Assembly: GCF_963675165.1 (NCBI RefSeq)
Contig: NC_087389.1
Coordinates: 1,584,001 to 1,648,000 of the forward strand
DNA: 64,000 nt
Source of the DNA: Halichondria panicea
Lineage: Eukaryota; Porifera; Demospongiae; Suberitida; Halichondriidae
Direction of reading: 5' to 3'
Both the position numbers and the translations under genes were made by a program. This document shows, in pieces, positions 1 to 64,000 of the stretch. Positions within the stretch are counted from its first letter, which is position 1, and the number at the start of each line of letters is the position of its first letter. The notes under the pieces were generated by a model. That model searched no databases. It saw only the letters and a program-made list of their open reading frames with translations, and was not told the origin of the DNA.

Positions 1-516
1 ATTTGGTGTACACAACTGTACTAGTTGCCAAGCATGTGGGCTGTTACACATACGTCATGTGACTATGTGGACATGCATGTTTGTGGTCGGTGTTCTATTT
101 GACCAATTAACACTAAGCCACACACTCTGTTATGTGGTCATTGCATACCCTCAGGTGCACCTCTACTATAGAGCAGTGTATTGTTATCAGATTGCCTTAC
201 TACTCTTATTTGGCAATTATACAGTTTGCTATCAAGCAATAACAATATTAGACAATCATATCTGCGGCCAGAGAGCTGACCAATGGGATTGCAGCATAGG
301 AACAATGGGAAATCATTCAATAGACACGGCACACGTGATTTAACTACATTCATTCGGCAATAGCAAACCACAAGATAAGAAATAGAGAGGTGGTTCTCTC
401 TAAGTTAGGAAAACACTCTAAGCTTAGGAATTAACCTTGATTGGTGGTATATGTGTAGACTAGAGGTTTTGGTGTTCTAAGCTACAAGACAAAGCTACTC
501 CTGAGTTAGTCAAAAC
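1..516. other. No gene recognised upstream of the first gene
   Basis: I see no exon with matching splice sites here. The sequence is AT-rich and the open frames are short and overlap on both strands. An in-frame stop at 502-504 lies just before the first ATG of the next gene, so this stretch is probably its promoter and 5' leader. Confidence 0.5.
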
Positions 517-1391
517 ATGTCAGGCAAAGACAAGGTAAGTGATCACACAGTTTACACAGGAACACACAAACCACTTGAGATATTACATACATGTACAAAC
601 CACATACCCTGAGGCTACACAACCAGTACAGTAATTACAGCCAAAACAAGGGAGTAATAATTATACATTATTTGTTCTCGTCCCCCTCTTTTATAGAGGC
701 TTGATCCGGGGACGGACTGGGACAGCGAGGAGGAATGGGAGGAGAGAGAGAGACTGGTGGTCGCCAACACACACACACAGCACTGGAACAACGACAAAGC
801 CGAGCAGACTGCTACATCGCCAGGGTTTGTGGCGTTTGTGAGGAACGATGTGGGCTGTGGGGGGTGGAGGAAGGGTGGAGCACTCATGGACCCCACACAG
901 AGCAAAAAGGCATCTGCACAACCAGAAACAGTGAGTACCGAATCGGGTTAATTTCATATGGTGGAAATGTTGGTATTTTTCGTATTGTAGAGGATTATCC
1001 TGAAATCAAAATTGCAAAATTACAATAGGTTTTACGTCACCATTCTGAGCTGTACGAACATTTAGAATACAAAATAGGTAGTGCATACGAAAATGTGCAC
1101 TAACGAAAATTACGTATAATTACACTAAGATTGAGTTATTTTTTACTGTCTACACTATAGAGGCCTTGTATCAGCTGCGACCAGCCCACGACAGTATGGC
1201 ACTCAGCGGAGAGGTTTACCTGTGATGCAGACAATGCTGGCGACCCACAGGAGTTGAGAGCTCACAACCAGCTGTGTACGGCATGTGCCACGGACGAAGA
1301 GAAGTGCTCAGAATGCCCATACCATCCCGACTCTTTCTACAAGAATGATGTGGACGAGAACAGAGTACCAGAAGTTGTCTGGAGAGCCTGA
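517..1391 (+). CDS. Small Cys-rich (putative zinc-binding) protein, unknown function
   Basis: Three coding exons join in phase 0: 517-534 (only MSGKDK), 697-930 and 1161-1391, giving 160 aa. The start is supported by an in-frame stop 15 bases upstream, and donors GTAAGT and GTGAGT are consensus. The N-terminal half is acidic then polar (DWDSEEEWEERE near residues 11-22). The C-terminal half holds two CxxC pairs plus further cysteines: CISC near 87-90, C near 103, CTAC near 121-124, and C and C near 130 and 133. This spacing would suit a zinc ribbon, but that is inference. I do not recognise the family. No signal peptide or membrane segment is visible. The splice sites and uninterrupted frame over about 480 coding bases argue that it is real. 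Confidence 0.65.
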
Positions 1392-1791
1392 GGGGACACT
1401 TAGTGACACTGACCCTGTATGTGAGAACTGCATATATACTTAGTGTGCAATAATAATTCAGTATTGCCTGTACCAAGAGTATTATTCTTGCCTGTACCTA
1501 ATGTTCATTTAATTAGCTTTCTTGCGAGTTTGATCAATTATTATTAGAGGCTACAGTTTTTCTGAATTTGGGGTGTAACTGCGGACTGTGCAACTATAGA
1601 CATTTATCTCTTAGGAAACAGTTTTTTGGACCATCCAATTTGTCTGTCACATTTCATGTAGTGTGGTCAGATTTGTCTGTAGTGGGAAATTCCCAAATGT
1701 TTACACAAGTAAATACCTCAATAATCCACAAACAGTCAACTAGTATAGTGTCTAGCTAGCTAGCTATAATAGCCAGCCAGCCAGCAAGAGA
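1392..1791. other. Intergenic spacer / promoter of the LRRC8-like gene
   Basis: No coding exon is visible. Just before the next ATG (about 1752-1785) are short tandem tracts of TAGC and CAGC. They may lie in the 5' leader. Confidence 0.4.
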
Positions 1792-4693
1792 ATGAGTTTC
1801 TTACAGGATTCCATTGGCAGTAACAAAGCAGAGGAGCTGGATGACTCTAACAAAGAAGATGGGATCAAGCCCAGAGAGTTTTTCTGGGACAACATTGTTC
1901 TGTTTGTGGTCTCTTCAATCATTGGACTTGCAGCCATTGATGTTGTCACTGAGTTTATTCGAGGGGGTGATGTCTCTTGCTTCTCTCCACAAGGTGTGGA
2001 GTTGAGTGAAGCACAAGGGGCCTACATCAACAGCTTCTGTGCCGGGTCCCTACCCTCGGGAGCCTATATTCCTGCCTTTATGGTTATTCATGCCGTACTC
2101 ATCACCCTGCCACACTATCTCTGGCTCAATCACTATGGCGGAAATTTCGATTTCTTCTTCCAATTGGCCTCGTCTCTGAAACGACTCCGCGAGAAAGGAG
2201 AGCATGTCCACGAGAATTTAGTGATTGTGAATCAACTCGAAACCACGTTCAGTACTTACGGACGCAACGCCATATTCACATTCTATGTTTTAAAACTAAT
2301 AGCCCAGTTGTTTTTCTCTTTGATTGGTATTGGTTTTGTTATCGGTTTTTTCTTTCAAAGCTTCGATTCGAACTTCATGTGCCCTAGAGACTTTGACAAT
2401 TCTACTGAGGACCAATTTTGGCCATTAGAGACAGATGTTGTGTGTGTGTTTGAGGCATTGGGACTGTTGCAGACGCTCTGGTGGGCCGAGATAGCACTCC
2501 TTGCTTTTGTAGTGTTAGGTTTATTCTGGGCTCTCATCTGGTGTCTAAGTACCCACTCAAGTGAACTGGGAGCCAAGGCAGTTGCTCAATTCTCATTCCA
2601 ATCCGGCCTAGCCCCCACCTTCTATGTCCCCTCTGTCCCAGCACCTCGCTGGCTGCGTCGATGCTTCACCTCACTACCATGGGTATCTGGTTCAGGTCCC
2701 AGGATACGGTCAGACCTCGACTTCCTCCTCTTGAAGCTGTATCGAACAGACAATGGCCTCGGACATGTCTTCAGAGAGGTGCAGATTGAGAAAGAGATTA
2801 AAACACTGGCTGATGATGACCAGAGGAGACTGCACCTTCATTCATCCAAGCAGGGGAATCTCAAGGCTGACAATGGTATTATATTACACAGTTTGTGAGA
2901 ATTGTATTATATTCCCCCCTCAGCTTATGAGCGTAAGAAGGACTTGAGGGACAGGCAGCAAGATGAGCAAGACCTCAAGTGGAAGTTCTCCAAGGTGGCT
3001 ATGAAGAAGGGTGTGTATAGAGACTTCAAAACGTTACCCAGCACCCAGCAACTGGTAAGTTGACCTCAACTGTACAACACATTGTGGCTGGAATGTATTT
3101 AGTCTACACCACAAGTGCGTGCATAGTTGGAGTGGGTATGTTGTTTGTCATGGAAACCATGCAATTAATTTTGGCATTTCACACAGGTACTGACTGACAC
3201 TATGAGGGGAGCAGTTATTGGTTTTGGACAGAGAGCTCCTCACAGTAAGAATGCTGTCTCTATTTCGTTTGGTGACACTGGTTATGCTCCAGCCTTGGGC
3301 AGAGTTTTTGGTAGAGTAAGTTATGAAAATGTTCTCACAACAACTTCTTACACAATAAATCCTTTCAGGTAGCCTCGCTGAACTTTAGCCCTGACTTCAA
3401 TCCAGAGAGTGAGGATGAGGTGGTGAATGTGACGCAGTATAGGACCTCCATGGTGTCCCTACTCTTCCCAGAGAATATCCTCTCCAGCCCAACCAGCGAC
3501 TTCAATATGGTGAGGTTTATTGTCACCTAAAAACACCACACTCAGTGAGGCGTTCAACCATCTACGTACTGTAGTTTGTGGACAAGTTGCGGACCATCTG
3601 GGTACCACCTGGCACCAACCCTAACTTCAGTAGCACCAGCTTTATCGTTGTGGGACCCATTCCAAAAGAAAAGGATTTCAGCATCACTACTGGTGAGTGC
3701 ATGTGCATTCTAATTGTATTAAAGTTATTCGTCGTTTGAAAGAAACTTTTTTCAATCGAAACTTTTTTTTATCAGTTGATCTCCTCTTTGAACACATCTA
3801 CGGATGTCTGGAACAAGACGCTGTGCTGTTGACTGTCCACCCTCTGGAGATTGCTGGCAAGAATGTGAGGGACAGCTTCCTCAGCTACGAGCCTAACAAG
3901 CCTCAGTGAGTAACCACCTTTAGTCTCAATCCCTACCCCCAACATAATAATATTATTATAGTGATGTGATTGACTACCGTATAGCGCAACATTTTCGAGG
4001 GCTTAATTTTTGCTGTTTTCGTGGGTCAGCAACGCTACACGAAGAATTATCTATAATGTGCGTGCAAAGATTAAACGCATGGCCTGGGATTGCTTGCAGT
4101 AAGCAGTCTCAACCCACGAAATTTAGGCCATTCCACGAATAAGTGCCTCGAAAATGTTGCGCTATACGGTATATACCACTCATGCATTACCCCCCCCCCC
4201 CCCCCCCCCCAGTGGCTTACACTTACAGAGCAGCTTGTACAAGTTAATAGTCCTTATATTCCATTTAAAATAGGCTGTACAAGTAGCTTAGACAATAATG
4301 TCTTTAACAATGTTTTATTGCTAACCCCTAACCTGCAGCTTTGTACCTTTGAAGCAAGCTCCACCTATGGTTACTAGTGAGGAGACTGAGTGGCCTGCTA
4401 GAAAGAGTACCCTGGAGGCAACAACGGAAACATCCTTTGCCAGTGGAGCCACACCCTCTATTAGTGTAGCCACACCCACCAGTGGTCAAGTAGCCGTGCA
4501 GGTTCTTCAACCACAACAGTCTGACAAATATGCAAAATTGTCAAGGTGAGTTTTTTTACAATGACATACGCCTACATACGCACTTGTGCAGCCCCCAACC
4601 AAACGTAGCACACACACTTACCATGCACACACACACAGTACACACACTTACTATACAAACACGCGCACACGCACACACACACACACACACGCA

Positions 4694-4734
<41 letters not shown>

Positions 4735-4991
4735 ACAGCCTCCCTCCCCCCCATATGGATGACCATCCTTATGAGTTCCCAGTTACTGTGTGGTCCGGTG
4801 GAACAGAGGTCAGAGTGCAGTTCTCTACCTATCGCTACACCAATAATCCTTCAGTGAGACGACCCAAAAAGTTTGAGCCGCCCCCAAAGGAAGAGCCCAC
4901 ACCTCTTAAGACCATGCCCACATTGGAGGCTAAAAGTGACGAGAAGAAAGATGTCGTACCTAAAGAGAAGAATGTGAACTTGCAAGCTTAA
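1792..4991 (+). CDS. LRRC8/pannexin-like channel subunit lacking leucine-rich repeats
   Basis: Eight exons (1792-2875, 2924-3054, 3187-3315, 3369-3509, 3575-3692, 3776-3905, 4339-4545, 4739-4991) keep phase and give 730 aa. Residues 1-340 look like the pore domain of LRRC8 volume-regulated anion channels: TM1 about 34-53, first extracellular loop with C63 and C83, TM2 about 93-112, TM3 about 162-187, second loop with C197 and C218, TM4 about 222-251. After TM4 comes a segment (RSDLDFLLLKLY) that resembles the LRRC8 stretch NDFAFMLHLIDQ leading into the LRRs. No LRR follows. Instead there is a basic linker and a roughly 200-residue domain I do not recognise, then a Ser/Thr/Pro-rich and Lys-rich tail. 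The last intron ends in a long CA repeat used as the splice acceptor. Expected at the plasma membrane as an oligomeric channel; the ion or solute is unknown. Confidence 0.75.
3975..4171. mobile_element. MITE, 'CCGTATAGC' family, in LRRC8-like intron 6
   Basis: Long terminal inverted repeats (left CCGTATAGCGCAACATTTTC, right its complement) bound a 197-bp non-coding element. TA on both sides fits a Tc1/mariner-type TA target duplication. Related copies lie at 30471-30715, 33332-33876 and 51705-51888. Confidence 0.8.
4191..4210. repeat. Poly-C tract
   Basis: About 20 consecutive C in intron 6 of the LRRC8-like gene. Length may be unreliable in sequencing. Confidence 0.8.
4637..4738. repeat. 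(CA)n microsatellite serving as splice acceptor
   Basis: An impure CA/CG-CA tract runs to the CAG at 4736-4738, directly followed by exon 8 of the LRRC8-like gene. There is no ordinary polypyrimidine tract. Confidence 0.8.
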
Positions 4992-5551
4992 GTTTAGATC
5001 TAATACTAACTTTCGTAGCCATTAATCATTAACTAAACATTATCTTTGTAGGTTTAGCTCACAGGCCTACCATCTAGAGGTAACAATCTTCCTGACAACC
5101 ATAGAGACTGTACATATAAACTCTTCCTCAGCTTTCAGAAAATCAAAAACAGATTATAGCCAAGGTCAAAAGATGACAAATTCTGAAATTGGATCAAAGT
5201 CATGGCTAACGTTACTGCAACTACCCCCTCATAATTATATACATGCATGTAGATATTTAATCAATGGCCTGGTTTAGGGACTCTTTCACAGCTGCCATAA
5301 CTGTATTCAATTTAAACGATTTTCTGAGCTAACAATGAAAATACTATATCGTTGGTTTATATTTGGGAGATGAAAGATCTTGCCCATTTCGACCAAATAC
5401 CCATGGTCCAATGCCGAAAAATGACAATTCTGGCCTGAACAAAATTTAAGCGAAGTTGTAAAAATTTCAAGACAAACAATAATTATTATTGACAATAAAT
5501 AAATAACTAATTAAAAACAATAATTATAACAGTCAGAGTGTTCACATGTGC
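4992..5551. other. Convergent 3' region between the LRRC8-like gene and DRAM
   Basis: No exon seen. AT-rich. It holds the 3' UTRs of two genes that converge here. Confidence 0.5.
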
Positions 5552-6257
5552 TCATATTGTAAGGGGTGTGGTCTCATCATCCGTACTTATAATGGACGGT
5601 CGATGGATGACATCAGTGTGGTGGTCATACTTGAGTCTCACACTGCAGTCCAGCTGTATCCGAGTGAAGTCCGGGTGGAAGGTCAAGAAGAAGAAAACAA
5701 AACTCAGAGCCAGGAGCCACTCCGTCCCTGTGCTGATGACATGGAAAGCGTAGCCCTGTGTGTGTGAGAGGTATATAGGGTACAAGTGAGTGGGTGTATG
5801 AGGGAGGGTACAATGAATGAGTGGGTGTGACAATGAGTGAGTGCATGTGCTGCTTACCCCATCTCCTGCCTCCCAAAAGAAAGTTCCTGCAGCGTTGTGT
5901 TGCTTATGGTGCTCATTGATTGCGTACATACCAGTAACAATAGCTGTAAGACAAAGAACACAATCATACGTACACGTGTAAAAACAATATCTATCAAAGA
6001 CACTCGATTGCTAAATACGGCATTTTTCTAAACCTCTCCACTACAATTATACACACATGATCGACTCACTAGTAACAAGCATGAGAGTTGAGAAGCCAGC
6101 CATGAAGACTCTGGTGAGGACCATACAGGGGCCAACGTAGGGAGTCATTCGAGACCTCCACAGACGCACAGTGATAACACTTTGCAACCAGAAATAAATA
6201 ATACCAGAACCAAACGCCATGAATGCTCCGATAAAATGCATAGTATGTACATTGTCG

Positions 6258-6320
<63 letters not shown>

Positions 6321-7426
6321 CGTGTCAGAGGGGAAAGTTTGAGGACAATGACAATTACTTGACCAGTGTAAGAGAAAGCAGACTATTATAATGTGGTGTG
6401 TGTGTACTCACCTGAAAGCTGCCTACTGTGAGCAAACCCACTGCAGAAATGAGACCAGCGATTAGACTGGTCATGTTCAAACAGTGCATCTCAGGCATAC
6501 TTCGGTGGTAGTAGTGATGCAAGTGTCTGTACCGCAAGCACAACACCACCAACACTGCAGGAGGGTAAGAGTGGATAAACGTTTACATGGACATGGTAGG
6601 GAAAGTTGAACATAGCTGTGGCACTGTGGCCATAAATGTGTCCTGGTGAACTGGGCCGGCTAGCGACTAACAGACTTACTGAATATTGTACCCACACCGC
6701 AAACGAAGGTGAACACACAACTCTCAGGGACTTTCCCTCCAGTGTCACTGAATAATGAGAAGGCCCGGATTAATGCCCACACTTAGCTAACATTAATTTT
6801 GTATAACTAATAATTATAATAGCTCGGACAAACTGTACCTTATGTAAGGAAGGAATGCCGTGACATGACTCTCCTGTACAGCAATGATGTAACTGCAATA
6901 ATTTAGAGATGACCATAAATTATTCATGTATACAGTCAGCAAATGACATCAATGCACTGAACTTATAGTGATTCGTGCATGCTTGTCGAACCTCCTCGAC
7001 TCTGGTCAGTATCTAAAGGTCCTTATCACGTTGATTATAATTATGAAAGCTCACAGCGATCATAATTTATATCTCTGATATAGTGCAAAGGTAATAATTA
7101 CCTTCTGGGTTATTTGTAAGCAGCAACATTAATTTGGTGTGATTGAATCTGAAAGCTCTCATTTCAAGACACTAACTATGATATTTGTTGTGGAAATCAC
7201 ACTTGTGGAAATCACACTTGTGTTATGCATCGACAACATAAACTATATCCAGATATAATATAGGGCCAGTAAAGATCAAAGATGTCATGCACAACCTTAA
7301 CCACAGTATCTATAAATTACCAGACAAACGTACTTACGTGATCACAAATCCAATACTCATAAAGATCCCAAAGAACACTAGAATGAGCTCCAGGCCATAG
7401 TTGGAGCAGCGCTCTAAGCAAGGCAT
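5552..7426 (-). CDS. DRAM: DRAM/TMEM150 (Frag1/DRAM) family membrane protein
   Basis: Seven exons on the minus strand (7426-7338, 6892-6839, 6747-6680, 6554-6412, 6259-6070, 5943-5858, 5755-5552) give 277 aa, close to DRAM2 (about 266). Family marks: an early hydrophobic helix, LPYIRSDTG...PES (compare YISDTG..PPES of DRAMs) near residues 45-58, RYRHL after the third helix, and a GSFQ motif near 115-118 where DRAMs have xNFQ. The last exon carries EWLLALSFVFFFLTFHPDF, the closing helix of the family. DRAM proteins are multi-pass lysosomal or endomembrane proteins linked to autophagy and cell death. The acceptor of exon 5 lies at the end of a CA repeat (on this strand). DRAM1, DRAM2 and TMEM150 orthology cannot be separated by eye. 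Confidence 0.85.
6261..6319. repeat. (GT)n microsatellite next to a DRAM splice acceptor
   Basis: A pure GT run, CA on the coding strand, ends in the CAG used as acceptor of DRAM exon 5. Confidence 0.85.
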
Positions 7427-7863
7427 GGTGAAGCAGCTACGCAATTCCTTCTAATTAATTACCTCAAAGGTTCCTTATAAAGTAAGAAAAACCACACCAA
7501 AGTAGAAATGGGTGGAGATTGCAAGCGGCTCAAAGTACGTCATGTGGTTAATAATTTGTTAAAATGGCGACCTTTCCCCAAGACCACCTACCAATAATTA
7601 TGGGGGGTTCTAATTGATAAGGGACAGATTTACTTCACACGAAAAATAATGAAGAAATGTGTACAAATAATGAAGTACTAGATCTAGTTAACTAGTTTGA
7701 CAAAAAAACAAATGAAGTATAGAAAAAATAAAGGAGCTAGTTTGACAAACAAATGAAGTAGTAAATATGAAACTTCTAAGTATATTAAGTAAGTCAGTTT
7801 CAACGTGTATGCCAATTTGCGAGGGTTTGGCCTAATGTAAAATGTATGCAAAATGTGAAGCTC
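7427..7863. other. Spacer between DRAM and CPT1 copy A
   Basis: No exon seen. It must hold the DRAM promoter and the 3' UTR of CPT1 copy A, which lies upstream on the same strand. There are short local duplications of GACAAACAAATGAAGTA type at about 7698-7760. Confidence 0.4.
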
Positions 7864-8195
7864 CTATTGGAGCTCCTCTGAGTAGAGAGCTTTCATATCT
7901 TCGAATGCTTTTAGGAGAGCATCTCCAAACTTCCTCGAGTCTGTTTCAGGACAATTCCTCTTGGTGTGTATACTGAAGTTGACTGTAGAAAAACACCAAG
8001 ATATGATAGCATGTACAAAATGGAGTAAAAATTAATTCTTACTGTCATCTTCGCCGACAATGATGTACGAGATTCCATACCCGTCCTCAGTCACGGTACC
8101 AAACCCACCCATGCACGAGGAGACATTTATGTCCCACAGAGGAGTGGACTTGACTGGCGTTTGGGAGGTGGAGAGGGTGAAGGAGAGATTGAAGG

Positions 8196-8234
<39 letters not shown>

Positions 8235-11200
8235 GTGTGTGTGCGTGCGTGCATGCGTGTGTGTGTGTGTGTGTGAGTTGTTTAGGTGTGGTGACACAGT
8301 TGAAGGATAGTCTTACCTTGTCAGTGAAGAGTTTGGGCATTGGGTCGAGCTTCAAGCCCTTGGCAACAACGTAGAGCCCAAACAGATGTCTGTCCACTCC
8401 CAGTCCCCTCATGGCCTCCATCTTGTAGCCACTCTGGACTCTGCATTGGGGACAAAAGATTGTTACAGACGTAAATATGAACTTTAACAAGTGTGGAGGC
8501 CAGTGTATGTGTAGCTAGGAAACAACCTACTCAATGGCCTTTTTCAGCATCTTCTTGACGTTGTCCCTGGACACAGTGGGGTCATCAAAGGACTTGACAA
8601 ACGCGACAGAATCATCAGACACTGGACGAATGGTCTCAGTCCTGCCCTCATAGTACAGCCTGGTAGTGGCAGACTCATACGTGAGCACAAACTTCTGGTG
8701 CAGTCGGTAGTAGGTCAATTGAATAGCCATCTGCATAAAGAGAGAGACATCAAGTATATATTAGCTTACATAATTACACAGACAGTATGTTTCTCACCTG
8801 AAACCACCCATCAGGACTGAGCCTACATTTCTTAGGAATCCTTTTTCCATAGCTAGGTGTGACTGAGAGCAGATCAGAGTCCGCAATCATCACCTCAAGG
8901 TTCTCTCGTGCTTCCTTCAGATCACCTTCAAAACCATCCAACTCCCACTCAAGCCTGCATTAATACATAGCATCTCATACAAAAACTGTACGTAGAGCAA
9001 AGGCAAAAAAATTAAGATAATTAATAATGTGCACTGCAGTGTATGCTCTCTTTTGCTTACTTTGTTGGAGGCATGAGCTGAACATCTTTGTCTTCATCAG
9101 GGAGGTCCACTACATGTCCTTGTTCATCGTATACTTGTCTCTCGGATGTGAGAGTATACTCCCAGAGCTGCGAACAAATGGTAGCATCCAAAGGTGTGTG
9201 CTCTACATTGGCCCCTGTAGTCCCATTAGGGGTGACTATCACTTGTACACTCTTGTCAAACCATCGATTGTTCACATCACCATGGAAAAGCATCTGAGAT
9301 ACAGCTGTCAAATCCTACACATGAGAAAACAAAATAGTCTTTAAAGCACAGCATAAACTTTCAGTACATTCACTCTCTTGCTAATACGATAAACAATAAT
9401 ATTATAGTTTCATTATGACAGAAAATACAGTACTTGTTTCATTAAACGCCCGGATGTTTTCTTCTAACGACGTCTGTATATAGATCTAGAAAGGGCGTTT
9501 AAACTGAGATGGGCGATTATTCGAAACTGAACATCCTTTCTCGACCCCTTTGCGTCGGTATATCTCTCTCTGTATATCTATTATGCTGTATATCTATTCA
9601 TGTGTATCTATGTTGTACAGTATGACTATCTATGCATATGATAGCTGCCATGCTTCCCACTGGTTCCACGCAGAGGAGGTTCGACAGGGTCAAAAGGTCA
9701 TTAATGAATCAATCACGTGTTCCACCCCTGAGGTACATCAGTAGGAAGCAAGAAATTCTATGAACTCTGACCAAGACAGAGCTTTTACCGGGCCCTGGGC
9801 GTTTAATTAAATACGGTAATACAATTCCAAGTACTTACTGAACTTTCTACTGGGTTTGACTGCAGGACAAGCATTCCTGTTGAAGAGTCAATGAGTTTGA
9901 GTATCTTGCTGTTGACTGGATTCTTCTCTAGTCTGTTGCGTACCTCCGCCCATTTTGCCCGAGGGAGAGCAGTGAATGCAGCCACACACGACTGGTCCTC
10001 TTCATCTGTGCACAGTGTGGGGGGGAAACTAGTGTTAGTAGTGTGGTTATGTGCTGAGGTACAGAGTTACCTCCAGCAAGTTCAATCACTTTCTCTAGCT
10101 GCTTCTTGATTTGCTTGGGAGATATAAGTTTCCCATTCTTGAGATTGAACAATTCTATTGCAAAGAACTTTCCTTTTCTGTGTAGACATAGTACAACACC
10201 CTATTAACACTTGGTACCACAATATTTAATGCACAGATCAAGACTTACCTAATAACGACGCCATGGGTGGGGTTTTGATCACCATACCAGACGATTTTGT
10301 CCCTCTCCACACCAGGAATTCTAGTAGTGCAATGAAGATGCTTGAAGTTGGCAGAGCACATTGGAACCACATTGTTGGCTATAGCATTCTTAGCAGTGTG
10401 TTGAGCCACTTCAGACTGATACCTGAATCAAACATAAGGTGTTGTAAGCATGCATGCATATAAAAAAAAAGACATGGCTCTGTATAGAAAGTAACACTTA
10501 CTTCATGCAAAAGTAGAGCATGCCGGCAGCTCGATCTACTCCATGAGATGTTGGATTCTTGTAGTTGGCCAGTGCGAAATAGTTGGAGTTAACTGCAACA
10601 TACACATGTACGTGTGAGTGTGCGTAATGTGCGAGCTAAAGCATCACAAACTCAGCTTACAGGAAATGGGTGACCTTTGCCGAAGGTATATGAAATTAGC
10701 CCACCATTCCTTGATCCAATTGCGATTGGTCCAAGACCTAAAAGTTTCAGCAACAACAAAAGAGTATTAAATTTTGACCTTAATTAAGACATGCCAATCA
10801 GCAATAATTGGTGACCACTTAGCAAGGAATTTAGCACCGTCACCTTAGCTTTAGCAGCAGTTGCAGTTTCCAACCCTGATCCAGGGGAAATGCTTTCACA
10901 GCCTGAGAGTAAAGAAAGAAATAATAATAATAAGGGGATTGTGATTATCTTTTTTTTTATACGTACTGCTTTCGTGGCTTCATATTCTTCAGAGGTGAGC
11001 AGTGGTCTCACAGAGTTCAGGTACCTGAGATATGGTAAATAAGCATGCAAAGGTCACCTTTAAGCACCCTAGTTGACCTTTAGGTGTATTCATGCATTGA
11101 ATTAACACTGTAAACAGGTACTGGGGTAGGGGTGTAACCAGGAGTGCTAATTATAGCTACGAATATCATACATACTTTTTGAGAGTAGCCTTGAGCGGAG

Positions 11201-11787
11201 GGACAGGCAGTGAGGGAAGGTAGTCTTGGTAGTTACCTAGTCCTTTGTTCTTGGAACCCACGAGTGCAAGCATCAGCATGTACCACACCTACGAGAAATT
11301 ATAATGGATAATACGTATGTACGTAAAACAATACACTTTCAGCAAAACACTTAGTGAAAAAATACAATCAACACAATAGATCGACTAGATCTCTATCTAG
11401 CATCAATCGCAATACACACTCTGTTTCGGCTAGGGGCAGTACCTTGTTCACTGGATTTTTGGGAGTCAGAAACCATCCATTACAAGCAAGTAAAAACCTA
11501 ATCACCATCACTTTCATCACCACCGCAAAAAACAGAAGTAAGATGCCACCAATCGCACCAAACAGCACAGATAGAAATGTCTTGAGAGCTTGCAGTGAAT
11601 GCACAACATAGCCCATGTCTTGGAGTACTTTATCCAGCGGCAGGTCAAAACGCTGTTCCAAGTGCGGATAGAGAGCATAGTTCAAAGCAGCCCCCATCCC
11701 TCCAGCCAACATGAGTGCAGCCATAGCCCATGGCTCGATGAAATTAGGAATGTTATTAGCTACTCTTGACGTCTGTTGTGATGCCAT
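7864..11787 (-). CDS. CPT1: Carnitine O-palmitoyltransferase 1, copy A
   Basis: Fifteen exons on the minus strand (11787-11443, 11288-11176, 11024-10967, 10902-10844, 10737-10661, 10592-10502, 10422-10249, 10177-10071, 10005-9839, 9314-9061, 8954-8798, 8730-8531, 8440-8317, 8196-8043, 7982-7864) give 732 aa. It transfers long-chain acyl groups from CoA to carnitine at the mitochondrial outer membrane, the entry step of fatty acid oxidation. Seen: two membrane helices (about 17-41 and 73-100), LPSLPVPPLKATL then VRPLL, NSNYFAL, the catalytic HxxxD (H436, D440, in EHTPLDAT), TYESATTRLYYEGRTE, GVDRHLFGLY, STSQTP and GGFG. The membrane hairpin shows it is CPT1, not CPT2. TM1 begins about 17 residues from the start, so most of the vertebrate N-terminal regulatory segment is absent. 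Confidence 0.93.
8198..8274. repeat. (GT)n microsatellite in CPT1-A intron 13
   Basis: About 77 bp of GT with a few GC interruptions, adjoining the acceptor of exon 14. The same intron in copy B has only a short run, so the repeat expanded or shrank after duplication. Confidence 0.85.
9430..9816. mobile_element. Possible inverted-repeat element in CPT1-A intron 9
   Basis: ATTAAACGCCC near the left end and its complement GGGCGTTTAAT near the right end face each other about 370 bp apart. The inner sequence has no coding capacity. Ends and target duplication are unclear. Confidence 0.45.
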
Positions 11788-12325
11788 AGCGATCCAAAAT
11801 CTATAGCTCTATATGTATATCTCTCTCAGACCGCCCTGGCCGGCTAGGGTGTATTCTTTTGTTTATCAATGAAAAATCGAATGGAAAGAAGGGTGTGGCA
11901 TTGTAGCTACATTCCTGTGGCATTGTAGCTACATTCCTGCGGTTATGTTTATTAACAGTGTTAATAACTGAGTGAAAAATAAAGATAATTATTATGGCAA
12001 GCACAAGGAGGGAATATAATTATCATGCACAGACTGTATTTATCCAAACACATCAATCATAGTGTACAAGAAGATTCGCCAGCTTTCGACTATAATTATA
12101 ATAATGTGTAATTCAGCAAAAGTTTAATGTGGTGTATAGGGTGAGGTGCATATATAAAATTATAGCTACTATAATTATCGCATGATGGGGGAAAAATGAT
12201 GGCACAAAAAAAGGCATTTTTTAATAAATAGGGGGTCGAAATTCTCTAAACAGAGGATGAAAAACGACACAAGATAGTTCTGCACAAAAATAGACACAAA
12301 ACTCCATGAAAAAAATAGTAGGGAA
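11788..12325. other. Spacer between the two CPT1 genes
   Basis: No exon seen. This is the promoter side of copy A and the 3' side of copy B. A 21-bp unit (GTGTGGCATTGTAGCTACATT type) occurs twice in tandem at about 11893-11940. Confidence 0.45.
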
Positions 12326-15300
12326 CTATACGTTGAGCTCTTCTGAGTAGAGAGCTTTCATATCTTCGAATGCTTTCAGGAGAGCATCTCCAAACTTCCT
12401 AGAGTCTGTTTCAGGACAACTTCTCTTGCTGTGTATACTGAAGTTGACTGCAGAGAGAAGAAAATGTGATACATAATTATGATAACATCTGAGTACAGAC
12501 TCTATACAATTAGATTGCCTATCACTATAGGATGAAAATCATTAACTTAATTCTGGTTTTGCTGTCTGGAAATACTGCACTGCAATAATCCAACTGTATC
12601 ACGATTGGAACAAGCAGAAAATTGTACAAGCTATTCAGTAAGAGCCCCTGTGTATACCTACCTTCGTCCTCGGTAACGACCATGTAGGAGACTCCGTACC
12701 CTTGCTCTGTGACAGTGCCAAACCCTCCGCAACAAGAACACGCATCAGCCCTCCACTTGTCTGAAAACCTCACTGGCGTTTGGGAGGTGGAGAGGGTGAA
12801 GGAGAGATTAAAGGCCTGTGTGTGTGTGTGCGTGGATAAGAGTTGTTTATGTGTGGTGACACAGTTGAAGGATAGTCTTACCTTATCAGTGAAGAGTTTG
12901 GGCATTGGGTCGAGCTTCAAGCCCTTGGCAACAACGTAGAGCCCAAACAGATGTCTGTCCACTCCCAGTCCCCTCATGGCCTCCATCTTGTAGCCACTCT
13001 GGACGCTGGATTGGGGACAAACAACTTGTACATATATAATTAGTTCAAAAAACTGTTATAAGTGTAGACATACGTGCTAGGAAACAACTTACCCGATGGC
13101 CTTTTTCAGCATCTTCTTGACGTTGTCCCTGGACACAGTGGGGTCATCAAAGGACTTGACAAACGCGACAGACTCATCAGACACTGGACGAATGGTCTCA
13201 GTCCTGCCCTCATAGTACAGCCTGGTAGTGGCAGACTCATACGTGAGCACAAACTTTTGGTGCAGTCGATAGTAGGCTATCTGCATAGCCATCTGTGGTG
13301 GTGGTGGTGGTGGGTGGGGGTTAGATACAGTAGCAAAAAGGTGAAGCATAAAATCCTTACCTGAAACCATCCATCAGGACTGAGCCTACATTTCTTAGGA
13401 ATCCTTTTGCCGTAACTTGGAGTAAGGATGAGCAGATCAGATTCGGCAATCATCCCCTCAAGATTATCTCGTGCTTCCTTCAGATCACCTTGGAAACCAT
13501 CCAACTCCCACTCAAGCCTGAAGCAAATAAAGGTACGTAGTCCTTGTAAGTTTCTGATCTGCTCAAGAAACACCTCACAAGAATGCCAGGCAATACTAAA
13601 ATGACAAACTTCCCATGCATGTACTTATTCTTTCAAAATTAGAGTTTCCAGATAGTTAGCGTTATGTTACATACTATACTAGTGGCTGAACACTCACGCA
13701 GTTGGAGAGATGGGTCCAATTCTCTTGTCCTCATTGGGGAGGTCCATCACATGACCTTGATCATCGTACACCTCTGATGCTAGAATGTACTCGAACAGTT
13801 GCCCACCCACAGTGGCATCAAGAGGTGCATGTTCCACGTTGGCCCCCACTGCACCATTAGGAGTCACTATCAACTGAAAGCTCTTGTCAAACCATCGATT
13901 ATTCACATTGCCATGAAAAGTCATCTGACCCACAGCTGTCAAATCCTGTATAAGGAATACACAAGAAAGGTGAAGTTTTCTCACTCTTAGGCTGTATACT
14001 GGTTAATAAGCGCACATCAACTAATAGGCACATACTGGTTAGCAGACCAAGAGCCTTGATAGAAGGCGCATGGTTTTCTACATAGTTCTCTGCCCAACAA
14101 CTGGTCTCCACACTTCTTTATAGATGTTAATTTCTTTCAACTATCGATAGTTGTGTTACTGCTGTCAGATATGACTATAGACTGCTTGCAGATAAACGAT
14201 CGAGCTAAGCGTCATGGGCGTGGTTAATCTCTATAAGAATAATAGGCGCATAGAGGCCTACTCTTTTCTCTATAGGCGCATGTGCTTACTAACCAGTATA
14301 TAATTACACTATAATTATGGTATATGAGGCTTCATTATAGGTATTGCTTTCTAGTGGCAATTAAGACAGTCACACCATAACTCACTGTGCTCTCCATTTT
14401 GTCTGTCTGGAGAACTCCGACAAGGAGTGCACTGTCAATGAGTTTAAGTATCTTGCTGTTGACTGGATTTTCCTCTAGTCTCTTGCGTACCTCCGCCCAT
14501 TTTGCCCGAGGGAGAGCAGTGAATGCAGCCACACACGACTGGTCCTCTTCATCTGTGCAGAGTGTGGGGGAGGTGGTTATTATGAGTGCATAATATAGCT
14601 GTTTAATTGTGAACCTCTGTAGTGTTACACATATCTCCGGGGTCAACATGCAACTAGCTATTTTCCTACAATGCTAGAGTTAGATGGACAGATAGATAGG
14701 CTCCAAGAGAACCCTCACCTCCAGCTAGTTCAACGACTCTCTTCAGTTGTGCCTTCACCACTTTGGGGGAGAAAGGGCGTCCATTCTTGGCATACATCTC
14801 AATAGTGTAGAATTTGCCTTTCCTATGACCAAATATACAATTATAATATTAGCAAAACAGCTGTACTTTTGAGAAAAATTATAGCCTTTCCTTTGTTAAC
14901 ATTGCTGGATCACATGCGTATACTAGTTGTGTGTTCACATTATTTACATCATCTTGTTAAGAACTAGCTGGCTCACCTGATGACGATGGAATGTGTTGGG
15001 TTCTCCTCTTTGTAGCTGACCAGTTTGTCTATTTCTTTGCCAGGTATTCGAGAGCTCATGCCCAGGTACTTATTGCCGGCTGCACAGAACGGAGCCATCT
15101 TCCCTCCCATGAAGTTCCCAACTTTTCCCTGCCTGGCATTACGTATGTACCTGCAAGAGATCAACATGAAACATCTTTGTACGTATGCACTATAAGAAGA
15201 GGTAGTATATGACTCGAAGGAAACAAATATCCTATGAACGCACATAATGACTTACTCTGCACAGCTGTAGAAGAGCATAGCCGCCCTGTCCAGTCCGTGG

Positions 15301-16935
15301 GGTGTGCTCACATGTCGGGCACCCAGGGCAAAGTAGTTGGAATTCACTAGAGGGGGAGAGAGGGACCAACTGGTAATGCAGTAAGTGTAAGAGACATACA
15401 CAATACAAGTCCACACTATTACAGATGTGACAGTAACCTGGCAATGACCTTTGATGAATACAAATGGCATTCCTGTACTTTGTCCAATAGGACAATGTCT
15501 CAGGATGTTTACACCCATAGAGACCATAATTATAATCATGATGCCCCCACAGGCTGTTGTAAGGTCACCTTTGGGAACCCACCTTACAGAGCTTATACTT
15601 TTCCTAACAGTAATAATGGTCCTAACAGTAATAATGAGTATAATATACCTAGTAGCCCATTATTATACATTCTTTTCAGGAGATATGTAGGTACTAGTGG
15701 GGCTTACATGGAGTGGGTGTTCTCTGTCTAAGATAAATGAAGTCCAGCCACCAGTCAGCCATCCAGTTACGCAACCACCAGGACCTGTAGGGAGGGAGGA
15801 AATTAGCATCAAAACATATAAACTAAAACAACAGTATAAAATGAATAAGTTGACCTTTTAATCTCAGACTGGTGTTTATAAACAATGAAAGGTCATAAGC
15901 AAAGTCATGGGCTCAGTAATTAATTATTGGCACCATGTTTAAGACATTTCCCTCCCACTACTAATATACTGTATATGGCAATAAATGCACTACTTAGGAA
16001 TGCTTTTGTGAGAATGAATACGCTCTGGGGGGGATGAATGACTCTATAACAGAGGTCAAGTAACATAATTGAATCAGATAAACAAAATGCCACGAACACA
16101 CACACGAACACACACACACACCCCCACAAACCTCACCTTAGCCTGAGCCATCGATGCAGCTTTGTGCCAACACCGCCATTTTGAAACTCCTGCACAGCCT
16201 GTGTTACAAGAGGAGTAGCTAATTTAAACATGTTTTACAACAGGACACACACACACTCACTGTTTGGGTCTGCTTGTACTCTTCTTCAGTTAGCAGTGGT
16301 CTCACAGTGTCCAGGTATCTACAGAAGTCATGGCTTGCATAAAGCACATTGGTTGTATACAGAAGAAGTATAATTATACGTACAAATGCAACTTAAAAAT
16401 GGTTGAATGTCGGCAATATTGAGAGGTGCGTACTTTCTGAGAGTAGCCTTGAGTGGAGGGACAGGCAGTGAAGGAAGGTAATCTTGGTATTTGCCAGCTC
16501 CTCTGTTCTTGGAACCCATAAGTGCAAGCATCAGCATGTACCACACCTACATTGTGCAATGCGAAAGATATACGATTGACAAAGAATTAGCTGCGAATAA
16601 ATATACTGTACAGGCACGTTATTTATACAACATTCTCGTACACACTGTACCTTGCTTAGAGGGTGCTTGGGGTGCAAGAACCAGATGTTAGTTGCAAGTA
16701 AGAATCTAATCATTCTGGCCTTCATAAATTGCCACACAACCATGAACAAGGTCCCTCCAAAGAGACAGAAGAGGACAGAGAAGAGAGTGTTGATGCCAGA
16801 TCCCATCTGAATGACCAGGCCCAGCTCCTTCAGTAGAGTATCCAGTGCCAGCATAACTCCAGAGGAGAACCAGTGAGAGAACAGGGCATAGTTGACCACT
16901 GCGCCCATACCACCAGCTACTAGCACGTCCAACAT
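12326..16935 (-). CDS. CPT1: Carnitine O-palmitoyltransferase 1, copy B
   Basis: The same fifteen-exon structure as copy A (16935-16651, 16546-16434, 16318-16261, 16198-16137, 15784-15708, 15346-15256, 15150-14977, 14822-14719, 14552-14386, 13945-13698, 13517-13361, 13292-13093, 13005-12882, 12815-12662, 12447-12326) gives 711 aa. Most internal exons match copy A in length to the base. The catalytic HxxxD is kept (H416, D420, in EHAPLDAT), as are NSNYFAL, STSQTP and GGFG. The start ATG begins MLDVLVAGG; an in-frame stop just upstream rules out a longer exon, so TM1 begins almost at the N terminus, about 20 residues shorter than copy A. Copies are very alike in exons 9, 12 and 13 and clearly diverged in exons 4 to 8. 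A head-to-tail tandem duplicate of copy A. Confidence 0.92.
13993..14302. mobile_element. MITE-like element in CPT1-B intron 9
   Basis: TATACTGGTTAATAAGCGCA at the left faces TGCTTACTAACCAGTATATA at the right, an imperfect terminal inverted repeat about 310 bp apart. The interior repeats AATAGGCGCATA. The cognate intron of copy A lacks it. Confidence 0.65.
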
Positions 16936-17185
16936 CTTGATGCTGTATCTTTAGATCCGACTGTAATTGTTAAGTGCTTGTAAATGTACTGTACATGCAA
17001 ATAACTGGTTTTAAGTTTCGGTTTCTTGTATATCCAGTCGACTGGATACAAAAAGGTCAAGTACTAGATTTCTACATACCGGGAAAGTCCCATACATGAA
17101 AAGGTCATACCAGAGCAGAGGAATTACAACAATGTGAATGTACACACACATGAATGGATATCTTTCGGTACATGGAGACTAGAGT
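16936..17185. other. Spacer between CPT1 copy B and DPM3
   Basis: No exon seen. It holds the promoter of CPT1-B and the 3' end of DPM3. A short palindrome (ATCCAGTCGACTGGAT) lies at about 17031-17046. Confidence 0.45.
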
Positions 17186-17671
17186 TCATAGTTTTATCCC
17201 TTTACTAGTTAAGTCTCTCCTTGCTTCTTTTATTTCCTACAGGGACGAAAAGATTTGAAGAGTAAAATTTATATCGATCTGTTTTTTCTCAACATGCAAA
17301 CTTACCCCCATTAGTTCACTGGCTGCATCGTTGCAATCGTTGAAGCTCATCAATCGATATCCGATCGTAAACAAAGAGTAACACTGGTAAAATGTGGTGG
17401 AATAATAATTATTATAAGTATAATAATTATTTATTTATTTATTAATAAAACTTTACCCCAAAGCACATAATCAAGTAGACGGGAAGCTGCAGGCATGAAT
17501 GAAACATTATCATAGTCAGAGATTCCAATTAGCATGGAATAAACTTACAGGAACTATAGCTTCATAGAGCTCTGATGAGATGGGGAGAGTCCTAGTGAGG
17601 AGGGCACTCCAGACTCCTAGGATGAGGCTAGCCAAGGTCAGCCATTGCACAAGCTTGGTACACACAACCAT
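17186..17671 (-). CDS. DPM3: Dolichol-phosphate mannosyltransferase subunit 3
   Basis: Four exons on the minus strand (17671-17549, 17486-17457, 17383-17306, 17236-17186) give 93 aa; human DPM3 has 92. DPM3 anchors the catalytic subunit DPM1 to the ER membrane for dolichol-phosphate-mannose synthesis. Matches to the family: TKLVQWLTLA at the start, a first helix (about 10-27), LPVYLIMCFGCYSL with the second helix (about 42-58), then GYRLMSFNDCNDAASEL and a charged C-terminal helix ending SKGIKL. Exon 2 is a 30-base microexon. The gene starts 166 bp from vezatin on the opposite strand, so the two probably share a bidirectional promoter. Confidence 0.93.
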
Positions 17672-17837
17672 CCTGTCTTAGCCCACAGAGCTGCCTTTTC
17701 AACTTGTCTTCTTGATCTCCTCGATCCTGGCCTCACTTTTCTGTGCAACTTGCACTTTACACTGGTATGTCCAGCCTACTAGCCCCGCCCACAAACCTTG
17801 AGAGATAAAGTAAGGAAATTTATTACTCTATCTCTGG
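17672..17837. promoter_or_regulatory. Likely bidirectional promoter, DPM3 / VEZT
   Basis: Only 166 bp separate two divergent start codons. No TATA box is evident. Shared promoter use is inferred from spacing. Confidence 0.55.
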
Positions 17838-20836
17838 ATGGATGAAGAAGGAACTATAGTGTACTTCAAGGTAGATACATGTTTCACTAGTGAATTGACT
17901 GCTTTTATGATTTACTTGCAGACCTCTCCTTCTGTGCAAGATGCTGAAGAGGAGTTAATATTTGGAGAGGTAGCACACGTACACGTCAACAATCCTACAC
18001 CCAGCTATCCCTCTGTCGCTACAAAACCTCAGAGCAGTCTGTTTGGGAGATTATCTGGATACGCTGAGCAGCTGCTAACATACGCACATAGTCGAGATAA
18101 AGTAAGCACAAGTTATTAATGAATACTATTATTGTGTTTTGCTCACTATAATTATACAAGAGCCAGCAACTGTTGTCTGAGCTGGTAGAGTCATCACTGC
18201 TGACAGAGGAGGACTGCCACATCCTCCATGTCTCACTCAAACACCCACTAGTTCCCTGCACCACCTCACAGCACTCAACCAGGTGTGTCCCGACCTAGCT
18301 GCTATCACCAACAACGTACATATTTACGTACCTTAATCGCGCGCTTCAGTAGAGCACCACTTGGCTATAGTTTAGGTAATTATTCTTATAGTAGTACTGT
18401 AATTCAGACGATTACAGATTGTCTGCTTTTGCAGATGGTCCTTCTACTGGTTGCCTGCGCTGGTGGCCCTAGGAGCTAGCCTTCTCTACGTTGGCAGCCA
18501 TATTCTAATTGTTGGTACAATTATACTCATTGCTATTCTTGGATCAGCAGAGGCAATAGTGAGTCGATGACAACCATTGCCATGACAATGCATTGTTTCA
18601 GTGAACTGTAGATAAACAGGTACAATCAGAAGAGACTTGTTTATCGATGGAGAAAGTACTCCAACAATTGTGAGGAGCTGCTGACTCTCCTAACCAAGTC
18701 ACTTCGTCTAATACAAGAAACAGAAGTGTTGTCTCGTGGCTACAGTCGGTAAGTAGTAATCACCTCTATACCAAAAAATGGTTTACAATTATTCAATATT
18801 CCTGTAGTTTTAAACCTGCATTTTTTAGTATGCCTACTGTACTATTTATCTATGCAACTCATGCAGGCCATTGGCCACAGTCCCAGTGTCTCGGCTGGAG
18901 CAGGGTGGAGGCAGCCACTCCCTCCAGTGTGTTCCTCTGAGGAAGAGAGTGTTCCATGTGTGTAGTGACGGTGTACAGCTGCTGAGAACCGTCACTAAGA
19001 GACTGTGCACTAGCGTCGCCATTGCCGAGGAGCTGGACAATACTGACCAGTATTTAGCATTCAGGGAGCTCAAGACTTTGCACCAACACATGGAAGGGAG
19101 TAAAGAAGGAGAAGATGACTTTACCAATGAGCAGCTGTCTCTTGAATCATTGAAAGTGAGGATTATTTGTAAACTATATATTTTTTTTACTCTTTTGTTT
19201 ACAGGATGCCTGCAATTTATTTGCCGTTCAAAATTCCGAGTTTCTTCGTCGCTTAGCTCTATTGATTGGACTCTCAAACACATCGTCCAAAGTTGTCCTC
19301 TTTGAGAGCACTCTAAAAGAAGTGTTGCCATTCATGAGCAAGGCACCTGGGGAGCTAGATTGGGGTCTGCAGTACCAGAGAGATTTCTTGTTTGGTAAGA
19401 AGGGAAAAGTTTGAAAGAGTCATGTACGTACACTGTCCTTCTATCAGGAGAGCCCCCAGGCAAGACAGGTAACCAAGGAAATGAGTTGAGATATCACCCT
19501 GACTTGCAACCATTTGTAGAAGATGTTCACTGTCTTGATCTCAAGCTACAGCTGGCGTTGCATAGGTGAAGTAAGCTAATATTGTATGTGGAACTTTTTA
19601 TAATGGACAGTCACACCTACAAGTTATACCATCTTCAATCTATGGTTATACAGAGGTGGCCTTTGTTGAGGGATTGTGAACTTTTCATTTGGGACCTGGT
19701 TGCCTGGCCTTTGTATCGCAGTTAGGTACCCATTAAGATGGGTCCCACTGTAACCATATTATTTGGTGTAGAAGTACAGCAAAACCAGCCTCTACGTTTT
19801 AAACACAGTATGCCTACAGGCACCATTACTTTATTCTAACATTATGTCTGCACTGTTACGTTTTAATTACGATGCTAATACTGTTTTTCTCCTTCAGTGT
19901 CAGGAACATAGGAGCATTGCTGACTGAGAGATACTCATCCTCTGGTAGCAGACCATCAGAGAAGGAGTTGCTGGGGTTGAGGGAACAGTTCTCTAACATG
20001 GAGTCCCAACTGAGCATGACTGCTCAACACTGCAGTGGGGGAGAGGCTACATTGACTAAAATGCTGGCACCATCAACTGGCAAGTCTATTATTCCCAACA
20101 TTATAACCACTAGTGTACTTACTAAGAGACTTCGTGTGTATGCATACAAGTTGTGAACTGTATGTTCCAATGCCACCTAATTATACTATAATATAAAACT
20201 GCGTTCCAGTCATTATTACTCCACATTCCCAATACAGATGAGTCGGCCAGCCCCCCTGAGACACACCCCCCTCCTAACGTCACTTGTCAAGGCAGCAAAG
20301 AAGAAGCTAAACTCACAACAGAGGACACCTCAGATGAAGAAGACGTTGTGTTTGAAGCGTACGTACCCCCAGATGCACCTGACGCACTACTGGAGGAGGT
20401 GGAGCTTGTCACAGATGAGGAGAGACAGAGATTGAAAGAAGTCGAGGAAGTCCCGGCTCACCTGCTTAGAGAACTCAACTCCGTACTGGCTGTGAGGAAC
20501 GAGGCCCGAGAGAAAAGGAGGCAGGCAAAGAGAACTAAAAGTTCAAAGCAGACTTTGTTAGCTCATTCTCAAGACAGCAAAGAAACTTATAAAGACCATG
20601 CAATTAATACATTGGATATTTCACGAGAAGAGACCACTTTAACTGATGGTATCGATGCAAGTGTGGCTATAAAGAAGGAATCGAAAGAAGCTGTGGATGA
20701 TAAAGAAGTGGAGGAACCATACAGAGGTGTGAACTTCATGACAGGACTAGAGCAGAGCAGTTTGGCTGTAGCCGTGGCAGCTGTGGCCCTCAGACAGAGA
20801 CAGCACACAGAAGAGTTCTTTGAAGAACATGATTAA
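17838..20836 (+). CDS. VEZT: Vezatin-like adherens junction transmembrane protein
   Basis: Ten exons (17838-17870, 17922-18101, 18161-18282, 18435-18558, 18612-18748, 18867-19155, 19205-19394, 19448-19565, 19898-20079, 20238-20836) give 657 aa. A hydrophobic hairpin at about 113-151 is followed by LRLIQETEVLSRGY, the signature of the vezatin/myosin-binding domain, then a helical region and an acidic, Lys-rich tail (DEEDVVFEAYVPPDAP near 490). Vezatin bridges myosin VII and the cadherin-catenin complex at cell junctions; conservation here would place it in epithelial adhesion. The intron after exon 9 starts GCAAGT, a GC-AG intron required by phase. Human vezatin is longer (about 780 aa), mainly in its tail. 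Confidence 0.85.
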
Positions 20837-21089
20837 TTTTCTGACCCCATGGCATGCTTTAATTGTATAATTTTGCTGTTTCAGTCCTGTAACTCTTATA
20901 ATGTTGTTATAATTTTTATACACTATTTCACAATGTGTTGAATAATCATCAAAACACGAAAAACTACAATTTTGGCCAACTGTAACAATTACCATAATAA
21001 TATTTACGAGAGTTCAAAATATGTAATGTAAACCTATTAAACAGTGCTAAGTCCAATCTATGAGTTCTGTTGGCCTTTTAGTTCACACA
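20837..21089. other. Convergent 3' region VEZT / COPG
   Basis: AT-rich 253 bp holding both 3' UTRs. No exon seen. Confidence 0.5.
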
Positions 21090-24000
21090 TTAGCCGACAG
21101 CTGCAGCAATTGTCTCACAGGCAGTCATGTCATCACTACGCACGGTGATCTTCATTGTCACTCCCTGTGATCGTGCGAGTCTTGCCCTCACAAGAACGTC
21201 GTGACCTCCACGATATACTCCGGCCAGAAGTAACGTGTGTGATGGTTTGTCTTCATCGATCTTGTCTGAGCGTTCGCAAGGTTGCATTCCCATGAACCCG
21301 ATGATCTGCTTCACTGCATCTGTGAGAGAGAAAGAGAGAGGGAGATGACAATAATGACGAGGGTCACCATAAATCAAACACACAAAACACCATTACAATG
21401 AAGCAATAAACAGTAGCTATGTACGTAAACAAACACACAAAACACCATTACAACAGATTATACAGTAGCTATGTACGTGGGGGGCGAGGTAGGTGCAGGC
21501 TCAAAGCAAGGCAAATTCAAACCACACAATAACAGAGCACACAATGTAAAGAGTACATGTGCACATGCATGTATGACATGGTTGGACACCAACCTGGAAC
21601 GTCCTTCATAGTGCTGAGTGCAAAGGTCTCCTCCACTTGGTTCTCGTCGCCTATCTCCTCCCAAGATGCCGCAAAGTTTGGCTTCAGAACTCTCTGGACG
21701 TGATCTGCCACCACCACCTCCACATTCTCAAGCTGTGAGATGTGTGGAATGTGTGTGTGTGTGTGTTTGTTAATGAGGAAGAAGTTTACAGCACATCTAG
21801 GTACTCTAATGACAATTTGGCTCTTTTAGGTTGGGGATTGAGATAAGTTTTTACTTTTTAGAGGTTTCATGTATCACTGTTAGAGACACACAGCACAGTG
21901 GAGAGTAAGTACCGGTACTCTAATACAGTGAAAATCGCTTTAGCGAGGTGAAAAATTGAACCAGTTCATGAGAGGAGAACTGACACAGAGTGTTGCCTCG
22001 CACCCAATCCAACATTAACCCCTAGCTATTAACTCCCTACTCACCACATATTCGTCGTCATAGCCCACTTCACTGTCAGGCTCTCCAGTGTCAGGGTTAC
22101 AGTCACGCACATTGAACTTGAGCGTGTTCAGGAAAGTCCCAGTCACTGTAGAGGATAGTTAGGCGTTAATACAGTAGCACCTCTACATGTACTTTATCTA
22201 TAACCCTCAACCTAATAAGAACACAGAATACAGTGTGGCAGTTCAGAAGACACGTACACTAACACTTCTCAACTTTTATAGACCCTCTCAATGCACAATT
22301 ATAATATGCATGCATATACGTGGCTGCACAACTGACTAGCTACTACAATGATAAGAATTGGAGATGACCTAGCTACATGTACCTAGAGGCTGTAGAGCTA
22401 CAGCTAGAGCCAGAACACTGCTAATACACACACACCAGTGTTAGGGTCGTTCAGCTCCACGAGAGTGTAGGTGGTGGCTGGGGTCTCATAGGGGAGCTTG
22501 TCAATGGGCACATAGGACACCACAGTGAATCCCTCCGCCTCCTCCATCTCCACACGTACATTCTCCAACAGCTGGTCGTTGAGTGTGTTGGTGACGTCAA
22601 ACTGGAGGATCACATGACATCACAAAAGTAGAAGTTTATCATAATAATGTACATGAATGTATATGCAGGCTGTATACTACTCTAACTAATCGATATACAT
22701 TACTGATCACATGAAAGTCATGTGATTTCAAAGCAAGTCATGTGACATACCTGGAAGACGAGATGGTTGGGAAAGGTGTGCTTGATGCAGCGCACTACAT
22801 ACTCAGTCTCACTCTCTGTCAGCTCTACAGGTTTGTCCGAGGACTTGAACAGAGGTCCAATATTAGCCAGCTCATCAATACGTGACAGTTGCTCTGTATG
22901 GGAAAAGGTGTGGGTGTGGTCATTAAAGTAAGAGACCTAGCTCATGACATTATTGCATAGATTGGTTGTACTGTATGTACGCACACGTGCATTAATTGGA
23001 AATTAGGAGACTTATAAAAGTACGATAAGCTAGGGTACAACTGTACATGCCCCATAATGCGAGTTGTGTGTGTGGGCGGGTGGTATACTCACCAGCAAAG
23101 ACGTCTTGCCTGGTAGCAGCTGGGCCAGTCTTATGCACCGATGACCCGGGGGTGGTCTCACCAATAGCTGCATGAACAAACACACACATCTCATGACATG
23201 ACCATGTACATGCAAGAACTACTAGTGCACGACATAATGGGCTATTGAAAAGTAATGATGGTCAATAGGGGTCAAGCTAAACTTAGTACCCGCACGTGTT
23301 TGCAGAGATACATGTACAGGTTTACACTTGGGCCATGTCTGACAAAAGTACAAAATGTGCACGACAAAGGTATAATTATGTACAGTGCTTACACTTGGGC
23401 CTGTCTGAGAGAGGGGCTGTCTCAATGGGTACAGTCTTGATGTCGAATGGCTGCTCGTTGGGCTGACTGCAGTAGTGTATCAGAGCTCTCTCTAGGCCCA
23501 CCACAGATACACTCAGAGCTGGAACAGTGGGGGGGGGGGGGATGACGATAACGACGACACAAGTTAGTACAAGTGTTAGTGTATAATTTGTACACTTGCA
23601 TAACGATGCAATGGAGGGCGTTTAATAAATACAATGGCAGTACATACATGTACAAGAGTCCTGGCCACTTGAATGGTGTGCGTGTGTACAATGCATCTTC
23701 ACTATACGATAATACCCAAACAGTTAATAAAGGCAATACAAGTAGATACATGAACCTACAACAAACCCTTCAGATAGAACTGAAACTCTTTAAGTATAAG
23801 TATTTGCAATTGTCTCATGCACTCACGATTGAGGATGTAGGCTGAAGAGAGAGCCTTCTGTTTTTGTGTGAGCACCTCGTGATAGAGCAGGGCCCTGTCC
23901 CTCACCTCATCGTCAGAGTCAAGGAGACAGCGCTCCAACAGGACCAGCACACTCGGTGTAAGCTCTTCACATGAAGCACCAAACTTGGCCAGGGAGGAGA

Positions 24001-27000
24001 CAGCAGCTGCAGGCAGGGGAAGGGAGGGACTAAGCAATGGGAACGTACTCTAGCTAGTAGCACATGTGGAGAAGCAGGTGCCACTCATTATCTGTGTGCT
24101 ATTATTATAATAGATGCACACCTGTCCATTAGAGCTAATTATAGATCTATATACCATCTATGGTAAATGTTGCTACCACATGACATGCCAATTGCTGGAT
24201 ATTGCAGCTCAGGCTTTGACACACTAGTAGCTAAGCAAGTGTTGCTCTACCAGGGCTGCTTACAGAGGACTGGTACAATTACCCCAGCCTCCTACTGTTG
24301 CCCTGGAAGTGTGTACACACTGCATACAGAATATTGATCCATTTAATGAACAAATATACTTGCTTACACGTACAAGTACATGTACATGTATGTGTATTTG
24401 TGTACCTACATCTAAGCAACCAAGAGGTGTAAGCAGCATTGGCTCTCTAAGCATAGATAGTAGCTCTCACCTGCTCTGACAGCTGGTGTCTCGAGGAGGA
24501 CTCTGTTGTAGATGAAACGTATGAACTTGGACGGGGCCTTGCACTTTGGACCCTCTCTGCCGAGCAGGTGCAGCACTCGAGTGGCCAAGTCCACGTGCTC
24601 ACAGTCCTCAATAAACTCACACAAGTGGGACAGCCCTGGGAGGGGGGGGGGGAAGAGGGATAATGTACAAATGAGCAAGAGTACAGAGCTAGCTCTGTGC
24701 ATAATAAATACCAAATTTGCTGCATTTTTTTAATACTGAAAAACAAAACCACTGACTAACTCTCTAAACTGATGGACGTATGACCACTACAATCGCCACA
24801 CACACACACATCACCTGACCAACGCATACATGCACATCAATACAAACAGCATTTACATCACTTAGTACTAACTATAAACGGTAAAGACAGACACATACAG
24901 CTGCACTGATTAACGAACCAGCCTCCTTGACCTCCTGGTTCTCCTCTATGATGGTGATAATGGTATTCACGATAGCCCTCTTGTAGTCGACTCCGCCCTC
25001 TTCACGTAGCATGGACGACAGGAAGGTCATCAAGATGTGGTGCTTGCGGGGGAACTTGATACACACAGATTGAATGGCCTCCACTACAATCGTCTTGAAC
25101 TCATCAGATATCTCAGACATGAAGCTCGTGATCTGTTTCATGAGTCTATCCACGCTTGTCTCACTGCCAGTCTGTGGGTGTGGTTAGAGTCATAGCAAGT
25201 CCATTACATAATGCGCAATACAAGGTATAGGGACTCTTAGTAAACACAGCCAGTTTTGTGCTACAATGTACAGTGTACATGTAGGTACGTGTAACCGCGC
25301 ATACAACGTACTACATGTACACGTTTGTTTCCCCCTGAATACAATAACACGTCACATTTCTTCCATATTGATAGCTAGTCCCACCTTGAGCAGAGTCGTG
25401 ATGGCCAGAGTGGCAATGCTCCTGTTAGTGTCTGAGATGAGGTTCTCCAGGTCCACATTACACGAGGTGACTGCGTCAGGGTGGAACATGGCGATACGGT
25501 TGAGAGTCTTCACCGCAGAGAAACGAATAGTAGGCTTCGAGGAGGTCAAAAACATCTGCAATACTGGAGGGAGGGGTTAAGGAGCTAATTAATATGTACA
25601 AGTAGGAACATATAAGAAGCACAGCAAATTGAAAAGGTACATGTAAGCACATATCTATACTATACATACAGATAGCAACAAAGGCACTGGGTACTCTGTT
25701 ACAGTCAACATGCTGACACACACAGGGAAGAAGCAAATGAGCAGCAAAGAGACTGGGGGCAAATACTGCCTATACTGACTCAGAGACGGTTGGTTGTCTC
25801 ATTACCTGACACAGCAGGCTGCACTTCTCTGGCAGTGACATTCTTGAGGTTGACCATCGAGCGAGCAGCCTCGTACACAACCATCTGTCACACACAACAC
25901 ACACATGACACTGAACACTTCGGCCAAGCAAGCTATCATTCAATATACATACAACCTCACATACATTTAAAAATACATAAAACCACTGACAGCAAACTTC
26001 CAGTTCATGCAATGGTTTACATGTACATCCTGTGATAGCCCCCCCCCCCCCACCCACACACACACACACACGTACACACACGTACACACACACACACACA
26101 CACACGCACCATGTACCCACCTCACTCTTGTGCCTGAGGCAAGTCTCGAGGAAGTCGTACAGCACACTATTGGAGGACCTCTCCTCATCCTCGAGCACGG
26201 TACAGGCTATCCTGATGAGGAGGCAATAACCGTGGGGAGAGCGGAGGGGGGAGCGTATCTGCTTGGACACCATCTTGGAGACAGCGTGGCGATCCTTCTT
26301 CCTGATGTGGTAGAGCAGACCCATGGCGTGGTATTGCACCATCATGTTGTCAGAGGAGAGAGCCTCGGTCGTTTCATTGATCCAACGTTTGACGATCTCA
26401 CTGCTACCCTTGAAACAGAGATGCTGCATGGACAGGTGGAAGACAGTACAGTACAGTTGGTGGAAATCATTCCTGAGATAACATTATTCAGGAAAGAGGC
26501 AAAAATTTATTCAGGTGATACAAAGCCTAACAATGACCAGCAGTACTAACCAAGAACTAAGTGTACTTACAAAAGACGAGACTAGAGCGGCACTGGCCAC
26601 GGCTGAGTTCCTGTCCACAATTGCCTGCTTCATGTAACGCTCTATAGCTTGTATCATGGTGGACTGCAGTGGGTACAAACACACACTCAGATAAACACAC
26701 ACAACCATTCACAGTCTGCATACACGTACTTAGAGAGAAAGGAAAGGATTTCAGACTGGTTAAATTTGGCCCAGATCTTTGAACTAAACACGCAACTTAG
26801 TTATTGTATGTATGTACATGTAGCTACAGAATACAAAGCTGCTCCAATAAAATGGGATTTAGCAAGAGTCCATGAAGGTACTTGGCATGCGTGGTATCTA
26901 GGGGCAATGATAAGGATCTGCTCTTGGGACTTCAAGCCCCCTCAAAACACACACAAGGCTAACCCAGATCTGCTTACATCAGTGATGGTACAGAGAGCCT

Positions 27001-28055
27001 TGATAGCACTGGCTCTGAACTGGTCCTCCTTGCCCGTCATGTCCTTGGTGAGACTGCTCGTGACAATAATGACATCACTCGACATCTTGGACATCTCTTT
27101 GATGGCCAGATACACGAGGCGACGGAGCGTATAGTCCTTGGACTGGAAGAGCTTTGTAATGGCAAAGAAGGTCTCGGTAGCCTCAGTGGAGGAGAGGGGA
27201 ATTCCCTACACGCAGATATTACAGAATATAATAGAGTAACTATTAAACACATACAGTACAAAATTGCTCGTTCACATAAATTTTCTGCTAAATCGTGAGT
27301 GTCAAAATTGGATGTTGTATTTGGCATGATTATACAAGGGGGCTACATTATTAGAATAATGCCCTTGTCAAACTAATGCCCCACCTCCCCCCCCCCCCCC
27401 CCCCCTACCAGGGATAGGGGTGGGGCATTAGTTTTACAAGTGCATAACAAAGAAACAGCAATAGCTTACGTACATGATGTGCGTATGCACATGTAGAACT
27501 CTACAATACAAGTGGGTGTGGTGGATGTACGTACATGTAGAACTCTACAATACAAGTGGGTGTGGTAGATGTACGTACATGTAGAAACAAGTGGGTGTGG
27601 TGGAGGTACGCACATGTAGAGCTATACAATACAAGTGGGTGTGGTGGAGGTACGTACATGTAGAGCTATACAATACAAGTGGGTGTGGTGGGGGTACGTA
27701 CATGTAGAGCTATACAATACAAGTGGGTGTGGTGGAGGTACGCACATGTAGAGCTATACAATACTAGTGGGTGTGGTGGAGGTACGCACATGTAAAGACA
27801 AGTGGGTGTGGTGGAGGTACGTACATGATTGATGAGGTAGAGGATCTTGGTAAGGATGACAGCACAACGTCGCGGGTGCAGATTGTTATCATTGAACACT
27901 CGGGCCTCTTGTAGAACAGTCGTCTTTTCAAGATTTACAAATGGATTCGCATCAGCTGTGTAAAGTTATTTAAATGATTGAACTTTATATTGAACTTTGT
28001 ATTTCCCCCACTTACAATCTTCATCATCCTTCTTGTACGCTCTAAGCACGTTCAT
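21090..28055 (-). CDS. COPG: Coatomer subunit gamma (gamma-COP)
   Basis: Seventeen exons on the minus strand (28055-28016, 27955-27825, 27205-26978, 26663-26571, 26423-26121, 25884-25806, 25563-25385, 25171-24919, 24635-24471, 24006-23827, 23518-23393, 23167-23093, 22893-22751, 22601-22436, 22145-22045, 21732-21594, 21319-21090) give 876 aa; human COPG1 has 874. Gamma-COP is the adaptin-like large subunit of the COPI coat for Golgi-to-ER transport. Seen in order: [93 protein letters not shown], then a linker and the appendage domain ending [17 protein letters not shown]. The start is fixed by in-frame stops just upstream. Two donors are weak (GTTCGT after exon 8, GTTGGT after exon 16). Runs of CA and a minisatellite lie in its introns. 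Confidence 0.96.
26041..26106. repeat. Poly-C plus (CA)n tract in COPG intron 5
   Basis: About ten C followed by CA repeats with two GTA interruptions, ending 14 bases from the exon 5 donor. Confidence 0.8.
27360..27438. repeat. Short inverted repeat around a poly-C tract
   Basis: CTAATGCCCCACC, a run of about 19 C, then GGGTGGGGCATTAG: a perfect short hairpin in COPG intron 2. Confidence 0.7.
27485..27824. repeat. Minisatellite, eight units of about 44 (or 35) bp
   Basis: Tandem units contain ACATGTAGAGCTATACAATA, AGTGGGTGTGGTGGAGGTAC and a GTAC/GCAC junction. Two units lack the middle nine or so bases. The array ends exactly at the splice donor of COPG exon 2; read on the minus strand each unit boundary is CATGTACGTAC or CATGTGCGTAC, like the true donor. 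Confidence 0.9.
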
Positions 28056-28800
28056 CTTGAGCTGCAGGACAACAGAGATCTCTTTGTCACTATTGACACG
28101 TGGCAGTTTCTGTAAAACACCGTAGACTATGTCGTATGATCACATGCACTCCTAGATCCTAGCCTCGTTCCCTGGCCGATCCGTCTCCTAGCCTCGTTCC
28201 CAGGCCGCCGATCCGTCTCGGGCCTGGGAACAATGCTAATGCACTCCCAGAAAAGAGAACATTTGATGATCTTTACCCTCTGATCTTTGATTTTAAGCCA
28301 GCCGCCCACGCTTTTACACTCTGAATGATCTCACTGTACTGTCTGGTGCAGCTAGCTAGACTAGTCTAGCTAGCACAGATGCAGCCAGCTAGCCTGTCTT
28401 AGTTTGTACACAGTAATTACAGCTAGTTTTGGGGAGCTTAGAAAGGTCAAGTGTTTCCCGGGGTTTCTACGGTTCAAGAGAACTTGGTACATGGTATGGC
28501 CTTGTCAGGTTTGTTGACCCCAAGGTATTTCCCGGATCCCATGAGTGAAATGAGTGGGATGTGGTGAAGTAGAGAGACTTTTTGTGGTTGGGTTAGCCCA
28601 TGATGATGAGATAAGCTAGTGTAAACTACAATCAAAGGAGTTTCTATCAAGCCAAGTACACTGACCCTCTGACTATTAGAAGAAGGTCTCTACTTCTCTG
28701 AGTGGCAGTTCGAGTAAATCAGTAATCACACCAGTTCTATGTGAAGAATTGATTGATTGATTCTCATACCGGTAACAAAGCTATGCAGTGCTACCCTACA
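28056..28800. promoter_or_regulatory. Divergent intergenic region COPG / LRP5/6 copy 1
   Basis: It separates start codons on opposite strands by 745 bp. It holds two copies of CCTAGCCTCGTTCCCAGGCC type at about 28150-28230, a 24-bp perfect palindrome at 28351-28374, and from about 28612 onward sequence homologous to the DNA upstream of LRP5/6 copy 2 (from about 48996), i.e. a duplicated promoter and leader. Confidence 0.55.
28351..28374. repeat. 24-bp perfect palindrome
   Basis: Two 12-base half sites, GCTAGCTAGACT and its complement, meet without a spacer. It lies between two divergent genes. Function unknown. Confidence 0.85.
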
Positions 28801-31800
28801 ATGATCAGAGGGGCCCTCTGTGTCTGCCTACTGACCCTATGGACACCCCTTCAAGGTACACCATTATAAGACTATAGGCTGCACAAACACAGCACACACT
28901 TTAATACCAAGCCCCGATTTTTTTCTGTTTAAAGGTCGAAAAAAGGGTCTGGAGAATTTCCTATCAACGAGTGTGTTACCGCTGCGCATGCGCATGTTAT
29001 GCAACTTGTCAGCTAGATGCAATGCAATGCAACTGCATCGGTAACAACGAGCTGTAGATATCTAGCTAGCTTCAAGGATGTCTCCTGTCATGTCCCTCTG
29101 TATACTTGAAACCAGCAATCTAAATGCAAGTGCATGGTACTGCAAATAAATTGATTGACGTAGACAAACTATGAACAAACAATTAGTCAGACTATATTTT
29201 TGGGTCAAAACCTCCTTCCTATATTAACACCCCTTATTCATCCTGTTACATCAAGGGAAGGACTTCCTGCCACCTCTTCTTCACCCACTCTCACGATCAG
29301 CTCGCTGGCCATTCAAACCTTGGAATAACAGATCTCTCATTTGTCATAATTATAAATAAAACTACAAAAGCTTGTAAGAGACAACTAGAAAATAGAAAAT
29401 TCTACCTGGCACCCGATACACAACTTGAATATTGCTCAGTTGCCTGCATGGTACCCCCATCAATAGTAAAAAGTTCAATCATTTGCGGGAAGAATAATCG
29501 CGTAAAATCAATTATCACCCACCCCTTTTACCTTTAAGCCCACATCTGTGTCAAAAGTAAATGTCTTATTTGGAGAAGCACTAACCATCTGAACTATCCA
29601 TGTGCATTAGCTCATTAGACTACCGGTAGTTGCAATGGCTTTTTTCACTATAAATTAATCACTCCTTATTATAATTCCTGCATCCTTATTTGATCACTGG
29701 CTATGGAGGACTCGAGAGCTTTTCAACTACACCCAGTTGTAAATACATTGCATATAACCGTGGTTTTACATTTATATTATGAACTACACTGTGCACGGTC
29801 ATCAACTATAAAAAAATTTGTGACCATGCACTGTTTACTATTAGCCACTTACGGTGGTGCACAACTTTGATATAGAAATTTCTCCAGATCAAATTTTTAT
29901 CGGGGCTGGTGCGAAACTAAACACTGCACTGTAGTTGTAGGCTACCCCATAAGGAGAGTGTAAATGTGTAGTAGGTGTGATAATAATTAGCACAAAAAAG
30001 CGTAGAAACAAGCAATCCAGCGAGAGCATAAACTCGCTTGACATATCATTTTTCTTCAATTTTATCACCCCCTCATGGCCAGCTTAATTTCTAATGATTT
30101 ATGGCTCGAGGTGTAGCCGCACGAGGGATATGGTAAAGCTGACTGTGTGTGTGTGTGTGCGTGTGTGTGTCTAGCTGTAACTGCTCAAACGGTTGCAATG
30201 TGACGAAAACTAACAGTTTCTATAGGCTTTTTAATTTAGCTACGTTCTTTTGGATTTTGACTCGTGGATTTGTAAACTAAAGTTTATTTCGTGAGTTATG
30301 GCTAATTTTTTACTTAAAGTTATGGCTGTTGCATTCTCTTCAGAATCTTTCATAGCATCGTCTGTTCGCACAAACTTTCTCTTCAACTTATAAGTTAGTC
30401 TTGCACTGTGCTAATGCCGAGAGGAATTAGCACAGCGCAGCTTGCTACTCCATCAAGTTGTGCCTTCACATACCGTACAGTGGGAAATGTTCGTGGGATG
30501 CAAAATTTCGCGTTTTTCGAGGGCAGAGTATAGTTAACGCGAAAATTAAAACTGGGATAAACTCCCATGCACCGGTATTTCACGTGCAAAGCTATTGGTG
30601 GGGTGGGTGTGGTTTTCTGGCATTGAAACGTGAATAGAACCCACGAAAATGTCTGCAGGGCTCTGGAGCCAAATAACGAAAATTTGCACCCATAAACATT
30701 TCTTGCTATACAGTACTCATTTTAGTCATTCTGGTGTTCTGTAATAGCCCCGAGTATATCACCTAGCTATTTAACAAATCTACTTCTACTGGCTGTTTCC
30801 CTTACTTAATGGCATGGAAGTTTGTATAGAAGTTTGCAAGGAAGTTTGCAAGAATCGTTTACGTCCCGAAAGGTGGTGACAAGAAGAATCCGTTGAACTA
30901 TAGGCCTGTTTCAATACTACCAATTCTTAGTCAAGCTGTTTAGCTTGAAAACTGCTTGAAAATAAGTTGCAGACTTGATGCTAGAGCATTACGAGCAAGT
31001 GAACCACTCGGTAAATCAACTTATACCGCTGTCCTCATTTCCTTCACCCATGATAATTATTGTGAATGCTAGCTGTAGACGTCGGTTATAAGTATGCTGT
31101 GTGTTCTTTGACCTTAGTAAGGCTCGCCCCACTCAATGCATGCTTGTTTGGAAGTTATTAGACCTGCACATGCACCAACTCGGTACTTGTAAAATGGATT
31201 TTACAACTGTCTAACTGTTATCAAACTGTCGTTCTTGATGGTGCTCAATCATGCACTCTACAGGGTGTCATACAGGGGGAAAGGGGGGATATCCCCCCCC
31301 TAGCTCCAATTTCCCCCCCCTTTCAATTATGACTGAGTGTCCATAGCTGGGTATTGAAATAACGGTTGACCTTTTTTTAGCAACATTTTCTGGTTACTTT
31401 TCTCATTTCCCCCCTCTACTTCAAAATCCTGTATGACACCCTGCTCTACCTGTAATTTATAGTGTCCCTCAAGACTCGGTACTGATCGAGCCCTTTACTT
31501 CTTCTATTTATATTGACAAAGTATCGAGTTCAGTAACAAACGGCAGTAGATTTGCCATGTTACTGTATGCTGCCGGTTATCTCATGCATGCACGAGGGAT
31601 GCACCCTCGTGCACAGTTAATACAACTGGAGCCCGAGGGAAAGCGTTGTATTAGCATCCCTCTTGCATGAGTAATAACCTATACATAAAACTGTTAACTC
31701 CAGCATCAATGTCTGCATGATCGTGAATCTAGAAAGCAATTAGATCGATTAGAAAACAGTGCCTTCAAAGATCGCCTACAAGATTCAACTATAACTTAAC

Positions 31801-34800
31801 TAGCCTATTATTTTTCAACTACTGTTTCATTAGCAGTTAAAGGATCTGTACTTGTATATGGCCTGAAATAATGTGAATATACCATCATCAATGGCTCATG
31901 TTACAGCTGCCTCTCCTCTGGTAAATTTCAAGCGTTGACTGATTGATTTGTTACTAGTAGTTGATTGCCTTCATGGTCAGTTAATCTTAGTCATTATAAA
32001 CATTGTCCTGAGCGAGTGTTGTTTCAGTTCCACCTAGATATGTTGTATATAAGTCATGAATTCGATCCTTGCGAGCATATATACACCTGTTTGTCCTCCT
32101 CTCCCACAGGTACATCTGGTGTCTTGTCAGAGCTCTACTTCTCCAACAACAATGACATCATGCGACTGACGAATGGCTCCTCCACTGTGGTTATCCCTGG
32201 CTTGAAACTAGTAGACACTATTGAATGCAATATCTGTGACCGTATGATCTACTGGGTGGACCAGAACCCACCTGTTGCCATCCGTCGAGCCCTCCCCGGC
32301 AACGCCTCCTTTGTGGAGACGGTGAGTCCCTATGTGTTTGGGGGAGGGGTCTACCAATGTGGGGGTGTCACTGTGGTTTCTTCAATTGACATTATACTGG
32401 CTTTGCACATCATTATGTCAGCACATACATGTACTCTTACAGATACTGGATAGGGACCTGGACCATCCCAAGGGGCTGGCCATTGACTGGGTCGGGAACA
32501 ATATCTATTTCTCTCACGGCAACCGTATTGAGGTAGCCACCTGTGACGGTCAACATCGCAGGGTTCTCAAAGTGATAGAAAATGTAGAAGTTGGCCCAAT
32601 TGCCATTGACCTCACTACCGGGTAAGTCATGTGATGATAGGCCTAGTAGCAACATTAAGATCCTGCCTCCTCCTCACACACACACAGGTACCTCTACTAT
32701 GTGGCTGACATGTTCTTTGTTCATCGTATGATGTTGAATGGCAGCTCTGACGACGGGTTTATGCAAGTAGTAGATTCACCAGAGATTATTTGCATGGAGA
32801 TAGATGTTGTTAATCAGGTCCTCTACTGGACCAACAAGGGCGACAGCACACCCTCCTACGCTATCAAGAAACTTGACCTCACTACAGCTGTGGTAAGTGG
32901 TAGTTGACTGTGCATTAGACCATTTACTATGCCCTCCTCTCCCATTGCAGCGACAGGTGGAGGCGATAGTCACTCAAAGCATTGCTTACAAGCTGGTTCA
33001 CCATGGCAACACTCTGTACTGGACTGAGATGAACCGCACCACCTCAGAGATTGACCGACCAGGGGCCCTCTATTCTATGGTACTCGGGTCAGGTGATATG
33101 GAGGAGGAGGTGCTCCTACGCAACTACACACTGAACCCTCAGGATCTCTGCTACTTCTTTGAAATGAATGGTATCCTATGTACTCACAAGTATTTTGTAC
33201 CGTATTAACTACGAACATCAAACATAAGTGAATTTTGTGTTGATCACTTGCAAAAATAAAATCCCAAAAACCTCAGCTATTATACTGGTATACTGGTATA
33301 CTGGAATGACATGTGATCCTTCAGAACACAATACCGTATAGCGGGTATATTTCGAGGGTATAAACTTTCACGGAATAGCAGCCTTTTTGCACCCATGCAT
33401 GCATGCGATTCGTGGGTATAAATGTTCATGGTAGGTGCCTGATCAGCGAACCACGAAAGTTTATAACCTCTAAGTATAATACAGGGCCGTAGATAGCTTA
33501 GGTTTGCAGGGGTAGCAAAATAACAGCTGAACATTTTTATTAGGTCAACTGTTTTTCATATCCTCTGAGTATGGAACTTGTAACTTGCTGTGACACCAAC
33601 TTAGCTATTCATGGAGCAACTAAAACAAGGTAGATTGTACTAAGAAGATGCTCCTGCTTCCCAGAGGCATAGTAGAACTCTGAATTTTACCTAAAAAAAG
33701 GTCACCACTTTTTCTCTGCAGTAAGCATGCGCATCAGATAGCCCTGCCCACATTTGCATTGGGCATCTGCACATCAATGTTTCACAGTAAATCTTGCAGA
33801 TCTAGAATGCTAGGGGGGCAACTGCCCCCCCTGCCCCCCCCGCTGTCTACGGCCCTGTAATACCCGCTATATGGTAGTTAAATCGCAAGAAGTTAACTTT
33901 TTTGTTGATTTGGCTTATTTGCAAAGGTTTTTTACGTGCATGTTGTCGCACTAAAACGAATTGCCATTATTCGTTTCCGGTTGTTTCGTTAGTAGCTTTT
34001 CGTTTTGTACTACATGCGCAAATGATTCTACGGTATGCCAATAAACTGTTCATGTTGCAATTGTGGATCGCACATGTAATCACATCCTGCCCCCCTCATA
34101 CACATAGTGTCCGAGAATAGCTGTGCTATTAACAATGGTGGCTGTGACGTGCTCTGTCTGACGGTGCCCTCCCTCAGGGGTGGGACTGAGCCGCAGTGTG
34201 CCTGTCCTACTGGCATCCTGTTCTCTCCCGATGGCGATACTTGCCTCCCCTGTAAGCTAAGCTAGCTGTCAGCTTAACTACTGCATTTAATTGTATATTA
34301 CTTCAATACCCATGTTTGGACCTAATAAGTCACTCCCCACCACCTACAGACCCAAACAAGTTCCTGCTGTTCACTCAACGCCATGATTCCGATACTAGTA
34401 GCACTGTCAGCCATACTGATGTGAGACTCATCTCTCTGGATGCTCCGCCATTCTTTGTGGACACACCCACCTCTGTGACAGTGCCCAATGCATCAGCACG
34501 GTTCATTGCCTATGATGTCATAACATTATTTGTGAGTGGTGTGTGTGTTTAGTGTGTGTATACTGACCCCCCATATAATGGTGGTGGGGTGCAGATACAG
34601 TTTGTGTTGTGTGTGCATGCATGGTGTACTGTGTATACTAGATGTAGCTAATCTCATGAGAATAGTTCCAGCTAGTGGGTCATTAGTCATATGACAACTC
34701 TGTAAGTATGTGTTGTGTGCCTTGTTCAATACTTGCAGCTGTTGAAACATGATCATGACCATGTATACATTATACTGATGTGTGTGTCCCTGCGTAGGTG

Positions 34801-37800
34801 TACTGGAGCCAGGTGGACCCCCCACAGATTCGTCGAGCCCCGGTGCATGGTACGGAGGGGGAGGAAGAGGTGGTGATCCAGACAAGCATCTCCCTCCCAG
34901 AGTCCCTTGCCATTGACGCCTACGCCATGAACCTCTATTGGGTCGACTCCGCCCTCAATAAGATTGAGGTGGTGGGAATTGGTGAAACCAACAGGTATCG
35001 AAAGGTGCTCGTGCAAACAGGGAGGAAGCCTCTAGGGCTGGCACTCGACCTACTCAACAGGTCTGTCTGGCTTATTAATGTTTGGCATTTGTTGGGGGAG
35101 TTTTTGTAAAGAGAAAGGGTTGTTCTGTTTGGATCAGTGTATTATTATGGTTGCAGGTTTTCATACAGGATTTTTAGCTGAGGGGGGGGGGGAATTATTT
35201 GGGGACCCCCAGAAAAGATTTGGTGATTAAGGAGCAGATTAAATGATGACAATTTAGCTAGGCTAATGCAAATAGGACCTGACTTGAGGTTGTAGACATT
35301 TTTTATACCACACTTACGTCACAACTAATTGATCTCATTGGTCAACAGCTGTAGGATCATACAGCCCCAGGCGTGCACAGTTTTTCAAGTTGTTTTTTAG
35401 TTTTTTCATTTATTCAAAAAAGCTGATTAGCAAAAAGAAAAGAGCCATGCTTAACGGTACTAAGACTCAAAGCGATGGCAGAAACATGGAAGTGTAGTTA
35501 TAAAAAGAGCTTGCAACTCCAGTAAGGGACATCGAAGAGTCAACGCTTGGACCAAGGAACGTCTTGAGCATCTGTAGGAGTTGACGTGTTGCTTAACTAG
35601 CTCTTTGACGGCTGCAAAATCCTTGTTTTTTTTGCAGTCTGCATCGTGGATTGAATTGTTGCTAGGGGGAGGTCCTTTTATAGTACTGCAGTCACGCGGT
35701 ATAAGTCAGATATGCCACACCTACTCGGAAGATATACACCCCACATATATCCTCTGCTACCATGGTTATATATCTCTCGGCTACGCCTCGGAGTAATCAC
35801 GGTAGCAGAGGATATATGGGTACATATCCTCCTCTTAGGTGTGGTATATCCTATACAGAGATAAACCACAGAATTAAATTATTATAATAGCTACATGTAG
35901 ATCTTCATTGTAAAACACCACAGTTTGATATGACATCAAGTTTTGGAAATCCCATGGCGCCCCCCTCCCCGTTCTATATGAAACCCTGGGTCAAGAGTGC
36001 AATATGGGATTAATAGTGCGAGACAAGCAATGGCACGAAGCGTAACCGAGTGCTATTAACCTGCCAGTCAGTGGCGGATCTAGGATTCTTGAAAGGGGGG
36101 TTCCAGGGCTCTGAGCAGGTCGAGGACTGTTATTTTACCTAAAAAAAGGTAGTCACTTCTTCGAAACAGTGAGCATACGCATTAACACACTGAAAACACA
36201 CATAAAGGGAGAGTATCGATTTCTCATAGGAACACTGTAAGGAAAGGGTTGCTCTGTTTGGATCAGTGTATTAGTTGATTAACTGCACACCCGACCGTTC
36301 TTTAGGTTCATGTACTGGACTGACCTTGACAAGAGTGCTCCGAGGGTGGAGCGTTGCCATATGGACGGCACAAATTGCACTCAAATACTCACTCACCTTC
36401 CCCCCAACACTATCCGTGAGCCTGCCACCATCACAGTGGACCCTCTCTCCAGCTGGGTGTACTTTGCTGAGACACAGAGTGACAGAGTGTTCCGCTACAA
36501 CGGTCTCACAGGAGAGCACACAGACGAACAACTGCGTGGTATGTTCTTGTAATTATCATTTACCCCACGTGCAATGAGTGTTGTTACAAACGGTTCACTA
36601 TAGTGTCTCTTTATAGACCCAAAATCTGGAACCGCACCCAATGATGTGGCAGGACTGGCGGTACATGGTAACTACCTCTATTGGACAGATCGTAGTGGCA
36701 CTGGGGCATCTATGGCGAGGATTGACAAGGTCGAATTTACTGCCCCCGAGACTGTACACAACTCAGGGGGTCTCCACGGTCTGCTGGCTGTCGATCACAG
36801 TGCAAGTGCACGTATGTGCAATCCGTGTGCTTGATAACTCTAAATGTTATGATGTTTCCCCCCACTCATAGTTTCCCCTATGTGCTCGCTGTGTGAGCAG
36901 CTGTGTCTGTCCCCCTCATGTGCATGTGCAGACCACTTCATATTGGACACCTCCACTCAAGGAAGTTGTTGGGGTGAGCCACAAACCACGCTTGCCCACA
37001 TACATGTACTGTTAGCGTACTAGCGTATGTACATGCAAGTATAAACTCCTTGAGACTACTGACCTACCCCACATAGAGCCACCAGCCACTCTGTTGATGG
37101 GTAGCACCCTCCGGGGGGTCTTCCAGTTTACAGAGAACAGTGCTAGCGTCAACTGGAATGGGAACAATGAACCAATTCTTAATATTAATGTGGACCATAT
37201 GGATGTTGACTTCAGTACTGACACTCTCTTCTGGGTCAGCAAGGACGACAAGGTACGTCCCTCTGGGTCACATGACTGGCACATGATCCTCACATGACCT
37301 CCCTGCATGCAGCTGGTGTATCGTAACTCACTGAAAAACACCTCCCTCCCGGCTGAGCGTGTAGTGCACTGCTGTGTGGGGGAGATTAGCGATCTGGCTG
37401 TTGACTGGTTTGGCCGCAACCTCTACTGGGTGGACTCTGCTCGTCACGTGATTGAGGTAGCCCAACTTGATGGTCGTCACAGGATTGTGCTGTACAATGT
37501 CCCCCCTCGCCTGGGGACACTCAACATCATCACACTGGATCCCCTCAGGGGGTAAGCAAATGTTACTGTACATGTACAAGCAAAATTATTATGTGTGCTA
37601 TGCATAATATATATATTATGTGTATGACCCCCCCCTCCACACACATACACAGCTATCTATATTGGTCTCCAGATTCTGGAGCAAAAATCTATCGCTGGAG
37701 GATGGACGGGAGCAGCACAATGTCACCCGATGCGTTCTGGGAGTCACCTGACTATACTGAGGTGTTCGGATTGGCTCTCAACTACACAGCTAATGCAGGA

Positions 37801-40800
37801 ATCAGCGACCAGCTTTACTTCGGAGTGTACAGCAATGACCCGTGAGTATATAGTCACATGACTAACCTCATGACTGACCGTGATATTTCATGACATGCAG
37901 ACCGGGGTGGCTGGTGCACAGTCAGGAAATGGATGATGAGGACAACCTATCGCTACTGGGGCAATTTAACTCAGCTGTCAAGGACCTCAGCACTTACAAA
38001 GGGGACTCGTACATCATACAAGGAGACATGTACGTGTTGGTGCTACATAAGTGTTGCTAGCACTATTATTGTAACGGTTATGAGATCGGCTTTACCAGCT
38101 GTTGTATGTTTGTATCTACAGTAGTCTACCCACTGTGGTGAAGGTGCAGCACGATGACTTAACTAACAGCCACAGCGAAGTTGCCATACCAATTGCCCTG
38201 TTTAACCAGCCACTCTCCACTCTCTCATTGGCAATCAGCCATCACTCACTGCAACCAGGTGACTAAGTACACAACTAGGATCAAGTAGGGAGAGAGGGAC
38301 TGGGTTAGATGGTTCAAGTGTATCATAGCTAACTTACGACATGTAATGCTTGTGTTACTGATTCGGTGTATTGTACATGTATATGTACTACAAATATAAT
38401 TAGTAGTGTTATTCCCTCAGGTCTCCACGAGTGCAGTGTGGACAACAGGGGCTGTGGTGGGGGAGCAGTGTGTCTGGTGGAGACAGGGGTGAGGGGGGCC
38501 TGTGTCTGCCCACCTCTAGAGGCCAGTGTAATTGAAACAGACAGCAATGGCATCGACCATATCGCCTGTGTTGGTGAGAGATACATGTAGTTGTCTATTA
38601 ACAAGTCTTCTCTTTATAAGCTTAGCCCTTGATATTAACTAGTGCTATGCAGTAGTTGTACATGTAGTGTAGTATATAGCAGCTGTTGATGATGTACAAT
38701 CGCCAACCCCAGCTGAGGACACTTTTGTGTTGCTGGCCACTGAGGATGGTGTGTACGTCCTACCATACGTGTCGCCTTCCATTGAGAAGAGCTCCAGTAA
38801 GGTACAGCCCTTCCCCCTTCCTCCGGTGGGGTCTATTCAGAGTCTGACCTATGACCCCATCAACAAAAGTGTCCTGTTTACTGACGACACCTCACAGCTG
38901 CACAGGTGAGTATGTTAGAATATTTTTCCTTTCAAAGGTCCATTTTAGATTAGCGTTCAGATTCATTTTCGAAGAAAAAGCATGGGTAGATTAGTATAGT
39001 ATAATTTATACTCGCACAATCATTTGTTTTATACAATGTCATAATTAAAAGTGTGTCTCTCTCCTTGTGCAGTGTGTCACTGGACAGTTCTTCTGACTAC
39101 TCGTACCCGTTGGTCAATGACTCCGCCCCCTATTCCCTGGCGTACGACTGGAGAGGTGGCCACGTCTTCACTACAACAAGCCCTGGTTTCCAAATAGAGC
39201 TCACCACCATCAACGGGGAAGGGGTGGGCTCAGTACTGGACTTCCAGAGGACGGACAAACGCTATGTCCTTAACATACTGGGAGAGCTACTCTTTGACAC
39301 TGACAGACAGTGAGTTACAATCTGTGCATATATTACCAGGAGGACATGAGATGGAGCTGGAGCGTCTTACTACGCGGATTTAATATCGTCCTGCTGTGTA
39401 CAAACATTGCCAAATATATGTCAAACTGCTAAGTGCTGCTAACATTAATCATTGGTACTTAATGAACAAACGCGGTCAGCCATACACGTATACAGAGGAT
39501 TTAGCACATATTCAGTACAAACAAGGAAATGTGGTTAGATGATATTGAGTCCGCAATACTAAGATGGCTCCATCTCCTCATGTGCTCCTGATATTACCAA
39601 GAGTACTCCATACATAGTACATTTTTTCTTACTATTTATGGGCTCCTGATATTTCTGAATGTCACTGACATCACTTCCCCTCAGGCGATTGTATTGGACG
39701 TATGTGGCTCACGACGGTGAACTGGGTGTAGATGTGGGGGTGGAGCTTCGTTACATGGACCTGTCTGACAACACCAGGACTGAGCGCTCTGTTGACCTCG
39801 GAGGACGAAGGATCAGGAACATCACTCTCGAGCCAGAGAGTGGCTCCATCTATTGGGTCAGCATTGTCAACACTGACTATGTCATCATTGAGAGATTTTT
39901 CCCTAATAATGGGACTGTCGTATCCATCCAATCGGCGACAGCTAGTGTGATGGGATTAGCTGTTACCATGGTGAACAGTCAGCCGCTCCTATTCTGGTAC
40001 GACAGTGCAGAGGAAGTCATCTTCCTGCACGATGGTAGGCAAGAGGTATCCTATAGAGGGTGGAGTTCTGGGGGTGCCAGGATAGTGGGCATGCTTGCAC
40101 ATACAACTATGCCGGGTGAGTGGAGTTACTGAGTGACTAATCGCAATAATTATGTACATACATGTAAAGTTATGTATGTCATGTTTCAAGCAATCCCCAC
40201 CTCTCCCCCAGTTCCGGTTAATCTTCCCTGCTTGGCTGCAGAGAGGCCGTGCAGTCACTACTGTTTGTCTAACTCCCACAGCTCAGCTCTTCAGTGTTCC
40301 TGTCCCTCCAATACCCAGCTGGAGAACGGCGTCACATGCTCTGGTAGGCCACCCCCTCACTTTCATTGTGTGTGTGTGTATGTGTACGGGATAGCTATCA
40401 TTAATTGTATACTCCCCCTCCTAGATGTCTCATGTGGTAATTCGCTGTGGTCGTGTGGAGGGGACTCCCCAGAATGCTACCCACGGACCTACTTGTGTGA
40501 TTACATTCCTCACTGTCGGAACAGGGCCGATGAAACATGTAAGCCATGACAACTTCTGTGTCTCTGATTGACTTGGTATATTTTGTATATGTGTACGTAT
40601 ACAATCAAGACCCAGTTTCTTTGTAATTATGACTTTTTATAATGTACATAGAGTTACTGTAATTATTGCCTGCATGTGTGCAGTGTATGATGTATTTTAG
40701 CCATAATATTATTTACTGCCCTTTGCCTTGCAGGTAACTGTAATCGGAGTGACTTTGGTTGCTATCTCTCTGACACTGGTGACGAGTGTGTGGCCATGGA

Positions 40801-41312
40801 GTTCAAATGTGATGGTATCAGCCACTGTTCCCATGGCGAGGACGAGATGGATTGCTGTGAAACCAATCAGTTTGGCTGCTACGTAGAGGACGACACCTAC
40901 AAACCTCTGGGGGGTGGGTCGGTGATCCGCTACCACTGTCTCCATAACTCCTCTCGTTGTGATGGCATGGTGGACTGTCTGAACCAAACCATCAATGAAC
41001 CTCTAGATTGTGAGTGGCGCTCTGCACAGAATGTGTACCCCTGACCTGCTACATGCATGTATTTAAATAGAATGCATGCTCTGGCCAATATAGGATTTAT
41101 AGAACAATGTAGTTCGTATTAATTGACGTTCTACAATGTGTCTTGTGTACCTATACCATATCCCCCCTCCAGGTCCTACCACTATGACCCCTGAACCTAT
41201 GACCACGCCTCCTTCAATTACCACCTTTCTGATCATCATCACCGGTGTTGTTGTTTCGTTCTTTATAGCTGTTCTTCTTCTGTTGCTACTTGTTTACAAG
41301 AAAAGGTTATGA
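28801..41312 (+). CDS. LRP5/6: LRP5/6-type Wnt co-receptor ectodomain, membrane-anchored, no cytoplasmic tail (copy 1)
   Basis: Twenty-four exons, 1511 aa: 28801-28855, 32110-32321, 32443-32621, 32688-32892, 32951-33170, 34108-34251, 34350-34531, 34798-35060, 36306-36538, 36617-36811, 36872-36973, 37077-37252, 37313-37551, 37653-37841, 37901-38029, 38122-38258, 38421-38573, 38713-38905, 39073-39309, 39685-40115, 40212-40343, 40425-40538, 40734-41009, 41173-41312. Order: signal peptide (1-18); YWTD propeller 1 (19-290), EGF (291-338); propeller 2 (339-629), EGF (630-663); propeller 3 (664-953), EGF (954-1004); propeller 4 (1005-1291), EGF (1292-1335); three LDLa modules (1336-1465); one TM helix. 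This is exactly the LRP5/6 plan. The protein stops after KKRL, four residues past the helix, so no PPPSP signalling motif. All other exons are open. An in-frame ATG at 28783 is an alternative start, absent in copy 2. Confidence 0.9.
30471..30715. mobile_element. MITE, 'CCGTATAGC' family, degenerate
   Basis: TACCGTACAGTGGGAAATGT at the left and the imperfect complement ending in CTATACAGTA at the right. The interior holds TTCGTGGG and CCCACGAA blocks like the family copy at 33332. Confidence 0.65.
31261..31443. mobile_element. MITE with CAGGGTGTCATACAG ends and 5-bp target duplication
   Basis: The ends CAGGGTGTCATACAGG and CCTGTATGACACCCTG are perfect complements. CTCTA flanks both sides. The interior is C- and T-rich with no coding capacity. 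Confidence 0.85.
33332..33876. mobile_element. 'CCGTATAGC' family MITE split by another element
   Basis: Left end TACCGTATAGCGGGTATATT and right end AATACCCGCTATATGGTA pair as terminal repeats once the inserted element 33482-33857 is removed. It lies in intron 5 of LRP5/6 copy 1 and is missing from copy 2. Confidence 0.8.
33482..33857. mobile_element. Nested element with CAGGGCCGTAGA ends
   Basis: CAGGGCCGTAGATAGC at the left, GCTGTCTACGGCCCTG at the right; TAATA is duplicated at both borders (33477-33481 and 33858-33862). It is 376 bp and non-coding, and it interrupts the surrounding MITE. Confidence 0.85.
35061..36305. other. Expanded intron 8 of LRP5/6 copy 1
   Basis: It is 1245 bp; the cognate intron of copy 2 is 175 bp. 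The extra DNA is bounded by two copies of AAAGGGTTG(T/C)TCTGTTTGG and following bases (about 35113 and 36243). It contains an inverted-repeat element (35711-35848) and a GTGGCGGATCTAGGATTC block near 36070. Confidence 0.75.
35711..35848. mobile_element. Palindromic MITE-like element
   Basis: ATGCCACACCT at the left and AGGTGTGGTAT at the right; internal arms ATATATCCTCTGCTACC and GGTAGCAGAGGATATAT also pair, so the whole 138 bp can fold as one hairpin. Confidence 0.8.
39337..39590. mobile_element. MITE in intron 19 of LRP5/6 copy 1
   Basis: CAGGAGGACATGAGATGGAGC at the left faces GCTCCATCTCCTCATGTGCTCCTG at the right, with ATATTAC on both sides. Copy 2 has a single ATATTAC at the same point, an empty site. 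Confidence 0.85.
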
Positions 41313-44300
41313 TAATTATGTGTCGTATTACCTTATTAACCCGAGGCCAGGCCGGTTATAGTAGTCCATTGGTTTGTCTGTCTGTCTGTCTGTCAGTTTG
41401 TCTATCTGTTTGTGTATTCTGAGTCTGCTCACCTGGATGCTATAATGGATAGCCTCAACACAGTTATGCCTTGGTGTGCATGTGCACGTGTCTGTCTGTT
41501 TAGACTGCTATGCAGCTGCTCAAGGATCAATGAAGTGCAAGTAAGAGTTTCTATAGACTTCTACTTGGGTTTTAATTCGTGGATTTGCAACTTCGTTCGA
41601 GATATGCCTAGTATTGCTTACTTGAAATGCCATTGCAGCCTCTTTTCAGAAAAGTGCGTAGCAAAACTTGTCCATGGAGTGTTGCTATACTTAGTAGTTA
41701 GCTCTGCACTTGGACGTTAGCTGCAAGAAAGCTGTAAGGTTCTACTGATGCAGCAGCCATTATTTATATGCCTCGGTGCGCATGTGCAAACGAGGTATAC
41801 TGTACATTTAACTAGTTTCACAGATATACTTTCTAAGACACACAAAACCATGTGGATACAGCACGTATAGAGCTATAATATAGCTTCACGTGCTGTAAAA
41901 CATGACCAACACTACAGCACAACCATGAGTTGGTTACGATGCAGGCTCTCTTTCTCCCTACTACGTTCCTCAATTATGTGCATTAGGTGTGCAAGTAGGT
42001 GTGCAAGATTGTCTCAAGGCTACCCCAATAAATTGGACATGGTGCCAATGGACTCTAAGAATCGAACCTGCTCATTATCACCTAACAATCAAAACTCTGA
42101 ACTATAAATTCTGAATTTTTGCTTACAATAACATGTTCACACTTCTACCTTTGCTCATAAAGAGACTGTACATGGAATAAATAAAATTGTGGGTGGCACG
42201 GTAGGCATAAATCATCTACAGATCTTGCGGCAGTTGCCACATAAATCCTGCTGTCATAGCATCACTAAGGAAACCCTCTGAACTGAGAAGCAGGATATGG
42301 TCCCATGAGTGAGGTAAGTAGTATACCCCTATTCATGGGACCAAAAAAGGGGGCTGGGTGTGTGGGATTTTCAAGAACTGAGAGGCCACTTTACAATTTT
42401 GTTAACAGCTTGATAATGGGGCCTGGCAACCTCTAGTTCCCTTAGATACCTACTCTCCCTGACCGTTACCAGGACCCTTAGGTCCCCGTTTCTTAGCTAT
42501 ACCCTGTCGTTGATAACAACTTTACAATATATGATACTATAGAGCTACTGCATTCGAGCAACACCTCCCTTTTTATCTTTTCCGGACCATGCCCCCCCCC
42601 CCGAAGCCATTCCTCAGTTATAATAAAACTGTGTGGTTTGTAGGGTTTTCAGGAAGTTTGAACGACTTTGTGGTGGGGCATAATTTTGAAGTTATGGGAG
42701 ACGGTTGTAAATCCTTCTGTATAATGTTTTAATTCTGGCTGGCCTAGGTGGATTCCCACTTGATCTAATTGCTTTTCTCTACTTTTAGCCTTGTTTTTGT
42801 CTGTAAATACATATTTCAGGGGTCAAATTCATTTCGCTCGGAAGCAGAGATGTAAGTCTCTAAGAGAAGTTTGGAGAACTCCAATTAGTGACCTTAAGTA
42901 GCTAAGGTCAAGTGGTTCCAACCTCCTGGATTCTGCCTGCAACAAACAAAAAATGTTCAATCATGAATTTTATGTGCAGTGTAGCAATATAGCTAGTAGC
43001 TGGGCCAGCAGCGTAGAGAGTAAACACACTAGTGGTGTGTAGTTAGTGAAAACACTTTTATATATGTTGTGGAAGGCTATAGCGTTACTTTCCCTATCTA
43101 CTGTGTGTGTGGACTGACCATCTTAGAGAGAGTGCATGATGTTTCACTGACGTCTGAGAATTTGGGTGCTTTTTGGCCAGGAAATTCATAGATTGCAAGC
43201 GTGTAAAACATCATTACTAGGCTAAGCATGGTTTGTCTTAGCTTCGTTGTCTCTAAAATAATGCTATAGGTCACCTACTAAGGCGACCTAGAGTTAATAC
43301 CTACCACAACTCAGTGAAACGTCACTCAACGAGGCTAGGTTTGTATTTGACACCACAAAAACAAAGCACTCATGATCTAGTAAGCTGTCCATCTCGGGGC
43401 AAAAAATTAATGTCTAACAACATTAACAGGTAACATTACAAGGAAACTGTTCTGATACTGCAGCTTTGATTTCTCCGCTGTTATATAGGGAGCTTTTGTT
43501 AATTTGATGGGGCATGGGGATAGAATTCTGTCTCACACTCCATTGGCAGAGTGTCAAGTGGAGCTCCATCTAGTGTTGGCTGTATTATAGTACGAGAATG
43601 TTTCTTCGCAGGTCAGGTTTTATGCGAACATCATTACACACTTCCGTGAGCAGGGTGGAAGTAAAATCTCTTATCTCGTACTTATCTCGTTGTGTATAAG
43701 CTTTGCCACAGACATTTTTGTTGGAGATTCCATCCATATAGCGCAGTGCTAGGACATCTTGGAAGGCTCACAGCTAGCATATAATTAATTATACTGTTGA
43801 CTTGTCTATTTTGTACGTAATAATATATGTTATTTATTACTCATGCACGAGGACTATACATCTAATACAGCTCGAGCTCTCGAGAGAAAAATCTCGGTCC
43901 CAGGTCGATTTTCTGCATTTATTTAGGTTGTATTTTTCCCCTTGCGGTTGGTTTATTAGAAACAAATCGCCTGCATGGGAACAAACCATTAGCAAAAGGA
44001 GGTACGACAGGCGCAATGCAGCACTCTGATATAACGTTGTAGGTGGGCAGACAATTAGTTTTCAATCAGATACTATTTGCTAGAGTTGCACCCGCTGTCG
44101 TACCTCACCTCTGATATTTAGCTATACAGTACGTGGGCATAATAATGGCGTACTAATCGACTTATAGCGGTTACATGCATAAAGAGATTTCGTTCTTTCA
44201 TTTAATGCTAATTATGCTTTCTTGTACAGTGTTAAAAAGAATTCAAGTCCATGGGTGGGGTGCATGGTGCTTAGGTGAAAATCGCCTTTTTAAGACACGG

Positions 44301-44787
44301 TGGGTGCATGTGCTTCAGGTAAAATTGCCTACACATCCTGGTATGATATCGATATCAGCTGCATGTTCTGGTATATAATTATAAACAAACATTGTGCATA
44401 AACGATATCAAGCCTTTGATGTGGTCTGCCAGTACGCTATAAAATCTAGTGTTTTCTTGCAGAGTTGATTTCCTAGTCTTCAGGTTATCTCCCAACCCCC
44501 ACAACTCTGTATACAGCACTCATATAATCCCCTCACTACTCCCAACCTCCCCTGACCCCCAGAGGCCACGTGATGCTCATGGACTTTGAACTGTACCTAT
44601 AGAGACTCGTCTAGTACATGATTGATGGCTGTTGGTTTTGTTAATTTATTATTGTGTTTAATCATAATCTTATCTTGATTGGTTGTGTGCAACAACATAT
44701 TATTGATGGGTTACAAACTCGTAATTAAAAGTGTGCATCAAAAATTGAAAACCTATATACGTATTGAACTCTGAGGAGGCTCTATCA
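41313..44787. other. Convergent intergenic region, LRP5/6 copy 1 / RIC8
   Basis: About 3.5 kb with no exon I can support. A dispersed repeat related to 60822-61413 covers roughly 41370-41810 (blocks GCTGCTCAAGGATCAATGAA and GCCTCGGTGCGCATG). No remnant of the cytoplasmic-tail coding region of copy 2 is recognisable here. Confidence 0.55.
43998..44109. mobile_element. Short inverted-repeat element
   Basis: GGAGGTACGACAG faces CTGTCGTACCTC about 100 bp away. Probably a small MITE; no clear target duplication. Confidence 0.5.
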
Positions 44788-47700
44788 TCAATCTTCTTCT
44801 GACTTATCCTGGTCTAAAACTGGCTTCCCATCTTTACCCACTGGCATCACCTTGATCACACCGTGTCTGCACGAGTACACAACACGTCGTACACATAATA
44901 AACATAAAATTATGGCCATTAGTCAGTTGTGTGTGTAGTGCCTACTAAAACGTTTTAGTAACCGTAGTGTTGTACAGTAGACTCTCGTTAATCCGGTCAC
45001 CCTTGGGACAGTGCAGCTTGGCCGGAATAGCGAGCTGGCTGTATTCCAGGAAATATAGCCGTGGCTTAAAACGACCTTATCTCGAATCTAATGACTAATT
45101 TTGCAGTTCTTGTCTCGAGGATAATGAATCATTCTGCTCTTATCTGCCAAACCACACCTACGTCATATCCGGCCGTAATAAACGTATAAAATTACCTTGA
45201 CAACCTAGTTTGGGGCAGCCAGCACTGGCCAGTATACGGAATAGCGAGTGGCCGTACTTTAGGGTGAGTTTTGTGCAGTAATTATTTAGCTAGCAATCCG
45301 TGCCAAACCAAAATAATGGCCGGTATATCGAGGTGGCCGTACTTCAGAGAACCGGAATAGCGAGAGTCTACTGTATTGGAGTAACAGTACCTGTTCAGTT
45401 TGTCGAACAGCTCTGCCAGTTTCTCTGCCTCAATCTCCTTCTCCTCTTCAGTCATGTGATCCAAGGGGGAGGGGCTATCCTCAATGTCACCTGGCCCCGC
45501 AGTTACTGGGTCCAGTCTACACACCAATGTCAGGCAACATGAAGACATGCACCAAAAGCAGCCACTCACTTGTCACGTGATCTCTGATACTCCTCTGTGT
45601 CAGAGCTTTCACTGTCTGACGAGTACTGCTCCTCCCCTTCACAACGCCCTCCCCCTAACAATCCACGAGACATGAGTAGACCAGCAGCATTCCCGAAACC
45701 AGTGTGTTTCACCAGACGAGATACTGTGTGTGTGCATATGTGTGTGTGTGTGCGTGTGACAAGCCGCACACATTTGAATTTCTGTGACGTATATATGTGT
45801 TATCAATAATGGCGGCCATGAAATAGCATACTCACCGTTCTCTTTACACAGCACAAAGAGCAGGTCAGCTGTTACTTCCTCTGCGCCCATTGACCCCGCC
45901 GTCATCAGACATACTATCCTGCAGGCAGGGATAAAATACCACTAGCATTACAGGGACTACACGACTAACATGCTCTTGAGGGAGTTCCCCTCATCTGGTC
46001 GCTGTGTGATCTCCTTCAATGTGGGCAGAATCTGCACAGAGGACAAGAGCAGCTAACACCAACCCACACACAGTCACACACACATCACTCACAATGGACC
46101 TGAGGTAGCGTCGTATGCTGCGGTGACCCTTAGCCAACACCCTGAGGGCAGTCAGTGCTGGGGAGAGACGGGAACGCTCTGAGTCACAACCCTGCAAGAG
46201 AGTGGTACAAATGTCTGTGATTTTAAGACTTGGCTCACCAGTTGCCAGTGAAGGTAGTTGATGAGTGACAACACTGCACACATGTTCCAGTCATCACACA
46301 CACAGTCAAGGTTGCTAGCGTACAGGCCATCACAGTCGTAAAGGTCAGGGTACAGAGGTCGTAATGTGGGCATCACTTGAACATCCCCGGGGAACAAGAA
46401 CGACACAGCACACTGCTCTGGAGTGTTGACCAGAAGCTCAGCACAGTGACTGTGGGACAACAAAGATAATTGTATAGAAACATTGCTATTGATCAAAGTG
46501 TATAGGAGATTATTTACTTAATTACATGGCATGAAACTAGGAGAATTCCAGTCATGGCTCAAACAAAACACACACACACACGAAGTATACCTGATGGTGT
46601 CTGTGGTAGTCTTGTCTCTGTGTGGGGGGAGAGAGATAAGGAGGATCCGTACCAACTGAGAGAGGCGTCGCCACAGGCACAGCTCATCCTGCACACACAC
46701 ACACCCTCACAACTCACACACACACTTGCACCATCCCCTTACCTCATCATACTCGTCCTTCCAGTTGAGAGTTTGGTTGAACAGGATCTTGAGGGCCTCA
46801 CACAACACACTGCACTGACGCACTGAGATGGGCGTGGTCAAACAAGCAACACCCTCTCTTGTTAGGTTACATGGTGACACCTTCGGTTTCGGCTCATCCT
46901 CACAGATGGGTGTGGCTTGAACAGAAACCATACCCTCTTTCGGTGACGGTCCGAACAAAGTAGCATCAACAAGATTGACTAGAATAGGAATTCCATTACA
47001 GCAGTCTCTGAACGCTACCCTGCAATTAAGATGTAGAGTAAGTAACCGATCTTCGCAAGATACCTATAATCGGCGGCTATTGCACGAAGCACAAGATGAT
47101 TTTGCACAAAACTAACTACATGGACCTACAGATTGGTAAGAAAGTAACAGCTCCCAAAAATTTGGAAAGAATAACTTGCTTGCGGACGGAGTGGTGGTCA
47201 TGAGAAGTGAGCTGCCGAATTGTTCAATTGTCGTCAGTGAGACATTTATCTCCGTCTTTGCACGCTTACTAAGCACTGAAACTACCAGCACTAAACAATA
47301 CTTCTTGGCACAATTCTAACTAGTGAGCACTACTTGCAGGCAGTGTTAGCTGCAGATCGAGCCCCACCCAGTAGAGCTGACAAAAATTTTGCAAAAAAAA
47401 TAATGCTGATTCAGCAATAATTGTGCACATAATCTTCAGTGCGGCCTGTAATCGAGGCTAATCCCAGTTTAATTATTGCTGACTGTGCACAATTGTTGCT
47501 GAATCAGCATTATTTTTTTGCAAAATGTTCGTCAGCTCACTGGGTGGGGCTCGATCTGCAGCTTTGCCAGCAAGTAGTGCTTACTAGTTAGAGTTGTGTC
47601 AAGAAGTATTGTTTAGTGCTGGTAGTTTCAGTGCTTAGTAAGCGTGCAAAGACGGAGATAGATGTCTCACTGACGACAATTTGGCAGCTCACTTCTCATG

Positions 47701-48129
47701 ACTACCACTCTGTCCGCAAGCGAGTTATTCTTTCCAAATTTTTGGGAGCTGTTACTTTCTTACCCATATGTAGGTCCATGTAGTTAGTTTGTGTAAAATC
47801 GTCTTGTGCTTCGAGCAATAGCCGCCGATTATAGGTATCTGGCGAAGATCGGTTACTTACTCTACATGTAGGAATATTATTGAACTACACGAGTTGTACA
47901 TACCTCTCAGCTGGCCCACAAGCCGTGATGAGGAACAAGAGTCTGAGGTCAAAGAAGAGGAGGTCATGTGGTGGCTGCAAGGTGGCTGCCAGGGAGAGTC
48001 TGGATGAGAGGCCAGTCAGACAGCCAATGTCCGCCGTGAGGGGGGCCAGGTAGCGATGATTGAGTACAATGTTACACAGTACTTTGGTCGCCTCAACTAT
48101 CACTACAGGGGGGGGGGGGGACAGAGCTA

Positions 48130-48168
<39 letters not shown>

Positions 48169-48858
48169 CACACACAAGTGAGCATCCTCTCCATGCAGTC
48201 ACCCACCTTCCAGTCTGTCTGCAGGTATGTCCTCCTCTGAGCCATGAGTACTCAGCCCAGCGAGCTGTGCTATCACAAGCAACCCATCCCGACTGATGAG
48301 CCCCTCCACACCTTGATGCTCCCGGGCAAATACCCTGAGGGCATTCAGTGCTAATGAGAGTATCCTTGGTGACCATATCCCCTCCTCTTGTAGCAGGCGC
48401 AGTACAGCACTGCAGAAGGACTGTGAGAGGACATACAGAGAGTGTTGTAAGATCAATGCATGTACGCACGTATTCAATACCTTTCTGATGTCTGTACTCT
48501 CTCCAAGCTGGAAGTTGGTCTTGTTCTAGAAGAAAAAAAGCAGTACGCTCGTTAATAAATACTGCATACGTTCGCACAACCGTCTAAGACCCTCAGCATT
48601 ACAGTCTTCCCCAGTAAAAATACAAGCTTGGTGCTTGTACGTCTAATTTAGCCAGTTCACCGTCAAATGTCAGTATTACGCCAGTCAAGATCCTCGAGTA
48701 GATAGTACTAATTGTTATGTATATGCCATGATATGGGGACTAGCCCTTTAGTTTAGTATGAGATATGATGGTCTGCTTACCTCCTCCGTGAACTGCTGTA
48801 GAGCTGTCAGCACTGCCGCACCGTCTCCAGCCTGGATGATCTTAGTGACCGTCTCCAT
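44788..48858 (-). CDS. RIC8: RIC8 (synembryn), G-alpha chaperone and exchange factor
   Basis: Thirteen exons on the minus strand (48858-48781, 48525-48481, 48420-48207, 48102-47904, 47019-46743, 46688-46591, 46449-46239, 46191-46093, 46031-45970, 45918-45836, 45723-45570, 45516-45391, 44866-44788) give 574 aa; vertebrate RIC8A has about 530. RIC8 folds nascent G-alpha subunits and acts as a receptor-independent exchange factor. Matching stretches: [12 protein letters not shown] near 169-180, LRSIVxPxL-like armadillo repeats, [27 protein letters not shown], the acidic S/D/E block before the YQRSRDK region, LDPVTG-like LDPVTAG, and [22 protein letters not shown]. Intron 4 is nearly filled by a large foldback repeat. 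The start codon lies 330 bp from that of LRP5/6 copy 2, on the other strand. Confidence 0.93.
44975..45373. mobile_element. pogo/Tigger-type MITE in the last RIC8 intron
   Basis: CAGTAGACTCTCGTTAATCCGG at the left and CCGGAATAGCGAGAGTCTACTG at the right, flanked by TA on each side. Such CAGT-starting ends with TA duplication are typical of pogo-like Tc1/mariner elements. No transposase frame is present. Confidence 0.85.
47031..47867. repeat. Large foldback (inverted repeat) element in RIC8 intron 4
   Basis: Two arms of about 400 bp (47031-47431 and 47484-47867) are complementary almost throughout; outer ends are ATGTAGAGTAAGTAACCGAT and its complement, inner ends near TGCTGATTCAGCAATAATTG. 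The spacer is about 50 bp. The repeat starts 10 bases from the intron 3' end and stops about 36 bases from the donor. No coding capacity. It is a foldback transposon or inverted duplication. Confidence 0.9.
48110..48170. repeat. Poly-G and (CA)n tract in RIC8 intron 3
   Basis: About ten G (48110-48120) and then a CA run. It lies near the acceptor of RIC8 exon 4. Confidence 0.75.
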
Positions 48859-49187
48859 CGTCTACACGTACATTTATAGTGTGATTAGCTAATTAGATGT
48901 GGGCCACGCCCATCCTGTGTATCTCCGATGCCACAAATTAAAAATAGACACACGCTTTCGACCCCGTAGATCGCGATCGTCGATCAACCAAACAAGATAG
49001 CTAGACTACAAATCAAAGAGTTTCTTCTATCAAGCCAAGTACACTGACTATTAGAAGGAGGTCTCTACTTCTCTATTCTCCCTGAGTGCGATTAATCACA
49101 CCAGTTGGTCAAAGGGCCGACCGTGTGAAGATTGGTTGATTGACCAATTCATAAATTAATACCACTAACAAAGCTATACTATATACA
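48859..49187. promoter_or_regulatory. Likely bidirectional promoter, RIC8 / LRP5/6 copy 2
   Basis: 329 bp between divergent start codons. From about 48996 it matches the DNA upstream of LRP5/6 copy 1 (ATCAAGCCAAGTACACTGAC and following bases), so the LRP-proximal part was duplicated with the gene. Confidence 0.6.
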
Positions 49188-52100
49188 ATGAGCAGAGGAG
49201 CCCTCTGTGTGTGCCTACTGACCCTATGGACACTCCTTCAAGGTACACCATTATAAGACTAGAGCACACAGACACAGCACACACATACACCACTACACAC
49301 ATACACCACTACAATGTAGCTGTACTGTATAGTGCTACCCCATAAGGGGAGTGTGAATGTTTGGTAGGTTGTGTGTGATATAAATAATAGAGACATTGTG
49401 TGTGTATGTGTGTACTCTTCTAGGTGATTGGTAAATTTCAGGCTTGTATTTACGGAATGCATACCATGTTCTCATATGAAGGCGCCCAGCTCTACTGTGA
49501 ATAGTGAATAGAGAGTCAGCGTTGTGTAGTGTGTAGTGTGTGCCAAACACATCACTAACAGCCTGGGGCCGTTATTGGGGCTAATGAAGCGATGCAGTTG
49601 AGCTTCCATTCACTTTATATTGACTATGAATAGACTGCGTATTTCATGTACTATATAATAAATACGGTGTAAATCATACTTTCTATGTAAATACTTTATG
49701 GTTACTAGTAACAGTTTTGGCAGTTGATTGAAGGCTTTGTTTTAGGTGAAGCCTTTGTGCTGCTGTCTTACCAACTAGAGGGTAAATGGTGCATGATTCA
49801 ATTAATTAGTGGCACCTGGGTAATGTGATTTTAAAGGAAGGTAGCTACAGATGGTGACTAGAATTTCCTGTGTATGTGCCTAGTCAGATGGAATGTGTTG
49901 CTGACTTGCCCATATACTGTGTGTACTGTGTGTGCATTTGTACAGCATTTAATTGTCAACAAGAGCTGGAACCCATGCTTACATTACCACTGTGCTCTTG
50001 TATCTTGCTACGATATCCATCAGGTAGTTGAAACAACTCCACTGGCTGGTGCAGTAGTGCAGTAGGAGCCTAATCCTTTGGAATTCCATAAGCCGTCTGA
50101 TCACAGTCTATCTCTTGTACTTACAAGTACTGAGTGCCAGTAATGACAGCATTTGTTGTGGCTTTTTGAGTGGCTTCAAGCTCGTGTGTGTTTGTGCCTG
50201 ATTGCCATTCTTAAGATAAATGTCTGTATTCACGCACGATCCACTAGCTCCAGTCAGTGAATGTGGTAGGCCTTGAAGTCAGACTCTGTAGCACCAGTCT
50301 CACTAGTCACGCCTTTAGGCAGGCGGTATGCGTAGACAACACCTTTAGTAGGTATGTAGTGCAGTAGTCTCTCCTTGGTTAGGCCTGTTCAAATGTAATA
50401 CTCACTGGTATGCGTTGTAACTCTTCAATCTATGGTTACCGTAGTATTCACCACAGAACATTGGTTATACTGATGTCTGTCCTGATAATTTGTAAGGGTG
50501 CCCCAATCTCGCTAATCTAATTAGCTAAGAACAAGTTTTTGTGTTACCGTGTTTCTAATCGATTGCTAGAGGGCTTACATGTGTAGTTCACTTGTCTTGG
50601 TTAGTTCACACACACGTTCTCTCCTTGTATACCCCAGCTGCTGCTCTGAGTCATGTGAGCCCCCTGTAATGCAACAGTGCGTACTCTCTTATGCAATAGT
50701 TTACATGTAGATCATTAATGTTCCTAGCTTTCACACCACAGTGCCTGTCTGTTTGACCTGGCACGGAGCTACATGAATGGTAGCACTGATTGATGATCGG
50801 TTGACTGGATTTGGACATGCTATAGTGGGTGTAACCTGGCATCAAGCCCTATCAATAATGTACAGTGGTCTTGTAGTAGCCAATCTGATATCGTAACCCT
50901 TTTATAAGGATCTGATTAGATTAATGTCTTGTACTTGTACATGGTTAGCCTTGTTCCCAGGCCGATTTTTCTCTAAAAGAACGGAAGGGAGAAAACTAGG
51001 CCTGGTACCCCTTCAGTATTATGGTGAACGAATTGAAACCACGCCCATATACAATCTTTACCAGGCCTAGTTGGTGACCTAAAGACAACTCGACCTAGGG
51101 ACGAGGCTAGTACATGGGCCTGAAGGCGCTGCAATGTATTAATAACATGTGGTGAATGTGTGGGGGACTATCATCAATGGCTCATGTTACAGCTGCCTCT
51201 CCTTTAGTGAATTTCAAGCATTGGCTGATTGAAGGCCTTTTGTTATTAGTAGTTGATTGCATTCATAGCCAGTTAATCTTTGTCCTGAACGGGTGTTGTT
51301 TGATTTCCTAGAAATGTTGTAAGTCGTGAATTCCTTGCGAGGTATATACACCTGTTTATCCCCCTCTCCCACAGGTACAGCTGGTGTCTTATCAGAGCTC
51401 TACTTCTCCAACAACAATGACATCATGCGACTGACGAATGGCTCCTCCACTGTGGTTATCCCTGGCTTGAAACTAGTAGACACTATTGAATGCAACATCT
51501 GTGACCGTATGATCTATTGGGTGGACCAGAACCCACCTGTTGCCATCCGTCGAGCCCTCCCCGGCAACGCCTCCTCTGTGGAGACGGTGAGTCACTGTGT
51601 GTGTGTGTGTGTGTGTGTGTGGGGGGGGGGGGAGGGATCTACCAATGTGGGGTGTGGTTTATTTACTGGCTTTTGCATGTCTTGTGTCAGCACATACATG
51701 TACATACCATATGCGCGAGGGTATGCATGTAAATGTTTACGGTTTTCACTGATTAAGAATATAATATCGCATGCATGCATGCATGCTGCAAAAGGCTGCT
51801 CTTCCGCAAAAATTAAATCAGCAAAAACCTTTCGAACAGTCTCTTTCCGTGACAGTTTATACCCTCTAAACATACCCGCTATACGGTACCTCTTACAGAT
51901 CCTGGATAGGGACCTGGACCATCCCAAGGGGCTGGCCGTTGACTGGGTTGGAAACAATATCTACTTCTCTCACGGCAACCGTATTGAGGTAGCCACCTGT
52001 GACGGTCAACATCGCAGGGTTCTCAAGGTGATAGAAGATGCAGATGTTGGCCCAATTGCCATTGACCTCACTACCGGGTAAGTCATGTGATGATAGGCCT

Positions 52101-55100
52101 AGTGGCGACATTAAGATCCTGCCTCCTCCTCACACACACACAGGTACCTCTACTATGTGGCTGACATGTTCCTTGTTCATCGTATGATGTTGAATGGCAG
52201 CTCTGACGACGGGTTTATGCAAGTAGTAGATTCACCAGAGATTGTTGGCATGGAGATAGATGTTGTTAATCAGGTCCTCTACTGGACCAACAAGGGCGAC
52301 AGCACACCCTCCCACGCTATCAAGAGACTCGACCTCACTACAGCTGTGGTGAGTAATATCCTGTAGCTGCTATCTACTAGTAATTGGCTGTGCACTTAGC
52401 AATTGCATTGACCATTTACTACCCCCCCTCCCCCATTTCAGCGACAGGTGGATACGATTGTTACTCAAAGTATTGCTTACAAGCTGGTTATCCATGGCAA
52501 CACTCTGTACTGGACTGAGTTGAACCAGGTTGACCACACCACCTCAGAGATCGACCGACCAGGGGCCCTCTATTCCATGGAACTCGGGTCAGGTGATATG
52601 GAGGAGGAGGTGCTCCTACGCAACTATACACTGAGCCCTCAGGATCTCTGCTATTTCTTTGAAATGAGCAGTAAGTGTTAATATTCTTGTATACCAATAA
52701 ACTGTTTGTGTTGTTGATATGGCATATCAATAGAATGACATGCTGCCCCCCCCCCCCTAACACACACGTAGTGTCCGAGAATAGCTGTGCTGTTAACAAT
52801 GGTGGCTGTGACGTGCTCTGTCTGACAGTGCCCTCCATCGGGGATGGGACTGAGCCGCAGTGTGCCTGTCCTACTGGCATCCTGTTCTCCCCCGATGGCG
52901 ATACTTGCCTCCCCTGTAAGCTAAAGCTAGCTGTCAGCTTAACTACTGCATTAATAGACTGGCGTGTATATTACTTCAATACCCATGTTTGGACCCAATA
53001 AGTCACTCCCCACCACCTACAGACCCAAACGAGTTTCTACTGTTCACTCAACGCCACGATTCCGATGCTAGTAGCGAAGTCAGCCACACTGACGTGAGAC
53101 TCATCTCTCTGGATGCTCCGCCATTCTTTGTGGACACACCCACCTCTGTGACAGTGCCCAATGCATCAGCACGGTTCATTGCCTATGATGTCGTAACATT
53201 ATTTGTGAGTGGTGTGTGTGTTTAGTGTGTGTATACTGACCCCCCATTTAATGGTGGTGGGTGCAGATACATGTACAGTCGGTGTTGTGTGTGGTGTGTA
53301 CTACATGTACCTGTGTAGCTAATCTCATGAGAATAATTCCAGTGGGTCATTAGCCATGACACTGTAATTAGTCACCTCCTCCACTGCCATGCCCACCAGC
53401 TATTGTGTGTGCTGTATTCAAAGTCCTTATCCTTTGTGTACTGTTACCTTATAAATAAATGATAAGGTGATCGGAGAGAGTGTACTTGTGTAGTCATTAT
53501 CCTAATGTGTTGTGTGCCTTGTAATCAATACTTGCAGCTGTTGAAACACGACCTGACCATGTGTGTATATAATTATATGTGTGTGTCATTGTCCCCTACC
53601 CCCTGTGCAGGTGTACTGGAGCCAGATGGACCCCCCACAGATTCGTCGAGCCCCAGTGCATGGTACGGAGGGGGAGGAAGAGGTGGTGATCCAGACGAGC
53701 ATCTCCCTCCCAGAGTCTCTTGCCATTGACGCATACGCCATGAACCTCTACTGGGTCGATTCTGCCCTCGACAAGATCGAGGTGGTGGGAATTGGTGAGA
53801 CCAACAGATATCGAAAGGTGCTTGTGCAAACAGGGAGGAAGCCTCAGGGGCTGGCACTTGACCTACTCAACAGGTCTGTCTGATACAAGTTTGGTATTTT
53901 GTTGGGGGAGTTTGTTACATACAGTGTAATAGTATTATTACCGTATAAAGGGAGAGTATCGATTTCTCATAGGAACACTGTAAGGAAAGGGTTGCTCTGT
54001 TTGGATCAGTGTATTAGTTGATTAACTGCACACCCGACCGTTCTTTAGGTTCATGTACTGGACTGACCTTGACAAGAGTGCTCCGAGGGTGGAGCGTTGC
54101 CATATGGACGGCACAAATTGCACTCAAATACTCACTCACCTTCCCCCCAACACTATCCGTGAGCCTGCCACCATCACAGTGGACCCTCTCTCCAGCTGGG
54201 TGTACTTTGCTGAGACACAGAATGACAAAGTGTTCCGCTACAACGGTCTCACAGGAGAGCACACAGACGAACAACTGCGTGGTATGTTCTTGTAATTATC
54301 ATTTACCCCACGTGCAATGAGTGTTGTTACAAACGGTTCACTATAGTGTCTCTTTATAGACCCAGAATCTGGAATCGCACCCAATGATGTGGCAGGGCTG
54401 GCGGTACATGGTAACTACCTCTATTGGACAGATCGTAGTGGCACTGGGGCATCTATGGCGAGGGTTGACAAGGTCGAATTTACTGCCTCTGAGACTGTAC
54501 ACAACTCAGGGGGTCTCCACGGTCTGCTGGCTGTCGATCACAGTGCAAGTGCACGTATGTGCAATCCGTGTGCTTGATAACTCTAAATATTATGATGTTT
54601 CCCCCAACTCATAGCTTCCCCTATGTGCTCGCTGTGTGACCAACTGTGTCTGTCCCCCTCGTGTGCATGTGCAGACCACTTCATATTGGACACCTCCACT
54701 CAAGGAAGTTGTATGGGTGAGCCACAAACCACGCTTGCCCACATACATGTACTGTTAGCGTACTAGCGTATGTACATGCAAGTATAAACTCCTTGAGACT
54801 ACTGACCTACCCCACATAGAGCCACCAGCCACTCTGTTGATGGGTAGCACTCTCCTGGGGGTCTTCCAGTTTACAGAGAACAGGGCTGGCGTCAGCTGGA
54901 ATGGGAACAATGAACCAATTCTCAATATTAATGTGGACCATATGGATGTTGACTTTAGTACTGACACTCTCTTCTGGGTCAGCAAGGACGACAAGGTATG
55001 TCCCTCTGGGTCACATGACTGGCACATGATCCTCACATGACCTCCCTGCATGCAGCTGGTGTATCGTAACTCACTGAACAACACTTCTCTCCCGGCTGAG

Positions 55101-57954
55101 CGTGTAGTGCACTGCTGTGTGGGGGAGATTAGCGATCTGGCTGTTGACTGGTTTGGCCGCAACCTCTACTGGGTGGACTCTGCTCGTCATGTGATTGAGG
55201 TAGCCCAACTTGATGGTCGTCACAGGATTGTGCTGTACAATGTCCCCCCTAGCCTGGGGACACTCAACATCATCACACTGGATCCCCTCAGGGGGTAAGC
55301 AAATGTTACTGTCCATGTACAAGCAAAATTATTATGTGTGCTATGCATAATACATAGTATGTGTATGACCCCCCCCCCCCCCCCCCCCACTCCACACACA
55401 CACACACAGCAATCTATATTGGTCTCCTGATTCTGGAGCAAAGATCTATCGCTGGAGAATGGACGGGAGCAGCACAATGTCCGATGTGTTCTGGGAGTCA
55501 CCTGACTATACTGAGGTGTTTGGATTGGCTCTCAACTACACAGCTAATGCAGGAATCAGCGACCAGCTTTACTTTGGAGTGTACAGCAATGACCCGTGAG
55601 TATATAGTCACATGACTAACCTCATGACTGACCGTGATATTGATATGCAGTCCGGAGTGGTTGGTGTACAGTCAGGAAGTGGATGATGAGGACAACCAAT
55701 CGCTACTGGGTCAGTTTAACTCAGCTGTCAAGGACCTCAGCACTTACAAAGGGGACTCGTACGTCATACAAGGAGACACGTACGTGTTGGTGCTACATAA
55801 GTGTTGCTAGCACTATTATTGTAACGGTTATGAGATCGGCTTTACCAGCTGTTGTATGTTTGTGTCTACAGTCTACCCACTGTGGTGAAGGTACAGCACG
55901 ATGACTCCAATAACAACCACAACGAAGTTGCCATATCAATTGCCCTGTTTAACCAGCCACTCTCCACCCTCTCATTGGCAATCAGCCATCACTCGCTGCA
56001 ACCAGGTGACTAAAGTAGTACACAACTAGGTTCAAGTAGGGAGAGAGCAGAGGAGGTCCGACACGAGTACCTCCTCGATTAGGCTAAAATTGAGTTATTA
56101 GTCACATGCAACAATTCTTTAACGTTAAATTTTGCACGTGACCAAGCCTAATCAAGCCAAATCGAGGTACTTGTGTCATACCGACTCTGGGAAGAGAGGG
56201 TGGTTCGAATGTATCATAGCTAACTTACAACATGAATTACAACATGTAATACTGATTTGGTACATGTAACTACAACTAATTGAGTGGTTTTGTTCCCTCA
56301 GGTCTCCATGAGTGCAGTGTGGACAACAAGGGCTGTGGTGGGGGAGCAGTGTGTCTGGTGGAGACCGGGGTGAGGGGGACCTGTGTCTGCCCACCTCTAG
56401 AGGCCAGTGTAATTGAAACAGACAGCAATGGCATCGACCACATCACCTGTGCTGGTGAGAGATACATGTACATGTAGTTGTCAAAAAGTGCTGTGTGCAG
56501 TACAGTAGTTGTGTAGTGTAGCAGCTGTTGATGTATAATCACCAACCCCAGCTGACGACACTTTTGTGTTGCTGGCCACTGAGGATGGTGTGTACGTCCT
56601 ACCATACGTGTCCCCCTCCATTGAGAAGAGCTCCAGTAAGGTACAGCCCCTCCCCCTTCCTCCGGTGGGGTCTATTCAGAGTATGACCTATGACCCCATC
56701 AATAAAAGCGTCCTGTTTACTGATGACACCTCACAGCTGCACAGGTGAATACACCTTGTACATACATGTACAGTACATGTGACACGTAGTGTGATATGCA
56801 GGGGTACATACATGTACACATAATATATAAGCTTACCGTGTAGTAGAGTCTAATCTAATGATGCATGTGTTCAGATTTTAGATCAGCATTCGATTTTGAA
56901 GAAAAAGTGTGCATATAGGCAGATCAGTAGGAGCACAATCATACATGTATGGTACATTGTGTCTCTCTTAATTCTGTGTAGTGTGTCAATGGACAGTTCT
57001 TCTGACTACTCGTATTCGTTAGTCAATGACTCCGCCCCCTATTCCCTGGCATACGATTGGAGAGGTGGCCACGTCTTCACTACAACAAGCCCTGGCTTCC
57101 AAATAGAGCTCACCACCATCAACGGAGAGGGGGTGGGCTCCGTACTGGAATTCCAGGCGACAGAAAAGCGCTATGTGCTTAACATACTGGGAGAGCTACT
57201 CTTTGACACTGACAGACAGTGAGTTACAATCCTTGCACATATTACTGAACGTCACATAACTTCCCCTCAGGCGATTGTATTGGACGTATGTGGCTCACAA
57301 CAAAGAACTAGGCATGGTTGCAGGGGCAGAGCTTCGTTACATGGACATGTCTGACAGCACCAGTACTGAGCGCTCTGTTGACCTCGGAGGACGAAGTATC
57401 AGGAACATTACTCTTGAGCCAGAGAGTGGCTCCATCTACTGGGTCAGCATTGTCAACACTCGCTTTGTCATCATTGAGAGATTCTTCCCTAATAATGGGA
57501 CTATCGTATCCGTCCATTCGGCAGCACCAGCTAGTGTGACGGGATTAGCTGTTACCATGGTGAACGGGCAGCTGCTCTTATTCTGGTACGATAGTGTAGA
57601 GGAGGCCATCTTCCTGCACAATGGTAGTAAGGCAGTCATCTATAGAGGGTGGAGTTCTGGGGGTGCCAGGATAGTGGGCATGCTCGCACATACAACCATG
57701 CCGGGTGAGTGGAGTTGCTGAGTGACTAATAGCAATATGTACATACATGTACAGTTGTGTATGTCATGTTTCAAGCAATCCCCACCCTCTCTCTCCCCCA
57801 GTTCCGGTAAATCTTCCCTGCCTGGTTGCAGAGAGGCCGTGCAGTCACTACTGTTTGTCTGACTCCCACACCTCAGCTCTCCAGTGTTCCTGTCCCTCCA
57901 ATACCCAGCTGGAGAACGGCGTCACATGCTCTGGTAGGCCACCCCCTCACTTTC

Positions 57955-57988
<34 letters not shown>

Positions 57989-59818
57989 GGATAGCTATCA
58001 TTAATTTTGTGTGTATGTGTCATTGTATGCTCCCCCTCTCAGATGTCCCATGTGGTAACTCGCTGTGGTCGTGTGGAGGGGACTCCCCAGAATGCTACCC
58101 ACGGACCTACTTGTGTGATGACATTCCTCATTGTCGGAATGGGGCCGATGAAACATGTAAGCCATGACAAAGTCTGTGTCTCTGATTGACTTGGCAATCT
58201 AATCTGAGCTTGTACGTATACAATGCATTCCCTTGACTTTTGAAGAAGTCGTAATTAGTCATAAATCGATTGCACATTATGCAGCACACATCAACAATAA
58301 CAAAGTGCTCGGAGCATAATTATTGATGTTAGGCCCCAAAATAATTATGTATTTTAGCCATATTTCTACCCTTGCCTTGCAGGTAACTGTAGTCAGAGTG
58401 ACTTCGGTTGCTATCTCTCTGACACTGGTGACGAGTGTGTGGCCATGGAGCTCAAATGTGATGGTATCCGCCACTGCTCCAATGGTGAGGACGAGATGGA
58501 TTGCTGTGAAACCAATCAGTTTGGCTGCTACGTAGAGGACGATACCTACAAACCTCTGGGGGGTGGGTCGGTGATCCGCTACCACTGTCTCTATAACTCC
58601 TCTCGTTGTGATGGCATGGTGGACTGTCTGAACCAAACCATCGATGAACCTCTAGATTGTGAGTGGCACAGAATGTGTACCCCTGACCTGCTACATGTAT
58701 TTATAGAATGCATGCTCTGGCTATTTATATAACAATGTAGTTTGTATTGACGTTCTTCTATGTGTCTTATATAACCTGTACCATACTCCCCACCCCCTCC
58801 AGGTCCTACCACTATGACTCCTGAACCTATAACCACGCCTACTTCAATTGCCACCCTTCTGAGCACGCCCATCATTATCACCAGTGTGGTTATCTCGTTC
58901 TTTATAGCCGTGATCGGTCTCTTCTTCTGTTGCTACTGTTGTCGTCAGTTTTACAAGAAGAAGCAAGCTGAGATTACCAGTAGTCGAATGTCTAGAGCCT
59001 TCAACTTTAACCTGGCTACATACAAACAAGCTGAGTCCCCACAGCCTCGAGTGGATAGTGTGTCCGACTACTACTCTGATATCTCTCGAAATACCAACAC
59101 TACTCAGATTGGTAGTCACATATCCCACGGGAGTATGTACAAGCAACAACATCAGCCCATGGCAACAGACCCTACCAACCCTCCACCCTCTCCGATGACA
59201 CTGGCCCACTCATACAACGCACTCACTGATATTGAAGATGACATCTCCGTGTTCTCACAGACAATGAGCGAGTATCCTATACCCCCCGTACCCAACCCAT
59301 CACTCAACTATGACCTCGTCAGCGATAATTTGTCGTACTCCGTAAGTCAGAGTCATTATCCAGCGACGATTAGTGGACGTGCCCCCAACCCGCTCCTGCT
59401 TGGACAGCAACCGAATCACCCGTACTATCACAACGGTGGGTATCACTACCCCCAACAGCAGGTGGCCAACCAATGGGCACCCAAGAGAGGTCAGGACCAA
59501 CCCAACCAGGGGAAGCAATATCCCCCATCCGACTACCATCACTATCCACCTTCACACCCACGCAAGGAACTTGACAGTCTCGCCAGAACAGAGACCGAGA
59601 GTACCATCTCTATGACAACCGTGAGTACAGAGAACCAAGATGAGTACCTGTATGATGAGGAGGGTACATGTATGTCGTACGCTCCCCCGGGTCGTCCCCC
59701 GTCTCCCGTTACGGTGGTATCCGACTACCACCCCCCTGCCCCACCCATGTCACCTGACTCCACCCTCAGTGAGATCTCAGACGAGGACTGCTCAGAGAGA
59801 CAGCTTCATCAAACATAA
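49188..59818 (+). CDS. LRP5/6: LRP5/6-type Wnt co-receptor, full length (copy 2)
   Basis: Twenty-four exons, 1805 aa: 49188-49242, 51375-51586, 51899-52077, 52144-52348, 52442-52670, 52772-52915, 53023-53204, 53611-53873, 54049-54281, 54360-54554, 54615-54716, 54820-54995, 55056-55294, 55410-55595, 55651-55779, 55872-56005, 56302-56454, 56552-56744, 56982-57218, 57271-57704, 57802-57933, 58043-58156, 58383-58658, 58803-59818. Signal peptide, four YWTD propeller-EGF units, three LDLa modules, TM helix about 1490-1513, then about 290 cytoplasmic residues. The tail carries NPPPSPMT (1594-1598 for PPPSP), RPPSPVT (about 1765-1769) and PPMSPDS (about 1781-1785), followed by Ser/Thr clusters. In vertebrate LRP6, phosphorylated PPPSPxS motifs recruit Axin; that role is inferred here. 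It would act with Frizzled at the plasma membrane. The order of modules separates it from LDLR, LRP1 and LRP4. Confidence 0.95.
49243..51374. other. Intron 1 of LRP5/6 copy 2
   Basis: 2.1 kb without a supportable exon. Its last 200 bp match the end of intron 1 of copy 1. A block near 50945-51110 has GCCTTGTTCCCAGGCC and GGGACGAGGCTA at its ends, perhaps a decayed inverted-repeat element of the kind seen near 28150. Confidence 0.55.
51705..51888. mobile_element. 'CCGTATAGC' family MITE in intron 2 of LRP5/6 copy 2
   Basis: TACCATATGCGCGAGGGTAT at the left and ATACCCGCTATACGGTA at the right, with TA at the border. Copy 1 has the uninterrupted sequence ACATGTACTCTTACAG at this point, so insertion followed duplication. 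Confidence 0.85.
56048..56190. mobile_element. MITE-like hairpin in intron 16 of LRP5/6 copy 2
   Basis: GAGTACCTCCTCGATTAGGCT faces AGCCTAATCAAGCCAAATCG and GAGGTACTTGTGTCATACCG across about 140 bp. The matching intron in copy 1 lacks it. Confidence 0.7.
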
Positions 59819-60264
59819 ACATAATTATATTTGTCTGTTGTATATGTTTGTCAATTTGTATATACCTGCACAACTGTCCACCCACCTGATCTGAGGTCAG
59901 GCTTAATTTATCGTTAGAATTTCATTATCAATCTTTATAATCTTATAATTATGTTATATAATTATTATACCAACAAAATTAATATTATCACAGTTGCATG
60001 CTTGTACAAGAGACAAAGCTACATCAATCATTGTTTAGTTAGAAAACCACAATAAGCATATAATTACGCCATAATACGCCATGATTCATATTGTCAGTAC
60101 GTGGTCTTTACATCAATTGCCATGCAGGAGTTGTGAAAGTAGTTAAACACTTATTATTAAATCAAAAACTGTACAATTCTTGTTTACACAGTACAATGGT
60201 GTCCCGCCCATTTGATCGGTGCTGGCATGGTATAATTAAGTGTCTGTCTATTATAGTTTATTAG
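59819..60264. other. Convergent 3' region LRP5/6 copy 2 / EIF4G2
   Basis: AT-rich; no exon seen. It holds both 3' UTRs. Confidence 0.5.
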
Positions 60265-63202
60265 TTAAGTCTCCTCCTCAGAGGTATCTGCTTCAGCCAA
60301 CAGTACCAACCACTGGTTTACCTGCACAACAAGTTACATATAATACACACCATGGGCAATATGAGAATCATAGTTATCCTCTATACCCTCTCAATAGGGC
60401 CGATGAAAAACAAGATCTGTCGGAATTAGTCAATTTTCTTCAAATGGGAGTACTTTTCCATGTACATGCTTACAAGTAAATGTAAGCTCAGAATCATTGC
60501 ACCATGCAGTGTAATGTATACAGTGTAGAACATAGGCTCACCTGAAACAGAGCCTTTCCCTTCCCGGGGTACTCTTGTGAGAGATCCTCCCTCCACTTGA
60601 GGAGAGCCTCCTCTTCCACGACGTCCATACTGTACAGGTAAGAGAACAGACGCAGCAGTAGACCTGCAGGGGGACAAATATTATTTACTACATGCAGCTG
60701 TCCATAATAACATTGCACTGTCAAAAAAAAATTGGGTTCAAACGTACAATCACGAGCTTCAGCTGATAAGTTGGGTTCAAACAGTCAAACAGTTTCAGCT
60801 GGTAACATGGTACTCAATTTTTATGCCTCGGTGCGCATGCGCAAGCGAGGTATACGGTAGTGTGTTTGTGTGTATCTGTCTGTCTGTCTGTGTAGACTGC
60901 TACAGCTGCTCAAGGATCAATGAAGTGCAAGTAAGAGTAGCGAGGTATACGGTAGTGTGTTTGTGTGTGTCTGTCTGTCTGTCTGTGTAGACTGCTATAG
61001 CTGCTCAAGGATCAATGAAGTGCAAGTAAGAGTTTCTATATAGGCTTCTAGTCATGTTTTCGTGGATTTGCAAAATAATGCTTCCTTGAGTTGCTTAGTT
61101 TTGCTTACTTGGAAGCCATTACAGCCTAAAAACTTGTCCATAGAGTGTTGCTACTCTACTTAGTAGTTAGCTTTGCACTAGAATGCTAGCTATTGGTAGC
61201 TGCAAGAGTGAGAAGAGATTTGAACTTTTGGCATCAATCGTTTTTAACAATAATCATGGCCAATCATTACCCACTCTTTGTTTTTCTCCGTGTGGTTCTG
61301 GATTCTGCGCATGCAGTAAAATAATTATATTAATGCAAAAAATGTTCATCATGATAATTTTATAATGTGTATAAAAGCTATTGTTATGTAGCTTTGACAC
61401 CTCCACCGAGGCATCAGCACCCACGATGCTTTCATTTTTACCAGTACCGTGCATAAACACAATACCTTTAGGGAAGTTGTTTTGATGACAGAAAGTCTGT
61501 GTGGCGTAGAGTGTGCTGATCTGCAGCTGTGTGTCGTCACTCACAAACCTCTCAATAAGAACCTGAGGGCAACAACAGTTACAGCATGAATCATGAGTTC
61601 TGTGCACCAAAGGATGGGCTACGTACATGTACATAACACATTACATCATTACCTAAACACGTCATAATTATAGCCACGTACCTTAAACTTTTCCATGAGC
61701 TGTTTCTCTCTAGTGACGACTGATTTGGATGGATTGTCGGCCCTAGCAACTGAAGGGGCCAGCGTGGACTCCGAGCACACATACTCCAGAATACTGTGTG
61801 AGTGGGTATCAGGGTAATTATAATGATACGTATTACTCACCATTTCGTGAGCACCATGATGAACTCCGGGGTGTGGTAGTAGGTGGAGTCAACATTGATC
61901 TGCACACACACACACACACACATGAAACATGACGAGGCATAGAGCTAGTGTGATGTACTGTACCTTGATCCACTTGTAAATGGCCACTGAGCTGATGTCT
62001 TGTTGTCGTAGCTTGGCTGACAGCTCAGTCTGAATGTGTCGCAGGGGATACAGGAAGATCAGCTTCTGCAGGTGGAATCAATTAGAATTACCCTTGCACG
62101 TATGTAACGAGCAATAAGTCGAGAAAATTTGCGAATCGACAAATCGACAAATCGACAAATCAAAATCGAAGAGAACGGGTTAGTTTTTGTCGCATGGCAC
62201 AGTTGAGCAATTTCAGCTAGAATATAATACTACACAATCAGCTTTACCATGTTCCTCGTACGGCTATGCCTCGAGGCATAATAATTATGAGCAAACCTTT
62301 GCCTCCAGTAGTTCAGTGATGGCCTCGTGAGATCGGTACTCAACTGGCAGTAAGGAGGAGAGCTTTAACCCACGCACTCTACGAGACACCGTATCCTAGA
62401 GACGAGCAGAGAGACAGATCGTTTAACCACTCAAATGCATCATTTACTCACCTCTCCAACTAGTGTGGTGAGGGCTTGCAACACAACGAGCAATGTCGGA
62501 TGATGAGCTCCGTGTTCAAAGGTCGTTGCTATGGCACCAAACTCCACGACATCCTACGACACAGATCATGTGATCTCCTCATACTGAGTACAGAGAGAGT
62601 TCTTACGTGTGCGATGGCTCTGGCCATGAAGCCGGCTAGATAGGTCTTGTACTGGGGGAGGGAGGTCTCATAGTCACCAGCTGACGACAGTACCTTCCCA
62701 ACAGCCTGTGAGGAGTGTGAGGAGTGTGTGTAGGTGTGGGTAGGGGGAGGGCTACCTGTAGGAAGTGCTGTGCCGTTACCAGCTCCTCTGAGTGTAGCTG
62801 TTTGATGAGGTCACTGATACGAGTGCGGTCATCCTCTGCAACAATGAGTCAGCAATTGATCCATGTTCATACATGTACAACTACATGTACCAGGTATACA
62901 ACACTCCACTGGTTGTGGAAATGGAGACATAATTCCACACTCAATTTATACATGTACATGATTGAAATGAGGCTTGCATTTTGGTCTGGCCGTATAAAAC
63001 AAGTGATTGGGTTTTCACTAAAGCATAATGTTGTGCGTGCCTGTGTCTAGGATTACCTGACTTCCCGAGTGTCTTGGTGATGAGTAGGGTGGTGAGTGCG
63101 TCTCTGGGTACACTCGTTAGCTTCACAGCCGCTACACTACCCTCAAGGTCACGTGACTTGAGCAGCTGACCAATGAGAAGCTCCTGCAAACACACACCAT
63201 CA

Positions 63203-63264
<62 letters not shown>

Positions 63265-64000
63265 GTCAGTCACACTCACCACAGCTTTTTCATTTTCGTT
63301 CTTTACTGCTTTCTTTCCTGAGGCTCCGCCCTTCTTGCCAGTCTTAGCAGAGATATGTTTGACCTTGAGTGGCTCATTTCGCTCTAAGTGTGGGGGAAGG
63401 GGGACTTCTGCCAGCTCTGTTAGTGGGTGTGGTCTCTCTGGAGGGGGTGTGACCCACCCAGGGGGTGGTCCATAGTTAGACTGTATCCTGTATAAATATT
63501 TTACATGAAGTTACTGGTGTAATAAATGAGCTCACCCTTGCGGTGGTGGTGGTCTGAACCGTGGCCCAGTGTACGGGGCCATGGGAGGTCCTATTGGGGG
63601 AGGTGGGCCGTATAACCTTTGCCTGGAATTAGGGGGATGCATTGGACCAGGGGGAGGGGCATACATCTGAGGGGGTGGTGATGGCATAGACACAGCTAGT
63701 ACACACAGTGACAATCCTCACCATTGGTCTAGGGGGTATATTGGTGATGGGGTACATAGGTGGTCGGGGGTAGACTCTGGGGAGCATCATGTGTGGGGGG
63801 TAGCCAGGTCCAAACGGTCGAGGGGGCATTCCTGCTATTGGGTGAAGGGGGGCAGCAGAATCTGAGGGGTGGGTGGGAGATAAACATTAACCTGACAAAC
63901 TCATGGTTTGATGGCTAACTTGGTTGGTCCTCATCGTCTGATGAGTCGTCCCTAGTACGAGGTAATCGTTCGACCTTCTTGACCTTGCTCTCACCACTCT
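60265..64000 (-). CDS. EIF4G2: eIF4G2 (DAP5/NAT1/p97) translation factor, C-terminal part
   Basis: The gene enters from the right edge. Fifteen exons are visible (64000-63920, 63861-63722, 63666-63536, 63487-63280, 63183-63057, 62835-62756, 62705-62607, 62553-62452, 62395-62297, 62065-61964, 61899-61841, 61793-61682, 61562-61466, 60663-60542, 60321-60265), about 537 residues to the stop. Order: acidic/basic linker, a Pro/Met/Gly-rich linker, an MA3 domain (ELLIGQLLKSRDLEG to about LTTLVGE), then a W2 domain with YKWIK, EKQLMEKFK, NNFPKG and EYPGKGKALFQVNQWL. The last stretch matches DAP5 (EFPGKGKALFQVNQWL) better than eIF4G1/3. DAP5 lacks the eIF4E site and drives cap-independent or alternative translation. 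The N-terminal MIF4G domain lies outside the window. Confidence 0.93.
60822..61413. mobile_element. Dispersed repeat with ATGCCTCGGTG ends and internal duplication
   Basis: ATGCCTCGGTG at the left and CACCTCCACCGAGGCAT at the right bound about 590 bp in an EIF4G2 intron. Near the left end a unit of about 100 bp (CGAGGTATACGGTAGTGTGT ... GAAGTGCAAGTAAGAG) is present twice. Related sequence occurs near 41370-41810. No coding capacity. Confidence 0.7.
63204..63263. repeat. (CGCA)n then (CA)n microsatellite
   Basis: Pure four-base then two-base repeat in an EIF4G2 intron, 17 bases from the donor of the exon at 63487-63280. Confidence 0.85.

Follow-up and report, generated by a model that had tools for sequence, protein, structure and literature searches.

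Two LRP5/6 genes flanking a Ric8 gene

The window, a stretch of 64,000 nucleotides of contig NC_087389.1 from Halichondria panicea, contains a pair of LRP5/6 genes, both on the + strand according to the gene models built in this study. Copy 1 extends from the ATG at 28801 to the TGA at 41310-41312 (28801-41312, 1511 aa), in agreement with the coordinates of the first-pass annotation, and copy 2 occupies 49188-59818 (+, 1805 aa); a Ric8 gene separates them. Each copy is composed of 24 coding exons with phases identical between the copies, all introns are of the GT-AG type (23/23 in copy 1 and likewise 23/23 in copy 2), and 1382 of the 1509 aligned codons encode the same residue. The models thereby uphold the earlier description of two genes with a full ectodomain, 24 exons and a transmembrane (TM) helix each. 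The parts of the locus are as follows.

28622..28800, +, copy 1 5' flank, homologous to 49002-49187 upstream of copy 2 (blastn, alignment)
28801..28855, +, copy 1 exon 1, signal-peptide-like start (judged by reading the sequence)
32110-32321, 32443-32621, 32688-32892, 32951-33170, +, copy 1 exons 2-5, beta-propeller 1 (model; LRP6 match)
34108..34251, +, copy 1 exon 6, EGF 1 (gene model)
34350-34531, 34798-35060, 36306-36538, 36617-36811, +, copy 1 exons 7-10, propeller 2 (gene model)
36872..36973, +, copy 1 exon 11, EGF 2, six cysteines (gene model)
37077..38258, +, copy 1 exons 12-16, propeller 3 (gene model; structure matches)
38421..38573, +, copy 1 exon 17, EGF 3 (gene model)
38713..40115, +, copy 1 exons 18-20, propeller 4 (gene model)
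40212..40343, +, copy 1 exon 21, EGF 4 (gene model; structure match)
40425..41009, +, copy 1 exons 22-23, three LDL-receptor class A modules (PF00057, 3 stretches)
41173..41312, +, copy 1 exon 24 with stalk, TM helix and stop (gene model; hydropathy)
41226..41297, +, copy 1 TM segment (hydropathy, alignment)
41298..41312, +, end of the copy 1 protein, KKRL-stop, in canonical KKxx form; limit of the DNA homology to copy 2
45285..48583, -, Ric8 gene (PF10165 on two open reading frames; coordinates approximate at the outer ends)
49188..49242, +, copy 2 exon 1, signal-peptide-like start (gene model)
51375..58658, +, copy 2 exons 2-23, full LRP5/6 ectodomain, exon 6 at 52772-52915 (model; PF00057)
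58803..59818, +, copy 2 exon 24 with stalk, TM, CCYCC (58928-58942) and tail (model; hydropathy)

Read from the models, four pairs of a beta-propeller and an EGF module are present in this order in both copies, with four six-cysteine EGF exons, and three LDL-A modules lie between propeller 4 and the membrane (PF00057, three stretches in each copy). In LRP4, the LDL-A modules are N-terminal. Taken alone, the Pfam evidence for four propellers is weak: Ldl_recept_b exceeds the cut-off with the whole protein, just reaches it with propeller 3 and has no match in propeller 4. Propeller 3 matches solved chains of LRP2, LRP4 and LRP6, and the best PDB match of propeller 4 with EGF 4 is LRP6 (E 4.7e-10). 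The two copies score similarly against solved chains (bits of copy 1/copy 2: LRP4 338/333, LRP6 4dg6 211/218, LRP6 4a0p 162/162). Since the best scores of the full ectodomain are those against LRP4 and LRP2, for which longer chains than for LRP6 have been solved, the assignment to LRP5/6 rests on the module order, on propeller 4 and on the tail of copy 2. The single LRP5/6 in the transcriptome of the sponge Halisarca dujardinii, with five PPPSPxS motifs, resembles copy 2 in its four propeller-EGF tandems, three LDL-A repeats and motif-bearing tail, but it is one gene, and the available part of that report does not mention a tail-less copy (PMC8235796).

Genes for MESD, Wnt and Frizzled were found in the genome. 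A search with the C-terminal half of the ectodomain as query revealed no third LRP5/6 copy. Ldl_recept_b has 34 matches in the genome, on C5, C6, C7, C11 and C13, other LDL-receptor relatives among them.

Frame preservation and signs of decay in copy 1

The copies differ by a dS of ~0.11, and the pairwise dN/dS is 0.33. The 4.4 kb coding sequence of copy 1 contains neither a stop codon nor a net frameshift, whereas ~7 stops would be expected at full synonymous divergence (P 0.0009), and a stop arose in 200/200 simulated runs of copy 1 in every scenario. Exon lengths differ between the copies by -9, +3, +3 and -3 only. In contrast, 2246 aligned intron bases contain 119 indels, 86 of them not multiples of 3, a rate at which the frame of copy 1 would have been broken many times. 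We infer that selection for a product has kept the frame open. Every cysteine of the copy 2 ectodomain is retained in copy 1.

As an alternative to a selected product, copy 1 might be a young partial duplicate without function, readable by chance and through gene conversion from copy 2, in which decay is just beginning. We consider this somewhat unlikely in view of the missing stops and frameshifts and of matches to solved LRP chains that are not clearly worse than those of copy 2, but several observations speak for it. With a neutral branch as short as 0.02 per site, a stop-free frame has a P of 0.085. When copy 1 is simulated as neutral and copy 2 never changes, 11% of the simulations reach the observed dN/dS, so that the pairwise ratio alone is no proof of constraint and was dropped as an argument for selection; the Ka/Ks comparison to which the first-pass annotation had looked is therefore not decisive alone. 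Further points in favour of a decaying copy are an extra, unpaired-looking cysteine (184) and a fast-changing last exon with gaps of 9, 8 and 10 bases relative to copy 2. Two further features belong here as well.

36202..38296, +, gene-conversion-like stretch of ~2.1 kb, 95.5% to 53945-56047, introns included (blastn)
33168..34032, +, 865 bases in copy 1 intron 5 against ~21 bases in copy 2, abutting the exon 5 donor (blastn, alignment)

Introns 9-15 show 10/547 mismatches versus 111/1699 in introns 2-8 and 16-23 (p 5.6e-6, with boundaries picked after seeing the data). Part of the ectodomain similarity hence looks like gene conversion, besides constraint, and a dying copy can be refreshed in this way. 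If copy 1 is not expressed, it would be a partial duplicate that is readable partly through gene conversion. The insertion in intron 5 includes a dispersed repeat (~33482-33860) and lies beside a weak donor, ATG/gtatcc in copy 1 versus GCA/gtaagt in copy 2. On a generic matrix, the copy 1 donor scores -1.29 and ranks last among 46, the next-lowest score being 0.09; on a matrix built from these genes it is the 4th lowest. Retention of intron 5 would stop the frame at 33206. The earlier argument that the intact exons speak against simple decay has the 24-exon frame, free of stops and net frameshifts, in its favour, but to call all exons spliceable was generous. Intron 8 is ~1 kb longer in copy 1 than in copy 2.

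The missing tail and its possible consequences

Copy 1 stops five residues after the TM helix (YKKRL-stop), whereas copy 2 continues for ~290 residues beyond it and carries the motifs PPPSPMT (59180-59200), PPSPVT (59696-59713) and PPMSPDS (59741-59761); such PPPSPxS-type motifs are absent from copy 1. This difference had been described correctly in the first-pass annotation. Copy 1 looks as if it was born truncated by partial duplication, because its stop coincides with the end of the DNA homology to copy 2. Such a duplication would have taken the 5' flank and the gene up to the first residues past the TM helix and left the tail out; at the start of copy 1, the blastn match 28622-28899 shows 73.9% identity to copy 2 over the full match. 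The truncation may also be younger than the duplication. An apparent resumption of homology after a deletion (41489-41804 versus 60817-61191) was rejected, since 41474-41804 is part of a dispersed repeat. Near the end of the helix, 17 bases at 41274 of copy 1 are common to copy 2 (58921), but the reading frames differ.

As far as can be judged from its sequence, copy 1 is a receptor ectodomain with a membrane anchor and without a signalling domain, as in dominant-negative pseudoreceptors. We tentatively favour the possibility that it is a tail-less inhibitory pseudoreceptor that is held in the early secretory pathway, where its target would be full-length copy 2 or folding factors. The product would be a membrane protein of type I that carries the LRP5/6 ectodomain in full and should fail to recruit Axin/GSK3 because the tail is absent. 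It would stay in, or cycle through, the ER and early Golgi, because the palmitoylatable juxtamembrane cysteines are missing and the protein ends in KKxx. There it could pair with copy 2 through the ectodomain or the TM helix, or alternatively tie up MESD and further folding factors, with the result that less full-length co-receptor would reach the surface. Rather doubtful is the more far-reaching claim that copy 1 is a genome-encoded intracellular trap, which keeps full-length copy 2 or the LRP chaperone in the ER and thereby sets Wnt competence.

The four juxtamembrane cysteines seen in copy 2 (CCYCC) have been lost from copy 1, and palmitoylation of two juxtamembrane cysteines is needed for efficient ER exit of human LRP6; against the favoured reading, palmitoylation-deficient LRP6 still leaves the ER in part (both PMC5102578, as far as available). 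Copy 1, a predicted type I membrane protein, also has lysines at its -3 and -4 positions, the canonical KKxx, which binds COPI and is an ER-retrieval signal (PMC3521961, available part). Yet 2 of 17 truncation points in the first tail residues of copy 2 also give KKxx by reading, so that this end could be accidental, and a tail of five residues is perhaps too short for COPI. The weak exon 5 donor and cysteine 184 were likewise counted against retention in the early secretory pathway.

Judged by the missing tail alone, the natural decoy proposed in the first-pass annotation is plausible. Copy 1 would then sequester Wnt or other ligands at the plasma membrane, or form dead complexes with Frizzled. 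Its complete ectodomain and strong TM helix (hydropathy) are consistent with this, as are the Wnt and Frizzled genes in the genome and the shortness of the KKxx tail, which may not function. LRP6 engineered without its cytoplasmic domain is indeed a dominant negative, as the annotation had stated (attributed to Tamai 2000 in the available part of PMC8473786). However, the cysteine loss and the KKRL end both suggest poor ER exit and oppose a titrating role at the surface, and a Dickkopf_N search, run with no positive control, gave no match. We therefore regard a surface decoy as unlikely.

Very improbable is that copy 1 transcripts splice at the GT at 41306 into a non-homologous tail exon, although this GT directly follows AAG exactly at the end of the homology to copy 2. 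Its score on the generic matrix (-0.60) is above that of the copy 1 exon 5 donor and below those of the other 45; on the matrix from these genes it scores -4.95, under all 46 used donors, and of the 4464 GT sites in the window (+ strand), 3982 equal or beat it. The downstream tail exon considered in the first-pass annotation did not appear in a translated search of 41291-49200 (matches of E 0.068 or worse), and a genome search for a second tail gave the tail of copy 2 itself and one match of E 0.73 on C16, which contains a stop. An assembly artefact or joined haplotypes, also raised there, is hardly credible, with both copies on one contig, differing flanks, Ric8 between them, a dS of ~0.11 and a C-terminal ectodomain half that matches nowhere else in the assembly; nothing in the assembled sequence spoke for it.

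Comparison with known systems

The host probably belongs to an early-branching animal lineage. Should copy 1 prove to be expressed and active, this animal would have evolved, as a gene of its own, a counterpart of the engineered dominant-negative LRP6, with trafficking as a possible mode of action, and the pair would offer a natural, testable case of control of the Wnt response at co-receptor export.

BAMBI is a decoy pseudoreceptor, a membrane-anchored receptor relative without signalling domain. Copy 1 shares the membrane anchor and the missing signalling domain, but it belongs to another family, its inhibitory activity is putative and it has ER-retention-like features.

Engineered LRP6 and copy 1 are alike in combining ectodomain and TM without the PPPSPxS tail (PMC8473786, available part). 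The former is a laboratory construct and the latter a genomic gene, and the comparison made here covers the loss of the tail. Among the titles and abstract beginnings listed from an open-access library, there was no natural tail-less LRP5/6 gene. In Drosophila, Off-track2 lies beside Off-track and forms hetero-oligomers with this full-length sister that require the TM domain; it differs in belonging to the PTK7 family, in having also lost two immunoglobulin-like domains and in being presented as a co-receptor, not a decoy (PMC4091708, available part). Fz4-v1, a Wnt modulator, is like copy 1 naturally receptor-derived and lacks the signalling part, but it is a secreted splice variant of Frizzled-4, whereas copy 1 is a gene in its own right and encodes a membrane anchor (PMC4077065, available part).

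Gene models and identity of the two copies

The gene models were obtained with a codon-and-splice-site model followed by hand completion of missed or shortened exons (signal peptide, copy 2 EGF 1, EGF 2, copy 1 EGF 4, and the first LDL-A). They confirm the observation of the first-pass annotation that a tail-less LRP5/6 gene is located beside the full-length one:

28801-41312 (+), copy 1, tail-less LRP5/6 paralogue, 1511 aa
49188-59818 (+), copy 2, full-length LRP5/6, 1805 aa

Each copy possesses 24 coding exons, with phases identical between the copies and GT-AG borders at 23/23 introns in both, and encodes a signal peptide, four propeller-EGF pairs, three LDL-A modules and the TM helix, in this order. 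Residues are identical at 1382 of 1509 aligned codons. Copy 1 retains the full ectodomain and the helix but lacks the tail and its PPPSP motifs.

Both ectodomains resemble solved chains about equally (copy 1 and copy 2, respectively: LRP4, 338 and 333 bits; LRP6 chain 4dg6, 211 and 218; LRP6 chain 4a0p, 162 and 162). Since the top-scoring chain, that of LRP4, is longer than the LRP6 chains, we based the LRP5/6 identity on other points. This predicted identity rests on the three LDL-A stretches ahead of the membrane in both copies, on propeller 4 and EGF 4, for which LRP6 chains are the first matches (E 4.7e-10), and on the PPPSP-type tail of copy 2. Propeller 3 matches LRP2, LRP4 and LRP6, and Pfam alone gives weak support for propellers 3 and 4.

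C-terminus of copy 1 and its possible mode of action

The two genes share 17 bases (at 41274 in copy 1 and 58921 in copy 2) that are bordered by 8- and 10-base gaps and translated in different frames, and therefore four juxtamembrane cysteines are absent from copy 1. The hydrophobic run is kept (peak hydropathy 3.12 vs 2.83 in copy 2). ER exit of human LRP6 is described as requiring palmitoylation of two helix-adjacent cysteines, with a minor fraction of the palmitoylation mutant still leaving the ER (PMC5102578). COPI is reported to bind C-terminal KKxx, for which lysines at -3 and -4 plus a free C-terminus are needed (PMC3521961). The lost cysteines and the KKxx end of copy 1 are thus two features pointing to a location in the early secretory pathway, although neither is proof. 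Against a meaningful KKxx speak the very short tail of copy 1 and the fact that 2 of 17 truncation points in the proximal tail of copy 2 would also produce such an end (by reading).

LRP6 without its intracellular part is described as dominant negative (PMC8473786), and Otk2, which originated next to a different Wnt co-receptor as its shortened tandem paralogue, reportedly hetero-oligomerises with this full-length sister (PMC4091708). Copy 1 might pair with copy 2, or occupy MESD, in the ER, which would leave less co-receptor at the surface. One main rival is a surface decoy, and the earlier reading of copy 1 as a natural decoy for Wnt or Dkk-like ligands holds in part: an ectodomain and helix without tail agree with it, whereas the ER-retention-like C-terminus does not. 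Copy 1, if expressed, would belong to a known kind of molecule, the pseudoreceptors.

Origin and possible maintenance of copy 1

The other main rival is a non-functional duplicate, and there are some signs of decay. In intron 5 of copy 1, 865 bases, part of them a dispersed repeat, occupy the place of about 21 bases in copy 2. The adjoining exon 5 donor reads ATG|gtatcc in copy 1 and GCA|gtaagt in copy 2; among the 46 donors it scores lowest on a generic matrix (-1.29, the next-lowest reaching 0.09) and fourth lowest on the locus-trained one, and retention of intron 5 would lead to a frame stop at 33206. Copy 1 also has one additional cysteine (residue 184), and its exon 24 is most divergent (dN 0.27, partly alignment noise from indels).

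The Ka/Ks comparison between the copies, proposed as a check by the first-pass annotation, gave a dN/dS of 0.33 for exons 1-23 (dS 0.114, dN 0.038, bootstrap 0.245-0.425), with 0.27 for exons 1-8, 0.375 for exons 9-16 and 0.36 for exons 17-23. This alone is weak evidence of constraint, because the estimator is biased low in simulation. When copy 1 evolved neutrally and copy 2 did not change at all, values <=0.331 occurred in 11% of 200 runs, compared with 1% and 0.5% with copy 2 at 0.1 and 0.2, and 98% with both copies at 0.33 (simulated dS 0.135, somewhat higher than observed). Frame integrity is a stronger sign of maintenance than dN/dS. Both tests span the time since duplication and apply to copy 1 in its tail-less state only on condition that it was truncated equally early. 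For neutral branches of 0.057, 0.038 and 0.02 per site, about 7.0, 4.6 and 2.5 stops are expected (P(none) 0.0009, 0.0097 and 0.085), and 0/200 simulation runs were stop-free in each of four scenarios. Exons 5, 14, 16 and 20 differ in length by -9, +3, +3 and -3 bases (partly shown by the aligner as six small gaps, sum -3) and the remaining 19 of exons 1-23 by zero; across 2246 aligned intron bases there are 119 indels, and the lengths of 86 of these are not multiples of three.

Apparent gene conversion complicates these tests. The segment 36202-38296 is 95.5% identical to copy 2, introns included (blastn), and introns 9-15 show 10/547 mismatches vs 111/1699 in introns 2-8 and 16-23 (p 5.6e-6), with boundaries set post hoc and single outside introns, e.g. 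intron 6, equally similar.

By blastn, homology between the copies begins 179 bp 5' of the ATG and extends as far as exon 24, where it ends at the juxtamembrane codons together with the copy 1 frame. It is broken within intron 1, and insertions interrupt it in further introns. Copy 1 is a truncated derivative, because motif-bearing tails are described for the single LRP5/6 of the sponge Halisarca (PMC8235796) and for vertebrate LRP6 (PMC8473786). The simplest account is a duplication ending inside exon 24. Tail loss through later deletion is not favoured over it, as the downstream matches to the surroundings of copy 2 all belong to one dispersed repeat. A genome-wide search for a second tail returned only that of copy 2 and one match with E 0.73 containing a stop; a search with the ectodomain's C-terminal half yielded 12 matches, none of them outside the window.

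Splicing of copy 1 from GT 41306 into another tail is unlikely: although this site exceeds the copy 1 exon 5 donor on the generic matrix (-0.60), it lies under all donors used on the locus-trained one (-4.95), and no tail-like exon was found 3' of copy 1 or genome-wide. An assembly artefact is also unlikely, since the copies differ in their flanks, a Ric8 gene (minus strand) intervenes and dS is about 0.11.

Genomic setting and other features

The window lies at C13:1584001-1648000 of a 131.5-Mb genome with 39 contigs, which contains Wnt, Frizzled, MESD and DIX family matches outside the window; a Dickkopf_N search, run without positive control, gave zero matches. Five near-identical DIX-domain matches, all containing a single TGA and a single TAA, occur within 280 kb (C3:7793044-8072323) and represent an amplified gene, possibly intron-split.

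Within the window, the gene 5' of copy 1 has an Adaptin_N match (25773-26483, minus strand) and resembles coatomer gamma, a COPI subunit; its position beside the gene of a KKxx-ending protein is probably a coincidence. Dispersed repeats are located at 33482-33860 in copy 1 intron 5 (51 matches in a genome search, 40 candidates scored) and, from a second family, at about 41474-41804 (71 matches, 40 candidates scored). Inside the Ric8 span, 47031-47867 aligns at 87.6% with the reverse complement of itself and is a fold-back element or long palindrome. Direct similarity (74-84%, three pieces) connects 8063-9316 and 12682-13947; since an open frame within the latter (13280-13624, minus strand) has a Carn_acyltransf match, this is probably a duplicated carnitine acyltransferase-like gene.
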